Source: Ceratodon purpureus
Taxonomy: Eukaryota > Streptophyta > Bryopsida > Pseudoditrichales > Ditrichaceae
Assembly (NCBI GenBank): GCA_014871385.1
Contig: CM026426.1
Span: 70,103,287-70,167,286, forward strand
Direction of reading: 5' to 3'
DNA length: 64,000 nt
Part shown: positions 1 to 64,000 of the stretch, piece after piece
Position numbering within the stretch: the stretch's first letter is position 1
Layout of the letters: the number at the start of each line of letters is the position of its first letter
Program-made: the position numbers and the translations under genes
Notes under the pieces: model-generated
Database searches by the model: none
Seen by the model: only the letters and a program-made list of their open reading frames with translations
Told to the model about the DNA's origin: nothing

Positions 1-1980
1 ATCAAATCTGCGGAAAATAACATAAAAATGTTAACTCTGTTGGATGGGGACTCAAAATTAATGCATTTCAACAGGAATTTTTCAAAGCTGTAGAAACCAA
101 TACAAAATAGTTGATTTTCTCTTGATTCGGACCGCGTTTTCTTGTAGTGCATGAACCCCTTGAAGTTCGGCGCTGCAACGCCATTGATCTCCATGACCAG
201 GTTCAGGTTTTTCCAGAAGACGAGGTGGGCCTCCGTGTCCTCGGACTGCATATCGCAAGTGGCAATTGTCATCACGCGGCAGTGGGTGGCATCGTACACA
301 TGGCACGCCATCGTCGACCAATCTTTCACGCGTTTTACATGGTCGAACATGATCCATGCGTTCTCCAAATCGCCACCACCTTGCATTCGGCTGACCAAGT
401 CGACACCACTTCCCGGCCCGACCTCCGACATCTTGAAGACGAAGACTTTGTCACGCATAGATCCCTGACTAGGAAACCTATTCTCCTGGACATACGCCCA
501 GAGACTGTTTCCACAGAGCTTGGTGATACCATCCATGATTCTCTACCTTCTGTATTTTTTGAAGGTGGCGACTTTGTTGCGGATGTTTGGTGACGCCATG
601 TCTTTGCATCGATGCAGAACAGGAACCAGCCTCCATCGTCAGCTTCCTCGGTGGTGCATCCTCAGGCTGTAGCAGGTAGCTCCCGATGAGGAGTTTGCTC
701 GCCTCCAAGACAACGGCGCTCTTCGTTGCTTTGTTATTCATCTCTACCTGCTCTTCTATTAAGCTACTAATTCTGCTTTAGAGTCTCTGTAGTCTCCAAC
801 TTTCACTGGATGATGATGTGTTCCTATGTGAATACAAGCTCTAGTCTGATTCGCTTTGCCCACTACGTAATAAATCTTAGCCTCGCATGTAGCTACACAT
901 GATGGAGATTCTTTACATACCTTGCACACCAGCGTGGATTCAAATGGGGGATGCTGATCCATGAGAAAGGCTTGCAGGGTACAGCCTTCGAACTCAGTCT
1001 CGTTAACCTCGAAGATCTTGGGAACACGCTTCAGGAACTCACACTCCTCGTTGGTGCAGCGCAGCCATCCCACGCAGTTGGAACTTTGAAAAGACAGTCC
1101 GAAGTCGTTTTTGATGTTTGTTGTAATGGTCTTGGTCCATCTGTGTCCGTTGTATTGTTTGTCCATTCCCTGCATTGACTTGGCGGCGAGCTTAGAGGAA
1201 CCTGCAGCAGCTGGGGGCAATTAAAAAAGAACCGGACCGTCAAACTTCGCGGGCAAGTACTCTACTCTCTCGTATCTAATAGTGGAATAGTCTATCTTCT
1301 TTAGAATGTTTTTTGACCCACGCGCCTTTGCAAGCTGTTGAAGGTGGGGGAAAATACTAACTGTGACTTGGGACAATGGAGGAGACACATTGGAAGGAGG
1401 AGCATCTGCGTGGACCTTAGGCACCAACTTGACGCGACTGACCTCGTCATCAGAGGAGAGAGGAATGAATGTCGGGGGAGGAGGTTTCTCTATGTCTGCA
1501 GTTTTAGTACCTGGCTCGACTTTGACCTTGACATCACGAGGTAAAAGAGTCTGAATTGTGCAAGTAGAAGAGCGACGGGGGGTGAGGATCTCAGTGGATG
1601 CAGCCATCAGAGAATCAGTAAGACCATAGACTCTATAGGATCCAGGGAAGAGTCTCCAGTGCAACATATTGTTCTCATCTCTCAATGAAGGTTGCCCGAG
1701 GGTGTGGGTAACATCGGCAGTAACGTCATCAAAGATTTCCTCCTCTATACTAGTAGAATCCTCACGGAAATGGAATCTGAGACTCAGGCGAAGAGAAGAC
1801 ACTGTAGCTAGACCATCGTCATCTACGCGAAACCTAAGAGGGATGCCCATGCCTTGGGCGTACAGACAGACCATCCCCATGTTTGCAGGCAACTCAGTGA
1901 TACTAGTGGAAGAAGGGAGGAGAGTGAGAGTACTAGCGAAGCAGTATTGCGAGAGCAAAGTGGGAGGAATGATGCATTGT
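1..1980 (-). pseudogene. Transposase-like zinc-cluster protein, decayed, 3' end beyond window
   Basis: Read right to left. One frame runs from about 1958 to 759 with a single TAA near 1221, then continues in pieces at 741-478 and about 470-110. The part after the TAA (1220-759) has a Cys/His cluster: CTNEEC, then CKVCKESPSC, then HIGTHHHPV. This is the kind of zinc-binding module found at the N-terminus of MULE-type transposases. The stretch at about 360-120 reads WIMFDHVKRVKDW, MTIATCDMQSEDTEAH and NGVAAPNFKGFM, which looks like the start of a transposase-like catalytic region. No ATG opens the first frame, so an upstream exon or a lost start is likely. I judge it a relic of a multicopy transposon-derived family; the exact superfamily is inferred, not proven. 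Confidence 0.6.
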
Positions 1981-2452
1981 TGTTGATCATTTTATTCAAG
2001 TTGGAATGTCCATGTGGACGACTAGATAATAATTCATTCTGTTATCTAACAAATGTATGATTCAAGAGAGACGGCGATAACTAATAAGAATGTTGCTTTT
2101 TGCTGGCCCAACTGTACTGGGTAGGAGTTTTTAGAACTACGCATTTAATATTTGAATCGTGGGACGGATTCTATTCGATGTGAAGTTTGGTGAGATTAGA
2201 GTGAGCCGTCAGTTGCTTCCATATTTGATACAAGTATTCCAGTGCTTAATTCAAATCTTTTATTATTTTGTGGACTTCGGATTCTCTCCATAATAATAGA
2301 TTGATCTCCTCAGCTTTAATTCAAAATGCATTTAATTATAGTTTCAAATAATTTAAGTAAGTTAAGCATAAGGTAAGTATTTAGGGCTGAGTCAGAGGGG
2401 TTGGGGGTTTGGGATATCTAAGATGAAGGGATTTTAGAAGGAGAGCCATGTT
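1981..2452. other. Spacer with no recognisable gene
   Basis: This stretch is AT-rich and its open frames are short and carry no motif I recognise. It separates the minus-strand transposase relic from the first plus-strand exon-like frame and could hold promoters for both. Confidence 0.5.
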
Positions 2453-3409
2453 GTGAGGAGAGCTGTATCGATAGTTAGACACATGAAGGAGAGTAGAAGG
2501 TCAGCTCCCTCCACTTATGTCACTCCCAATCGTAGAAGAAAATCGTATGGTACAGAGTTTACGAATATGAGAGCGAGGAAGAGGAGAGAATCGCGTAGAA
2601 AAGCGAAGTCGAAAGGCAACATTTTGAGTGCACCTCTGAAGAGACCGGGAGCTGGATTGCCTTTGGCTAAATTTTTTTGTAGCATTCGTAAACTCATTCT
2701 AGAGTCCATAGTAGAGGTGAAAGATGAGGTTTTAGAGGACATAGTAGTTGAGCATCAGGCGCATGAGGTAAGAAGTAGCGGGGAAAAACACATAGAGATG
2801 ACGGAAGAGCTAGGGTTCAATTCCAGTCCGACTTTGGAGACACCACAACCTTATATCAGTTTCAAGGACTCGTCAGCAAGGGAGACGAATTCAAATTCGG
2901 GAGGCAATTCTAATACCGAGGTAGTAAATTTTGTGCTTTACTGTTCTCAGTTTGTCCATTCATGTTTGATTCAGTGGATCAACTTAACAAACTCAAAACA
3001 GTGCCCGTGCTGCATAATCTATTTTTCATCGGTGAAGCTTTTAATGGCAAATGAGACGTAGTTCAAGTTTGAGTGAATGGATTTCGGAAACTAAATCTTG
3101 TCATTTTCTTTATTATTTGTTAAGAGGGACGACTAGATTAGTGTCGAGCAAGAGGTCAAAGGTGCACGGAGAGCAGTAGTGGATATAGAAGAGGATTCCG
3201 AGACAGAGGCATTAAGAGCCGTGGCTCGTAGAGTTGGGCGAGAAATTATGGAGGCGGGCGAAGGTGGGAAGGGGATTGCTTTTGAGGAAGCTGCAAGTCA
3301 TGCGGAGAGAAGGGACCCCGGAAGTGGGGAGGATGATGAATCTCTGGATACTTTGGTACTTACGTCCGAGAAAGATCTGGATGAGGGGTCGGCCCGGGGT
3401 ACGAAGGAG
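2453..3409 (+). pseudogene. Possible N-terminal exons of the ParB-like/methyltransferase gene
   Basis: Two plus-strand exon-like stretches. The first (2453 to about 2920) encodes a basic then mixed-charge segment (RRRKSYGTEF, RARKRRESRRKAKSKG) and ends at a plausible donor after ...NSNTE. The second opens after TTAG at 3141 and encodes an acidic segment (DIEEDSETEALRAV, GSGEDDESLDTL), ending at GAG|GTAAGC near 3409. The left edge of the 6.26-kb tandem duplication lies inside this second exon, at GATCTGGATGAG (3374). I recognise no domain. The assignment to the downstream gene rests on strand, splice signals and position only. The first frame has no ATG, so the true start is unknown. Confidence 0.35.
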
Positions 3410-3699
3410 GTAAGCATTCGAAGGAGGTAAGCATTCGGGAATGGGGGTTTGGGGTTTTTCTTGTAATTGTTAGGCTGAAGCTGATCCTTGAAGACGCGGA
3501 CTGAGAGGAACTGAGTGAGGAGGGTTGACGAGAGAAGTTGAGAGTAGTGTAGGAGGTGGAGAGGGATCAAATCGCAGTCGAGGGGTTTAAGGTGGGGGAA
3601 GAGGGGTATATGATGCCGACCGCGAGGGCAGAGTGTATGAGAGAGCCTCAGCAGGCGAGGAGCAAGGTGGGGCAAGGCGCACTGGAGAAGTTTGGTGAG

Positions 3700-6600
3700 C
3701 ACAAGGAGATGTAGGGCGCCATGGCCCCGGCCTCGGTGGTGGGGGTTGCGATCCCCCTTGCGGATTTTCATTTTTGTTCCGAAGAATGCAAGGCAGCCAC
3801 GGGCGCATTCGAAGCCCACATCCCCTCACAAGGAGGGGCGCAATATGAGGGAGGGGATTATAGGTGAGCAGAAGGTGATGTGGGCAGCCATGGCCGCGGC
3901 CTCAGTGGTGGGGGTTGCGAGCCTCCTTGCCGATTTTCAAGCATTGATTCCGCGAAATGCCAGGCAGCCACAGGCGCATTCGGAGCCGACATCTCCTCAC
4001 AAGGAGGGGGTGAATGTGGGGGAGGGGATGATTTGTATGCACAAGGAGATGTGGGCAGCCATGGCCGCGACCTCGGTGGTGGGGGTTGCGAGCCCCCTTG
4101 CGAATTTTCAAGCATTGGTTCCGGGGAATGCAAGATACCCAGGGGGCATTCGGAGCCGACATCCCTCACAATGAGGGGGTGAATGTGGAGGAGGGGATTA
4201 TTGGTATGCACAAGGAGATGTGGGCAGCCATGGCCAGGGCCTTGGTGGTGGGGGTTGCGAGCCCCCTTGCGGATTTTCAAGCATTGGTCTTGGAGAATGC
4301 CTGGCAGCCAGGGGGCATTCCGAGCCGACATCCCCTCACTAGGAGGGGCTCAATGTGGGCGAGGGGATTATTAGTATGCACAAGGACATGTGGGCAGCCA
4401 TGGCCGCAGCCTCGGTGGTGGGGGTTGCGAGCCCCCTTGCGATTTTTCAAGCATTGGTTCCGGGGAATGCAAGGCAGCCAGGGGGGCATTCAAAGCCGAC
4501 ATCCCCTCACAAGGAGGGGGTGAATGTATGGGAGGGGATTATTGGTATGCACAAGGAGATGTGGGCAGCCATCGCCGCGGCCTCGGTGTTGGGGGTTGCG
4601 AGCCTCCTTGCGGATTTTCAAGCAGTGGTTCATGGGAATGCAAGGCAGCCAGGGGCGCATTTGGAGCCGAGATCCCCTCACTAGGAGGGGGTGAATGTGG
4701 GGAGGGGATTATTTTTAATGCACAAAGAGATGAAGGCAGCCATGGCCGCAGCCTCCGTGGTGGGGGTTGCGAGCCCCCTTGCGGATTTTCAAGCATTTGT
4801 TCGATTGAATGCAAGGTAGCCTGGGCCGCATTCGGAGCCGACATCCCCTCACAACGAGGCGGTGAATGTGTTGGAGGGGAAGTTTGGTATGGAGAAGGAG
4901 ATGTAGGCAGCGATGGCCGCGGCCTCGGTGGTGGGGGTTGCGAGCCCCCTTGTGGATTTTCAAGCATTTGTTCCGGGGAATGCAAGGCAGCCAGGGCGGC
5001 ATTCAAAGCCGACATCCCCTCACAAGGAGGGGGTGAATGTATGGGAGGGGATTATTGGTATGCACAAGGAGATGTGGGCAGCCATGGCCGCGGCCTCGGT
5101 GGTGGGGGTTGCGAGCGTCCTTGCGGATTTTCAAGCAGTGGTTCATGGGAATGGAAGGCAGCCAGGGGCGCATTTGGAGCCGACATCCCCTCACAAGGAG
5201 AAGGTGAATGTGGGTGAGGGGATTATTTTTTATGCACAAAGAGATGACGGCAGCCATGGCCGCAGCCTCCGAGGTGGGGGTTGCGAGCCACCTTGCGAAT
5301 TTTCAAGCACTTGTACCAGGTAATGCATGGTAGCTAGGGGCCCATTCGGAGCCAACGTCCTCTCACAAGGAAGGGGTGAATGTGGGCGAGGGGATTACTG
5401 GTATAGACAAAGAGATGAGGGCAACCATGGCCACAGCCTTGGAGGTGGGGGTTGCGAGCCGATGCAGATTTTCAAGCACTGGTTCCGGGGAATGCAAGGC
5501 AGCCAGGGGCGCATTCGTAGCCGACATCCCCTCACAAGGAGGGGCTCAATGTGCGGGAGGGGATTATTGGTGAGCAGAAGGCGATGTCGGCAGCCATTGC
5601 CGCGGCCTCGGTGGTGGGGGTTGCTAGCCCCCTTGCGATTTTTAAAGCATTGGTTCCGGGGAATGCAAGGCAGCCAAGGGGGCATTCAAAGCCGACATCC
5701 CCTCACAATGAGGGGCTCAATGTTGGCGAGGGGATAATTAGTATGCACAAGGAGATGTGGGCAGCCATGGCCGCGGCCTCGGTGGTGGGGGTTGCGAGCC
5801 CCCTTGTGGATTTTCAAGCATTTGTTCCGGGGAATGCAAGGCAGCCAAGGCGGCATTCAAAGCCGACATCCCCTCACAAGGAGGGGGTGAATGTATGGGA
5901 GGGGATTATTGGTATGCACAAGGAGATGTGGGCAGCCATGGCCGCGGCCTCGGTGGTGGGGGTTGCGAGCCTCCTTGCGGATTTTCAAGCACGGGTTCAT
6001 GGGAATGCAAGGCAGCCAGGGGCGCATTTGGAGCCGACATCCCCTCACTAGGAGGAGGTGAATGTGGGCGAGGGGATTATTTTTAATGCACAAAGGGATG
6101 GAGGTTGTCATGGCCGCAGCCTTCGTGGTGGGGGTTGCGAGCCACCTTGCGGATTTTCAAGCATTTGTTCCATTGAATGCAAGGTTGCCGGGGCCGCATT
6201 CGGAGCCGACATCCCCTCAAAACGAGGCGGTGAATGAGTTGGAGGGGAAGTTTGGTATGCAGAAGGCGATGTCGGCAGCCATTGCCGCGGCCTCGGTGGT
6301 GGGGGTTGCGAGCCCCCTTGCGGATTTTCAAGCACTCGTACTAGGTAATGCATGGCAGCTAGGGTGCATTCGGAGCCGACGTCCCCTCCCAAGGAGGGGG
6401 TGAATGTGGGCGAGGGGATTATTGGTATACACAAAGAGATGAGGGCAACCATGGCCGGGGCCTCGGTGGAAGGGGTTGCGAGCCGATGCGGATTTTCAAG
6501 CACTGGTTCCGGGGAATGCAAGGCAGCCAGGGGGGCATTCGTAGCCGACATCCCCTCACAAGGAGGGGCTCAATGTAGGGGAGGGGATTATTGGTGAGCA

Positions 6601-7060
6601 CAAGAAGATCAGGGCAGCCCTGGCCGCGGCCTCGGTGGTGGGGGTTGCGAGCCTCCTTGCCGATTTCAAGCATTGGTTCCGGGGAATGCAAGCTAGATAG
6701 GGGCGCATTCGGAGCCGCTCTTTCATCACAAGGAGGGGGTGAATATGGGCGAGGGGATTATTGGTATGCACAAAGAGATGAGGGTAGCCATGGCCGCGGC
6801 CTTGGTGGTGGGGGTTGCGAGCCCCCTTGCAGATTTTCAAGCATTGGTTCATGGGAATGCAAGGCAGCCAGTGGCGCATTCGGAGCCGACATCTCCTTAG
6901 AAGGAGGGGCTCAATGTGGGGGAGGGGATTATTGCGAATCTGATGGAGTTGTGGACAGCTATGACCGCGGCCTCGGTGGTGGGGGTTGCAATAATGGTTT
7001 GGGCTACCGTGGCCGCGGCCTTGGTGGTGGAAGATTCGAGCCCCCTTGAGCCTCTTAGGG
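3700..7060 (+). repeat. GC-rich 171-bp tandem array, about 20 units, copy 1
   Basis: Anchors such as GTGGGCAGCC recur at 3880, 4051, 4220, 4390 and 4561, a period of 169-171 bp. Each unit carries the palindrome GGCCGCGGCC, the hairpin GGGGGTTGCGAGCCCCC and the hairpin CCCCTCACAAGGAGGGG. Because 171 is a multiple of three, the array stays open in several frames on both strands, giving periodic 57-residue ORFs. Between the donor at 3409 and the acceptor at 7170 it would sit in an intron, so I treat it as a satellite. A Gly/Cys-rich coding repeat cannot be fully excluded: the last unit merges into a GRGLGGG-type frame. Confidence 0.9.
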
Positions 7061-7170
7061 GCATAATTAATACACTTAGGGGAATGGTTTGTATTGATTT
7101 CAACTTCTCAATTCTTGTTGCTTGAAGTCTTTGATTGATATCTTATAATGTGCATACACTTTGTGTTGTA

Positions 7171-9650
7171 GGAGTTCACAGACGAATTCACGGCAAGTGA
7201 CTTCGATGGCCCAACTCCAGCAGAAACTGAGGTAATCTAATTATCTTTGCCATTTCTTTTTAACATTGCGTAGTATATTGAACATCTATTATTCTTTCTA
7301 ATTATGTTATAAAAACTTAGATGGAAACTGACATTGACTTTGTTCCTCTTCTCTAGGTATTCTCAGATGTACCCTTGTCCATCAGTTCCCCGATCTCAGT
7401 GATCAATGTTTCCGACCTCTCGGATTCATTTGATCAACCCTACTATAGGTGTAATTTAGGAAACCTTGCAGGTTTAGGTAGTGGACCTCTCGAGGTCCAC
7501 TCTCCTCAGTACATGCCTACGTCCCCTGTCTACGAGCCTACATCCCCGGGATATATGCCCACTTCTCCACGACTTGGTACCCCGCCAATGTCTCCACCTT
7601 CTCCTTCCTCCCCTATTAGAGTGAGGAGGCCTGCCCATGTTGTCTTCGCCCTCCCAGCGATATCGCCATTCCCTGTCTAGCAGACGAGGCGATTTTGGAA
7701 GAGGCGCCGTCACTGGAACTGCAGACAGGCTAGGGATTATTATAGTCGTGCACCACGCACATAGTGGCCTATGCTCTACTAATTACTACTTGATTTGATT
7801 CTCAAAAGAGATGTATCAGTCTAAGAAGCAATTCTTTTATTATTCTTTTTACTGTTTGATTTGCTTACGATCCTTGCCTTCGAATCAAGTCTAAATACGT
7901 ATGACCTTTGACAGGTAACTCAAACATAGGATCAGTTGCCAGCGCCATCTTGTCCTATTGATTTGACGAATGCAGTGGACAGTGAATTGGGACATAGGAA
8001 ACAGCACAAGCAAGACTCCATTGGCGTCATCAACGACCTCCGAATACTCCCAAAGACGAAGTCGCGTATCCTAGTTCCCCTTTGCAGGATGCTTTTAATG
8101 GCAAGAGAGCGACCTGTAGGAGAGATCGGAGTTCAACATTTGGAGCGACAGTTTGTCAAAGGCTACAGAGATGGAGACCGTGTCATGTACATTTCCATGT
8201 ACAACCACAAAGAGAAGACAACCGATGTCACTGAGGAGATCAAGGCTCACTGGAGCCCTTGTTGGCAAAAAGTCAATGATGCTTTCGAAGATGAGCTCTT
8301 GGCCGACTCCGACTAGAAGGAGTTCTATATGGGAAGATGTTTTATGTCTGGGAAGGTATTCTATGTCTGGGAAGGTAACCATCGCCTTGCCGCATGGTAC
8401 AGACATATCAACAATCATCACAGCGAAGATCCAGCGTGGCACATCTCCGTGCATTGCATTGTTCTTGACCCACGCGGTCATGTGGGAAACCTTCTTCATG
8501 CCATGCACGACATTAACTCGTAAGAACTTTATCCCTATTTATTGTCCCAACTTCTTGCAAGCTGCTTGAACTTGCACTTCTCGCCTTTAATTAACTACCA
8601 TCTTTTCAAGCAGGTCTACAGAGAATGATCACGTTAAGAGTAATCTTCCGGCAAAACTCTTTCGTATTCGCTCTTTCGGTGTGATGAAATTGGAGGAGTT
8701 CAAGGATCTCCTCACACCGGACGAGTATCAAATGTCTTTGAATCACAAACCATCAATTCCTGGATGGTTTACTTTGCCAACAAAAGTCTTCATCGCATTT
8801 CTTTATCGTCTAAGCACTTACTCCCCCCCCCCCCCCCTCACGCGTCTAAATGACATGATTTGTCTTGCTCTTGACACTCACAAGTTGATAATTTTATTTC
8901 CCAGAGAGGAATCGTTGCTGCTTCTGACGAAGCTGCCAGGATCTACAAGTAGAAACACCCATTCCAGAGCAAACTGCGTCAGGTATTTGGGATGCCATGT
9001 CTGCCGCTTCAACCACCATGGTCGACACCATTAAGAAGGACTTCACCAAGTACCTGGCCATTGCCAATCCCAAAAACGGTGATGACTTCCTTGCAGAGGT
9101 GAGTTTCTTGACATTTCTACTTTAGTTGTTCAATAAGTATTTAAGAAATCTAATTTTACCGTTCATGTAATGTTTATTTACCAGATCAATCGGCATTACA
9201 GTGAATTCTCCAAGCCGGAGATGACAGTGGAGAAGCTTCAGAAGATTGTTCCTGCAGCTGTTGATGCAAAATTTAAAGCGCGTTGGCTGAGGTGGTGGAA
9301 CTCTTCACCAAGTGCACGACAATCTTACAGATTTTTGCCCCACGACTTTAAGGAGGCCGACTTCGACCCTTGGTTGAACAAGGCAACATTCTAGGCTGGG
9401 GTATCGTACCTTCAAACTTCGTAATAATCACTAAAACCACTTCTTCTTTGTCCCATGTCAATATTTACCTCAACGACTTTACCTTTCTGTCGCAGATAGA
9501 GGATGCTGTTACCCGGGAGTTTGATGACATCTGCAAGACAGAGAACCTTGTCATTAAGTGGAAGTCTTTCCCGGGAGTTATGCGGCCGGACGCATATGTG
9601 GAGAGTTGGCGTATTCGCCTTTGGGAAAATGCAAATTACATGATTCTGAT
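7171..9650 (+). pseudogene. ParB-like exons of the methyltransferase gene, copy 1 (3' part absent)
   Basis: This is the same exon series as at 13429-15904: EFTDEFTASDFDGP, the CTD-like heptad exon (about 7358-7680), the ParB-like exon (7915 to about 8520) and helical exons up to about 9650. It then stops abruptly at the duplication junction instead of running on into the methyltransferase. The ParB-like exon reads GYRDGDRVMYIS and later FYVWEGNHRLAAW. In-frame stops lie at about 7927-7929 and after LLADSD at 8314-8316, exactly as in copy 2. With no methyltransferase half, this copy can at most give a truncated product or be skipped as intron. Confidence 0.7.
7498..7587 (+). other. Three CTD-like heptads (YxPTSPx) in an exon, copy 1
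   Basis: The exon encodes YMPTSPV, YEPTSPG and YMPTSPR in direct tandem, followed by TPPMSPPSPSSP. These match the RNA polymerase II C-terminal domain consensus YSPTSPS except that Ser2 is Met or Glu and Ser7 varies. The same segment recurs at 13756-13845 in copy 2. The sequence match is plain; a functional link to the CTD is only a possibility. Confidence 0.75.
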
Positions 9651-9654
9651 GAGG

Positions 9655-12600
9655 GATCTGGATGAGGGGTCGGCTACGAAGGAGGTAAGCATTCGGGAAT
9701 GGGGGTTTGGGGTTTTTCTTGTAATTGTTAGGCTGAAGCTGATCCTTGAAGACGCGGACTGAGAGGAACTGAGTGAGGAGGGTTGACGAGAGAAGTTGAG
9801 AGTAGTGTAGGAGGTGGAGAGGGATCAAATCGCAGTCGAGGGGTTTAAGGTGGGGGAAGAGGGGTATATGATGCCGACCGCGAGGGCAGAGTGTATGAGA
9901 GAGCCTCAGCAGGCGAGGAGCAAGGTGGGGCAAGGCGCACTGGAGAAGTTTGGTGAGCACAAGGAGATGTAGGGCGCCATGGCCCCGGCCTCGGTGGTGG
10001 GGGTTGCGATCCCCCTTGCGGATTTTCATTTTTGTTCCGAAGAATGCAAGGCAGCCACGGGCGCATTCGAAGCCCACATCCCCTCACAAGGAGGGGCGCA
10101 ATATGAGGGAGGGGATTATAGGTGAGCAGAAGGTGATGTGGGCAGCCATGGCCGCGGCCTCAGTGGTGGGGGTTGCGAGCCTCCTTGCCGATTTTCAAGC
10201 ATTGATTCCGCGAAATGCCAGGCAGCCACAGGCGCATTCGGAGCCGACATCTCCTCACAAGGAGGGGGTGAATGTGGGGGAGGGGATGATTTGTATGCAC
10301 AAGGAGATGTGGGCAGCCATGGCCGCGACCTCGGTGGTGGGGGTTGCGAGCCCCCTTGCGAATTTTCAAGCATTGGTTCCGGGGAATGCAAGATACCCAG
10401 GGGGCATTCGGAGCCGACATCCCTCACAATGAGGGGGTGAATGTGGAGGAGGGGATTATTGGTATGCACAAGGAGATGTGGGCAGCCATGGCCAGGGCCT
10501 TGGTGGTGGGGGTTGCGAGCCCCCTTGCGGATTTTCAAGCATTGGTCTTGGAGAATGCCTGGCAGCCAGGGGGCATTCCGAGCCGACATCCCCTCACTAG
10601 GAGGGGCTCAATGTGGGCGAGGGGATTATTAGTATGCACAAGGACATGTGGGCAGCCATGGCCGCAGCCTCGGTGGTGGGGGTTGCGAGCCCCCTTGCGA
10701 TTTTTCAAGCATTGGTTCCGGGGAATGCAAGGCAGCCAGGGGGGCATTCAAAGCCGACATCCCCTCACAAGGAGGGGGTGAATGTATGGGAGGGGATTAT
10801 TGGTATGCACAAGGAGATGTGGGCAGCCATCGCCGCGGCCTCGGTGTTGGGGGTTGCGAGCCTCCTTGCGGATTTTCAAGCAGTGGTTCATGGGAATGCA
10901 AGGCAGCCAGGGGCGCATTTGGAGCCGAGATCCCCTCACTAGGAGGGGGTGAATGTGGGGAGGGGATTATTTTTAATGCACAAAGAGATGAAGGCAGCCA
11001 TGGCCGCAGCCTCCGTGGTGGGGGTTGCGAGCCCCCTTGCGGATTTTCAAGCATTTGTTCGATTGAATGCAAGGTAGCCTGGGCCGCATTCGGAGCCGAC
11101 ATCCCCTCACAACGAGGCGGTGAATGTGTTGGAGGGGAAGTTTGGTATGGAGAAGGAGATGTAGGCAGCGATGGCCGCGGCCTCGGTGGTGGGGGTTGCG
11201 AGCCCCCTTGTGGATTTTCAAGCATTTGTTCCGGGGAATGCAAGGCAGCCAGGGCGGCATTCAAAGCCGACATCCCCTCACAAGGAGGGGGTGAATGTAT
11301 GGGAGGGGATTATTGGTATGCACAAGGAGATGTGGGCAGCCATGGCCGCGGCCTCGGTGGTGGGGGTTGCGAGCGTCCTTGCGGATTTTCAAGCAGTGGT
11401 TCATGGGAATGGAAGGCAGCCAGGGGCGCATTTGGAGCCGACATCCCCTCACAAGGAGAAGGTGAATGTGGGTGAGGGGATTATTTTTTATGCACAAAGA
11501 GATGACGGCAGCCATGGCCGCAGCCTCCGAGGTGGGGGTTGCGAGCCACCTTGCGAATTTTCAAGCACTTGTACCAGGTAATGCATGGTAGCTAGGGGCC
11601 CATTCGGAGCCAACGTCCTCTCACAAGGAAGGGGTGAATGTGGGCGAGGGGATTACTGGTATAGACAAAGAGATGAGGGCAACCATGGCCACAGCCTTGG
11701 AGGTGGGGGTTGCGAGCCGATGCAGATTTTCAAGCACTGGTTCCGGGGAATGCAAGGCAGCCAGGGGCGCATTCGTAGCCGACATCCCCTCACAAGGAGG
11801 GGCTCAATGTGCGGGAGGGGATTATTGGTGAGCAGAAGGCGATGTCGGCAGCCATTGCCGCGGCCTCGGTGGTGGGGGTTGCTAGCCCCCTTGCGATTTT
11901 TAAAGCATTGGTTCCGGGGAATGCAAGGCAGCCAAGGGGGCATTCAAAGCCGACATCCCCTCACAATGAGGGGCTCAATGTTGGCGAGGGGATAATTAGT
12001 ATGCACAAGGAGATGTGGGCAGCCATGGCCGCGGCCTCGGTGGTGGGGGTTGCGAGCCCCCTTGTGGATTTTCAAGCATTTGTTCCGGGGAATGCAAGGC
12101 AGCCAAGGCGGCATTCAAAGCCGACATCCCCTCACAAGGAGGGGGTGAATGTATGGGAGGGGATTATTGGTATGCACAAGGAGATGTGGGCAGCCATGGC
12201 CGCGGCCTCGGTGGTGGGGGTTGCGAGCCTCCTTGCGGATTTTCAAGCACGGGTTCATGGGAATGCAAGGCAGCCAGGGGCGCATTTGGAGCCGACATCC
12301 CCTCACTAGGAGGAGGTGAATGTGGGCGAGGGGATTATTTTTAATGCACAAAGGGATGGAGGTTGTCATGGCCGCAGCCTTCGTGGTGGGGGTTGCGAGC
12401 CACCTTGCGGATTTTCAAGCATTTGTTCCATTGAATGCAAGGTTGCCGGGGCCGCATTCGGAGCCGACATCCCCTCAAAACGAGGCGGTGAATGAGTTGG
12501 AGGGGAAGTTTGGTATGCAGAAGGCGATGTCGGCAGCCATTGCCGCGGCCTCGGTGGTGGGGGTTGCGAGCCCCCTTGCGGATTTTCAAGCACTCGTACT

Positions 12601-15600
12601 AGGTAATGCATGGCAGCTAGGGTGCATTCGGAGCCGACGTCCCCTCCCAAGGAGGGGGTGAATGTGGGCGAGGGGATTATTGGTATACACAAAGAGATGA
12701 GGGCAACCATGGCCGGGGCCTCGGTGGAAGGGGTTGCGAGCCGATGCGGATTTTCAAGCACTGGTTCCGGGGAATGCAAGGCAGCCAGGGGGGCATTCGT
12801 AGCCGACATCCCCTCACAAGGAGGGGCTCAATGTGGGGGAGGGGATTATTGGTGAGCACAAGAAGATCAGGGCAGCCCTGGCCGCGGCCTCGGTGGTGGG
12901 GGTTGCGAGCCTCCTTGCCGATTTCAAGCATTGGTTCCGGGGAATGCAAGCTAGATAGGGGCGCATTCGGAGCCGCTCTTTCATCACAAGGAGGGGGTGA
13001 ATATGGGCGAGGGGATTATTGGTATGCACAAAGAGATGAGGGTAGCCATGGCCGCGGCCTTGGTGGTGGGGGTTGCGAGCCCCCTTGCAGATTTTCAAGC
13101 ATTGGTTCATGGGAATGCAAGGCAGCCAGTGGCGCATTCGGAGCCGACATCTCCTTAGAAGGAGGGGCTCAATGTGGGGGAGGGGATTATTGCGAATCTG
13201 ATGGAGTTGTGGACAGCTATGACCGCGGCCTCGGTGGTGGGGGTTGCAATAATGGTTTGGGCTACCGTGGCCGCGGCCTTGGTGGTGGAAGATTCGAGCC
13301 CCCTTGAGCCTCTTAGGGGCATAATTAATACACTTAGGGGAATGGTTTGTATTGATTTCAACTTCTCAATTCTTGTTGCTTGAAGTCTTTGATTGATATC
13401 TTATAATGTGCATACACTTTGTGTTGTAGGAGTTCACAGACGAATTCACGGCAAGTGACTTCGATGGCCCAACTCCAGCAGAAACTGAGGTAATCTAATT
13501 ATCTTTGCCATTTCTTTTTAACATTGCGTAGTATATTGAACATCTATTATTCTTTCTAATTATGTTATAAAAACTTAGATGGAAACTGACATTGACTTTG
13601 TTCCTCTTCTCTAGGTATTCTCAGATGTACCCTTGTCCATCAGTTCCCCGATCTCAGTGATCAATGTTTCCGACCTCTCGGATTCATTTGATCAACCCTA
13701 CTATAGGTGTAATTTAGGAAACCTTGCAGGTTTAGGTAGTGGACCTCTCGAGGTCCACTCTCCTCAGTACATGCCTACGTCCCCTGTCTACGAGCCTACA
13801 TCCCCGGGATATATGCCCACTTCTCCACGACTTGGTACCCCGCCAATGTCTCCACCTTCTCCTTCCTCCCCTATTAGAGTGAGGAGGCCTGCCCATGTTG
13901 TCTTCGCCCTCCCAGCGATATCGCCATTCCCTGTCTAGCAGACGAGGCGATTTTGGAAGAGGCGCCGTCACTGGAACTGCAGACAGGCTAGGGATTATTA
14001 TAGTCGTGCACCACGCACATAGTGGCCTATGCTCTACTAATTACTACTTGATTTGATTCTCAAAAGAGATGTATCAGTCTAAGAAGCAATTCTTTTATTA
14101 TTCTTTTTACTGTTTGATTTGCTTACGATCCTTGCCTTCGAATCAAGTCTAAATACGTATGACCTTTGACAGGTAACTCAAACATAGGATCAGTTGCCAG
14201 CGCCATCTTGTCCTATTGATTTGACGAATGCAGTGGACAGTGAATTGGGACATAGGAAACAGCACAAGCAAGACTCCATTGGCGTCATCAACGACCTCCG
14301 AATACTCCCAAAGACGAAGTCGCGTATCCTAGTTCCCCTTTGCAGGATGCTTTTAATGGCAAGAGAGCGACCTGTAGGAGAGATCGGAGTTCAACATTTG
14401 GAGCGACAGTTTGTCAAAGGCTACAGAGATGGAGACCGTGTCATGTACATTTCCATGTACAACCACAAAGAGAAGACAACCGATGTCACTGAGGAGATCA
14501 AGGCTCACTGGAGCCCTTGTTGGCAAAAAGTCAATGATGCTTTCGAAGATGAGCTCTTGGCCGACTCCGACTAGAAGGAGTTCTATATGGGAAGATGTTT
14601 TATGTCTGGGAAGGTATTCTATGTCTGGGAAGGTAACCATCGCCTTGCCGCATGGTACAGACATATCAACAATCATCACAGCGAAGATCCAGCGTGGCAC
14701 ATCTCCGTGCATTGCATTGTTCTTGACCCACGCGGTCATGTGGGAAACCTTCTTCATGCCATGCACGACATTAACTCGTAAGAACTTTATCCCTATTTAT
14801 TGTCCCAACTTCTTGCAAGCTGCTTGAACTTGCACTTCTCGCCTTTAATTAACTACCATCTTTTCAAGCAGGTCTACAGAGAATGATCACGTTAAGAGTA
14901 ATCTTCCGGCAAAACTCTTTCGTATTCGCTCTTTCGGTGTGATGAAATTGGAGGAGTTCAAGGATCTCCTCACACCGGACGAGTATCAAATGTCTTTGAA
15001 TCACAAACCATCAATTCCTGGATGGTTTACTTTGCCAACAAAAGTCTTCATCGCATTTCTTTATCGTCTAAGCACTTACTCCCCCCCCCCCTCACGCGTC
15101 TAAATGACATGATTTGTCTTGCTCTTGACACTCACAAGTTGATAATTTTATTTCCCAGAGAGGAATCGTTGCTGCTTCTGACGAAGCTGCCAGGATCTAC
15201 AAGTAGAAACACCCATTCCAGAGCAAACTGCGTCAGGTATTTGGGATGCCATGTCTGCCGCTTCAACCACCATGGTCGACACCATTAAGAAGGACTTCAC
15301 CAAGTACCTGGCCATTGCCAATCCCAAAAACGGTGATGACTTCCTTGCAGAGGTGAGTTTCTTGACATTTCTACTTTAGTTGTTCAATAAGTATTTAAGA
15401 AATCTAATTTTACCGTTCATGTAATGTTTATTTACCAGATCAATCGGCATTACAGTGAATTCTCCAAGCCGGAGATGACAGTGGAGAAGCTTCAGAAGAT
15501 TGTTCCTGCAGCTGTTGATGCAAAATTTAAAGCGCGTTGGCTGAGGTGGTGGAACTCTTCACCAAGTGCACGACAATCTTACAGATTTTTGCCCCACGAC

Positions 15601-15904
15601 TTTAAGGAGGCCGACTTCGACCCTTGGTTGAACAAGGCAACATTCTAGGCTGGGGTATCGTACCTTCAAACTTCGTAATAATCACTAAAACCACTTCTTC
15701 TTTGTCCCATGTCAATATTTACCTCAACGACTTTACCTTTCTGTCGCAGATAGAGGATGCTGTTACCCGGGAGTTTGATGACATCTGCAAGACAGAGAAC
15801 CTTGTCATTAAGTGGAAGTCTTTCCCGGGAGTTATGCGGCCGGACGCATATGTGGAGAGTTGGCGTATTCGCCTTTGGGAAAATGCAAATTACATGATTC
15901 TGAT
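9655..15904 (+). repeat. Tandem segmental duplication, copy 2
   Basis: Second copy of 3374-9650, in direct orientation and nearly identical. The junction reads ...ATTCTGAT followed by GAGGGATCTGGATGAGG, joining the right end of copy 1 (9650) to the left end of copy 2 with only a few bases of shared sequence. At its own right end copy 2 continues as ATTCTGATCAATGGC into the unduplicated methyltransferase half. The pattern fits unequal or replication-based duplication, or an assembly artefact over a repeat. Confidence 0.95.
9958..13318 (+). repeat. GC-rich 171-bp tandem array, about 20 units, copy 2
   Basis: Unit-for-unit copy of the array at 3700-7060, shifted by 6258 bp, with the same degenerate units in the same order. 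The unit order is kept, so the array was copied as part of the larger block and has not been rehomogenised since. Confidence 0.9.
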
Positions 15905-18037
15905 CAATGGCAAGTAAACTTCATTAGGTACTTCAAAAGAGAGCTGCTTCCAAAAGGTGCAATTACACTGAAGAAGTTCCCCCGGTACTTTTCAGCGTGG
16001 ATTGAGAAAGGCTCTGATCAGTGTATCTATACTCCTCTGCAGTTGAAGAGGTACAAATCGCCCCACCTAGGTGCTGGTTGTTGGTACCTGGATTGCATTC
16101 GAGGTTTCGTCATTGAGTCCGGAGCGGAGCTCAAATCTGAGCTTGACGGGGGATCATCAGCCATCGAGGATTCTGGAGACGGTTTAGATGAGGCCGAAGG
16201 CTTGCAGGATCAATCATTTGCACCTCCACCGAAGAAAGGAAGAGCGCGGAGACTGCAAAAATTGGGTTCTAAGTCCCAGGGCTCTCAGGAGACTGGTGCA
16301 GAGTCCTCCGCACCAGAGAAGGGGGCTGCCGTTCCCTCTCCTGTTATTGTCGTTTCCAATCCGTCCCCTACTCTTGCGCCTTCATCGGTCAATGCATCTG
16401 CTATCACCAGAGGTCTTCTGGAGCAAAGGAAGGCCAGACTTCTCCCGGCAAGCACCTCCTCCGCAGGAACTCCCCATTCCACTGGTGTTTCTATCATCAA
16501 GTCATCCGTGACCCCGTTACTGGTTCGTAACATGGAGCTCAAAGACAAGGGTGGCCATCCGGATTGGGTGAAAACTCTAGAGTTTGTGCGCAAGGTATGA
16601 TTCTGTTCTTAAATAATACGATATTACATACACTTCAATTAATTTCATATAGTCTAACCCTATTTTCTTGTTTCTCCAGTTTGGACGTGGCCGCTTGAAC
16701 CAAGTTCCTGAGCGGTGCCAGGATGAGAATCATCTGGAAGTCGACTTGATCATTGTAGACATCCCTGAGAATCTTCCTGACCCTCTCGTTTCCGATCCCC
16801 CTACAGTGATTCCTCCTTGGAAGTCCCGTGAAAAGGATTATGTCTACGACATTTTCTATTTCGCAAATCTTTACTTGCAGAATGATGGCGCTCTGTGCAT
16901 CATCTACAACAATGATCAAGCGTTGGCTATGGATATTCTCGAAGAAGCTAGCGCCACTAAGTTCGTTCTTTACAAAGACTGGTGGCGCTTCAATGTGCTC
17001 GGCCTCACTTCTCCTACGAACCCCGGCAACCTGGTAATTTCATCCTTTCCTTTCCTTCTCTTTACTTAGTACTATCCCTTCCGTTTATTCATACTGACAT
17101 AATTTGGTTGATTGCAGACTAATCGGTTCTAGATCCGCGTCTTCGTTTGTGGTGGCGAGCCGCATCTAAGTTCTCCTTTCAAACGAAGAAATCCGATGTC
17201 ATACATGGCAACCTCAACATTACCGAGAGTGATGCGATTTTCAACTTTATCGACGTTGATTCTCAGCAAATGAATGGAGATGTTCCATGGAGAGGGCCAA
17301 GGGAGAAAGCCCCTGAGATGATGGAGAGCATAATTGGAGAGCTCTCGAAGCCCGGCGACATAGTCCTCGACTGGAAGGCAGGAACAGGTAACCGTTCTTA
17401 CATGTCACTACATAATTATTCCTCTCATTCCTTCCTCAGTTTCTCACTTCTTCACCATGCTATGAGTTGCAGGGGCCTCTGTCAAGGCTTGCTAGGCTAT
17501 TGGTCGTCATATTATAGCTTTTGAGGATGACGAAGCCATATTCAACGCCATTCTCAAACCGTATATGGCAGCAAAATCTCCCATGGGCCCCCCTAAACAT
17601 CCTAGACCAGCAGCAGCAGAGGAAGCACCAGCGAAGAAACAAAGACCCAATAAGTATTGTAAGTCTTACTCTAGAATTTGTATGTTTTGTGCAATTCATC
17701 TAGTATTATTTGTGTACGCAAATTTACCTATTCGATCTAACCACTTTTGGCTTTCTATTGCAAAGTAGTTGTGACAACATCGCCAAGTGGGCATAGAGCA
17801 GTGTCCACTCCATCGTGGCGTCTTCATTCCAGCCCGATTCAGCCTTTTATACTTCCGGACTATGCAGAGGGCTTAGCACAAGCGCATCAATGTGGTGCAC
17901 TTAGATACGTTCCTAGTCGGCCCACTAGTTTTGATCCCAGGGCCCTTCTATTTGTCGATGAAGAGGCTATAGAAGGAGATTCTAAGTCATCGGGTTCTGA
18001 GAGTGGAACTAGCAATTGTAGCATGTTCTCAGTTTGA
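13429..18037 (+). pseudogene. ParB/Srx-like domain plus beta-class DNA methyltransferase-like gene (decayed)
   Basis: Multi-exon gene. Exons in order: EFTDEFTASDFDGP; CTD-like heptads (13616-13938); a ParB/sulfiredoxin-like exon (14173 to about 14780) with PVGEIGVQHLERQFVKGY, RDGDRVMYIS and FYVWEGNHRLAAW; helical exons to 15900; a linker rich in Ser/Pro/Ala (about 15910-16597); then the methyltransferase. Motif-IV-like DLIIVDIPENLPD lies at about 16740, REKAPEMMESIIGEL (motif-X-like) at about 17310, and VLDWKAGTGASVKAC across the intron ending at 17472, followed by AIGRHIIAFEDDEAIFNAIL. The order IV, X, I is that of beta-class N4-cytosine/N6-adenine enzymes. In-frame stops (14185-14187, 14572-14574, TAG at 17493-17495) and frameshifts near 15210 and 15890 make it a relic as read. 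The expected PP(Y/F/W) in motif IV is not clear. Fusions of ParB and methylase domains are known in bacteria and phages; this one has spliceosomal introns. Confidence 0.65.
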
Positions 18038-18298
18038 AAGAGGCCACGGTCTATCATTGTTTTCATTTGATTTGATTTGATTCGTGTATGTAAAGGTCTA
18101 CAATTGTAAGTCTTTTTAGCTCTCAATTCTCATATGCTTGAAGGGAAAGCCACTTCAGTGATGAAGTTATTTTAGTTTGCAAATTCTGGTCAAAACACTA
18201 GACACTACTAACATGACCAACTACACTGCTCAAAATATATAGAGTACTCTAATTTTTTCCTTTATCAATGAACAAAATCTCACATTTCCATAGCCATG
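18038..18298. other. Convergent 3' spacer
   Basis: This is the AT-rich gap between the C-terminal exon of the methyltransferase gene (ending at 18037, plus) and the stop of the minus-strand ORF at 18299. It presumably holds both polyadenylation regions. I see no repeat or gene in it. Confidence 0.5.
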
Positions 18299-18862
18299 TT
18301 ACCTATTCTTGGGAGAGATCCAGATACCATCTCTCGGAGAAATTTTCTCTCCCTCCGGCACATCCAAGACCTCATTCCCATTGGCCCATAGCAATGTCCT
18401 CAACTGATCTAACTCAACGCAACTAAGTTCTCCAAGGGACGCTGTCTCTAACCTCTTGTTGTAAATTGGAGTTGCAAGTTTCCAAGAACTCCTAAAAACA
18501 CTCCAGTTCATGTTGAACCAATTAACTTCGTATTCGTCCTTCGGACTCCAATGGCGACCCTCGTACGAAAAGTAATCCCACCTCGCTAGCCGAAGGCATG
18601 CGTATTCAGGACTGCAGTCAATCTCACGCTTCCAACTCTTCAACACAGCACGAGCGTTCTCGACGTCTTCAAACGTGATAACAGTCGGAGGAGTCCAACC
18701 CTTTGTGGCACTACTATCTATATGATCCCACGGGTTAGGCCCGTCCACCATCCGCTTCAGCAAATCCTGTAAAATTGTTTCACAGGCAACGACCTCAAAT
18801 GAATCGCCCATACCTTCAAACAACTCCCTAGCAAGTACACGCTTAAGTTCTACGGAAACCAT
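18299..18862 (-). CDS. Orphan 187-residue protein, convergent with the methyltransferase gene
   Basis: An uninterrupted ATG-to-stop frame of 187 codons (ATG at 18862). It is one of the few intact frames outside the retroelements. The protein is soluble-looking, with no signal peptide or membrane segment. It is rich in Trp and charged residues (KSWKREIDC, RLARWDYFSYEGRHWSP, NWFNMNWSVFRSSWK) and has predicted helices at the N-terminus (VELKRVLARELFEGM). A TATA-like box lies about 33-43 bp upstream. I recognise no family. Its position, tail to tail with the methyltransferase gene, suggests a possible partner gene of the same unit, but nothing in the sequence proves this. Confidence 0.65.
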   Translation of the reverse strand: MVSVELKRVLARELFEGMGDSFEVVACETILQDLLKRMVDGPNPWDHIDSSATKGWTPPTVITFEDVENARAVLKSWKREIDCSPEYACLRLARWDYFSYEGRHWSPKDEYEVNWFNMNWSVFRSSWKLATPIYNKRLETASLGELSCVELDQLRTLLWANGNEVLDVPEGEKISPRDGIWISPKNR

Positions 18863-18894
18863 TAAGCTAATACAACTTCAAGGACGTCTGCTAA

Positions 18895-18905
18895 GGTTTA
18901 TATAG
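18895..18905 (-). promoter_or_regulatory. TATA-like box for the 187-residue ORF
   Basis: On the minus strand this reads CTATATAAACC, starting about 33-43 bp upstream of the ATG at 18862. That implies a short leader. The match to a plant TATA box is good; no transcript evidence is available here. Confidence 0.5.
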
Positions 18906-19429
18906 ATTGTTTCTTGACACTTAATCTAGGATTGGTCTTTTCTAAAGACGGAGAATTCTTTGACCAAGACATGCAGTATGACTTGGTATACATCTTGGTT
19001 TCAGCAACTCCATTATTGTACACAAACTCTGAAATATTCTACGAAGTATTTAGACCATTTCTTCTTGCTTGTTTCGAGTTTTTTTTTCCTTATAATATCT
19101 ACATTATCTATTCAATCTAAACCGTTGTAATTTAAAAACATCATGCAAGAAGAGTCGTATCTACATCCAATAAGGGACCAAATCTAATGGAATGTATGCA
19201 TGACGTCATCATGACATCAGCCCTAATTTGTATCTTAGAGAACAAACGTAATAAATTCTAACCAGAGATATCCCTGATTTCCACGGTAATTTACTCTTAT
19301 ACTAAAATAAGTAACAAAATCAACCCTTATTTTAGTAACTTTCCAAGGTTACAGGGTCTACTTTGCTTTTGAAAATTTGGCTAATTGTCAATTCTGTGCT
19401 TTCCATTCTGTGCTCTCCGCTCTCCGCTC
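18906..19429. other. AT-rich spacer with no gene seen
   Basis: Only short random frames are present. The region lies between two divergently transcribed units: the minus-strand orphan ORF and the plus-strand hAT gene. Confidence 0.5.
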
Positions 19430-19692
19430 ACATACGAACTTTCCCCCGCTCGTGCGCGCCTGCGCCTGCATTCGCGCGTCAGTGTCCGCCCGCACCCGCC
19501 CGCTTCGTCCTCCCTAAACCCCCGCCCGTCTTCCCTCGCGCGCGTGATCCGCCACGCGGCCTGCAATCGCGCGCGACCTCCTGCGCCTGCCCGTTCGCTT
19601 TGGAGCGCGCCCGATCTCCTGGTGCGCGCGCGCCCGTCGGATCACGCCCGTTGGATCGCGCCCGTCCGGACAGTACTCGCCCGGTCGAGGGC
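19430..19692 (+). repeat. GC-rich CGCGCCCG-type degenerate array upstream of the hAT gene
   Basis: Short degenerate repeats around CGCGCCCGTYNGATC stand out sharply against AT-rich flanks. The array ends directly before a TATA box. Similar arrays occur at 24418-24785 (opposite orientation) and 26730-27050 (same orientation). Open frames through it are composition artefacts. Confidence 0.75.
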
Positions 19693-19697
19693 GGCAG

Positions 19698-19706
19698 TAT
19701 ATAAAC
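19698..19706 (+). promoter_or_regulatory. TATA box of the hAT gene
   Basis: TATATAAAC lies immediately after the GC-rich array and about 245 bp before the ATG at 19950. The leader contains TTGGGTGGGGGGAA at 19811-19824, which recurs in the leader of the kinase-like gene at 24918-24931. Confidence 0.55.
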
Positions 19707-19949
19707 TGCCCCCTTGATTTGACATCCACCTTACTTCCTTGCGTGTTTCATGTCCTGGGTCTCCTTGAGGGCTCCTTGCTTGAAACTGTTAGCTTGGGGA
19801 GACACTTGGTTTGGGTGGGGGGAATGTAAAAATTCTTCTCTCCATAAATCAATGTTTCAAGCACTTTTCAGACACACTAAGTTATATCAGATAATAATCT
19901 TTTGGTACTACTGGTCCTATTAGTCTAGAGACTTCCCTAATCATTCACT

Positions 19950-22225
19950 ATGGATCCGGTTGAAGCGGTTGAACCGGTTGAAGTGGTTGCTCTGGCTAGA
20001 GCCATTCCGAGGCTCGGTACGAGAGAATGGGCACCATGGTTCACGGTCAAGCTCAAGGAAGGGTCACTGTCAAATAAGGAAGCCCAATGTGTGTATTGCA
20101 GGAACAAGTTTTCGTACGTGAAGTCTTGGTGCCTTCAGCATTATGGTTGGGACCAGTCCAATATCTTGAGGGTTTGCCAAAAGGCACCTACCGTAGTGAA
20201 GAAGAAGTTTCAGTATTGCGCTGGAAAGATTCTCGGCCCTTTGATACAGGAGGAGATGGATGGTATGAGGCCAACATACCCCGCATCAGTTCAACGTCCG
20301 TGTTCCAGTGCTTCCACACACGGCACTCTGTATGGTGGATCCGAACCCTCGTACAATGATACCGAAGAGAACCGAAATGTCTCTAGTGCTGCACCTAATA
20401 GGGCCGGTTCGATTACCACTAGGAGCTTGCGGCAACAGGACATGCGTGAAGCAATCCAGATCTCCAAGCGAAAGGAGCTGGACATGTTGTGGTCATCCTT
20501 CTTTTACGAAGCCAACGTCGCATTCAACGTGGCCAAGCACCCAGCATTTTTAAAGGCGGTGAGCACAACGGCGACTGCCGGATTTGACTACAATCCCCCT
20601 TCCTATAACGCGATGGGAAAAAAGAAGCAAATCAAGGCAAAGATTGATGGACGTACCAAAACGTCGACCGAGTTATACGGGGCTACCATATGCTCCGATG
20701 GTTGGGATAATGTGAATCGCCGACCGTTGATGAATGTCATGCTAGTATGTCTGGCAGGCCATGTATTTCTTAAGTCTGTTGATACGACCGGCGAGAAGAA
20801 GTCAATGGGATACATTGCGGGGGAGATGAAGAAGTATATTCGAGAAAGTGGCCCTCAGAATGTTGTCGAGATTTGTATGGACAATGCAAGCAACATGCTT
20901 GGCACCATGAATAATATTCTAGAGGAGTATCCTCACATGTACAAGCAGGGCTGTTGTGCCCATATTCTAGATCTTCTTATGGAGGACTGGGGCAAAGAAC
21001 GCTTTGTGAAGGATTTGGTCGCCAAGGCTAAACACGTGTGTCATTACATTCGGAGACATCATTTTCCCATGGCCCTTTTCCGCAAATTTGAACCGAAGTT
21101 GTCCTTGGTGGTTCCCGCTGAAACCAGATTCGCTTGTAACTACCTGATGATAGAGCGCCTTATGGAGGTTAAATTTGCTTTGGAGCAAGTGGTCATGGCA
21201 GCGGAGTGGTTCGATTATGTCGACGGTTTATTCAACCAAACCGAGGGGGTGCGTAATCATGCACGCGCAAGCGTAGAGCGTCAAACAATTCGTAATGATG
21301 GGTTCTGGCATCAGTGTGACAACTTCAAGCACCTGGTGAAACCAGCCTTGGTAGCTCTCAGAACCTTCGATGGATACCAGCCGGCAATGGGCAAGGCATG
21401 GATTACAATGAGCAACCTAAAGGATCACGTGTACTGTCTCCGAGGATCCCCTTGCTTTTTCCCACCGGTCATGGCAACAAGGATGGAGATGCGATTCGAC
21501 CGTAGATGGGACATGATGCACATCGATCTTCACTATGCCGCGGCGCTCTTGAACCCTTGGGTTAGAACGCATAAGGGCTTACAAGCCATAGGAGAAGCGA
21601 AGGCGGCTCTCAATCGGGTGTTTCGTCAGGTGGGTGGCCAAATGGGAATTCCATTTGCCGTTTTTATGAAAGAGATGATCGAGTTCGACGAGGGACGTGG
21701 CCCTTACAGCCCGAAGTGACCATCGATATCGAAGGTTTGAATCTGGAACCCCATCAATGGTGGCAGAGGATTGGAGGGGGGCCCTTGGCAATCATTGCGA
21801 AGCGCATTTTATCTCAGGTCTGCTCCGCCTCATCGTGTGAACGGAATTGGAGCATGTATTCGTTTGTCCACAACAAGGTACGTAACCGCCTGGGGTTGGA
21901 GAAGTCTGAGGCCTTAGTGTACATTTATACGAACAGCAGACTCCTCCGTGAACGCCCAAAGCCCAACCCCCTCAGATGGTACGAGAACAATGCATGGTCA
22001 GAGGAGTCAGATCCGGAGAGAGATCCAAGCGAAGAGGAAGGAGATGACGACGATCATTACATACCAGTTGACCACGCAGGCAGTGGGGATGATGATGTCT
22101 GGGGACATGATAACGACGACGTTAACACGAATGGGCACAACGACGGTAATGGCAACGGGGGTGATGACGCTAACCGCAACAATCCTCGTGACCGCAACAA
22201 CCACGATGATAACGGTGATGCGTAA
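19950..22225 (+). pseudogene. hAT-superfamily transposase, one frameshift before the C-terminal domain
   Basis: The ATG at 19950 opens 589 codons. Residues about 27-75 form a BED-like zinc finger (WAPWFTVKL, CVYCRNKF, SWCLQHYGW). About residues 225-370 carry the RNase-H-like core typical of DUF659/hAT proteins: ATICSDGWDN, then EICMDNASNML, then GCCAHILDLLMEDWG. The frame ends at GRGPYSPK, and the hAT C-terminal dimerisation segment continues in the next frame from 21716: HQWWQRIGG, LAIIAKRILSQVCSASSCER, VRNRLGLEKSEALVYIY. A one-base loss in the C-run near 21710 explains this. An Asp/Asn/Gly-rich tail follows. The core carries no other stops, so it is a recently lost transposase. I could not define terminal inverted repeats or an 8-bp target duplication. 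Confidence 0.85.
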
Positions 22226-23375
22226 GACTTCAACAATGAACCAGAATATAACCAAGGAACCCGGACATGAACATCTACGGAGACGAATTACCCACACTCC
22301 CGGTTTTTGATGAAGCGGCTAATGCAGAAGGAAGAGACGCACGTGACGAAGGAGATGCTATTCCAGTCCATATCAATCCCGATAACAATGACAGGGTTGC
22401 GGATGATTCATCCAGCGAGGAGCATCTTGGCAACGATATCCATGCTGGCGATGATGACGAGGACAATGACGAAGGGGGTGATCGAAGTCATGGACAGGCA
22501 GCAAATGGACCTCATTAGACCGGCCTCATTAGTGGGGAGGGCAACTGGGGAACCGTTCCGGCACAAGGAGACTCAAGCTTGCTTCTAGAGATTCCTCCTG
22601 CTGAGGAGAGAAGGACCGTTCACGCAATCCCGGCACGGACTGTGCCTCCATCGCAAACCACTGATATGGGGGGTAACGAAGCAGATACAATCGTGGATGG
22701 AGGCCTAGCTCGAAGGCCCACGGGTTCAATGGGCGCAAAAATAGCTCGACTCCTTAGATCATCTGCAGCGGCGAGGCCTCCACTCAATCGAGCTGGTGGT
22801 AGTCGGCGTGGTGCCTACACCGCCAACCAAGACGCCGTGGCGCCAGCTATAGATGACGTCGTACAGAGTGTGGCCCAGCGTGGTGCAAAGAAGTCCACAG
22901 ATAGGGTTGTTAGGAAACCACCATCACAAGAACCCCGTGGAGGAACACAAAAGACAAGCAAAAGAATCGGACCTGATCCCCTCCCATTCTAAAGAGGGTA
23001 CACTGAAGGTGGGCCATCTTCTGGAACTGGGATTGTTTGCACACGCGTAATCAGTGAGGATGGCATCACAGCCATCGGTAATGGAGGAAAGGAGAGGCCT
23101 ATGAAGCGCTTAGTAAGTGCCAGAGATGGCGATACGGGGAAATTTCCATCTAAGAGCGCAATATTACATCAGAGGTGGAAGGAGAGGTACGAGCTCCAGT
23201 GGTCGGTGATCCAGAGAATGAAGGTGACAACGAGCGCTCAGACGAGGAAGACCCGGATTGTGATGAGGCGCCAAATGACGGGGATGTGATAATCCGGCAC
23301 GAATTGGGGCTCACTTTGACTCGGAAAAGACAATCTTCACGCAAGAAGAAGCCCCGCAAAGCAAGGAGAGAGTAG
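22226..23375 (+). pseudogene. Low-complexity acidic/basic tail downstream of the hAT transposase
   Basis: A series of plus-strand frames shifted against each other: 22267-22518 (acidic, DDDEDNDEGGD), 22579-22992 (basic, ARPPLNRAGGSRRGAY) and 23175-23375 (acidic, then RKKKPRKARRE at the end). Strand and composition continue those of the Asp-rich hAT tail, so this may be its original C-terminal extension broken by frameshifts, ending in a nuclear-localisation-like basic cluster. No domain is recognised. Confidence 0.4.
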
Positions 23376-23577
23376 ACTGTAGTCACTTTTTTAGCGCATG
23401 AAGTAGCAATAAATCTAACCATAAAATCTACCGACTAAAAACTCCAAAAAAATACTACGTTATTCTTTATTTTTTTTATTTTTATATTTGCTAGTACCTT
23501 CTTATTACGTAGACATATACTGTTACTTAGAGACAACCTAGTTCAGTATCTCACACTCGAAGGAATTGTATGGTTGT

Positions 23578-24280
23578 GGAGGGAAGCACAATAAAGTGGA
23601 CCACAAAAGTGCTTAGCTCATTGCCAATTTCAGCTTGTTGTGTAAACACGCTAGAAAGTGGCATCTAAAACTTCTTGATGGGAAATAATGCTTGTGATAC
23701 GGAAAGTAGACTTGATGTACTACAACTTCCGAAATTTGCGTTCGTAGTTGTTGAGTTGAGACACCTCTACGAACACCACAAAGTTGAACAAAGTGAATGC
23801 AGTCATTTGGAAAAGTGACCGTATTACATTGTAGTTTTGACAGAATTCACTTTTGACTTTGTGGGGCCCTTTGTTTGTACATTACGCTTGTAGAAATGAT
23901 CCAGGTGGCCGTGTTTGCAATCTTAGACTGGCGAAAGTATCCCCGGGATGCTTCTAAAACACTATTTTCGGTGAAACTTTTTGTGAGGTTTTTTTCACCG
24001 AACATTGTTTTTAAAATTGGAAAAAGATGCTCTAAAGACAATAGAGGGCCTCAAATGAAGAAATCAAGACTTTGGAAAAGTTCATTTTCATGATTTAGGA
24101 CTAAGGGTCAAATTAAGTTTCAATTAAAGAGGTTTTTTTCATGGAGATGTGTGTAAGATACCTTATGACATCTTAAAAAGTGACTAAAATGCTCAAAATC
24201 AGCTTTAAGCTATAAAAAGCAATTCACTTCCTAGTGATCACATATTGCACTTGGTGGTCCGCTTTATTGTGCTTCACCCC
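23578..24280. mobile_element. Non-autonomous TIR element, short copy (0.7 kb)
   Basis: The left end GGAGGGAAGCACAATAAAG is mirrored at the right end, whose reverse complement starts GGGGTGAAGCACAATAAAG. The similarity continues inward through GTGGACCAC. Interior stretches (about 23930-24260) align with 34000-34360 of the longer element at 32779-34377, for instance the TTTTTTTCACC(G/A)AACAT segment and the CACTTCCTAGTGATCACAT segment. It encodes nothing. The flanks share only TTGT, so the target duplication is unsure. Confidence 0.75.
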
Positions 24281-24417
24281 TTGTGCTCTGTATTATTTTT
24301 TGAGCGCTAAATTCGGTTAATATATTTCCATTGACTTATTCAGCAGTGATTTTTTTTTGTATTCTGTTCAATATATGAGTATACCGTAGTCGAAACTGTA
24401 TGTAACCCTGCATATCC

Positions 24418-24785
24418 AGGCGCGTGCACGAGGACGGGCGCGTACTGGAAGGCGGGCGAGTGCACGGAGACAGGCACGTGCGCTGCGACGGGCGCGTGCA
24501 CGGTCACGGGCGCATGAAGCGTGCTCGCACGTACAGATAACCGGCGCGTGCAGGGTTACGGGCGCGAGCACGCGGGCACGTAGCCTGAGGCGTCGTCCTG
24601 CGCGCCCGATGTGGGCTCAATGGCGCGCACGCGAGCACGAGCGCGCACATGCGGGCACTGGCGCGAGCAGTCTCCCCGGGCGCGTGCAAACGCGGTGAAC
24701 GGGCGCGTGTCGACGGGCGCATGCGGACGGGCGCGTGTGGAGGCCCTGTACGCGCGCGTGTACGCGCTTACAGGCTCGATCAACC
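24418..24785 (-). repeat. GC-rich GGGCGCG-type array upstream of the kinase-like gene
   Basis: Degenerate short repeats of GACGGGCGCGTGNACG. This is the reverse-complement sense of the array at 26730-27050 that lies on the other side of the kinase-like gene, so the gene sits in an inverted pair. The array ends at a TATA box. Its open frames are composition artefacts. Confidence 0.75.
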
Positions 24786-24793
24786 GAGGGGTG

Positions 24794-24802
24794 CATAAAA
24801 GG
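24794..24802 (+). promoter_or_regulatory. TATA box of the kinase-like gene
   Basis: CATAAAAGG lies just after the GC-rich array and about 180 bp before the ATG at 24976. The leader shares TTGGGTGGGGGGAA (24918-24931) with the hAT leader. Confidence 0.5.
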
Positions 24803-24975
24803 CTCCCCTTAACCCTTATTTTCTACTTTTCAAAGTCTCCTCTTCCAGGTGGCTCCTTGTCCTAGCTTGTGACTCCATGAACTCTGCTTGGAACTACATG
24901 AAGTGGGAGCAATCAGATTGGGTGGGGGGAACTTTTGTTTTTTTTTATTTTGGTGTCCAATTCATTATTCCAACT

Positions 24976-26544
24976 ATGTCGGTCTCTCGTGGACCCGAGA
25001 AACGTCCTGCGTACTTAGATCTTGATGCTCCTGTAGATGAGGTGGTGGCAACCTCCACAGCACCATCTCATACAGGCTCAAACCCGTCATCGAGCTCATC
25101 GGGAAAGAAGAACCGAAAACGGGCGAGTGAGAAGGACCAGGACTACCCACCTCCTCAGTACCAGGACTTCGTTCGTGAGCTAACATTGGAGTGGTACTGA
25201 TGTCGGAAACGGGAGGCGATTACCCGTACATACGTTGACAAGGGGGAGTTGGGATTTAAGGCATTAAAGTGGCAGTTGGAAGAGTATTTGTGGAATAAGC
25301 TGCAGAGTTCCGAGAGATATAATGATTGTATTCATTACTTTCATTTCCCTAAGTGGATGGAGCAACAAATAATAGCAAACAGTACGAACATTGTGCATGT
25401 GTTTCAGTGTGTCAACAAAAAGCTGACGGAGGGCTATTCGCAGGCGCAGAAAGAGGAGATAGAGAAGCTCAAATATGTCCAAGATTCGTGCACGAGATTC
25501 TCTAGTAATAGGACGAGGGTGAGGCCATGGCTTGAAGCTGAAGTGAAAAGCGCAATGGATAAATACTTGTGGAGAGCAGTGGTCACGGTCCCAAGGAACG
25601 TCAAGGTGGATCCGCTGTCAGGCACAAATGAAGGCGGGTATGGTAAAGTCTGAAAATTACGTATTGTTGGCATGGAAACCATACCTCAGACTTGTGTCTT
25701 TGCGGGGAAGATGTCCAAGGCTCCTGACGAGACCCAGAAGCGGTACGAGACATCAATAGAAGCCATGGTTTGCAGGATTGACCATCCCGGCGTTATTAAG
25801 TTTTTTGCGGTCAATGACTGGACTATGGAAGCCTACACGCTTTGGTGGAATGGGGATTGCATCCAGAATTTTTTGAGCAAGCAGAATTCAACTGTTTTGG
25901 AGGGTATTGAGAACCGTAACATCGACAAGCAGACAGATCAGCCCATGGGGACACTTGAACGTGTTCATGCCTTCCGCACCCATAGGGCCAAGCTAGCTTG
26001 GGCATTGATCTGTATTATGGACCGGGTCTATAAGGGGTATTTGCAGCATAATGACATCTCCCCGGGAAATGTCTTGCTTCACTTCCCAGAGGATGAAGTG
26101 AGCCAAGTTTATATAGGAGTATGCGATTGGGGCATTGCAAGTCGCACTTGTGAGACAACTCCTTCAAGGTACGGTTACCCAACTGCAGCGGCGCGTAAGG
26201 CTGTCTTCAATAAACGTGGTAATTTTGTCGCTCCGGAGTTGTGGTACACTTATGGTAAGCCAAATTTGGAGACCTCATTGGAAACTCTAAGGAGGAGACA
26301 TCTATATACGCAGGCTGCCGATGCGTACTCGGTTGGAGTGGTAGCAAATACGATTTGGGATAACGAGGACGACATCAACCTTTTCAAGGATACACCGGGG
26401 AAGGCTAGATTTGCGATGGCGTTGAAGGAGCTCACAAATCCCGATCCCAAGAGCCGCTCCACCTTGCAGTTGGTCCACGCTACTCTAACAGCCCCTCCCT
26501 ACAATTTCCAGATCCCAGAGTGTTGTTATCGCAAACATATTTAG
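24976..26544 (+). pseudogene. Diverged protein-kinase-like gene with two in-frame TGA codons
   Basis: One reading frame from ATG 24976 (MSVSRGPEKRPAYLDLD) to the stop at 26542-26544, broken only by TGA at 25198 and 25651. Kinase landmarks: glycine loop GTNEGGYGKV just before the second TGA; beta-3 lysine in VFAGKMSK; catalytic loop LQHNDISPGNVLL, with HND in place of HRD; CDWGIAS, with DWG in place of DFG; and FVAPELWY as the APE motif. The catalytic Asp, the loop Asn and the metal-binding Asp are present, so activity of an intact relative is possible. An earlier ATG at 24877 lies upstream of the leader motif shared with the hAT gene, so I prefer 24976. Both stops fit CGA-to-TGA mutation. The gene is bounded by inverted GC-rich arrays, which suggests mobile cargo or an unusual element gene. 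Confidence 0.75.
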
Positions 26545-26729
26545 AAGTACGCAAGTAGTGACCACAATGTGGTATTCCGAGTTCTCCATAGGAGGGGACA
26601 TTTTGTGTAAGTGGTTTACTGCCACAATTTTGCAATACTTTTCAATAAACATTGCACTTCCCAATTGCCCTCTTCTGAAATACATGCCCTCTCTTGTGAT
26701 TTTGCCGGATGTCGCTCTTTCCCTACTAA

Positions 26730-27050
26730 CCTGCAGCGCTCGCGCCCGACCGCCAGCGCCCGATGCAGCGCACTCGCCCATACGCACGCGCCCAATATTG
26801 TGCGCGCCCGATCCAGGCTCGCGCCCACATGACCGCGCCCGATAAGTGTGCTCGCAATTGTCAACTGGATCGCGCCCGTAGCGACGCTCGCACCCGTTTG
26901 CACGCGCACGCGCGCGACCAAAACGACGCACGCGCCCTCGCTCTCCCGCACTCCTGCGCGCGCCCGTGACATCGCGTTTGCGCGGATGCTCGGGCCCGTC
27001 GTGCTGCTCGCGCCCGTAATCGCGCTCGCGCCCGCACTGATTCAGCGCTA
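26730..27050 (+). repeat. GC-rich CGCGCCCG-type array downstream of the kinase-like gene
   Basis: Repeats of GCGCCCGAT and CGCGCCCGTNNC, opposite in sense to 24418-24785. The array is flanked on the right by GTAAATTCGTTTACCC. Together the two arrays bracket 1.9 kb containing only the kinase-like gene. Confidence 0.75.
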
Positions 27051-27268
27051 GGTAAATTCGTTTACCCTTACCGTGAGTCAACTGGTCAACGCCCTTATGT
27101 GACGGACACGGGGGTGTCTCTTGTGACCATGACGGACTAACAGACTAACGGACGGTCGGTCTACTATGACAACCATGGATACGCGCGCGGATGTGACGAC
27201 GGGCGCCACTCATGGTAAACAGTAGTAAACTGTGAGGACAGTAATTTTGCTCGCGCGAGGGAGCCCGT
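27051..27268. other. Spacer with GACGGAC-type short repeats
   Basis: Contains several GACGGAC and GACGGGC words and, at its end, the GC-rich motif CTCGCGCGAGGGAG. There is no gene. It could be the end region of an element carrying the minus-strand ORF to its right. Confidence 0.35.
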
Positions 27269-27649
27269 TCAATAATCGTTTGTCCGATAACCGTCTGTCA
27301 CATCCGTCACGTGACTACACGACAATTTTTGGCCCGTCCGTCTATTATGACAACTCTGCCTCTGATACTCCGAACCCCTTTCAGCAATCAGTACCTTAAC
27401 AGTGTACGCAAGCTCGCGGGCATCTCTAGCTACTGCCATCCCGAAATTAGATGAGTCAGATACTGAATCTGTAAACCCAAAACTTTTAGACCGTGACGAC
27501 GATTGTAAAGAACATGCACTTTCAAAGCGCGCTTCTTGCAACCTTCGACTCTTTGCTCTTTTCTTTCTACTCCTCTCCCTATCACGTTTGATCCGAAGCT
27601 CTTCTAATTTCTCCTCACGCTTCATCCACTTAGACCTAGATTGGGCCAT
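27269..27649 (-). CDS. Small basic hypothetical protein, 126 residues
   Basis: The ATG at 27649 opens a frame that begins with a strongly basic, probably helical stretch (KWMKREEKLEELRIKRDRER, then SRKKRAKSRR), followed by a Ser-rich segment. The last 30 or so codons run into the GACGGAC-type repeats and look non-coding, so the true exon may end earlier at a splice site. I recognise no family. It may be the first exon of a transposon gene. Confidence 0.35.
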   Translation of the reverse strand: MAQSRSKWMKREEKLEELRIKRDRERSRKKRAKSRRLQEARFESACSLQSSSRSKSFGFTDSVSDSSNFGMAVARDARELAYTVKVLIAERGSEYQRQSCHNRRTGQKLSCSHVTDVTDGYRTNDY

Positions 27650-28754
27650 GTCGACAAAACCCTAACTACATTCACAAGAAATCTCATTCCCGCATTGTGA
27701 AGTCTGCATGGAGATCGAGGCACGCAATTCGAGAGCACCGAGAGGTGCAAGACAACTTCCCTATTGTTGATCTACTCTTGATCGTGTGGAGGTTGGGCAA
27801 TCGGAATTCAGTGTACAGCTTGCAGCAGCAAGACTGCAGTAGTTCAGCGTACAACAGAGGGCGCAAAGATCTACACCTACCCAGAAATTGCTGAAAACCC
27901 TACAGATTCTCTCGTATATTCTCTAGAAACCCTGAAGATGCTCTGTAAACCCTACTGATATGCAAACCCTACAAATAATTTTGAATTATTTATTTATCTA
28001 AAATTGATATGCAGGCCGCTAAAAAATAACTAAATCTGTAATGTTCAATAACTTCTTGTATTCTAATGAAAAGAAATACTAGTCCTATGTTTGGATTAAA
28101 AAATAAAACCCCCCTTTAATTTGTACGCATTTTCTATTAATATATGCTAAATATTCCTTAATCTTTCAAACCTATATTATAAATTTGACTTGAATATTTC
28201 CTTGCACTTAGGCCTTCCTTTTTTCTATAAAAGTCTCCAATAGAGTTTTATTCAAATCAACTTCGCAGATAATTTAAAACCATTTTAGAGGTTTTAATGA
28301 AATGTATATAATTGCCCTCTCATCTTCTATATTTGATTCTTTTCTTTCTATATTTACTTTGTAAGTCCCTTTTAGTTTTATCTTGACTTCCCTCATATTT
28401 TTAATTCTCATTTTCCTTACTTTGTCGTCACCATTTTGCTTTAATTTTAATTTCCTTCTATTTTATTTTGTCTTTACTTTTCTTTAATTCTAATAATTCC
28501 ACTTTTCCCTATTTTTTAAATTCCATTATATTTTCGTTTACTATCTCCTTTCTTTTATTATCTATTTCCGTCTCTTTTACTCACTAATTACTGATTTTTA
28601 ATTAATAATAGAAAACAGAAATCAGATTATCTTTTTTGTTTCTTTTATTTTTAATTTCTAATTCTTTTATTTAAAATGTCAAAAGCATATTTAAACATGT
28701 AGTTACAAATAATATTAATAAACACGTTGTGGTTAAAATAAAACGGCATATAAT

Positions 28755-29185
28755 GGGAAAAAAATATTCAGTATCGTGGGCTCTTAATTGTATAAAAAAA
28801 AGGAAATTGGTCAATTAATTATTCAATAAAATGGAATTTTATTTGTTAAAAAAATAATATTCAATAATTTTTGGTTTTAATTGTATAAAAAAAAAGTGAA
28901 TTGGACAATTAATTATTCAATAATATGGACTTTTATTTGTAAAAAAATAATATTCCATAAAGTGGGTTTTTAATTGTGTAAAAGAACCTGGAATTGCACA
29001 ATTAATTATTCAATAAAATGGGCTTTTATTTGTAAAAAAATTATATTCAATAAAATGAGCTTTTATTTGTAAAAAAATTATATTCAATAAAATGGGCTTT
29101 TAATTGTAAAAAATTAAAATATTCAATACAATGGGTCTTCTAATTGTAATAAAGAACCGGGAATTGGACAATTAATCAAAATAGA
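28755..29185. repeat. AT-rich degenerate tandem repeats
   Basis: Units built on ATTCAATAAAATGGGCTTTT and (T/A)ATTTGTAAAAAAAT recur about ten times. Longer units add GAATTGGACAATTAATTATT. The spacing is roughly 40 bp for the short unit and about 110 bp for the long one. No coding content. Confidence 0.75.
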
Positions 29186-29256
29186 GCATTTAAACACTTA
29201 AATTAAAGATTTCAAAATAATCAAAACAGAAATTAAAGTCTTGATATCGTTATCAG

Positions 29257-29379
29257 TCTGTCAAGAATGCCATAGCCAAGATGTCCGAGCACGTGACTGA
29301 GATGGAGGTTGCTTCTTCCGATTCAGAGGCACTCTCTTATTTGAGAAGGAAAATCACCAACAACGAAGCCACTTGCTGA
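29257..29379 (+). pseudogene. Isolated exon-like fragment, 40 codons plus stop
   Basis: Within AT-rich DNA, an acceptor-like TTATCAG at 29250-29256 is followed by 40 open codons with balanced, gene-like composition (SVKNAIAKMSEHVTEMEVAS, then DSEALSYLRRKITNNEATC) and TGA. The change in composition against the flanks is abrupt, as expected for a captured or leftover 3' exon. I do not recognise the parent protein. Confidence 0.35.
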
Positions 29380-31200
29380 TAGTTTCAAGTCTTGATACCG
29401 TTACGGAGAATTCGGTGAACCAATTGATCGCTCAATGCACATCATTGAGTATTTAAGATTGATAAATATGCATGATACTACTTCTTGCCGCTTATATATT
29501 TATGAAATACTTAAAATTAGGATCTTTAGGACTTACATTACTACACTTCATTGCTTTTTTTATTGCACTGTAGTGCTTTTTAATCGCACTTCACTGCTTT
29601 TTTATCGCTTAAAACTTAAAAACTTAAAAAATTCTATAATATTAGAACTAAGAAGTTGATTTTAGTGCACAACATAAAAAATTTTAAGATAATCAACTAT
29701 CATATTTAAAAATAATCAATTAAGAGGAAAATTGATTAAAAGTTCAATTGTTTAGAAATCTTACAATTAGAATAGAAAAAAAATAATAAAAGATTAAAAA
29801 GACTAGGATAAAATGACTAATAGACTAGGATAAACTAGACAACTAGAGTATGCAGTAATTCCAAGGGTATAGTATGCAAATCTACAGAGCCTCACCGTCC
29901 CCAGTTCTGCCTAAGAGTATACAGCCCCACATGAGGCATTCAAACCTTCCAATGTACAAAGTGCGAGTGCACGTTTTTTTATCCTATACTGTTATGGATA
30001 CCGTTATGCACACAAAGACGTAGATCACACAGTCTCTCCATGTCCATGCACTTATATGTGTTTGATCAAATTTAATCCTTATCTCTGGCAATATACACTA
30101 GCTTATACATCAGACATTTTAATGCACAAGATAGAAAATTATCAACATAATTCAACGGCAAATTAACAAAGATCCATTTTAGATGCAGGATTAAATTAAA
30201 AAGCATCAAATATTGTTGGACAATAAATAGCTTGAAAAGCATCAAATGTTATTTAAACATGTCAAAAGCATGTTTAAACATTAATCACTAAAAAACATTA
30301 AAAAATGTTTATACGATAAAATAAAATGACTTACAATGGAAATCTTAAAATAAAAGGACTTACAATGGAACCTTAAAATCCAATTTAATCTATTGAATAA
30401 AGAATTTTTAATGTTTAAATATGCTATTGAATAGTGCATTATTAAATATTTTTAATTATTTGCATAATTTAAAGTCCTTACAGGTTATTTAAAAGTTACA
30501 AAATCATGTTTTAAAATTATCCACTATATAATATTAAAAATCATGTAAAGTTTGAAATAAAAGAATAATCTGTATTTAAAAATAATCTTAGTAGTAAACA
30601 AAAACAAAAATAAATCATTTAAGAAATGAGTTTAATATTAAAAAATGCTTAAAAGGGTGTCCATACAGTAAAATGAAATTTAAAAATGTCCTAAAAAGAA
30701 ATAATTATCAAAAGCATCAAAGGTTGTTTAAAATTGCCAAAAGCATGATTAAAAATTTATCACAGAATAATATTTATAAACGCGTGGAGGTTAAAATAAA
30801 AGAATGATCTTCAAAAATTTATATTCTTACTTGTTAAAGAAAAAAAACAATCATTTGAGTATTTGAAAAGAATGTTGAAAAATGTTGCCCGATATTGATT
30901 TTATTTTTAAATTCATGAATTTTCATTTTTTAATTTCTATCTTATACTATCGATTTTTGTCTCCTTTATTTTTGATTACTACTTCTTTTATTCTTAATTT
31001 CCCTTTTTTAATAATAAAATAGAAAAACCCTCCACAATACCCACAACCGTCCATAATACCCACAACCCTCTGCAATACCCTCACGGTTTTCTCTCACTTT
31101 TTAATCGTTTCTATTTTATTTTCTATTTCCTTTTATTTTATTTTTTATCTTATTTTTAATTTTCTTCTTATAATAATAAAAAACCCTAGAGATTCTTTAG

Positions 31201-32778
31201 AGATTCCCCAAAGATGCCAACGAAAATCTAGAGATTCCAATGAAAACCTACAGATTTTGACGAAATCTTGTAAATGCAAACGAGGTCCAACCAGGGGTGA
31301 TGTTGAATTCTCTTTCAAGAAACCTGCACATGTCTAACCAGGGGACATATGGTAAAGCAAACCCGCTGGCTTGACATCTTGTGTCCTTGAGCGGCAAAGA
31401 TCCGGCCAATATTTGAATGCGAAAATCTCTCCAATTAGGGATCAACATCCCAAACTCTAGCACCCTACACCCCAATCATCGCCCCCGTGGACCCCGTCAC
31501 GCTCCTGTAGACCCCGTCACGCCCTCATAGACCCCATCAGCGCCCCCTGGACACCCCCTAGATATTAATTAATGAAATTTAGAGTGGTTTGCATTTTTGG
31601 AGACATAGTATTTCAATGAATGAACCTTGACAATGTATTGCTGATTTTTGATTAATCCTAGAATCTCCAATTATCATCCAACAAGGAAGAATATGTAGGA
31701 GGTCCTAGGGATCGTTGTACAACGTCTCAAGAAGGCGCGCATACATGGAGGTTCCCACGAGTCCACGCGCTTCTATACCCACCGGTGGCTAAAACAAAGA
31801 CTCATTATTCCTCCAATAAATTGGCCCACAGAAAATTTAATGGTGGGAGCACTACCTTCCTCCCTTGAAGGTTGGCATAGAAACTCACAAAATTTCAAAG
31901 AAGCATGAGGGAATTTCAAATGTGCTACAGCTGGCATAAGTTTGTCATTTTACCTCCACCTATGCGCCGATGCCCAAAGAATCTCTGCAACAAATTTGTT
32001 TTGAGATTCACTGCGATGATTTGTACGGGATTTGATCCATTAACCTTCATTCCCTCAACAAATGAGTTCGTCAATGTGCACTTGTAGGAATCATGTTTCT
32101 ATCTTCCAATGACGCCATGCCATGGTGTAGACCTTCTCATTTGATGTCGAAATATGTGGCACACCACCTCTTCTATTGAGCTCATGAACAATGGTGTTTT
32201 TGAACCTTTTTCGCTCCATCTAGTGTAGAAGGCTAACCATAGAGTTAATGTTCTTTGCCTTTTTCTATCCTAAGAAGACCTAGGGGATCTCGTCCTTTTT
32301 GAGATGTCTCCGGTCATCCACGCCCCCAAGAATTTTCCTGCTCAACTCCAAAAGTGAAGTTGGTCCAACATTGTGCAAGGTTTTGAACATGTAGACGAAG
32401 AGCGTTGCGTTGGCATAGGACTTTCTTGTCCACTTCTTTCCATTCCTTTGTAAGTGTTAAATATCGGGATCTTTCAATCCCCTTGTATCATAGAGGGAGA
32501 GAATTGTCACCACCAGCTCTCATACTATTTCGAGCAATGTGCTAATCATCAACTCACCCTGGAACGTGGACTATTTCTTTGTTTTCTTCATTGCATACTT
32601 TGAGTTGAAAATGAAAGCAACCTTGCTTGGGGGGGGACACTTCTTGTATATTTGGAGACCTATGTGCGGCAGTGGGGAATTTTTAAAGGGGCTATTTACC
32701 TCATATAAAGCATTTAAAGGACCCTTATTATTACAGATAGCAAAAAAAAATACCCATATTATCATATCTATTATTACT
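31201..32778. other. Region without a recognised gene; possible minus-strand coding relic
   Basis: The 31470-31560 part repeats GACCCCGTCACGC and related words. On the minus strand at about 32300-32480 a short protein-like stretch (KEWKEVDKKVLCQRNALRLH) is followed by several stops. This may be a decayed gene, but I cannot name it. Confidence 0.3.
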
Positions 32779-34377
32779 GGAGAAGCACAAAAAAGTGAAC
32801 CAAAAAAGTGCTTAAATTTTTGTAACTTTCAATCCTTTTGTTGAAATTGCACAAAAGTGATGGAAAGATGTAATTGAAGTCAATTTGTTTCGCTTATATA
32901 AATTCTCAACTTTTTTTTCTACAACTTGGAAAAGTTTTGTGCAAAATAGACACTTAAAACTTATTGTATGAGGGCTTCAAATCCAAGCAAAGTGAATGCA
33001 GTCATTTGAAAAAATGGCTAGAATATAATAAAAAACTATCTAAAAATCACTTTTGATAAAGTAGTGCCCTTTGTATTTTTAAGAGGTCTTCTAAAATAGT
33101 CAATTCGTATACCGTAGCTTACTAGCAGATTTGGCAGAAATTAATCCTAAAAATTAATGCCTAAATTTTTTGGAAATTATGGGCAACTTCTGCCTAATAT
33201 TATGAAATTTAAAATTCATCATTGCCTAAAATTGAGAATAATCTACTCCTCAGAAGATCATATTTGACTTTGAAGCTTTGAATGATTGAGGAGGGGGAGA
33301 AGGTGCTCCTTTTGTAATCAAGCCCACTTACACTACTCCACAAAGAATATGGGTTAAGAAGTAGCAAGACTGTAGGTGGGGTTTTTGGAATGTGTTGTAC
33401 ACAGATTTTTGGAGTGTGATTGAGCATAGAAGATGAAGTTATATGAAAATGTGATGGACTAAGAAAAGTCGAGTAACCAAGCCTTCTTCCATCTCCAACA
33501 AGTTTTATGTCAGAAATTTTTTTTATGCAAAAGATATGGACAAAACAGCACGTAAAGGTCCATGCATCAAAATGTGTTCCAAATAGTTTTTAAAAGCTCA
33601 TTTGTGCATAGAAAATCAACTTTTTCGAAAATATTTTGGTCTAAGAAAAGCTTTTAAATCATGCTATCTTTCAACTCCAACAAATTTTGTGTCATTTGGA
33701 GACTTTTTGCAAAAGCTATGCTTGTTATTAAAATGAAGTTGTTTCAACTCAAAGTTCACAAATCCCACATGCATTGTTGAATACAACTCCATTCCTTGTG
33801 TATAAGTAACTGAGCATTCTCAGCCATTGACGTTGGATGCGTGCCTAATTCATATTCATTTAAGATTCAAAAGTGCCTAACTTTTTGGATATCATTATTT
33901 GAAATGCCTAACCATTTTTTGCACTTTAATTAATTATTAGGCAAACAAGTGCCGAAGCTGCTAGTAAACTACGGTATACATTAATTGGTTTAAGGTTCCA
34001 AAAGTACTGCAAGGATGTATGTTTAGAAGGTCACTTCTGCGGTTTTTTTGTGAGTTTTTTTTCACCAAACATAATCTTTTAAATTTGAAAAAACATCCTC
34101 TAAAGGCAATTGAGGGCACCAAATGAAGAAAATAAGTTCTGAAAAGATCATTTAATGATTTAGAACTAGTGGTCAAATGAAGATTCAATTAAAGATGTTT
34201 TTTTTATGAAGATGTCTGCGTGATACCTTACGACACCTTAGGAAGTGATTAAAATGCTTAAAAACCACACTAAAATGCTCAAAATCAACTCTGAGCTTTG
34301 AAAAACAGCACACTTCATATTCACTTCCTAGTGATCACATGTTGCACTTTGTTGTCCACTTTATTTTGCTCTCCTCC
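32779..34377. mobile_element. Non-autonomous TIR element, long copy (1.6 kb), with 6-bp flanking repeat
   Basis: The left terminus GGAGAAGCACAAAAAAGTG is mirrored by the right terminus, whose reverse complement starts GGAGGAGAGCAAAATAAAGTG. ATTACT lies directly outside both ends (32773-32778 and 34378-34383), a good target-site duplication. The interior shares long stretches with the 0.7-kb element at 23578-24280, so that copy is an internally deleted relative. Inside I see only AT-rich non-coding DNA. A 6-bp duplication does not point clearly to one superfamily. Confidence 0.8.
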
Positions 34378-34383
34378 ATTACT

Positions 34384-36334
34384 TATAATATGTAGGCCAA
34401 TGCAATTTATTAAAGGCTATTTTCTATGTTAGGAAAAAAACTTACTTAAAAAATAATGAGAATATAAGTGACTAACAAATACGTGGCTGCGGATATCTCC
34501 TAAAGTATAAAGAATTTTGAAGCATGAATGGTTTTGTTAAAAAGATATGATAATTGTCTATACTCTGCCAAAATTATAGCTTCGTCCCATAAAATTTGAC
34601 TCATGGGGAGCCTGACCCGACCCTAAGGGTTAATCATACCATTTTTGTCGTATTAATGCCTTAAGGGTTAAAGTACTTATTCTTTTTCCTAGGATCCAAT
34701 TCTTTTGCCCCTAATTTATATCTACCTAAAATTTAATGGCCTTATTTTCCAATGCCCTATGTTACTTATAAAAGACATGCTGCTTTCAATGTCTCTTAAT
34801 TTAAATCTAAATTTCTTATAAGTTTTACATAAGATTATTTAAATGTACCCTATATTCCGCCCTACGTAGGTTATTAAAAAAAAGGAAGCGTCCCCTCAAT
34901 CAACCTTGTCTCACACGTACTGTAGTTAAGACATAGTAAGACACTTAAATTTTTTATTCTCACGTAGAGATATTTGAATACAACTTCTAGGCAACTAACT
35001 ACAATATTTGACTACACTTGTGTATCCCTTGATCAACAACCACGTTTATCCAAAGAACATCAATACAATTCAATATAAGGAAGCTCAATATATGTACCTT
35101 CTAGGCCAAAACATTTGCGCCACCTTTTCTAACTGTGCTTGCCCCACTACAATGGGTCGAGGCCGCTTTGCTGAGTTCCACACCTTCGAGCGTGCTGTAG
35201 ATAGAGTACAATGTAAGGATATTTCCATTGCAAGCTAATTGTATGGTTGATTTGTTCTGGAAGTTTGATAATCTCGACTTCATCGCGACTCCAAATGAAG
35301 TTACACTTGCACTTCTACAACATAGTCTTCGAGACTTTATAGATGTGGGGATGGCAAACTAACTTCTTAGCAATTGTCCACATTTGTAGCCCATTGATGA
35401 TGTAGAATTCTCCATCCTTCACTTCTTTTCAGGACATTGATATTTCATTGTAGACAAGCTTGAGAGCTAGAATATTCTACACTAGAACCAACAGTGTTAG
35501 AAGATAGTGGTGGAGCATGTCACAGAGCGCTTTGACAGAAAGCCAAATTCTATATTCATTAGGAGGCTTTGGCATGTTGTCTATATGCACCTCTTTGTAG
35601 TTGTGTGCATCAAATATAAACAAAGGGCTCATAAGGCTCAGGATCTTCTCTCGTCATTAGCCTCCTTCACATCCATCCTTGTCCCCTCTACAAGAATAGT
35701 GAGGAAAGGCCTTTTGGAATTCCGCGTTTTGCGCCGCAAGACTCCCTTGCGCGAGACAAACTTGCAGCAACCATTGAATCCACAATGTTCATGACATGCA
35801 TCCTCAATGGTCGTCCTGCAATGGACCTTTTAATCACACATGCTATAGAGAAGTTCTTTTGGAGTTCACTTGTCCCCTTGTACCACTGTTGTTTGTATCC
35901 GGCTTCTCTCGTAGAACTGAGCGTCTACTATCCTCTATGCTTGCGCCCAAGTTCCCTCGACTTGTCCCTTGCCTCACACCCCTACTACCTCGCAATGTAA
36001 AATTCCACTTTGGTCCAAGCGAGCGACAACTTCCCGAGCCAGGGATGCACGGTACTTGAACATGAGACTGGAGCATTGGATTTTCTTTATGCTCCACTTG
36101 TTTAGTCAATAGTGACAGAGCAGAGGGCGTTTGATGCATGGATGTAGCTTGGATTTGTTTCCTAGCAGCCGTGGATGCGGCCGATCTTGTTCTCTCGACT
36201 ACAAGAAAAAGTATGTCAAATTGACAGAACTGTGACATGAAAATGTCCAATTTGATAACTTAAACATTGTTCTCTATATTCTTGTCAGTTCGGTCATATT
36301 TTTAATCCTTGTCAACTTTCTGTCATCTTTTTAG
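34384..36334. other. No gene identified; scattered protein-like frames
   Basis: 34384-35090 is AT-rich with no signal. From about 35090 to 36250 base composition becomes gene-like on both strands. Examples are a plus frame around 35507-35794 and a minus frame at 35843-36250 of 135 codons. Neither shows a domain or a consistent exon series I can name. It may be decayed host or element DNA. Confidence 0.35.
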
Positions 36335-36511
36335 TCCCAAATATTCTTCCAAACGACGAGCCGGCAGTTCAAGGAGAAAAATGCCGAGCTAGCTCAGGTG
36401 GAAGAAAGGAGGGGTGATCAAAAATCCAAGCTGGCAAAGGAAAGGCATGTCATCATCACCCTCAAACTCATCGCCAGAGCTTATGCCCAGCGCGCCCACC
36501 AAGCACACGCA
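36335..36511 (+). pseudogene. RSP3: Possible radial spoke protein 3 exon fragment
   Basis: After an acceptor-like TTTTTAG, 59 codons are open to a GTATGT donor at 36512. They read SRQFKEKNAELAQVEERRGD and, further on, LKLIARAYAQRAHQ. RSP3/RSPH3 proteins have a charged helix with an RQF-E-N-EL pattern followed by IAARAFAQR, so this looks like a shortened RSP3 exon. RSP3 is an axonemal scaffold of motile flagella. The second half overlaps, in another frame, the stretch I read as the first exon of the neighbouring proteasome gene, so one of the two readings of 36447-36511 must be chance or the result of fusion. Moderate to low confidence. Confidence 0.4.
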
Positions 36512-37260
36512 GTATGTATTCTACTATGGTCAGAGGTTATTGGTAATTGATGAGTTAGAGTTTGACGATGACCGTTGTGGATTGATGATGAGTGTTGTCG
36601 CTTGATGATGAGCGTTGTGGGTTGATGATAAGTGTTGTGGGTTTTTAGGTATCCGTATGTGACTGGGACGTCGGTGCTGGGGATAAGTACAAGGATGGGG
36701 TTCTTTTGGCTGCCGATACTGCAGGTGGGTTTCTTTATGTTTGATGAATTTGGGTAATTTTGGATGGGTTTGGTCGGGTTTGGATTGAGGAGTACTGGGG
36801 ATTTCTGATTGAGTCATCGGGTTGTAGGATCATATGGATTGACTGTGAGGTACAAAAGTGTGGAGCGCTTGAAACCAGTGGAGAAGACCACTGTGTTTGG
36901 TGCTAGTGGGGAGATTAGTGACTTTCAAGCAATCAATCAAATATTGGAGTAGCTCGTGTAACTTTCTTGTGGGTTGAAATGTACGAAGGAGGGGTATGTA
37001 TCCGGGTTTTGAAGTTGGGACATGGCATGTTAGGCTATGGCTCGATATGGACGTGCAGATTTTATGTGGGGATCTGTCGGTGCTGTTGAGGGTTGTTGTA
37101 ATGTGTTGTAGGTGTTCTGACTACATTCGATGTTGTTATGTATCTTAGTACCAAGGATTTCATGTGGGATGATGGAAACATCTTGGACCAGTGGAGATTC
37201 ATCACTTGGTTTTGTTACAATGCAGAAGCCGCATTGTACACCGCCCTTGTTTTTGATCCA
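36447..37260 (+). pseudogene. PBG1: 20S proteasome beta-type subunit (PBG1/beta-7, PSMB4-like) pseudogene
   Basis: Exon 1 (36447-36511, starting MSSSPSNSSPEL) joins at CA|G to exon 2 (36649-36724), giving QYPYVTGTSVL across the splice. Exon 2 continues KYKDGVLLAADTAG after a one-base loss. Exon 3 (36828 to about 36958) gives SYGLTVRYKSVERLK and VFGASGEISDFQA, then TAG at 36950-36952. Exon 4 (from 37149) gives TKDFMWDDGN, then decays through frameshifts and stops. These are the conserved stretches of the beta-7 ring subunit that helps assemble the 20S core. Introns are retained, so this is not a processed copy. The C-terminal third is missing. The frameshift and stops make it non-functional. 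Confidence 0.85.
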
Positions 37261-37955
37261 TTCATATAATGGGCATAGTCTCGCACCGGCTCATAGTCAT
37301 ACACCTGTTTATTCCTTATTCTGGCTGTCAAGATTGATGATTCAACCATGATTAGTCTTGATTGATACAATTTTTATCGCAAAGGTATATTTGATTACAT
37401 CTAGTCCTAACCATAATTTTGTAAAGGAGTAGGAGATATTCTTAACTTCTTATTGGGTTTGAGCAGAAGGAGTGTGTAATGAATCAACATCATGGGCTGT
37501 GTCGGCGAGGTCGGCGCATTTCTCCTCCCGAGATCAACGTTTAGGTGGGCGAGTAGGCGTGCTGCAAGCACATTTAAGTGCACTTATTTTTGTTTATTGT
37601 ACTCAGTGTTTTTGGAATTGTTAACTTCTTAATTGAGTTTAATGCTACCTCTGTGAAGATGTCGAAAGGCAACAACCACCAAGTTTTGTTCATTTTGTAG
37701 CAGCTTATATTTGTTCAACTTCAAGTGGGAAGGTTTTGTTGATGTCTTTTATCCCATGAAATTCTCAGTCTGATTCTCTAGGATGATTCTCCGGGATGAT
37801 TCTCAGTCTGAGAGTAGTCTGAGAGTAGAGAGGTGTCACTGGATCAAGGTTTTTAATGAAGCTGGGCTATATCGGCTTTATATTTTGGTTTCTCCCGGTT
37901 TAAGACACATCTTTGATTAAACTGGAGAACACATTGGTTCCTCAGGTGGTTGCAG

Positions 37956-38025
37956 TCATGCCCTGGTACTGGAATTGGTGAGGAGTGGGTTATGTTGAAC
38001 GGCAAGCGAAGCTTTCATGCAACAG
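37956..38025 (+). pseudogene. GFA2: GFA2-type mitochondrial DnaJ, presequence exon
   Basis: An exon with acceptor TTGCAG (to 37955) and donor CAG|GTATCT (38026), reading WVMLNGKRSFHAT. Plant GFA2-type mitochondrial DnaJ proteins have RSFH-TG just before the J domain, at the end of the targeting sequence. The J-domain exons lie 21 kb to the right at 59009-60048, beyond the gypsy and copia elements that fill this intron. The exon is short, so the call depends on the downstream exons having the same strand and order. Confidence 0.55.
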
Positions 38026-38163
38026 GTATCTTGGCTGAGCTGTGACAATCTGACACTCACTTTAGTTATTCTTGTGTTTTTTTTTTTTTTTTTTTTTTTT
38101 TTTTCAAGCAATGCTTGTTTTCTCTCTGTTTTCTTTGTTTTGGCTCAATATCGCACCCACCAC

Positions 38164-38969
38164 TGTGAAAGGAATATTTTTCTTACTCCTTCAAAAATGA
38201 ATACTGTCCTAAAGCTCTCTGAAATCCTGCGAAAAATTCTGTACTGTCCCTGAAACTGCCCTGAAACTGCCCTGAATCCGGGTCCGAGATCTGAAACTGC
38301 CAACTTAGATCTACTCAAATCCTGATGGTATTTTCCTAGATCTGATACATTTTTCTACTCTCCTTGGTCTGATCTACAATACCCACTCATTTAAACACCA
38401 GATCTACTGGACCCACCAGGTGAATCCACTAACCTGGTCCCTCAAGCACTCATAACTGCAATTTCAGACATTTACACCCAATGTAATCAATTCCTTCCCT
38501 TTACTCACTGTAAATCCGTACATGATTCTGCTCCCTACTGATATCACTATCTGGACCCCCCAGGATCCTGAAAACTGCTCTAACAGCATCCTCCTACAGT
38601 CCTACAACATGTCCTACACCCAAACTACCATCTGAGAGCTCTGAACTGAGAGGGAGAGAGAGAGAATGAGCCTCGCAGCCCCCTCTCCCACAACCCCATC
38701 CAAAACCCTAGCCGCCACCCCCAAAACCCTAACTGCCAACAGTTTTCATCCGACCACCAGATTTCATCCAACCACCAGATTTCATCCATCTGACAATTTT
38801 CATCCATCTGGCAGTTTTCATCCAAAACAGGCAGTTTTCATCCAACAAAGTTACTACAGGGCAGGACAGTAACTTAACAGTTTACTGCCCCCCCCAGTAA
38901 CTGCAGTTTTACTGCTCCCCTACAGTTTTAGTGCCCCTCTATTCTACTACCTTAAATCCCCAGTTAACA
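38164..38969 (-). repeat. 3' LTR of the gypsy element
   Basis: 806 bp with TG...CA ends. Contains tandem TTTTCATCCATCTG-type units at about 38745-38850, including the 20 bp missing from the other LTR. The minus-strand ORF across these units is a repeat artefact. Confidence 0.95.
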
Positions 38970-38984
38970 TTATCCCCCTTTTAG
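38970..38984 (-). promoter_or_regulatory. Polypurine tract of the gypsy element
   Basis: On the minus strand CTAAAAGGGGGATAA directly abuts the 3' LTR, the expected place for the plus-strand primer tract. Its core TAAAAGGGGGATA-type sequence recurs inside the element at 44016-44033 and 52086-52103. Confidence 0.8.
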
Positions 38985-39109
38985 TCTGCATCTGCCCTCA
39001 GATGCTCGGTTTTAAGTTTTATGGGGTTAACCAAAAAAACTAAGGTATCAAAAAAAATCAAAAAAGAAGTACTACTGGTCCTACCAGTAACCTGGCCTAC
39101 ATCTACTGT

Positions 39110-42100
39110 CTAGCCACTAACTGGTGCCGCCCCTCCTGCTGCTGATGCTGGTCCCCCTGGTGCTGCCTCTGGTCCTGGTGGTGCTGGTACTGGTGGTACA
39201 GCAAGAGTGGTACCTGCTGGTCCATCACCTGACTGAGATCCAATACCAGAAGTGGTCCCCAGGCCACTGCTGGAAGCCCCTCCATCATCCGCAAACTGCC
39301 CCCCATCAGGCATCTCCTGGTCCCCCTCATCCTGGTCATCCTCAGACCAGTACACAAAAGATGGGTAAGCCTCAGCAAACCTCATCAAATACCTGGAGTA
39401 CCTGGCCTGGTCCTCTGAATAGGCCTGAATCTGGTCCAGTACCTGCTTCTTGGTGGTAGACAGCAGATGCCTGGTCAACCCCCTAGAAGCCTGAGTAGAA
39501 CTGGCCTCAGCCAACTCCACCCTCTGCCTGAGCTGCTGGTTCTCCCTGGCCAGCCGATCAAAGTCTCTGAACCTGGCACTGGTCGTGGCCTCCAACTCCA
39601 ATCTCCGGGCCCTGACTGCCTCTGCCTCGACCCCCTGATCCACCCAAGTCTGCCTCTCCCTGTCCTGGTCCTCCTGGAGTACTACCAGCTGGTGCTGAGC
39701 ATGCTGCAGCTGGTCAGTCAACTGCCGAATCAGCTCCTCCTGGGCCTGTCTGGTGGTCAACAACACTTGGTAGGTCGGTCCAGACCTGTCCTCCTGCCCC
39801 TGTAACATCTGCACCCGAGATGCTTGGGCCAATGCCACCTGCAACTGCTGGACCAACTGGTCCACCTCCTTGGTGATATCCTCCTGGTCCCCCATCCCTG
39901 CTGGTCCTGGCTGAATCCTGGTCCCTACCGAGCTTGTGGGAAAATCCACAACTGGCTCCTCCTCGTGGTCCATGGGATCCTGCTCCTGTACCTGGTCCCC
40001 CACATCCTGGTCCTGATGCTGCTCCTGAGGCTGCTCCTGGGGCTGGTCCTGGTACTGGTCCTGAGGCTGTTCCTGGGGCTGGTCCTGGTACTGGTCCTGG
40101 TGCTGGCCCTCTGAAACTGGCTGCTCCCTGGTGGGTGTCGCTACCAGCACCAACTCTGGACTACTGGAGATCAGTACTGGACTGCTCACCTGGCCCCTCA
40201 TCCTCCTGCCATGATGTCCTCCGGCTCCTCCTGGTGTTGTGACACACCTCTCCCCCTCCTCTAAGGAGTCTGGACTAGTCTCCCGGTATCTGGGGTTGTT
40301 ACCCATCCTCCTCAGCCTCTTGAACCTGCCCGGCTGCTCCCCTGGTCCTGGTGATACTACAGCCTTCCTCTTGCCCTTCCTCTGCCCGGGTGAAGATGAA
40401 GACTGGCGCTCCACTGAAGTGGCCTGGTCCTCCTCCTGCCTGGTCAGCTGAGTCTCGAACCCCTCTCCACTGGCCACATCTGGTGGTAGCAGTCCTGCTG
40501 GTCTGTCTGGTGTCACATCTGGTGGTCCAGCACTGTCATCCTCCTCCTCACTGGAGCTCACCTGGGGGGCTGGATCCACATACTCCTCATCATCCGGGAA
40601 CCAATTTCGGAGCAGTGCATCCATCAACTCTGCCCCCTTGATCTCTCTGGTCTGGCTGGTGTGGATCCGGATAAGTAGCCTCCTCAAGCTGGAAAGTATA
40701 AGGGGGGCCCAGTTGTGGTTCCCCTTTCTCACAGCCTGGTACAAGTTCTCCAGTAGCTCATTGCTGGCATACTGGGAAGTCTTCTTCACACACATGATCT
40801 CCACCAATGCCTTGACCCGCTCCTGGTACTGCTCATCAAACCCCCTGATCTTGGTTCCATCACTGGTGTGGTCTGCCCTGGTCAACCCAAACATGGTCAT
40901 ATACTTCTTCTCCAGGGTAGTGCCGCCCTTCGGAACTGGTGGTGTCCGGGTCCCCTCAATCCCCAAAGCTTGCTGTATGGTCCATGCTGTGATCTCCACT
41001 GGAATACCCCTCACTGTGGCCCGAATCGGCATGGAATACTCAATCTTCTCCCCCTTGGTGTACTGGAACCCTTCCACCAGGTCTGCTACCAGCTCTGTGC
41101 GTGGTGCTGGCCAGGTGTACTCATAAAAAGACCCCAGACCCACCTGCTCTGCCCAGTCACTATCCTGGAGGTCTCTCCATCCCTGCCAATGCTTCAAGGG
41201 AAGAAAGGTGAGCTGAATGGCTCTGTCTACCTTCCTCTCAACTCTGGTCCTCCTAGGAACTCTGGCCATGGGGTTGGTGAATTTCCTCCTGGTGGTGTTC
41301 CCTGGTCCTGGTCCCTGCTCCCCTGATGCTGGCCCTGGTCCCTGCTCCCCTGGTGCTGGCCCTGGTCCCTGCTCCCCTGACGCTGGCCCTGGTCCCTGCT
41401 GCCCTGGTGCTGGTGCTGGTCCCTTCTGCCCTGGTGCTGGTGCTGGTCCCTGTTGCCCTGGTGTTGGTCCTGGTCCCTGCTGCCCTGGTGCTGGTCCTGG
41501 TCCCTGCTCTCCTGGTGCTGGTCCGGGTCCCTGCTGTGTCGGCTGTGGAGGTTCCTGCCCCTCCATCTGCTCTAGGTCCATCTCCTCCTGGTGTGAAATC
41601 ACACCTGATCCCTGTAGGTAAGGTCGCAAGTCCCCCTTGACTGCAGTTCTTCTACTGGATGTAGGAAACTGTTGGTCCCCTGATCCTGCACCCCCCCTGG
41701 TGTCCCAACCTGCTCCCTGCCTTAGTTGTTTTTTGTTCATTTTTAATTTTTCTTTTCTTTTTAATTTTTTCTCTTGCTCCACTCTTCTTCTGGTTTGCAC
41801 CTCCTCTTCTGAATCTCTCCCTTCGCCCCAATCCTTAAATGTCAATACTGAGGCTTCCCTTAAAACTGCCCCCGAACCCCTTGTCGAAATTCTCCTTACT
41901 GGTCTTCCTGCTCTTCCTGCTCTAACCCTTATTCCTGCTGTCGCTTCCTCTCGGGCTGCTGGTTTACTGCTCCTGTTATCCCTTCTATGCCCCTCCGATC
42001 CCTGCCTAACCGATCCTGCCTCTCTGCCTGCAGCCCTCAAAGCACCCGGAATTCTGTATGGACGGTGCCTTACCTGGTGTCCCGGCTGTCGCTCGATGGA

Positions 42101-44857
42101 GAGCTGGTCTACCCTGCTTCGGCTCTGGTCACCTTCTTCTCTGCTGTCGGCAAGTGCTGCCCTGCCTATCTCTCCTCGTACCGCCCAGCTGCTGCCGCTG
42201 GCTCCCCTCTCGCCCAAGCTCGGATCTTCCTCTTGTGTCGACTGCCCGCTATCACTTTGCGGCTGTAACCCCCGCACTGTCTCCAATTGCCCCGCTCCTT
42301 GCTCCCTTCCAACCGCTGGCTGCTGCGCTTCCCCGATGGTCAGCTTGCTGCCACCGCCCGTTGTTCCTCTCCCGGTGCCTAGCGACTGCTGTCCGCCACC
42401 GCCCGATGCTCCTCTCTCGGCGCCTAGCGACTGCTGTCCGCCACCGCCCGTTGCTTCTCTCTCGGCGCCTAGCGGCTGCTGTCCGCCACCTGCAGCTGAC
42501 TGCCTAGCTCCTCCGCCGGCTGCTCCTTCTTCGGCGCCTACCAACTTCGATCCTTCACGGCCCAACTGCTGTCGGCGCCGACTGCTCGCAGCAGGTCTTC
42601 CGACTGCAAACCCTAGCTGCTCTAAAAACACTCGTCTCTCTCCACTGCTTGGTGTTGGCTGCTGCTGTCGGCCCTGCCTATCTCCTCGCGCGCCATCCAC
42701 CGCTGCCTTTTGCTGCTGAGCGCCCCCGGCTGCTGTCTCTTCCTGCTGAGCGCCTCCCGGTGCTGCCTCCTGCTGCTGAGCGCCTCCCGGTGCTGTGTCT
42801 TGCTGCTGAGCGCCCCCGGCTGCTACCTCTTCCTGCTGAGCTCCCCCGGCTGTTGCCTCCTGCTGTTGGGCGCTCCCGGCTGTTGCCTCCTGCTGTTGAG
42901 CGCCCCCTGCCGCCGCCTTCTGCTGCCGAATGGTTCTCTCGCAGCTCCCTCCTGCTCCCCGTTTGCCACTGTAACCTGCCACCGGTTGGTGCTGTCGGCT
43001 GCCACTGCGTCGAAACTCACTATCACTCCTCCTCCCGAACCCTGGCTGCTGTGACCTTCCACTGCTGCTCTCGAAAAGACCCACGGTTTCGGTCCCATAG
43101 GGTAAGTCCCCTTCCTCTGATCGTCTTCTTCTCTCCCTGACGGATGAACTGCTGTGGCCGGGTATCGTCCCTGCCAGTACTTCATCCACCTGCGGTTGCT
43201 CCGGCTGCCCCATCTCCCAAGTCCGTTCCAGCGAGCCGTGGGTGCTGGCTCTTGGTGCTCGTTCTGCCCCTGACTGACCCACCCGAACCCTTCTCCAGCT
43301 TTCTTCTACTTCATTTGTGGCTCGGTTAACCCTACACCACCAATAACTGAAAACAGGTTTTAGGGTTAGTAGCCGTCTTTCATCCATGATGGATGAAATC
43401 TGTTGACTGGATGAATTTTCTTCATCCTCTTCCTTTATTGGCCGCCCCCCTAGCTGTAACATCGCCTCTGCCACGTGTCGCTCTTGGACTGGGATGACCT
43501 CCATTACTCCACATAGTACTGCTGGCTGCTTCCTTTCTTTCTCTTCTGCTCCTTTTTTGATTGCTTCCTCTTTTTCATTATTTTTTTCTTTTTGATTATT
43601 TCCTCTTTTTTCTTTATTTTTTTCACTAATTTCGCCCTCATCCCCTTTGTCTACTTCCTGGTCCCCCTTCAACCTGTTCTGCTGCTGTGGGATTTCTTCC
43701 TGCCCCTCTTCATTTGTTCTGTCCTGGTCCTGTCTGGTCCTGCCTTGATGGTCTTGACGTCTGTCCTGGTCCTGTCTGGTCTTGTCTTGCTGGTCTTGTC
43801 TGATCCTGTCTTGCTGGTCTTGCCTGTCCTGGTCCTGTCTGGTCCTGTCTTGCTGGTCTTGTCGTTTGTCCTGGTCCCTGGTGCGTCGGATGTCCTGGTC
43901 CTGTGTTTCTGGTGCATGTCGTTGTCTGGTGCTGGTACTTTCCTGGTCACCCAAACTGGTCCCTTCCTGGCCTGCTTGGTCACCCGAACTGGTCCCACCC
44001 TGGCCTGCTTGCACACTATCCCCCTTTTGCTGTTCGACCAGTCCCTTGGTCGAATCACCTGGTGTTACAGTAACAAGCTGGTCCTGGTCATAAAACCGGT
44101 AAGGCTTCAGCTTGTTGATGTTGACAATCACCGGGTCCGGCTCGAAATTCTGCACTGAAACCAAAAGAGCAGTGTTGTTAGGCAGCCTATACTGGACCCT
44201 GTAAGGTCCAAACCACCTGCTCTTGAATTTGCCCACATGCTCCTTGTGCCCCTTGGGATACCAGAGTACATAGTCCCCAATCTGAAAATCCTTCCTCTTG
44301 TAATGCTGCTGGCTCCAGAGTGACCTGCTCCACTGTCGGGTCCCTGCCTGCTCCTGTGCATCCTGTCTGGTGGTATCCATCTGCTCCAGGTCTGCTATCC
44401 TGGCCTGTAGTACCCTGGCTGGTGTATAATCAGTCTCCATACTGGTCCTCCTGGTCGGAACTAAGTATTCCGTGGGCATCAATGGATGGAGCCCATACAC
44501 CAGTTGAAATGGTGTATACCCGGTGGTCACCTTGAAAGCAGTCCTGTAGGAAAACAACACTGTAGGCAGGTGTTCATCCCAATCTGTCCTCTTCTCATTG
44601 ACCAGTTTGCTGAGCAGTTGGCCAATTACCTTGTTGGTCGACTCTGCCTGGCCATTACCCTGGGGGTAGTAGGTCGTAGAAGTCCGGTGGTGGAGCAGAA
44701 AATGCTCCACCAGGTGTTCAATTGCCTCATTGATGAAATGAGAGCCCTGGTCACTGACCAATGTCAATGGACACCCGTACCTGGTGAGTATCTGCTCATA
44801 CAGGAACTTAGCAGTTACTGTGCCGAATTTGTCCTTAACGCCCGGGCCTCCACCCAT
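39110..44857 (-). CDS. Gypsy ORF2: integrase C-terminal two-thirds fused to a long additional region
   Basis: About 1,900 codons without a stop. The start completes the integrase: [11 protein letters not shown] (second Asp) and [15 protein letters not shown] (Glu), followed by the [16 protein letters not shown] segment. Then come Asp/Gln/Arg-rich repeats ([12 protein letters not shown]), Ala/Gly/Gln repeats ([11 protein letters not shown]), a Gln-Gly-Pro repeat tract ([15 protein letters not shown]), a globular region with conserved-looking stretches ([38 protein letters not shown]) and a coiled coil with many Gln residues. The globular part vaguely recalls putative plant transposon proteins that contain a VRG..V..S pattern; this is a guess. 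No membrane segment was seen, so an envelope role is not supported. The integrase is split from ORF1 by a frameshift at about 44815-44830. Confidence 0.85.
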
Positions 44858-47800
44858 TTGGTAGCATAATCTGTAGCCACCAGTATGTACCTGTTACCTG
44901 ACCGGGCAGCCATAGGCTTGACTGGTCCTATAAAATCCAGCCCCCATTTCATGAATGGCTCTGCTGGCATACTGGTCACTAGGGTGGCCAGTCCAGTATT
45001 CGCCATGCCTCCAACCCTCTGACACCGGTCACAGGCCTTACAGTACTCAGAAACATCTCTGTGTACTGCTGGCCACCAGTACCCGGCATCCAGTATTTTC
45101 CTGGTGGTGATCTCCTGTGAAAAATGACCACCAGCCGCTCCATAATGCATCTCCTTCATCACTGTTTCGGCCTCGACCGGGTCCAGTACCCTCCTGAGGA
45201 CCAGATCCTGGCCCCTCTTGTGCAGTACCCCCCGGATCCGGGTGTATGGCAGTGCCTTGAGGACCAGTTTCCGCTGCTCCTCCCTGGTCAAATCCTGCCG
45301 TACAACACCAGTTTTAAGGTAAGAATTGACATCCTCTAACCATTCCGGCTTCACATAAAACAAACTGGCATCACTGGTCTGGTCCTCAACACCAGTTGCT
45401 GGTTCTCCATTGGGCAGTCTGGACAGTGCATCTGCTACTCCATGGTTCTTCCCTAGCTTATACACCACAGTGAACTCAAACTCCTGAAACAGCAGCAGCC
45501 ACCTCGCAATCCGGCCCGATACCTGCGGTTTGTTGACCAGATACACCAGTGCCATATGGTCAACATAAAAAACAAGCTTATTGCCCAGTAAATAATGTCT
45601 ATACTTGTTCAGAGCATAAACCATAGCTAAGGCCTCTCTTTCAGTAGTACTGTAATTTTTCTCAGCAGAATTCAAAAGTCTGCTGGCATAAGAAATCGGC
45701 TGGTCACACTTCCCTGTTGGGTTCTGGGCCAGCATCACCCCGACTGCAATGTTCGAGGCATCAGTATGCACATGAAACTCCAGGTCCCATCTGGGGGCAA
45801 TCAGGATCGGTGCATTCTGGTACTGCTCCTTGATCTTCAACCAGGCCTGTTCACACTGGTGGGACCAGATAAAGTCCTCAGTCTTCCTCATCAGCCTGGT
45901 GATGGGCTCCATGATCTGGGCATAGGCCTTGATGTAACACCTGTTAAACTGGGCAAAACCGTTAAAAACCTGGATATCAACCGGTTTCTGGGGTCTAGGC
46001 ATTTTTTCAATGGCCTCAATTTTCTTGGGGTCCGGAAACTTACCTTCCTGGGACACAATATGGCCCAGGATGATACCAGAAAACACCAGTAAAGCACATT
46101 TTTCCGGGTTCAGGCTTATGCCATACTCCCGACATTTCTGGAAACACTGCCTCAACTTAACCAGATGACTGATTATGTCACTGTAAACACTGAAATCATC
46201 CAAAAACAGTTTCATGAATTCACCAATAAAATCACGAAAAGCACGGTTTACTGCCCTCTGGTAGGTCGGTGGAGCATTCTTTAGCCCGAATGGCATCACC
46301 ACCCAGACAAAGGCCCCCCAGTCAGTCACAAAGGCAGTCTTGTACCGGTCCTCTGGTGCTATCTGAATCTGGTGGTACCCGGAGTACCCGTCCAGAAATG
46401 AATACTGCTCATGTCCTGCCACAGAATCCAACACCTCCTCAGTAAATGGCAGTGGGTAAGGATCCTTTTTTGTAGCAGCATTCAACTTTCGAAAATCAAT
46501 GCAAATTCTCAATTTTCCATTTTTCTTAGGCACAATAACAATGGGTGATAACCAGGTGGCATCCTCCACTGGTGCTATGAACCCGGCCTGGAGCAGTTTG
46601 TCCAGATCCTGCTTCACAATACTGGCGTAGTTCGGATTCATCCGATATCTGGCCTGGTGTGCTGGTGGTATGTCCTTCTCCAGCTCTATCCTGTGCTGTG
46701 CAATCGATGGCGGGATACCCTTCAGGTCCTTGTAGGTCCAGGCAAACACATCCTTGTATTCCCTGAACAGGGCCTCTGCCTCCCGGGCCTGCTCTGGACT
46801 GATATGGGCATTAATTCGCACATACTGGGGGTCCTCCTCTGTCCCCAGATTCATCTTCCTTAGCTGCTCCGACTCCGGTAGGGTCCAGGCAGCGATCTTC
46901 AATTTCAACACCTTCTCCCTGGCTGGTGTCTCATCTACCTCAATATCCCCCTCCTCAAAGGTGTAGAACTGGTCTGGATAGGCTCGACCTGGTCCCCCCT
47001 CCTGGTGCTCTGACTGGTCCTGGCTCTGGTCCTGGTCCTTGGACCTGGCCTTGAACTGGTCCCTCTTCTGGTCCTTTACTTTTAACTGGTCCTGATCTTG
47101 ATCCTTGGACTTGAACTGGTCCTGATCCTGGTGTTGTGGCTTGAACTGGTCCTGATCCTGGTGTTGTGGCTTGAACTGGTCCCGCCCCTGGTCCTTTAAC
47201 TTAGACTGGTCCTGGTCCTTGGCCTTGAACTGGTCCGGGTCCTGGTCCAGTCGTGGTATAGTGACTGTCCCGATGGCCATTAGATCCTGTTCTGTAGCCA
47301 ACCATCTTGCTTCCTCCTCGTCTGTTAGTCCTTCGGTGAAATTATAACAGACCAGGACCTCAGGCAGTTTTGGCCTGGGCCCCTTCCTCTGACTGACTGA
47401 GACAGTTTTTACTGTCCCATTACCTCTGATTGTAACCAGATTATTACCCCAGTCATGATTTACCTTAGCATCAATCAACCAAGGACGACCTAACAGCATA
47501 CTATATGCTTCATTGACCTCCTTGTTTTTAATTACAGTCAAGGTGATAAGGTAAGGGATACCATGAATGTGGATCTTCACATTTCGAATCAGCCCCACCG
47601 GATCTACCACTGTCTGGTCTGCCATTCTCAATCTGAAGGGTGCAGGCTGGGGGTTCTTCAATCCCAATCGCTTACGCTCCTCTTCAGTGATCAGGTTGAC
47701 ACCAGATCCACCATCCAGCAGTACATTGTCCAGGGTCCCGTTGCCAACCTGCACAGTCAACACCGGCAGTTCCCTGTCAACATCTATAGCCAAACTGCTA

Positions 47801-50478
47801 ATTAAATCCGGCTTACCTGGTGTACTGGTCCTTGGCTTCACTGCTGGTGTCGGGTTTGGTCCAGAATTCTTGTCTGGTCCCGATTCCGGGAACAGGTGTG
47901 CCTTGACATAATCAGTGATATTGGGAGCTACCTTCAGTAACTGCCCCAAAGACACTGTAACTGGACTGTCCAGTATCTTCCTGCCCACCAGTTTTGTGTA
48001 GTACTGCCCCTGGTCCCCCTCTATACTGGTCCCTGCCGGTACTGCTGGTCCAGGTTGCTCAGTCTTCATACTGTAATCAAGGGCATCAGAATCCGGAAAT
48101 CCTGCCCAATCATTGTCCAGTAAATTTCCTTCAGCTGTGTCCTTATCTTCTGGTGGTTGAACTGGTTTGGCCTGCTCTGCTGCTCTAGCCTCCTCTTCCT
48201 CCTTGAGTTGAATTTCCTTCACGGTCTCTATCATAGAGTTCCTGAGTCGTTCCTCCTCCTGCCAGTCTTCTCTGGTCCTAACTTTCCTTGGTTCGGGTAC
48301 CTTTGACTGGTCTTCAATTGGAGGCAGTCCTGCCTTCCTCCTCTGGGCCCTGGTCATACTGGCCACGTTTACCTGGTCCTCCGGATCCTCCAGTAACTCA
48401 ATCTCTACGTTGTTTACCTGGTGGTCCGGTTTCTTGGTTCCCTGGTCCCCTTGTGTCCGAAACTGGTCCCACTGGGCCTTCAGAGGGCAGTTCCAGCTCC
48501 TATGCCCTGTTCCACCACACAAATCACAACATTCAGGCTTGTCTCCAAAACTACCTTGCTGGCCATTACCTGCCCTGGTGTTAGATGACCGCTGGTACCC
48601 CTGGTTGTAGTTACTGTTGTAGGTGGCTGTTGGTTTTGGGGCAGACACTTCATTCACCCCTACTGGTTCCTCTCCTTCTTTCTTCATACCTGGACCCCTC
48701 TGATTTGCTGGATTGTACCAGCAGTCACGATCTTCATGGCCCATTTTTTTACATGTACCACAGATTCGCCTAGGAGCATCCGGACCTGGTTCCTTCCTGG
48801 TCACAGTCGCTGGCTTACTGGTGGTCTCCACTTTCTTGACTTCAATCTTGGTTGGCTTGCCACTTGAATCGGTGCAGTTTTCTTCACACCTCAGAGCAGC
48901 ATCCACCAGTTCTGTCAGGGTCTTCACTGGTGCAATACTGGTCGTAATCTTGATGTACTCCAGTAAACCTGCCCTGAAATTTGTAATTCGGAATCCTTCT
49001 CCAGGATCTGACTGCAGACACTTGATCAGGGTCATAAACCTGTCATAGTAATCCTGCACCTTCTCCCTATCTGCCTGCTTGAAGGACTTCAACTCCCTGT
49101 AAACTGCTTCATCGGTTGTCTGGTCCCTGTACCTTCTCCTGAAGGCTGCCTTGACTTCTTCCCATGAGCAGTAAAGGTGACTCTCCAGAAAATTCTCATA
49201 CCACGCCCCGACCTTATCCAGTAAGGTGGTACCCATCAGGTTAATGATAACCTGCTCATCAGTTTCCCCATTGTGCCACAAAGTGCGCTCAAACTGACGA
49301 ATATGAGCATCAGGATTTGTACCTTCTTTGTACTTGGAGTATGGCAGTGGCTTCCTATGTGCCATACTTACTGGTCCTGATGCTGGTAGTCCGACCGGTC
49401 CTCCAACTGGTGGGTATACTGGTCCTGTAGCTAGTGGGTATACTGGTCCTGTAGCTGGTGGGTAGCCTGGTCCTGTAGGTGCTGGGTACACTGGTTCTCC
49501 AACTCGTGGGTACACTGGTCCTCCAACTGGTGGGTACACTGGTCCTATACCTGGACTTCCATCTGGTGGGTATACAGGTGGTATACCTGGCCTTCCAACT
49601 GGTGGGTAGACTGGTGGTATACCTGGCCTTCCAACTGGTGGGTAGACTGGTAGTACCGGCCGGTCTGGGTAACTGCTGGCTGCTGTTGCCACTGGTACTC
49701 CACCCCCCACTGGTGGTCTGGACCCATATGATGTTCCTCCAACTGCCTCAGCTGATCTTCGGAATCCTGTCCCTGGATTGTTGGCTCCTGCTCCCACCTC
49801 TGCTCCCCCACCTGGCCAGTACACTAACTGGGGTGCCTCTGGCTGGTATAGATCACCAGTCAGGTGGTCCACATAGGTTGATGATGCTGCTCCTCCTCCC
49901 GATGGACCTGCTGGTCTTGTCTGGTGGTGGAAATGGCTCTCTACTGGTCCCTGGGGTATAGCAGTTGCTGGTACTGGTACCCCCATCACTTCTGCTGATT
50001 TTGCTGGACCCGATCTTCCACCTGGTACCTCACATTGTTCATATCCTGGCCACATGTCCTTCTGCTGGGCCGGTAATTTCTGACTTTCCTCCCTCAACAC
50101 CTCCTGCCACCTGTACATGGTAGACTGGCGGGTTGCTTCTTGTCTCTCTTCCTCCTTTTTCTTCTGGTCCTCCAGTCTCTGGGCCTCCTGCCATAGGCGC
50201 ATGGCCTCCTGGCGTAGCAGGTCCTGCTGCATGGCTTCCTGCTTCTCTGCTGCCTGCTTGATTTCTTCCCTCCTTTGAGCCTCCTGCCAGGATCTAAGGG
50301 CTTCCTGCCTCTGTCTCTCCTGGTCCTGCTCCTCTATCCTCTTGGTCTCCTGCCATAGCTTCATGGCTTCCTTCATTTGAATTTCTTCCCTATTCTTCTG
50401 CTCCCAAGCCTGCATGGTTTCCTTGAACCTGGTGGCTTGTCCTAGCTCCTCCATCTGGTGTCTGTACACCTCTTCCAT
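44815..50478 (-). CDS. Gypsy ORF1: gag, protease, reverse transcriptase, RNase H, integrase N-terminus
   Basis: The ATG at 50478 opens 1,887 codons. In order: a Glu/Gln-rich coiled coil; Pro/Gly/Tyr repeats ([12 protein letters not shown]); the gag core ([28 protein letters not shown]); two zinc knuckles ([14 protein letters not shown] and [14 protein letters not shown]); a protease with [13 protein letters not shown] with [29 protein letters not shown] and [11 protein letters not shown], in which the usual YxDD is FLDD; RNase H beginning [12 protein letters not shown]; and the integrase zinc finger (HYGAAGGHF...CKACDRC) with first catalytic Asp in GLDFIGPV. It ends at TAA after ALRTNSAQ where a one-base shift leads into ORF2. 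Asp-Gly-Gly-Ser replaces the common D(S/T)G in the protease. Confidence 0.95.
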
Positions 50479-50492
50479 GGTCTGCTGGTCCC

Positions 50493-51248
50493 TTATGCCC
50501 TCTCAGCCTGTCTCCTAGCTTGCTGTTGGGCTTTGAACTGCTCCAGTTGTCTCCTGTCTTCCTCTTCTTCATCCTGCTCTGGTCCTTGGAACTGGTCCTG
50601 GACGAACTGGACTGTCTGCTTCCTGGTGGTCTGCTGTCCTTGTCTGCTGGTCCTGGTCGGGTCTGAATTGGGTACTGCCTCTCCTGAAGCCCTGTCTTCA
50701 CTCCTGACCTGGTCCAGTTTCTTCCTCAGTGTCTCCAGCGTCTCCCCCAAGTCTCCTGGTGTCTGTATTCCTGGTCTTGGTGTATTAGGTCGGGTGGTGT
50801 TCCTCCTCTGCTCCTCTTGAAACTGGTCGTATGCTACTGCTGTCTCCAGTTGAGGATTCCAACTGTGATGGACGTCTCCACCTCCTGGTCTTGGAAACTC
50901 CCTTCTGCTGGTCCTTGGTGATGGCATTGTGCCATCATACTTCCTGATCTCTTCATCCTCCTGCCAGTTCTTGAAACTGGGACCAGGTTCGCCCTTAGCT
51001 GATCCGGTCCTCCTGCTTACTCCAAGCAGTGTCTCCTGGCTTGAATTTTCGCCCACCAGGTCCATGTCAATCAAGTCCCTGGTCTTTCCTTTGGCAATGC
51101 TCTCCTCAGAACTGGGCTGCCCCCCCATGTTCCTGCCTGGTTCAACTGCTGCTCTCTGCTGCTCCCTGAGCTCGTATCTGGCCAGCCTCTCTGCTGCCTG
51201 TCTCCTAGCCAACTCTTCCTTGTCCCATCCTTGGTAGTCGCCTTCCAT
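50493..51248 (-). CDS. Gypsy leader ORF, 251 residues
   Basis: The ATG at 51248 opens a hydrophilic frame ([19 protein letters not shown], then a middle with many Pro/Arg/Thr, then a Glu/Gln/Arg-rich coiled end). It stops 12 bases before the gag-pol ATG and in a different frame. Composition matches the start of the gag-pol coiled coil, so it is either a separate leader protein or the original gag N-terminus cut off by a frameshift. No known domain. Confidence 0.6.
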
Positions 51249-52431
51249 GATAGGGCAGTTACTGCTCCTCCCTCCTGGTCCTTCCTGCTGGTGGTCTTCT
51301 GGTCTCTCTGCTCCTCCAGTAAGTCGAGTCTGCCCTTCCAGGTGATCTCTTGGGTAGGTAATGTGGATCTCTGTCCCAGTCCTCCTCTGGTCCCTGCCGG
51401 TACTAGTCCTCCGTACTCCTGGTCCCTGTCAGTACAGCCGTCTGCCACCCCAGTCTGGTCCTTTGTGGGTCTGTCAGTAGCTACTGCTCCTACTTAGGTT
51501 GGTCCTAACTGCCTTTTAGGTTTTCAAGGTTATCCTTAGTCTAGAATTATACCAGATTTCTTAGCAATACAGTTTTACAGTGTTTTCCAAAAGGTCTGTC
51601 CTGGACCCTCCAGTACTGCCTTTACAGTTTTCAGTGAAACTGGTCCAGTTTTTCACTGTCCTGGTCCAGTTTGACTGTTTTTTCTTTTTTTTCTAGATCT
51701 AGTGATTTTTAGGTCCAGTTTCCTTCCCAGACTCCTATCACTGGTCCCTAGGTTCCTTTCCTTCCTTTTTCCTGGTGTTCATTTTTACTGCCACCTTTTT
51801 ACTTTAATTTTTTACTGCGTCATTTTTACCTTAATTTTTTACTGTGCCATTTTTACCTCAATTTTTTACTGCATCGTTTTTACTGCGATTTTTTGACTGC
51901 TCTGTTTTTTACCTCATTTTTTACTGCGACATTTTTACTTTCTGCCCATTTACGTAGACAGTAGATCTATGACTGTTTTTACTGACTGCTCCGTTTTTTT
52001 ACTGCTGGTCATACATTCAGCCTACTGTTCCTTGCAATGTAACCTCAAATCAGTGAGAAACAGCAACTTACCTGGTCCTGGCTGACTATCCCCCTTTTGC
52101 TGTAGAGCTGCCCTCAGCTCCAGAGATGCGCCTCCTCTCCAGCTGGCTCTTGTCTGGTCCGGACTGATCTTGTCTGCACTGCTCCTGGTGTCACTGATGA
52201 AACTCCTCCCATGACTGCTTCAAAAACTCTTACTGTTCCAGATCTGGTCACAGTAACCTGACTGTCACAAATCTGGTCACTGTGACTGCCACTGGTGCAG
52301 ATCTGCTTCCTGGAACTGTCAGATCTGCTCCCCCCAAACCCTGGATCGCCACTGTACCGGTCACCCCTAGAACAATACGGATCTGGTACTGTCCTGGTGT
52401 GTGCAGCTAGAGCCACATGGTTTGAACTGTT

Positions 52432-52443
52432 GCATGGTCGCCA
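52432..52443 (-). promoter_or_regulatory. Putative primer-binding site of the gypsy element
   Basis: On the minus strand TGGCGACCATGC follows the 5' LTR by one base. TGG at the start matches the CCA end of a tRNA. I could not identify the tRNA. Confidence 0.5.
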
Positions 52444-52444
52444 A

Positions 52445-53231
52445 TGTGAAAGGAATATTTTTCTTACTCCTTCAAAAATGAATACTGTCCTAAAGCTCTC
52501 TGAAATCCTGCGAAAAATTCTGTACTGTCCCTGAAACTGCCCTGAAACTGCCCTGAATCCGGGTCCGAGATCTGAAACTGCCAACTTAGATCTACTCAAA
52601 TCCTGATGGTATTTTCCTAGATCTGATACATTTTTCTACTCTCCTTGGTCTGATCTACAATACCCACTCATTTAAACACCAGATCTACTGGACCCACCAG
52701 GTGAATCCACTAACCTGGTCCCTCAAGCACTCATAACTGCAATTTCAGACATTTACACCCAATGTAATCAATTCCTTCCCTTTACTCACTGTAAATCCGT
52801 ACATGATTCTGCTCCCTACTGATATCACTATCTGGACCCCCCAGGATCCTGAAAACTGCTCTAACAGCATCCTCCTACAGTCCTACAACATGTCCTACAC
52901 CCAAACTACCATCTGAGAGCTCTGAACTGAGAGGGAGAGAGAGAGAATGAGCCTCGCAGCCCCCTCTCCCACAACCCCATCCAAAACCCTAGCCGCCACC
53001 CCCAAAACCCTAACTGCCAACAGTTTTCATCCGACCACCAGATTTCATCCAACCACCAGATTTCATCCATCTGACAATTTTCATCCATCTGGCAGTTTTC
53101 ATCCAACAAAGTTACTACAGGGCAGGACAGTAACTTAACAGTTTACTGCCCCCCCCGAGTAACTGCAGTTTTACTGCTCCCCTACAGTTTTAGTGCCCCT
53201 CTATTCTACTACCTTAAATCCCCAGTTAACA
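52445..53231 (-). repeat. 5' LTR of the gypsy element
   Basis: 787 bp, the same as 38164-38969 apart from a 20-bp deletion in the TTTTCATCC units and one inserted G after a C-run near 53157. Ends TG...CA. Confidence 0.95.
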
Positions 53232-53341
53232 ACCACCAGTTTTGCAGTAACAACGGTTTGCTCTAGATATTGTAACTTTGTTATGGATTTTGATGGACGT
53301 GGTTAATGAGTGCAACGATTCGACATATGGCTCAACGAAAT

Positions 53342-53739
53342 TGTTGGAGTTTAGGTAGCTCGTAGTTAAGGCATTGTAAATAGAGTTTTCAATGAGGTAG
53401 AATTAGAAGGGGGGAAAGTAAAAGGGACAAAAGGGAGAGAGGTGATTTACCACATGATGCACATGTGGCATGAGTAGGTGAAGAGATAAGGACCAGCCCA
53501 CTTGCATTGACTAAGCCAAGTCAATGATAAGGTTGGAAGGACAAGTGGGTGGTGGCTAAGTCTTAGGGCCGGCCATGAGTGCCACGTGTTCTAGAGGGAC
53601 TTGCAAGTGGCTTGGAATGTCCCTTGAGAGTCCCTTAGAGATGTGCAACCAAGTACTATAAGTAAAGAGCTTCGAAAGAAGCTCATATCTCACTCCATTC
53701 ATTGTTTGTACTACTTTGTGTGCTACACTTGTTAGAGCA
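53342..53739 (+). repeat. 5' LTR of the copia element
   Basis: 398 bp beginning TGTTGGAGTTTAGG and ending TTAGAGCA. It contains CCAAGTACTATAAGTAAAGAG near 53650, a likely TATA region for the element transcript. Confidence 0.95.
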
Positions 53740-53743
53740 ACTA

Positions 53744-53760
53744 GTAGGTTATGGGCCCTC
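53744..53760 (+). promoter_or_regulatory. Copia primer-binding site matching the initiator tRNA-Met anticodon arm
   Basis: GTAGGTTATGGGCCCTC lies five bases after the 5' LTR. Its core GGTTATGGGCCC is the exact complement of GGGCCCATAACC in the anticodon stem-loop of eukaryotic initiator tRNA-Met. This is the half-tRNA priming site known from Drosophila copia, rather than the 3'-end site TGGTATCAGAGC used by most plant copia elements. Confidence 0.75.
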
Positions 53761-53837
53761 TCATGTGAGTTGCAAGTGAGAGTTGTTTGGTTGCTAAGTA
53801 GTTTGGAGGAGGTCTTGTGAGGCATTGTGTGTGCGAG

Positions 53838-54020
53838 GTGTACAAGGGCTAATTTGGAGCATTGGAGGTGTACAAGGGCTGATTTGGAGCATTGGAGGTG
53901 TTTATGGGCTGATTTGGAGCATTGGAGGTGCACAAGTGCTTGTTTGGAGCTTTGGAGGTGCACAAGGGCTCATTTGGAGCCTTTGAGGTGCACAAGGATT
54001 GATTTGGAGATTTCGGGAGG
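53838..54020 (+). repeat. Leader tandem repeats of the copia element
   Basis: Units of about 30 bp built on GATTTGGAGCATTGGAGGTG and CACAAGGGCT recur six to seven times. More degenerate forms (GGAGGGGCTGAT, GGAGTC) continue to about 54520, just before the polyprotein ATG. Confidence 0.8.
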
Positions 54021-54533
54021 CACATAGAGCTGCAAGAGTGGTGGAGGTGCTCATTCAAAGCTTTTGGACCTTGTAAGTGTTCAAACAATGTGGATGTCCT
54101 TGCTTGCTCTCTAAAGGTGCTGATTTGAGTGACTGAGGTGCATAGATGCACATTGGAGTCTAGGTGATGCTCTTTAAAGTCATTCAAGGCCATCTTTGCA
54201 TGTAGGAGCAAAGAAATGGGAGGTATACTTGAGTGAGGTGCAAAGGTTTGCATTTGAGTTCATTGTGACATGACTTGAGTGCTTGAAGTGAACCATTGCA
54301 CATTTGAGCTAGAAGGGACTTAATTTGATTGATTGGAGTGTGCACTCACACACTAGGGCCTTATAAGGGCTGATTTGCTAGTGGGAGGTGCTTACATGAG
54401 TATGAGAGCCTTGTAGGGGCTGATGTCAGTGTGAGAGGTGTGTAGAAACACCTTGGAGTCTAGAAGGGGCTCAAAGTGAGTGTAGAGGTGCCATAGTACA
54501 CATTGAGAGCTTGGAGGGGCTGATCCTGACATA

Positions 54534-57500
54534 TTGAGTGTCACCATGGCTACATTCGAGAATGAGAGTGCTAGGACCGTTGACAAATTCAAGGGGGAGA
54601 ACTTTAGCCTTTGGAAGTTCAAGAGGGAGATGGTGTTGGAGTCCATGGACCTTTGGGAGATTGTAGAAGGTACGGAGAAGCCTCCACCAAGTGAAGACGA
54701 CGATGAAAAGGACATCAAGATGGATCCAAAGGCTATCAAGGAGTACAATTGCCGTGTGAAGAAGGCCATGTCCGTTATAGGGCTCAATTTGGTGGACAAC
54801 CAACTTGCCCACATTCGGAATTGCAAAGGGCCAACGGAAGCATGGAAAACATTGTGCAAGATCCATGAGACAAGGAACTTGTCCAACATACTCTTTATTC
54901 GTGGTAAGTTCTTTACCATCAAGATGCAAGAAGGTGATGACATGCTTACCCACATCAACCATGTGAGAGACCTTGCGGATCAACTCAATTGTTTGGATGT
55001 GTCCGTCAAAGATGACGAAGTTGTCATGACCTTGTTTGAAAGCTTGCCACCTTCCTTTGAGAACTTGATCACGGCCTTGGAGACCTTGCGGTTTGAAGAC
55101 CTTACCATGGAGTTTGTGACGGCAAGGATGATGCATGAAGTGTCCAAGCGCAAGGAGAAGGAGGTCCATGGACATGATGCGGCCTTGGTATCAAGGCAAA
55201 ACAAGGGGAGTAGTTCATTCTCACGCGGAGAGCCCAAGGTGTGTTACAATTGTGGCAAGCCGGGCCACATTGCAAGACATTGCTACAAGGCAAAGAAGTG
55301 GGAGCGGGACAATGCAAACCAAGCCAAAGACAAGGAGGGTGCCAACCATGCAAAGTATGAAAATGACAACGCCTTTGTAACACAAGATGGACCCTTTTCC
55401 AAGTCCATTTGCAAGTGGATCATGGATTCGGGTGCTACAAAGCACATGACACCTTATAGGGCGGCATTTGACACTTATGAGGTAATTCCACCACGCAATG
55501 TGTATTTGGGTGATGATAGTGTTGTGCAAGCCATTGGAATGGGTTGCATTGTTGTTAAGGTGCTTGAAAGGGGGCGTTTGAAGAAGGTGACAATGAAGGA
55601 TGTCCTTCATGTGCCCAAGTTCCAAGCAAACTTGCTCTCGGTGAGCAAGCTTGTGTCTAGTGGATTCAAGGTGCTATTCAATGTGAAGTGGTGCACATTG
55701 AAGGCTCCAAATGGCAATGTGCTTGCAAAGGCACTTCGTGAAGGCAACTTGTATCAAGTGACCTTCATCAAGGTCTTTGAAGCGGATTCGGCAAAGGTGG
55801 CGCAATCATCATCAAAAAGTGGTGCAATGGAGCTTTGGCATCGACGACTTGGTCATTTGAATGCAAGGAGTGTGCGCTTTCTTCAAAGCATGGTAAGCGG
55901 CATGAACCTTGGCAAAGATGACTTGTCCATGTCGTTTTGTGAAGGGTGTGTGCAAGGCAAGCAACATAGGGCACCATTTCCAAAGGATGGAGGGACACGT
56001 GCGTAAAAGCCATTGGAGATTGTGCATTCGGATGTTTGCGGTCCTATGAGGACCACATCTATCGGTGGTGCAAGGTACTTTGTGACCTTCATTGATGATT
56101 GTTCAAGGCGAGTGTGGTTGTACACCTTGAAGACCAAGGGAGAGTGCCTTGAGAAGTTCAAGGAGTTCAAGGCACTTGCGGAGACGCAATCGGAGCACAA
56201 GATCAATGTTTTCTGATCGGACAATGGAGGGGAGTTCATCTCCAAGGCCTTCCCACGCTACTTGAAGAAGCACGGCATCCAACGACAACCATCAACACCA
56301 TACACACCACAACAAAACGGAGGTGCGGAGCGAGCCAATCGCACCATTGTGGATATGGCAAGGAGCATGCTTCATGCTCAACGGCTCAAGCTTTCATTTT
56401 GGGCGGAAGCGGTGGCCAATGCGGTGTACATTTGCAATTGGTGCCCCACTCGTGCTCTTGTTGTCATCACTCCACAAGAGGCTTGGAGTGGCCGCAAGCC
56501 ATGCATTGCACACATGCGTGTGTTTGGATGCATTGCTTATGCCAAGGTGGTTGATGCAAAGAGAGGTAAGCTTGATGCAAAGGGTACCAAGTGTTTGTTT
56601 CTTGGCTATTGTGAGGGAACCAAGGCCTATCGTCTTATGTGCATTGAGACTAGGAAGATCACCAAGAGTCGTGATGTTGTGTTTGATGAGGAGAACACTA
56701 GTATTGGTGGTGGTTTGGAGATGAGTCCAAGTGGGAGTAGTGTGGCACCTTTGTTGGTGTTGGTGGACGAATCTTCTAAACCAACTTCTTCTAGTGATCA
56801 TGAGGATGCCAATAAGGACGAGAAGGAGGATGAAGAAGAAGAGGAGAAGGAGACAAGCAAGGCGCATTCACCAACATCATCATCAAGAGAAGGTGAAGGA
56901 GTGGGAGGCAGTCGCTATCCAAGACGAGAACGGCGTCGACTTGGAGAGTGGTGGAAGAACCACATCTTGCCGCAACAAGAAGTGGAACGGGCCTATGTGG
57001 CCAACCTTGAAGATCCATTGAATTTGTGTGAGGCTTTGCAATCGGAGGATGCGAGCAAGTGGGAGGCGGCCATGCAAGAAGAGTATGACTCCCTCATTGC
57101 TAATGGAACGTGGGAGTTGGCTTCCCTTCCAAAGGGCCGCAAGAGTGTTGGATGCAAGTGGGTGTTTCGCACCAAGAAGGATGCTACGGGAAAAGTTGTG
57201 CGCCACAAGGCAAGATTGGTGGCCAAAGGCTTCTTACAAGTTGCGGGAGTGGACTTCCATGAGACCTTTGCTCCCGTGGCCAAGTTCAACACCATTCGGT
57301 GCATCCTTGCACTTGGAGCCGCATTGGACTTGGAGATCCATCAAATGGATGTCAAGACGGCTTTCTTGAATGGAGATTTGGAGGTAGACATCTACATAAG
57401 CCAACCTCAAGGGTTTGAAGAGAAGGGCATGGAGCATCTTGTGTGCAAGCTCAAGAAGTCCTTGTACGGGCTCAAGCAATCACCAAGGCCATGGTACCAA

Positions 57501-58591
57501 CGCATTGACTCCTTCTTCATCAAGGAGGGCTTTACAAGGTGGGAAGCGAATCAATCCTTGTACATCATGCAAACGGGTGAGTTCTTGTTGATGGTGCTTG
57601 TGTATGTGGATGATTTGATCATCTTGGCTAGCCTTCATGCCAACTTAGGGCCAAGCTCAAGGGGGAGTTCCAAATGAGTGATCTCGGTGAGTTGAAGTAT
57701 TGCCTTGGAGTGGCATTCGAGAGGAACCGCAAGGCTCGCACCATCACCATGTACCAAAGGAAGTACATCAAGGAGGTGCTCAAGCGATTCAACTTGGAGG
57801 ATTGCAAGCCCATTGGTACTCCACTTGATGTGAATGTGAAGTTGATGAAGCTCTCGGTGGAGGAGTTTGAGGCCATTGAAGGTGAGATGGAGGGAATTCC
57901 ATACAAGGCGGGTGTTGGCTCATTGATGTATGCCATGGTGGCCACACGGCCCGATCTTGCATTTGCGGTGAGCATGGTGAGCCAATTCATGTCTAGGGCT
58001 GGTCCATCATATTGGAGTGCGTTCAAGCGCATCATGCAGTACTTGCAAGGTACCTTGGAGTACGAGTTGTGCCTTCGAGGCATCAACATCGAGTTGAGAG
58101 GCTATTGCGATGCGGATTGGGCGGGAGATGCAAACGAGCGCCGTTTAACAACGAGGTATGTCTTCTTCGTTGGAGTAGGTGCCATTTTGTGGAATTGCAA
58201 AAGGCAACCAACAATTGCCTTGTCCACAACGGAGGCGGAGTACATGGCCACTAGCCAAAGCACCAAGGAAGCGATATGGCTTCGCAAGCTTCTAGGTGAT
58301 GTCGAGTGTATCCAAGTTGATGCAACGACCATCATGTGTGATAACCAAGGGTGCATTGCATTGGCAAAAAACCCCACACACCACTCACGCACGAAGCACA
58401 TTTATGTTCAACATCACTTCATTCGTGAGAAGTTGGAGAGCGGCGAGATAAGCTTGAGGTATTACCCAACGGAGGACATGGTGGCGGATGTGTGGACAAA
58501 GGCACTTGCGAAGGAGAGGCACCATCGATTAGCAAAGGCCATGGGATTGCAAGAAGGTAACTACTCGCAAAGTGGGAGTGTTGGAGTTTAG
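54534..58591 (+). pseudogene. Copia gag-pol polyprotein, two stops and one frameshift
   Basis: One frame from 54534 (in-frame ATG of MATFENESARTVDKFKGEN at 54546). Gag is followed by the knuckle CYNCGKPGHIARHC, protease WIMDSGATKHM, pre-integrase LWHRRLGHLNARS with CEGCVQGKQH, integrase (HSDVCGP, SDNGGEF, NGGAERANRT), RT (WVFRTKKDATGKVVRHKARL, VLVYVDDLIILAS) and RNase H (GYCDADWAGD, STTEAEYMA). TAA at 56004-56006 and TGA at 56214-56216 are in frame. The TGA precedes SDNGGEF and fits CGA-to-TGA. A one-base shift near 57650 moves the last third to the frame of 57674-58591. The RT and RNase H motifs are otherwise intact. Confidence 0.95.
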
Positions 58592-58977
58592 GTAGCTCGT
58601 AGTTAAGGCATTGTAAATAGAGTTTTCAATGAGGTAGAATTAGAAGGGGGGAAAGTAAAAGGGGAGAAAAGGGAGAGAGGTGATTTACCACATGGTGCAC
58701 ATGTGGCATGAGTAGGTGAAGAGATAAGGACCAGCCCACTTGCATTGACTAAGCCAAGTCAATGATAAGGTTGGAAGGACAAGTGGGTGGTGGCTAAGTC
58801 TTAGGGCCGGCCATGAGTGCCACGTGTCCTAGAGAGACTTGCAAGTGGCTTGGAATGTCCCTTGAGAGTCCCTTAGAGATGTGCAACCAAGTACTATAAG
58901 TAAAGAGCTTCGAAAGAAGCTCATATCTCACTCCATTCATTGTTTGTACTACTTTGTGTGCTACACTTGTTAGAGCA
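58579..58977 (+). repeat. 3' LTR of the copia element
   Basis: 399 bp, preceded by the purine-rich AAAGTGGGAG as likely polypurine tract. The final 13 bases of the polyprotein frame overlap the LTR start. Confidence 0.95.
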
Positions 58978-59008
58978 ACCATCTCTCTTCTTCTTTTAAC
59001 TTCAATAG

Positions 59009-60048
59009 AAACTTCTACGACACTTCAGGACTATAGAAAGGAGCTGGTCCAAAAGAAATAAAATCTGCTTAATATCAGGTACTTGATGTTGTGGTTTGCT
59101 ATTGTTTGCTTGGAGACATTTCCACCGCAGATTTATTATTTGTTTTATTTGATTTACTAAATTATATACGTATATAGAAATTTCGGCAGTTGGCAAAGGA
59201 GTGGCATCCAGACGTGAACAAAGGAAATGCAGAGGAAGAGAAGAAGCTTCAAGAGATACAAGCATATGAGGTTTTGAAGGACGATGAGAAACGAGCCACA
59301 TATGACTAGGTACTAACATTTATATTCTGGCTTCCCTCTTTTCGCATTTAGAAGACCTGTCTTCTCATGATTGTTGTAATCCTTTTTTTCGAATTTCTTC
59401 CCTGGTGTTTTAAGATATCCCCAAAGACCATGTTATCAACGCTCTGGATTTTTTCGGCACTGGTCTCGTGCTCTCTTTCCACGTAAAGTTGTTGAGGCTC
59501 ACTTTCTATGACTTCAGATTGGGCAGGAGGCATTTGAGCAAGCAGCTGCAGGAGGTGCTCCTGGTGGGGGTGTTGGATTTGGAGGCTTTGACGAAATTAT
59601 CTTGGGTGATGTTTTTGGTGGAGGCATGGATGAGGTGAAATTTTTAACATTCGCATGGTTTCGTCTCTTTTCAAAGGAATTTGTATATGTGACCTGGATT
59701 CAAAAGCATCATGCGGCGTTGTTGAGAAGATCATTGAGCACGATGTGCATTTTTTAAATTGCTTCCCTAATAAAATTACGATCTGTTGCTTGTGGGCAGA
59801 TTTTTAATCGCGTGTTTGGAGGAGGTGGTAAAGAAGGCCGACCACATGTACAGGTGAGTTCCCGCTGTTTCCAAAATGAGACGAGGTCTCCAGGCCCTAT
59901 CCCTAGTATGGACATCAATAACAATTGGACATGTGTGGAACTGGATGTCAGTGTTGTCCAATTTCAGATGGGCTTTGCTATTACTCACTGTGGTAAGGAC
60001 TCGGTCTTGGTCTTATCAGGTCCAGTTGGATCTAACTTTCAGGGAGAC
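59009..60048 (+). pseudogene. GFA2: GFA2-type mitochondrial DnaJ, J-domain to client-binding start
   Basis: Five exons with GT-AG borders: 59009-59078 (NFYDTSGL, stop, KGAGPKEIKSA); 59178-59309 (FRQLAKEWHPDVNKGNA with HPD at 59205-59213, then AYEVLKDDEKRATYD, stop); 59518-59634 (IGQEAFEQAAAGG, the Gly/Phe region); 59800-59853 (IFNRVFGGGG); and from 60020 (VQLDLTFRE). This is the order of a type-I mitochondrial DnaJ, a co-chaperone that stimulates Hsp70 through HPD. The sequence breaks off inside the last exon near 60048, before the zinc-finger region. TAG replaces expected Ser or Gln codons at about 59030 and 59307, and TAA occurs near 59070, so it is dead. The presequence exon lies at 37956-38025, beyond two retrotransposons. 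Confidence 0.8.
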
Positions 60049-60730
60049 TGATCAAAGACGGTGAATTTTCAGACAACCGTGCGGTGCACAACCTGCAGTA
60101 AGTAATCTTACGCTTACTAAGACTGAAAACCTACGGAGAAGGCTAAATGCCATGTAGTGAAGGATAAGGCGGGAGCGGCGCGCCACGTCAAACGCCCGGT
60201 TTCCACCTAAAGCAGCCGTCGCGGCTACAGTGATTACTTCGTTTTGTGACACAGAGCTTGTGACTCTGAACCCCGTGACACAACCATATCCTCGTGACAC
60301 CAACAGTGAGACACTGATGTTTGTAACACTGCCCGTTGAAAAAAACATTGTGACGCTGGCATGACGTCAGCCCTCGTCTCCATCAGTTCTACCGGGTTAG
60401 GGTTTTCGTGTTTCAGTGTCTCCGAGGCTCAGCACCGAAGCTCCGCTCCGTCTCATAGTGAGGAATGTACGTTTAGGGTTTCCTTTTAGCGACGGTTCTT
60501 TGTGCTATTTCTTCAAGCGGTTTAGGTCTCAGATCTGTGGTTGCTCAATTTGTTCTCCTTGATGTGAGCAATGTCACATGCAACAGTTGTGTGCGTTTAC
60601 GGTTTAGGGTTATTGTAAACTTCCGATAATGGAGTTGCATCGTGTTCTAAACAGTACAGTTTCTATGTATCTCTCGCTACCTATGTCCTTCTGATTGCAC
60701 TTCCCATTTCAATCGACACATTTGAGCAAC
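60049..60730 (+). other. Upstream region of the MULE-like gene, with TGTGACAC-type motifs
   Basis: 60240-60370 carries many variants of (T/G)TGACAC(T/A) (TGTGACAC, CGTGACAC, GAGACACTG, TGTAACACTG, TGTGACGCTG), which resemble subterminal transposase-binding repeats. TTTAGGGTT words follow near 60475 and 60605. The abrupt end of the DnaJ exon at 60048 makes this the probable left edge of the element. I did not find a matching right end because the window stops. Confidence 0.5.
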
Positions 60731-63700
60731 ATGGAGGGATTTTGCAATGGACAGCCCGAACAGAAACCCATCATTGACGATGATATGGGTGTTGAGGTGG
60801 ATCTCTTCCAATTTGACATTCACGCACTCCAGCTCCAACAGATTGAGGACCTAGTTCAGGAACCACCCCCGGGTGTTTTCGGTGCTCGTGACCTAAGATG
60901 GGAGCTAGAGTATCGGCCTCCCCGAGGGGAACACAAGAAGTCACACCTGGTTCAGCAGTGTTACATTCCAACAAGCCGAGTAGGCGATTTCGTAGATGGT
61001 ATGCAATGTGGGCGAGAAGGGACACAATGTAGGTTCAGGGCGAATAAAGAGAACCGGAAGCCGAATCTACGCCGAGATGGACCGCGGACGCCTCTATCCT
61101 TCACTAGGTATGGTTTAGGGATTCCTTCGTAATGCATGTATTGTTGTATTGTTGCATCTACGTAGGTGTGGTTCACAGATAAATCTATGTACAATATCAC
61201 AAGCACTGGGTATTACATGCTGTGCCGGGTGTCATATTCCATCCCGATTGATCTAAAAGATGTGGTCGACAGTTCTTCAATGGCAGTTTTTGTTTGTCGT
61301 GGTTAAGGGTGAAAGTCATATGAATTTGTGGCCTGCATAGCTTTCTGATTTATTGAGCGCAGGTACAAATGTGAATATGGGCCCAAGGATTACTCCCGTA
61401 TCGTGAAACCAATCACTGAGGACCTCCTCCCTAAGGAGAGGAAGAAGCACCGTATTCCAGATTCAATTCCAGAAGGGAACATGTTGGCACCGACTAGGAA
61501 GGCAAGGGCGAAACGGGCTCCCAAGAGTCAAGCACGCAAGGCACCACGGAAGTTCAAGTCCAGACCTGGAGTAGATGTAGACGCCATGGACTGGATGCTT
61601 CAAGATCCAGTCGTCCCACCTAAGATGCGGGTGAGTAGGAAGAAGAAGGGAGTTGTTGGAGACGGTGTCACAGCACTTGATCCTATTGAAGGGCATGCTG
61701 GGTGCATTCCGGACCTGAATGAGGTTCCCGCTGTGGAAGATCCAGTTGTGGATTCGGCGAATGTCAGTAAGAAACGAGCTCCTCGAAAGAAGAAACTGCC
61801 CGTGGACTCCGAAGGATTCACGTAAGAACAGTCGGGCGAACTTCCAGCAAAAGAGAAGAAAAAGCGAGTGCCTCGGAAGAAGAAACCGGCCGCGGACTCC
61901 GATGGATCAACGATAGAACAGTCGACCGAACATCCACTAAAAGAGAAGAAAAAACGAGCGCCTCGGAAGAAGAAACCTCCCGTGGACTCTGATGGATCGT
62001 CGATAGAACAGTCGTGCAAACTTCCACCAAAAGAGAAGAAAAAACGAGCGCCTAGGAAGAAAAAAACAGATGCCACTCACGAACAGGTAGCATGTCTGGT
62101 ATCATCGGACCACATACCAGCGGAGTCCGTTGTCATGGACCTGAACCAATCCTCTTCCATGGCCGGTTCTACACTTGTCATAAATAAAACGACCACAACT
62201 TCACCGAATTGTGGTTGTAGGAAGATGAAGGGGTGTGAAACACCAGTGGTTCAGTGTCACGCTCCACTGCCATCAGTTCTGGATCAGTGTACTGGCAGCG
62301 GAACTTACTGTTCCCCGGTGACAGACAATGCGAAGTCTTCTTGCTGTTCGGCATCAATAGATGAAGGTAACGCCACTGCGTCCGTGAACAATGGTGACTG
62401 TTGTGAGTTGTTAGAACTACTCTCCGCGCTTGGTGATATTACGGAGTCCTGTATGGATTTTCCAGAAATTGAGAGTGGACCTTCAGATGACGGGGAGGTT
62501 GTGGATACTGTGGCTCCCAAGGTAGAGGTACACACAAGTGGGGGTTCACCGAAACCAAGCAACGTGAAGAAGCCACCTCCAAAGTCTCGGGATTCTAAGA
62601 AGAAATGGGGATCGTCCATTAAGAGGGGCTGTTTGGCGCAATTTACTGTGAAGTCGCTGTTGTACCTCCCTCATGTCTCCGAGATTTGTATCATTCAAGA
62701 GAAACATGTGAATAGCGATGGCCTCGTGGTTCATGGAGGGATGAAAATTGGAGATCGAAGTGCTTTCTCAGCTCATCTGTCCCCTGAAATCAGAACGTTT
62801 GTGGAGGAATGCTTGAGGCGGAAGGACACACCGAACCAGATCATGAGGAAGCATCTGGACTTGCTGAAACAATGGGAAGCGGAAGGGAAAGATCTGACTA
62901 GGGATTTATTGCTGACAACGAAAGATATTCGTAATATCTGTGGGAAGCTTGCCCAAGAGACATATATGTTACACAAAAACGACGCCCAAAGTGTACGGAT
63001 GTGGGTGCAGAGAAATCCTGAGAAGATTTTCTATTACTCTGAATCAAACAAGGAAAAGGCCAAACCAGTTGAAGGTGAATTGACAGGGGAAAATATGCCT
63101 TTTACTATCGGGATCCAAACGCCATGGCAGGCCAAGATGATGCTTAAGCACGGTCATTCGGGTGGAATTTCTGTTGACGCCACATTCGGTACTAATGAGA
63201 AGAAGGTACTCATCAGATTCAAACTTCCCTTTTTTTTTTTGAGTTTCTTACATTCGATACTGTGACATTGTGACACTGGTCAGGACTGACCTCACTGTTC
63301 AAACCGTGTGTAAATTGTCTTCGCAGGTCCCACTGTATACGCTAATGGTTTTCGACGAATGGCACAACGGAATTCCTGTTGCATTCATTCTCACCTCTAG
63401 ATGTGCTGAAGCGGATTTAACTCCGTGGATGGCCGCCTTAAACGAGAAAATGGTGGGGATAAAACCAGAATGGAAACCCGCAGCCTTCATCGTGGACTGT
63501 GCCCAGGGCGAGATTAATGCCATCAAGTATGTGATCCCCCTTCACGTAGAATTTAGTCCAATCTATTAGTTATCGATATATGTCATTCCTGAAATGTATC
63601 CTCCTAATGAAACTGTTATTTTATTCTATGTGTACAGCAAAACATGGCCTAAGACAGAGATATTCCTGTGCCTATGGCACGTACGTAGAGGGTGGCAGAA

Positions 63701-64000
63701 GAATGCGTGTTACAAAATCTCTGATTTGAAAATGAGAGCCGTCATAATGAAGGAGCTCGGTATGTTGATGTATGATAGGAGTGCTCCACCTGGACCGGAA
63801 GGTAGGGAATGGGCTGAGAATAAAATCTTAGAGTTGGAAAAGAGGTACCCAAAGGAAGTGGAATTCTGGGAATATATGAAATTCCAGTGGCTTGACAAGG
63901 TGCATATGTGGGTAGTTGGATTTCGAAATCTATCGTACTGTGGACAAGACACTAATGCGGCCATAGAGGGTTATCACGGGTTTGCGAAGTCGATACTGAA
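60731..64000 (+). pseudogene. MULE-like transposase gene, 3' end beyond the window
   Basis: Exons: 60731-61107 (ATG at 60731), 61363-63205, 63327-63526 and from 63638, with clean in-phase GT-AG borders. The N-terminus is a DNA-binding-like region (YIPTSRVGDFVDGM, CGREGTQCRFRA). Then come three and a half 30-residue repeats with RAPRKKK cores (about 61768-62070) and a Ser/Cys-rich linker. The catalytic core has ISVDATFGTNEKK (Asp), FIVDCAQGEINAI (Asp), FLCLWHVRRGWQK and NAAIEGYHGFAKS (Glu), the DDE arrangement of MULE-type transposases. The only break is TAA at 61823-61825 inside the first repeat, where sister repeats read ATA. GTAAGAA at that spot is also a fair splice donor, so the gene may still be expressed. 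Confidence 0.75.
61768..62070 (+). repeat. 90-bp coding tandem repeats (PRKKK units)
   Basis: Units read KKRAPRKKK-PVDSDG-S-IEQS---P-KEK, 30 residues each, present three times plus a partial fourth. PRKKK cores look like minor-groove-binding or nuclear-localisation clusters of the transposase. Confidence 0.85.

What the first reader, a model, noticed from the sequence alone, without database searches (positions are those of the whole stretch)
13429..18037. A spliced eukaryotic gene combining a ParB/sulfiredoxin-like domain with a beta-class DNA methyltransferase
Seen: GYRDGDRVMYIS and FYVWEGNHRLAAW in one exon; DLIIVDIPENLPD, REKAPEMMESIIGEL, VLDWKAGTGASVKAC and AIGRHIIAFEDDEAIF in later exons, in the IV-X-I order of N4C/N6A enzymes. 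Known: ParB-type domains fused to or beside DNA methylases occur in bacteria and phages. Inferred: a prokaryote- or virus-derived modification gene settled in this lineage and gained introns, perhaps as part of a mobile unit with the convergent ORF at 18299-18862. The copy here is broken, but intact relatives in the same genome could write N4-methylcytosine or N6-methyladenine.
Basis: partly seen in the sequence, partly recalled or inferred. Interest (0 to 1): 0.9.

Follow-up and report, generated by a model that had tools for sequence, protein, structure and literature searches.

The report
Transposon carrying ParB-methylase-like gene
The broken gene is one of many copies of a spliced gene, under purifying selection, that rides on a jumping DNA element and joins a bacterial-type ParB-like fold to a DNA-methyltransferase-like domain whose usual catalytic motif is altered.

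Summary
Nine exons with GT-AG borders and matching phases (14173-18037) encode a ParB/sulfiredoxin-like fold and a beta-class amino-methyltransferase-like domain (Pfam N6_N4_Mtase, E 4.7e-9, joined exons). This copy is dead: six stops, two small frameshifts, one deletion on my exon model. The ParB assignment rests on predicted structure and one motif; sequence profiles do not see it.

The context changes the story. Exon 6 has 727 first-look candidates in the 362-Mb genome (40 scored, 94-95% identical). In 18 of 20 fetched copies the ParB-like and methylase-like exons lie together. Exons evolve at dN/dS 0.20-0.36; wrong frames of exon 6 give 1.15-1.18. Copies share a sharp right terminus. Three units followed to both ends have terminal inverted repeats and 10-bp target duplications (one in repetitive flanks) and carry a divergent, selected gene with a SWIM-like finger: probably a Mutator-like DNA transposon, though no Pfam transposase domain was matched. 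A 171-bp tandem array sits in an intron.

The motif-IV position reads DIPE, not (D/S)PPY, in 19 of 19 readable copies, so ordinary 4mC/6mA writing is doubtful. Best guess: an element-encoded factor acting on its own DNA, like the VANC anti-silencing proteins. That function is inferred, not shown.

The parts
150..1991 (-). Broken remnant of the element's divergent left gene (transposase-like), cut off at 150
   Evidence: 90.4% to L047 over 150-2736; homologous to the 731-aa ORF of L047, dN/dS 0.22 against L047 with 2 in-frame stops; the 9 kb upstream of the window show no match to L047 and no left end
2438..3409 (+). Probable 5' exon(s) of the ParB-methylase-like gene, ending ...GTKE before GTAAGC
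   Evidence: ORFs and phase-0 donor read directly; 95-97% matches of 2925-3401 in L030 and 3217-3399 in L026; inferred, no transcript
3419..9650 (+). First copy of a tandem duplication (171-bp array plus 5' half of the gene)
   Evidence: 99.92% to 9677-15904: one substitution and a 4-base C-run difference
9950..13247 (+). 171-bp tandem array, 19.3 copies, inside an intron by splice phase (twin at 3692-6989)
   Evidence: TRF; arrays of 170-172 bp period in 14 of 20 fetched copies, none reported in L044-L047
13430..13878 (+). Possible exons with acidic stretch and Rpb1-CTD-like heptads (13430-13489, 13615-13878)
   Evidence: Splice signals and phase; Pfam RNA_pol_Rpb1_R 20.6 bits vs 20.3 cutoff; membership of this gene inferred
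14173..14777 (+). Exon with ParB/sulfiredoxin-like fold, GNHR motif
   Evidence: 39 relatives; AF2 of relative P0003 pLDDT 79, pTM 0.73; Foldseek and VIA hits to ParB/Srx-fold chains
14872..15654 (+). Exons 14872-15043, 15159-15352, 15439-15654, no known domain
   Evidence: GT-AG, phases; exon 15439-15645 dN/dS 0.26 across 19 sequences
15750..16594 (+). Long middle exon, no known domain; lacks about 165 bp near 15883-15888
   Evidence: tail dN/dS 0.29 across 19 sequences; no PDB sequence match
16680..17033 (+). Exon with the catalytic-half counterpart (VDLIIVDIPEN)
   Evidence: 75% to P0002; dN/dS 0.26 across 21 sequences
17118..17387 (+). Exon with motif X and the start of motif I of the methylase-like domain
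   Evidence: Pfam N6_N4_Mtase; dN/dS 0.36 across 21 sequences
17473..17658 (+). Exon with the end of motif I and motif II of the methylase-like domain
   Evidence: Pfam N6_N4_Mtase on joined exons; P0001; open in 20 of 20 copies
17769..18037 (+). Last exon and stop codon
   Evidence: Phase-compatible, TGA at 18035-18037
18299..18862 (-). Convergent 187-aa ORF of the same element
   Evidence: Block 18271-19110 shared by L024, L026 (in two pieces), L029, L030, L032 and L035; dN/dS 0.36 over 6 sequences, window included
19179..19446 (+). Right terminal block of the transposon, ending ...CATACGAACTTTCCCC at 19446
   Evidence: Terminus found by pattern in 18 of 21 sequences, with different flanks beyond it; in L039 it lies left of exon 6 and so belongs to a neighbouring copy

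Best explanation
The locus is a dead, partly duplicated copy of a high-copy TIR DNA transposon, most likely Mutator-like. Shown: copies share a sharp right terminus; three units followed to both ends have inverted terminal repeats and 10-bp target duplications and a divergent, selected left gene with a SWIM-like finger; the second, spliced, selected gene joins a ParB/Srx-like fold to a beta-class amino-methyltransferase-like domain, with a 171-bp tandem array in an intron. Inferred: the left gene is the transposase; the second gene's product works on the element's own DNA. The most likely mechanism is that the ParB-like domain, a nucleotide-binding DNA-clamp or nickase fold elsewhere, recognises the element (the intron array being a candidate site), and the AdoMet-binding domain either modifies DNA with an altered active site or senses AdoMet, so that the element escapes host silencing or is helped to transpose. 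Anatomy about 0.9; action on its own DNA about 0.5; anti-silencing about 0.3.
For: 727 and 1024 first-look candidates genome-wide for exon 6 and for the terminal block, 40 scored in each: 94-95% and about 89-93% identical apart from the window itself. ParB-like and methylase-like exons together in 18 of 20 fetched copies. Right terminus in 18 of 21 sequences. TIRs of 53-79 alignable columns in 3 of 3 units and exactly 10-bp TSDs: TTGAAATCCC and GATGCCACCG, each found once per flank, and GATGCGAGAG in a flank where that 10-mer occurs twice. dN/dS 0.20-0.36 against 1.18 and 1.15 for wrong frames; left gene 0.12-0.36 in 8 comparisons, wrong frames above 1 in 14 of 16. N6_N4_Mtase; ParB/Srx fold. 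171-bp arrays in 14 of 20 copies. Precedent: VANC21 of the VANDAL21 transposon binds motifs in tandem repeats, some in introns of VANC21 itself (PMC5735166, passages).
Against: No Pfam transposase domain matched in the left gene; SWIM only at E 0.042, below its cutoff; no PDB sequence match. ParB profiles do not match, and no Foldseek hit reached E 0.001. The catalytic motif is altered. No binding, methylation or expression data. Two of 20 copies (L025, L037) lack the ParB-like exons, and 6 of 20 show no 171-bp array. The window copy has no left end within 9 kb upstream. Only three units were followed to both ends. The array could be a passive minisatellite.
Confidence: 0.75

Rival explanations
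1. A host gene family of bacterial or viral origin that writes 4mC or 6mA, merely duplicated and surrounded by transposons.
For: Selected coding sequence, N6_N4_Mtase match, precedent of N4CMT in rotifers (PMC8885841, passages).
Against: Very many near-identical places, a common sharp terminus, TIRs and TSDs; motif-IV position DIPE in 19 of 19 readable copies, whereas changing SPPY to APPA abolishes N4CMT activity (PMC8885841, passages).
Confidence: 0.08
2. The transposon is real, but the second gene is a transposition helper: ParB-like nicking or strand handling, with the methylase-like part as a structural AdoMet or DNA-binding module, and no role in silencing.
For: A ParB domain fused to an adenine methylase in Bacillus cereus (Bce_0392) is reported to nick DNA (PMC5512222, passages); altered motif IV.
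Against: No direct evidence either way; the intron array is unexplained by it.
Confidence: 0.3
3. A virus-derived (provirus-like) element rather than a transposon.
For: ParB/Srx folds and methylases are common in phages and large DNA viruses.
Against: No relative in IMG/VR by pattern scans; the ORFs scanned hold no capsid-like Pfam match; 10-bp TSDs with TIRs.
Confidence: 0.05
4. The methylase-like domain is an active amino-methyltransferase with a non-canonical active site.
For: Motifs X, I and II well kept, dN/dS 0.26-0.36 over these exons; a phage methylase, L006, also departs from DPPY, reading DPIY.
Against: No aromatic residue at the fourth place in either candidate motif IV, DIPE or DPPT; replacing Ser and Tyr by Ala abolishes N4CMT activity (PMC8885841, passages).
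Confidence: 0.25

Closest known systems
VANDAL21 / VANC (Arabidopsis transposons with an anti-silencing gene; Mutator-like by recall)
   Same: DNA transposon with an extra gene and tandem repeats, some in introns of that gene (PMC5735166, passages)
   Different: The extra gene here has a ParB/Srx-like fold and a methylase-like domain; whether VANC sequences are related was not tested
ParB-methylase fusions of phages and bacteria (e.g. Vibrio phage AUR95847.1 = L001; Bce_0392)
   Same: ParB-type domain N-terminal, beta-class amino-methylase C-terminal
   Different: L001 is 404 aa with DPPY; here about 480 aa of unknown sequence lie between, there are introns, the motif-IV position is DIPE, and no ParB sequence similarity is detectable
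Bdelloid rotifer N4CMT (PF01555)
   Same: Permuted bacterial-type amino-methylase in a eukaryotic genome, with introns (PMC8885841, passages)
   Different: N4CMT is a host gene with SPPY and a chromodomain; this one is transposon-borne with an altered motif
Mutator-like elements (MuDR and others)
   Same: TIRs, 9-11 bp TSD, SWIM finger in the transposase, second gene (family traits recalled)
   Different: Transposase domain not matched by Pfam; the second gene is unlike any MULE accessory gene that I recall

Membership tests
Beta-class N6/N4 amino-methyltransferase (PF01555) | Profile match above the curated cutoff | tested here: met
   36.9 bits vs 26.7 on joined exons, model positions 159-219 of 221 only
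Beta-class N6/N4 amino-methyltransferase (PF01555) | Order: catalytic half before the AdoMet half | tested here: inconclusive
   X-I-II half significant; the IV-VIII half only by position and by a phage tblastn match spanning 66-236 (E 8e-7); AF2 of that exon poor, pLDDT 49
Beta-class N6/N4 amino-methyltransferase (PF01555) | Catalytic motif IV (D/S/N)PP(Y/F/W) | tested here: not met
   DIPE in 19 of 19 readable copies and P0002; a forced alignment puts DPPT there instead; neither has the aromatic
ParB/sulfiredoxin superfamily | Fold | tested here: met
ParB/sulfiredoxin superfamily | Sequence-profile similarity | tested here: not met
   1 of 33 members touches Pfam ddrB-ParB at E 0.19, no other ParB model; hhalign to 11 phage ParB domains probability 0.27%
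ParB/sulfiredoxin superfamily | G-x-x-R motif at the strand-helix turn (motif recalled) | tested here: met
   GNHR at P0003 153-156 between strand 148-152 and helix 154-167; seen in 17 of 18 printed copies, the 18th a partial match
ParB/sulfiredoxin superfamily | Nucleotide binding or nicking | not testable with these tools
   needs protein
Mutator-like element | 9-11 bp target-site duplication | tested here: met
   Exactly 10 bp in 3 of 3 units with both ends, one of them in repetitive flanks
Mutator-like element | Terminal inverted repeats | tested here: met
   53-79 alignable columns in 3 of 3
Mutator-like element | MULE transposase domain | tested here: inconclusive
   Pfam reports no transposase domain in ORFs of 731, 287 and 196 aa, SWIM E 0.042; D, D and CxxH-like positions seen by eye only
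VANC anti-silencing protein | Sequence relationship or hypomethylation of own element | not tested
   -

The most novel reading that the evidence does not exclude
A eukaryotic DNA transposon carries its own ParB-type DNA-clamp and AdoMet-domain factor that loads on a tandem 'parS-like' array in its intron and keeps the element free of host DNA methylation, a self-epigenome system built from bacterial conflict-system parts.
Probability: 0.22. Interest if true: 0.93.

Novelty: new variant of a known kind. Interest (0 to 1): 0.78.

Why it matters
Plant DNA transposons with a second gene are known, and for VANDALs that gene defeats silencing. Here a possible analogue is made of a ParB/Srx-like fold and a methylase-like domain, parts otherwise seen in phages and bacteria, and it has been kept under purifying selection while the element spread to very many places. 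It offers a direct test of whether transposons arm themselves with DNA-marking enzymes, and of what an amino-methylase becomes when its catalytic motif changes but its AdoMet site stays.

Tried and rejected
Host-gene reading: dropped after units with TIR and TSD were found. Rolling-circle or LTR-less 3'-end reading: considered while only the right terminus was known; dropped once left ends with inverted repeats appeared. Fuzzy searches for the complement of the right end found no left end; in two of the three units the outer ten bases do not align. The inverted-repeat search in 13250-19900 gave only short, internal pairs that mark no unit, since the window copy has lost its left end. L045 at first looked like one element nested in another; the shared GATGCGAGAG at L047 left and L030 right suggests one composite unit, but that 10-mer occurs twice in the left flank, so this is uncertain. 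barely tests the right end, because its query stopped three bases beyond it. IMG/VR pattern scans and GTDB scans found no relatives. A protein search with the 944-aa joined sequence scored 7,996 candidates and found none at E 0.01, perhaps because the database relatives are exon-sized. Structure of exon 6 is uninformative. CpG-decay signs: the 18 rows of database clade B show Arg to Cys/Trp/His/Gln in 39 of 183 changes, the 17 rows of clade A in 3 of 153; five other rows were left out of that count. dN/dS pairs are not independent; codons with stops and inserted bases were skipped, and sequences covering under 90% were dropped. The ten paper searches listed no paper that I recognised as describing this element; passages were read in PMC8885841, PMC5512222, PMC9861306 and PMC5735166 only. 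The library lacks most subscription papers.
Full report
Observation. The exon set runs 14173-14777, 14872-15043, 15159-15352, 15439-15654, 15750-16594, 16680-17033, 17118-17387, 17473-17658 and 17769-18037; introns are 84-115 bp. On this model the copy is broken by six stops, two small frameshifts and about 165 missing bases. By splice phase the gene goes further upstream, across an intron that holds a 171-bp tandem array, to an exon ending at 3409. A 6.2-kb stretch is present twice in tandem, differing by one substitution and a 4-base change in a C run: a very recent duplication or an assembly error.

Methylase-like domain. Joined exons 16680-17658 match Pfam N6_N4_Mtase at E 4.7e-9, above cutoff, over model positions 159-219; PADLOC type II methylases at best 1.2e-8; PHROG methylases at best 5.2e-11; PDB methylases weakly (DpnA, E 0.00017). 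In phages, 498 of 50,697 records match at E 1 or better; a 635-kb phage spans query 66-236 at E 8e-7. Motifs X, I and II are clear (hhalign P 3.5e-14 over 67 columns, on a two-row family profile). The motif-IV position reads VDLIIVDIPEN in the window, VDLIIADIPEN in P0002 and DIPEN in 19 of 19 readable genomic copies. A forced global alignment preferred the nearby SDPPT, so the placement is uncertain, but neither has the aromatic fourth residue. AF2 of this exon from two sequences was poor (pLDDT 49); it puts a strand just before DIPE. Foldseek with it gave nothing of use.

Copies. When the genome could be searched, exon 6 gave 727 first-look candidates; the 40 scored include the window itself and are otherwise 94-95% identical over 354 bases. 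The true number is not counted; hundreds is my estimate. The assembly has 362 Mb with one 110.5-Mb contig, which holds the window. I recall these sizes for the moss Ceratodon purpureus, male, V chromosome; this was not tested, and the titles do not settle it. Twenty copies with flanks were fetched. Homology with the window runs from about 13.3-14.0 to 17.9-18.1 kb in 18 of them and from about 16.2-16.4 kb in two (L025, L037); the convergent-ORF block is in six. Open exons, as coverage over 93% without a stop in the best single-frame match: ParB-like exon 14 of 18, exon 2 15 of 18, exon 4 16 of 18, exon 5 12 of 18, exon 6 18 of 20, exon 7 18 of 20, exon 8 20 of 20; all seven are open in 5 of 20, counted by me from the rows. 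Exon 3, start codons and splice sites of copies were not tested. Mean pairwise dN/dS, window included: ParB-like exon 0.20, exon 4 0.26, exon 5 tail 0.29, exon 6 0.26, exon 7 0.36, convergent ORF 0.36; wrong frames of exon 6 1.18 and 1.15.

Transposon. The terminus ...CATACGAACTTTCCCC is in 18 of 21 sequences, with different DNA beyond it; in L039 it belongs to a neighbouring copy, and L025, L026 and L027 do not show it. A genome search with the terminal block gave 1024 first-look candidates, 40 scored. Following three units leftwards gave left ends with a matching inverted repeat (53-79 alignable columns) and exactly 10-bp TSDs: TTGAAATCCC and GATGCCACCG, each found once in either flank searched, and GATGCGAGAG, which occurs twice in one flank. 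The left part holds a divergent gene with open stretches of 731, 287 and 196 aa, the last with a SWIM-like finger (E 0.042, below cutoff), dN/dS 0.12-0.36 in 8 comparisons. TIRs, TSD length and SWIM finger fit a Mutator-like element (traits recalled); Pfam names no transposase domain, so I file it as Mutator-like, not as a proven member. The window copy keeps the right end, but its left gene is cut at position 150 and no left end lies within 9 kb upstream.

Reading. The ParB-like and methylase-like gene is cargo or a working part of the transposon, kept by selection while the element multiplied. The closest functional precedent read here is VANC21, whose transposon carries its binding motifs as tandem repeats, some in introns of VANC21 (PMC5735166, passages). 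The 171-bp array, found in 14 of 20 copies, is a candidate counterpart. Phage and bacterial ParB-methylase fusions (L001; Bce_0392, PMC5512222 passages) show that the pairing exists elsewhere, in one case with nicking activity. The altered motif IV argues against plain 4mC/6mA writing: in rotifer N4CMT, changing SPPY to APPA abolishes activity (PMC8885841, passages). What the protein does is not shown by any data here.

Noticed in passing
window 3419-9650 and 9677-15904: 6.2-kb tandem duplication, 99.92% identical, including the whole 19-copy 171-bp array; recent duplication or assembly error.
   Followed up: partly
window 19941-22225 (+): hAT-type transposase (DUF659 E 2.9e-30, Dimer_Tnp_hAT 7.3e-7) in two overlapping frames, just right of the element's end.
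   Followed up: partly
window 13615-13878: Three YxPTSPx-like heptads resembling the RNA polymerase II tail in a probable exon of the gene.
   Followed up: no
window 39110-51428 (-) and 54507-58591 (+): Long gypsy-type and copia-type retrotransposon ORFs (by eye); the stretch 44815-50502 has strong CpG depletion (0.28).
   Followed up: no
window 25654-26544 (+): Open stretch with a weak protein-kinase match (E 5e-6, below cutoff), context unknown.
   Followed up: no
P0015, P0018-P0027, P0029, P0032, P0033, P0035, P0037, P0040, P0041: A second, star-like clade of ParB-like exons, 15 of 18 with longest contigs of 163-727 kb, with Arg-loss changes typical of decaying CpG: perhaps the same kind of element in another genome.
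   Followed up: partly
L047, L045, L030: Composite unit with two gene copies and an internal right end between one outer pair of possible TSDs, in repetitive flanks.
   Followed up: partly
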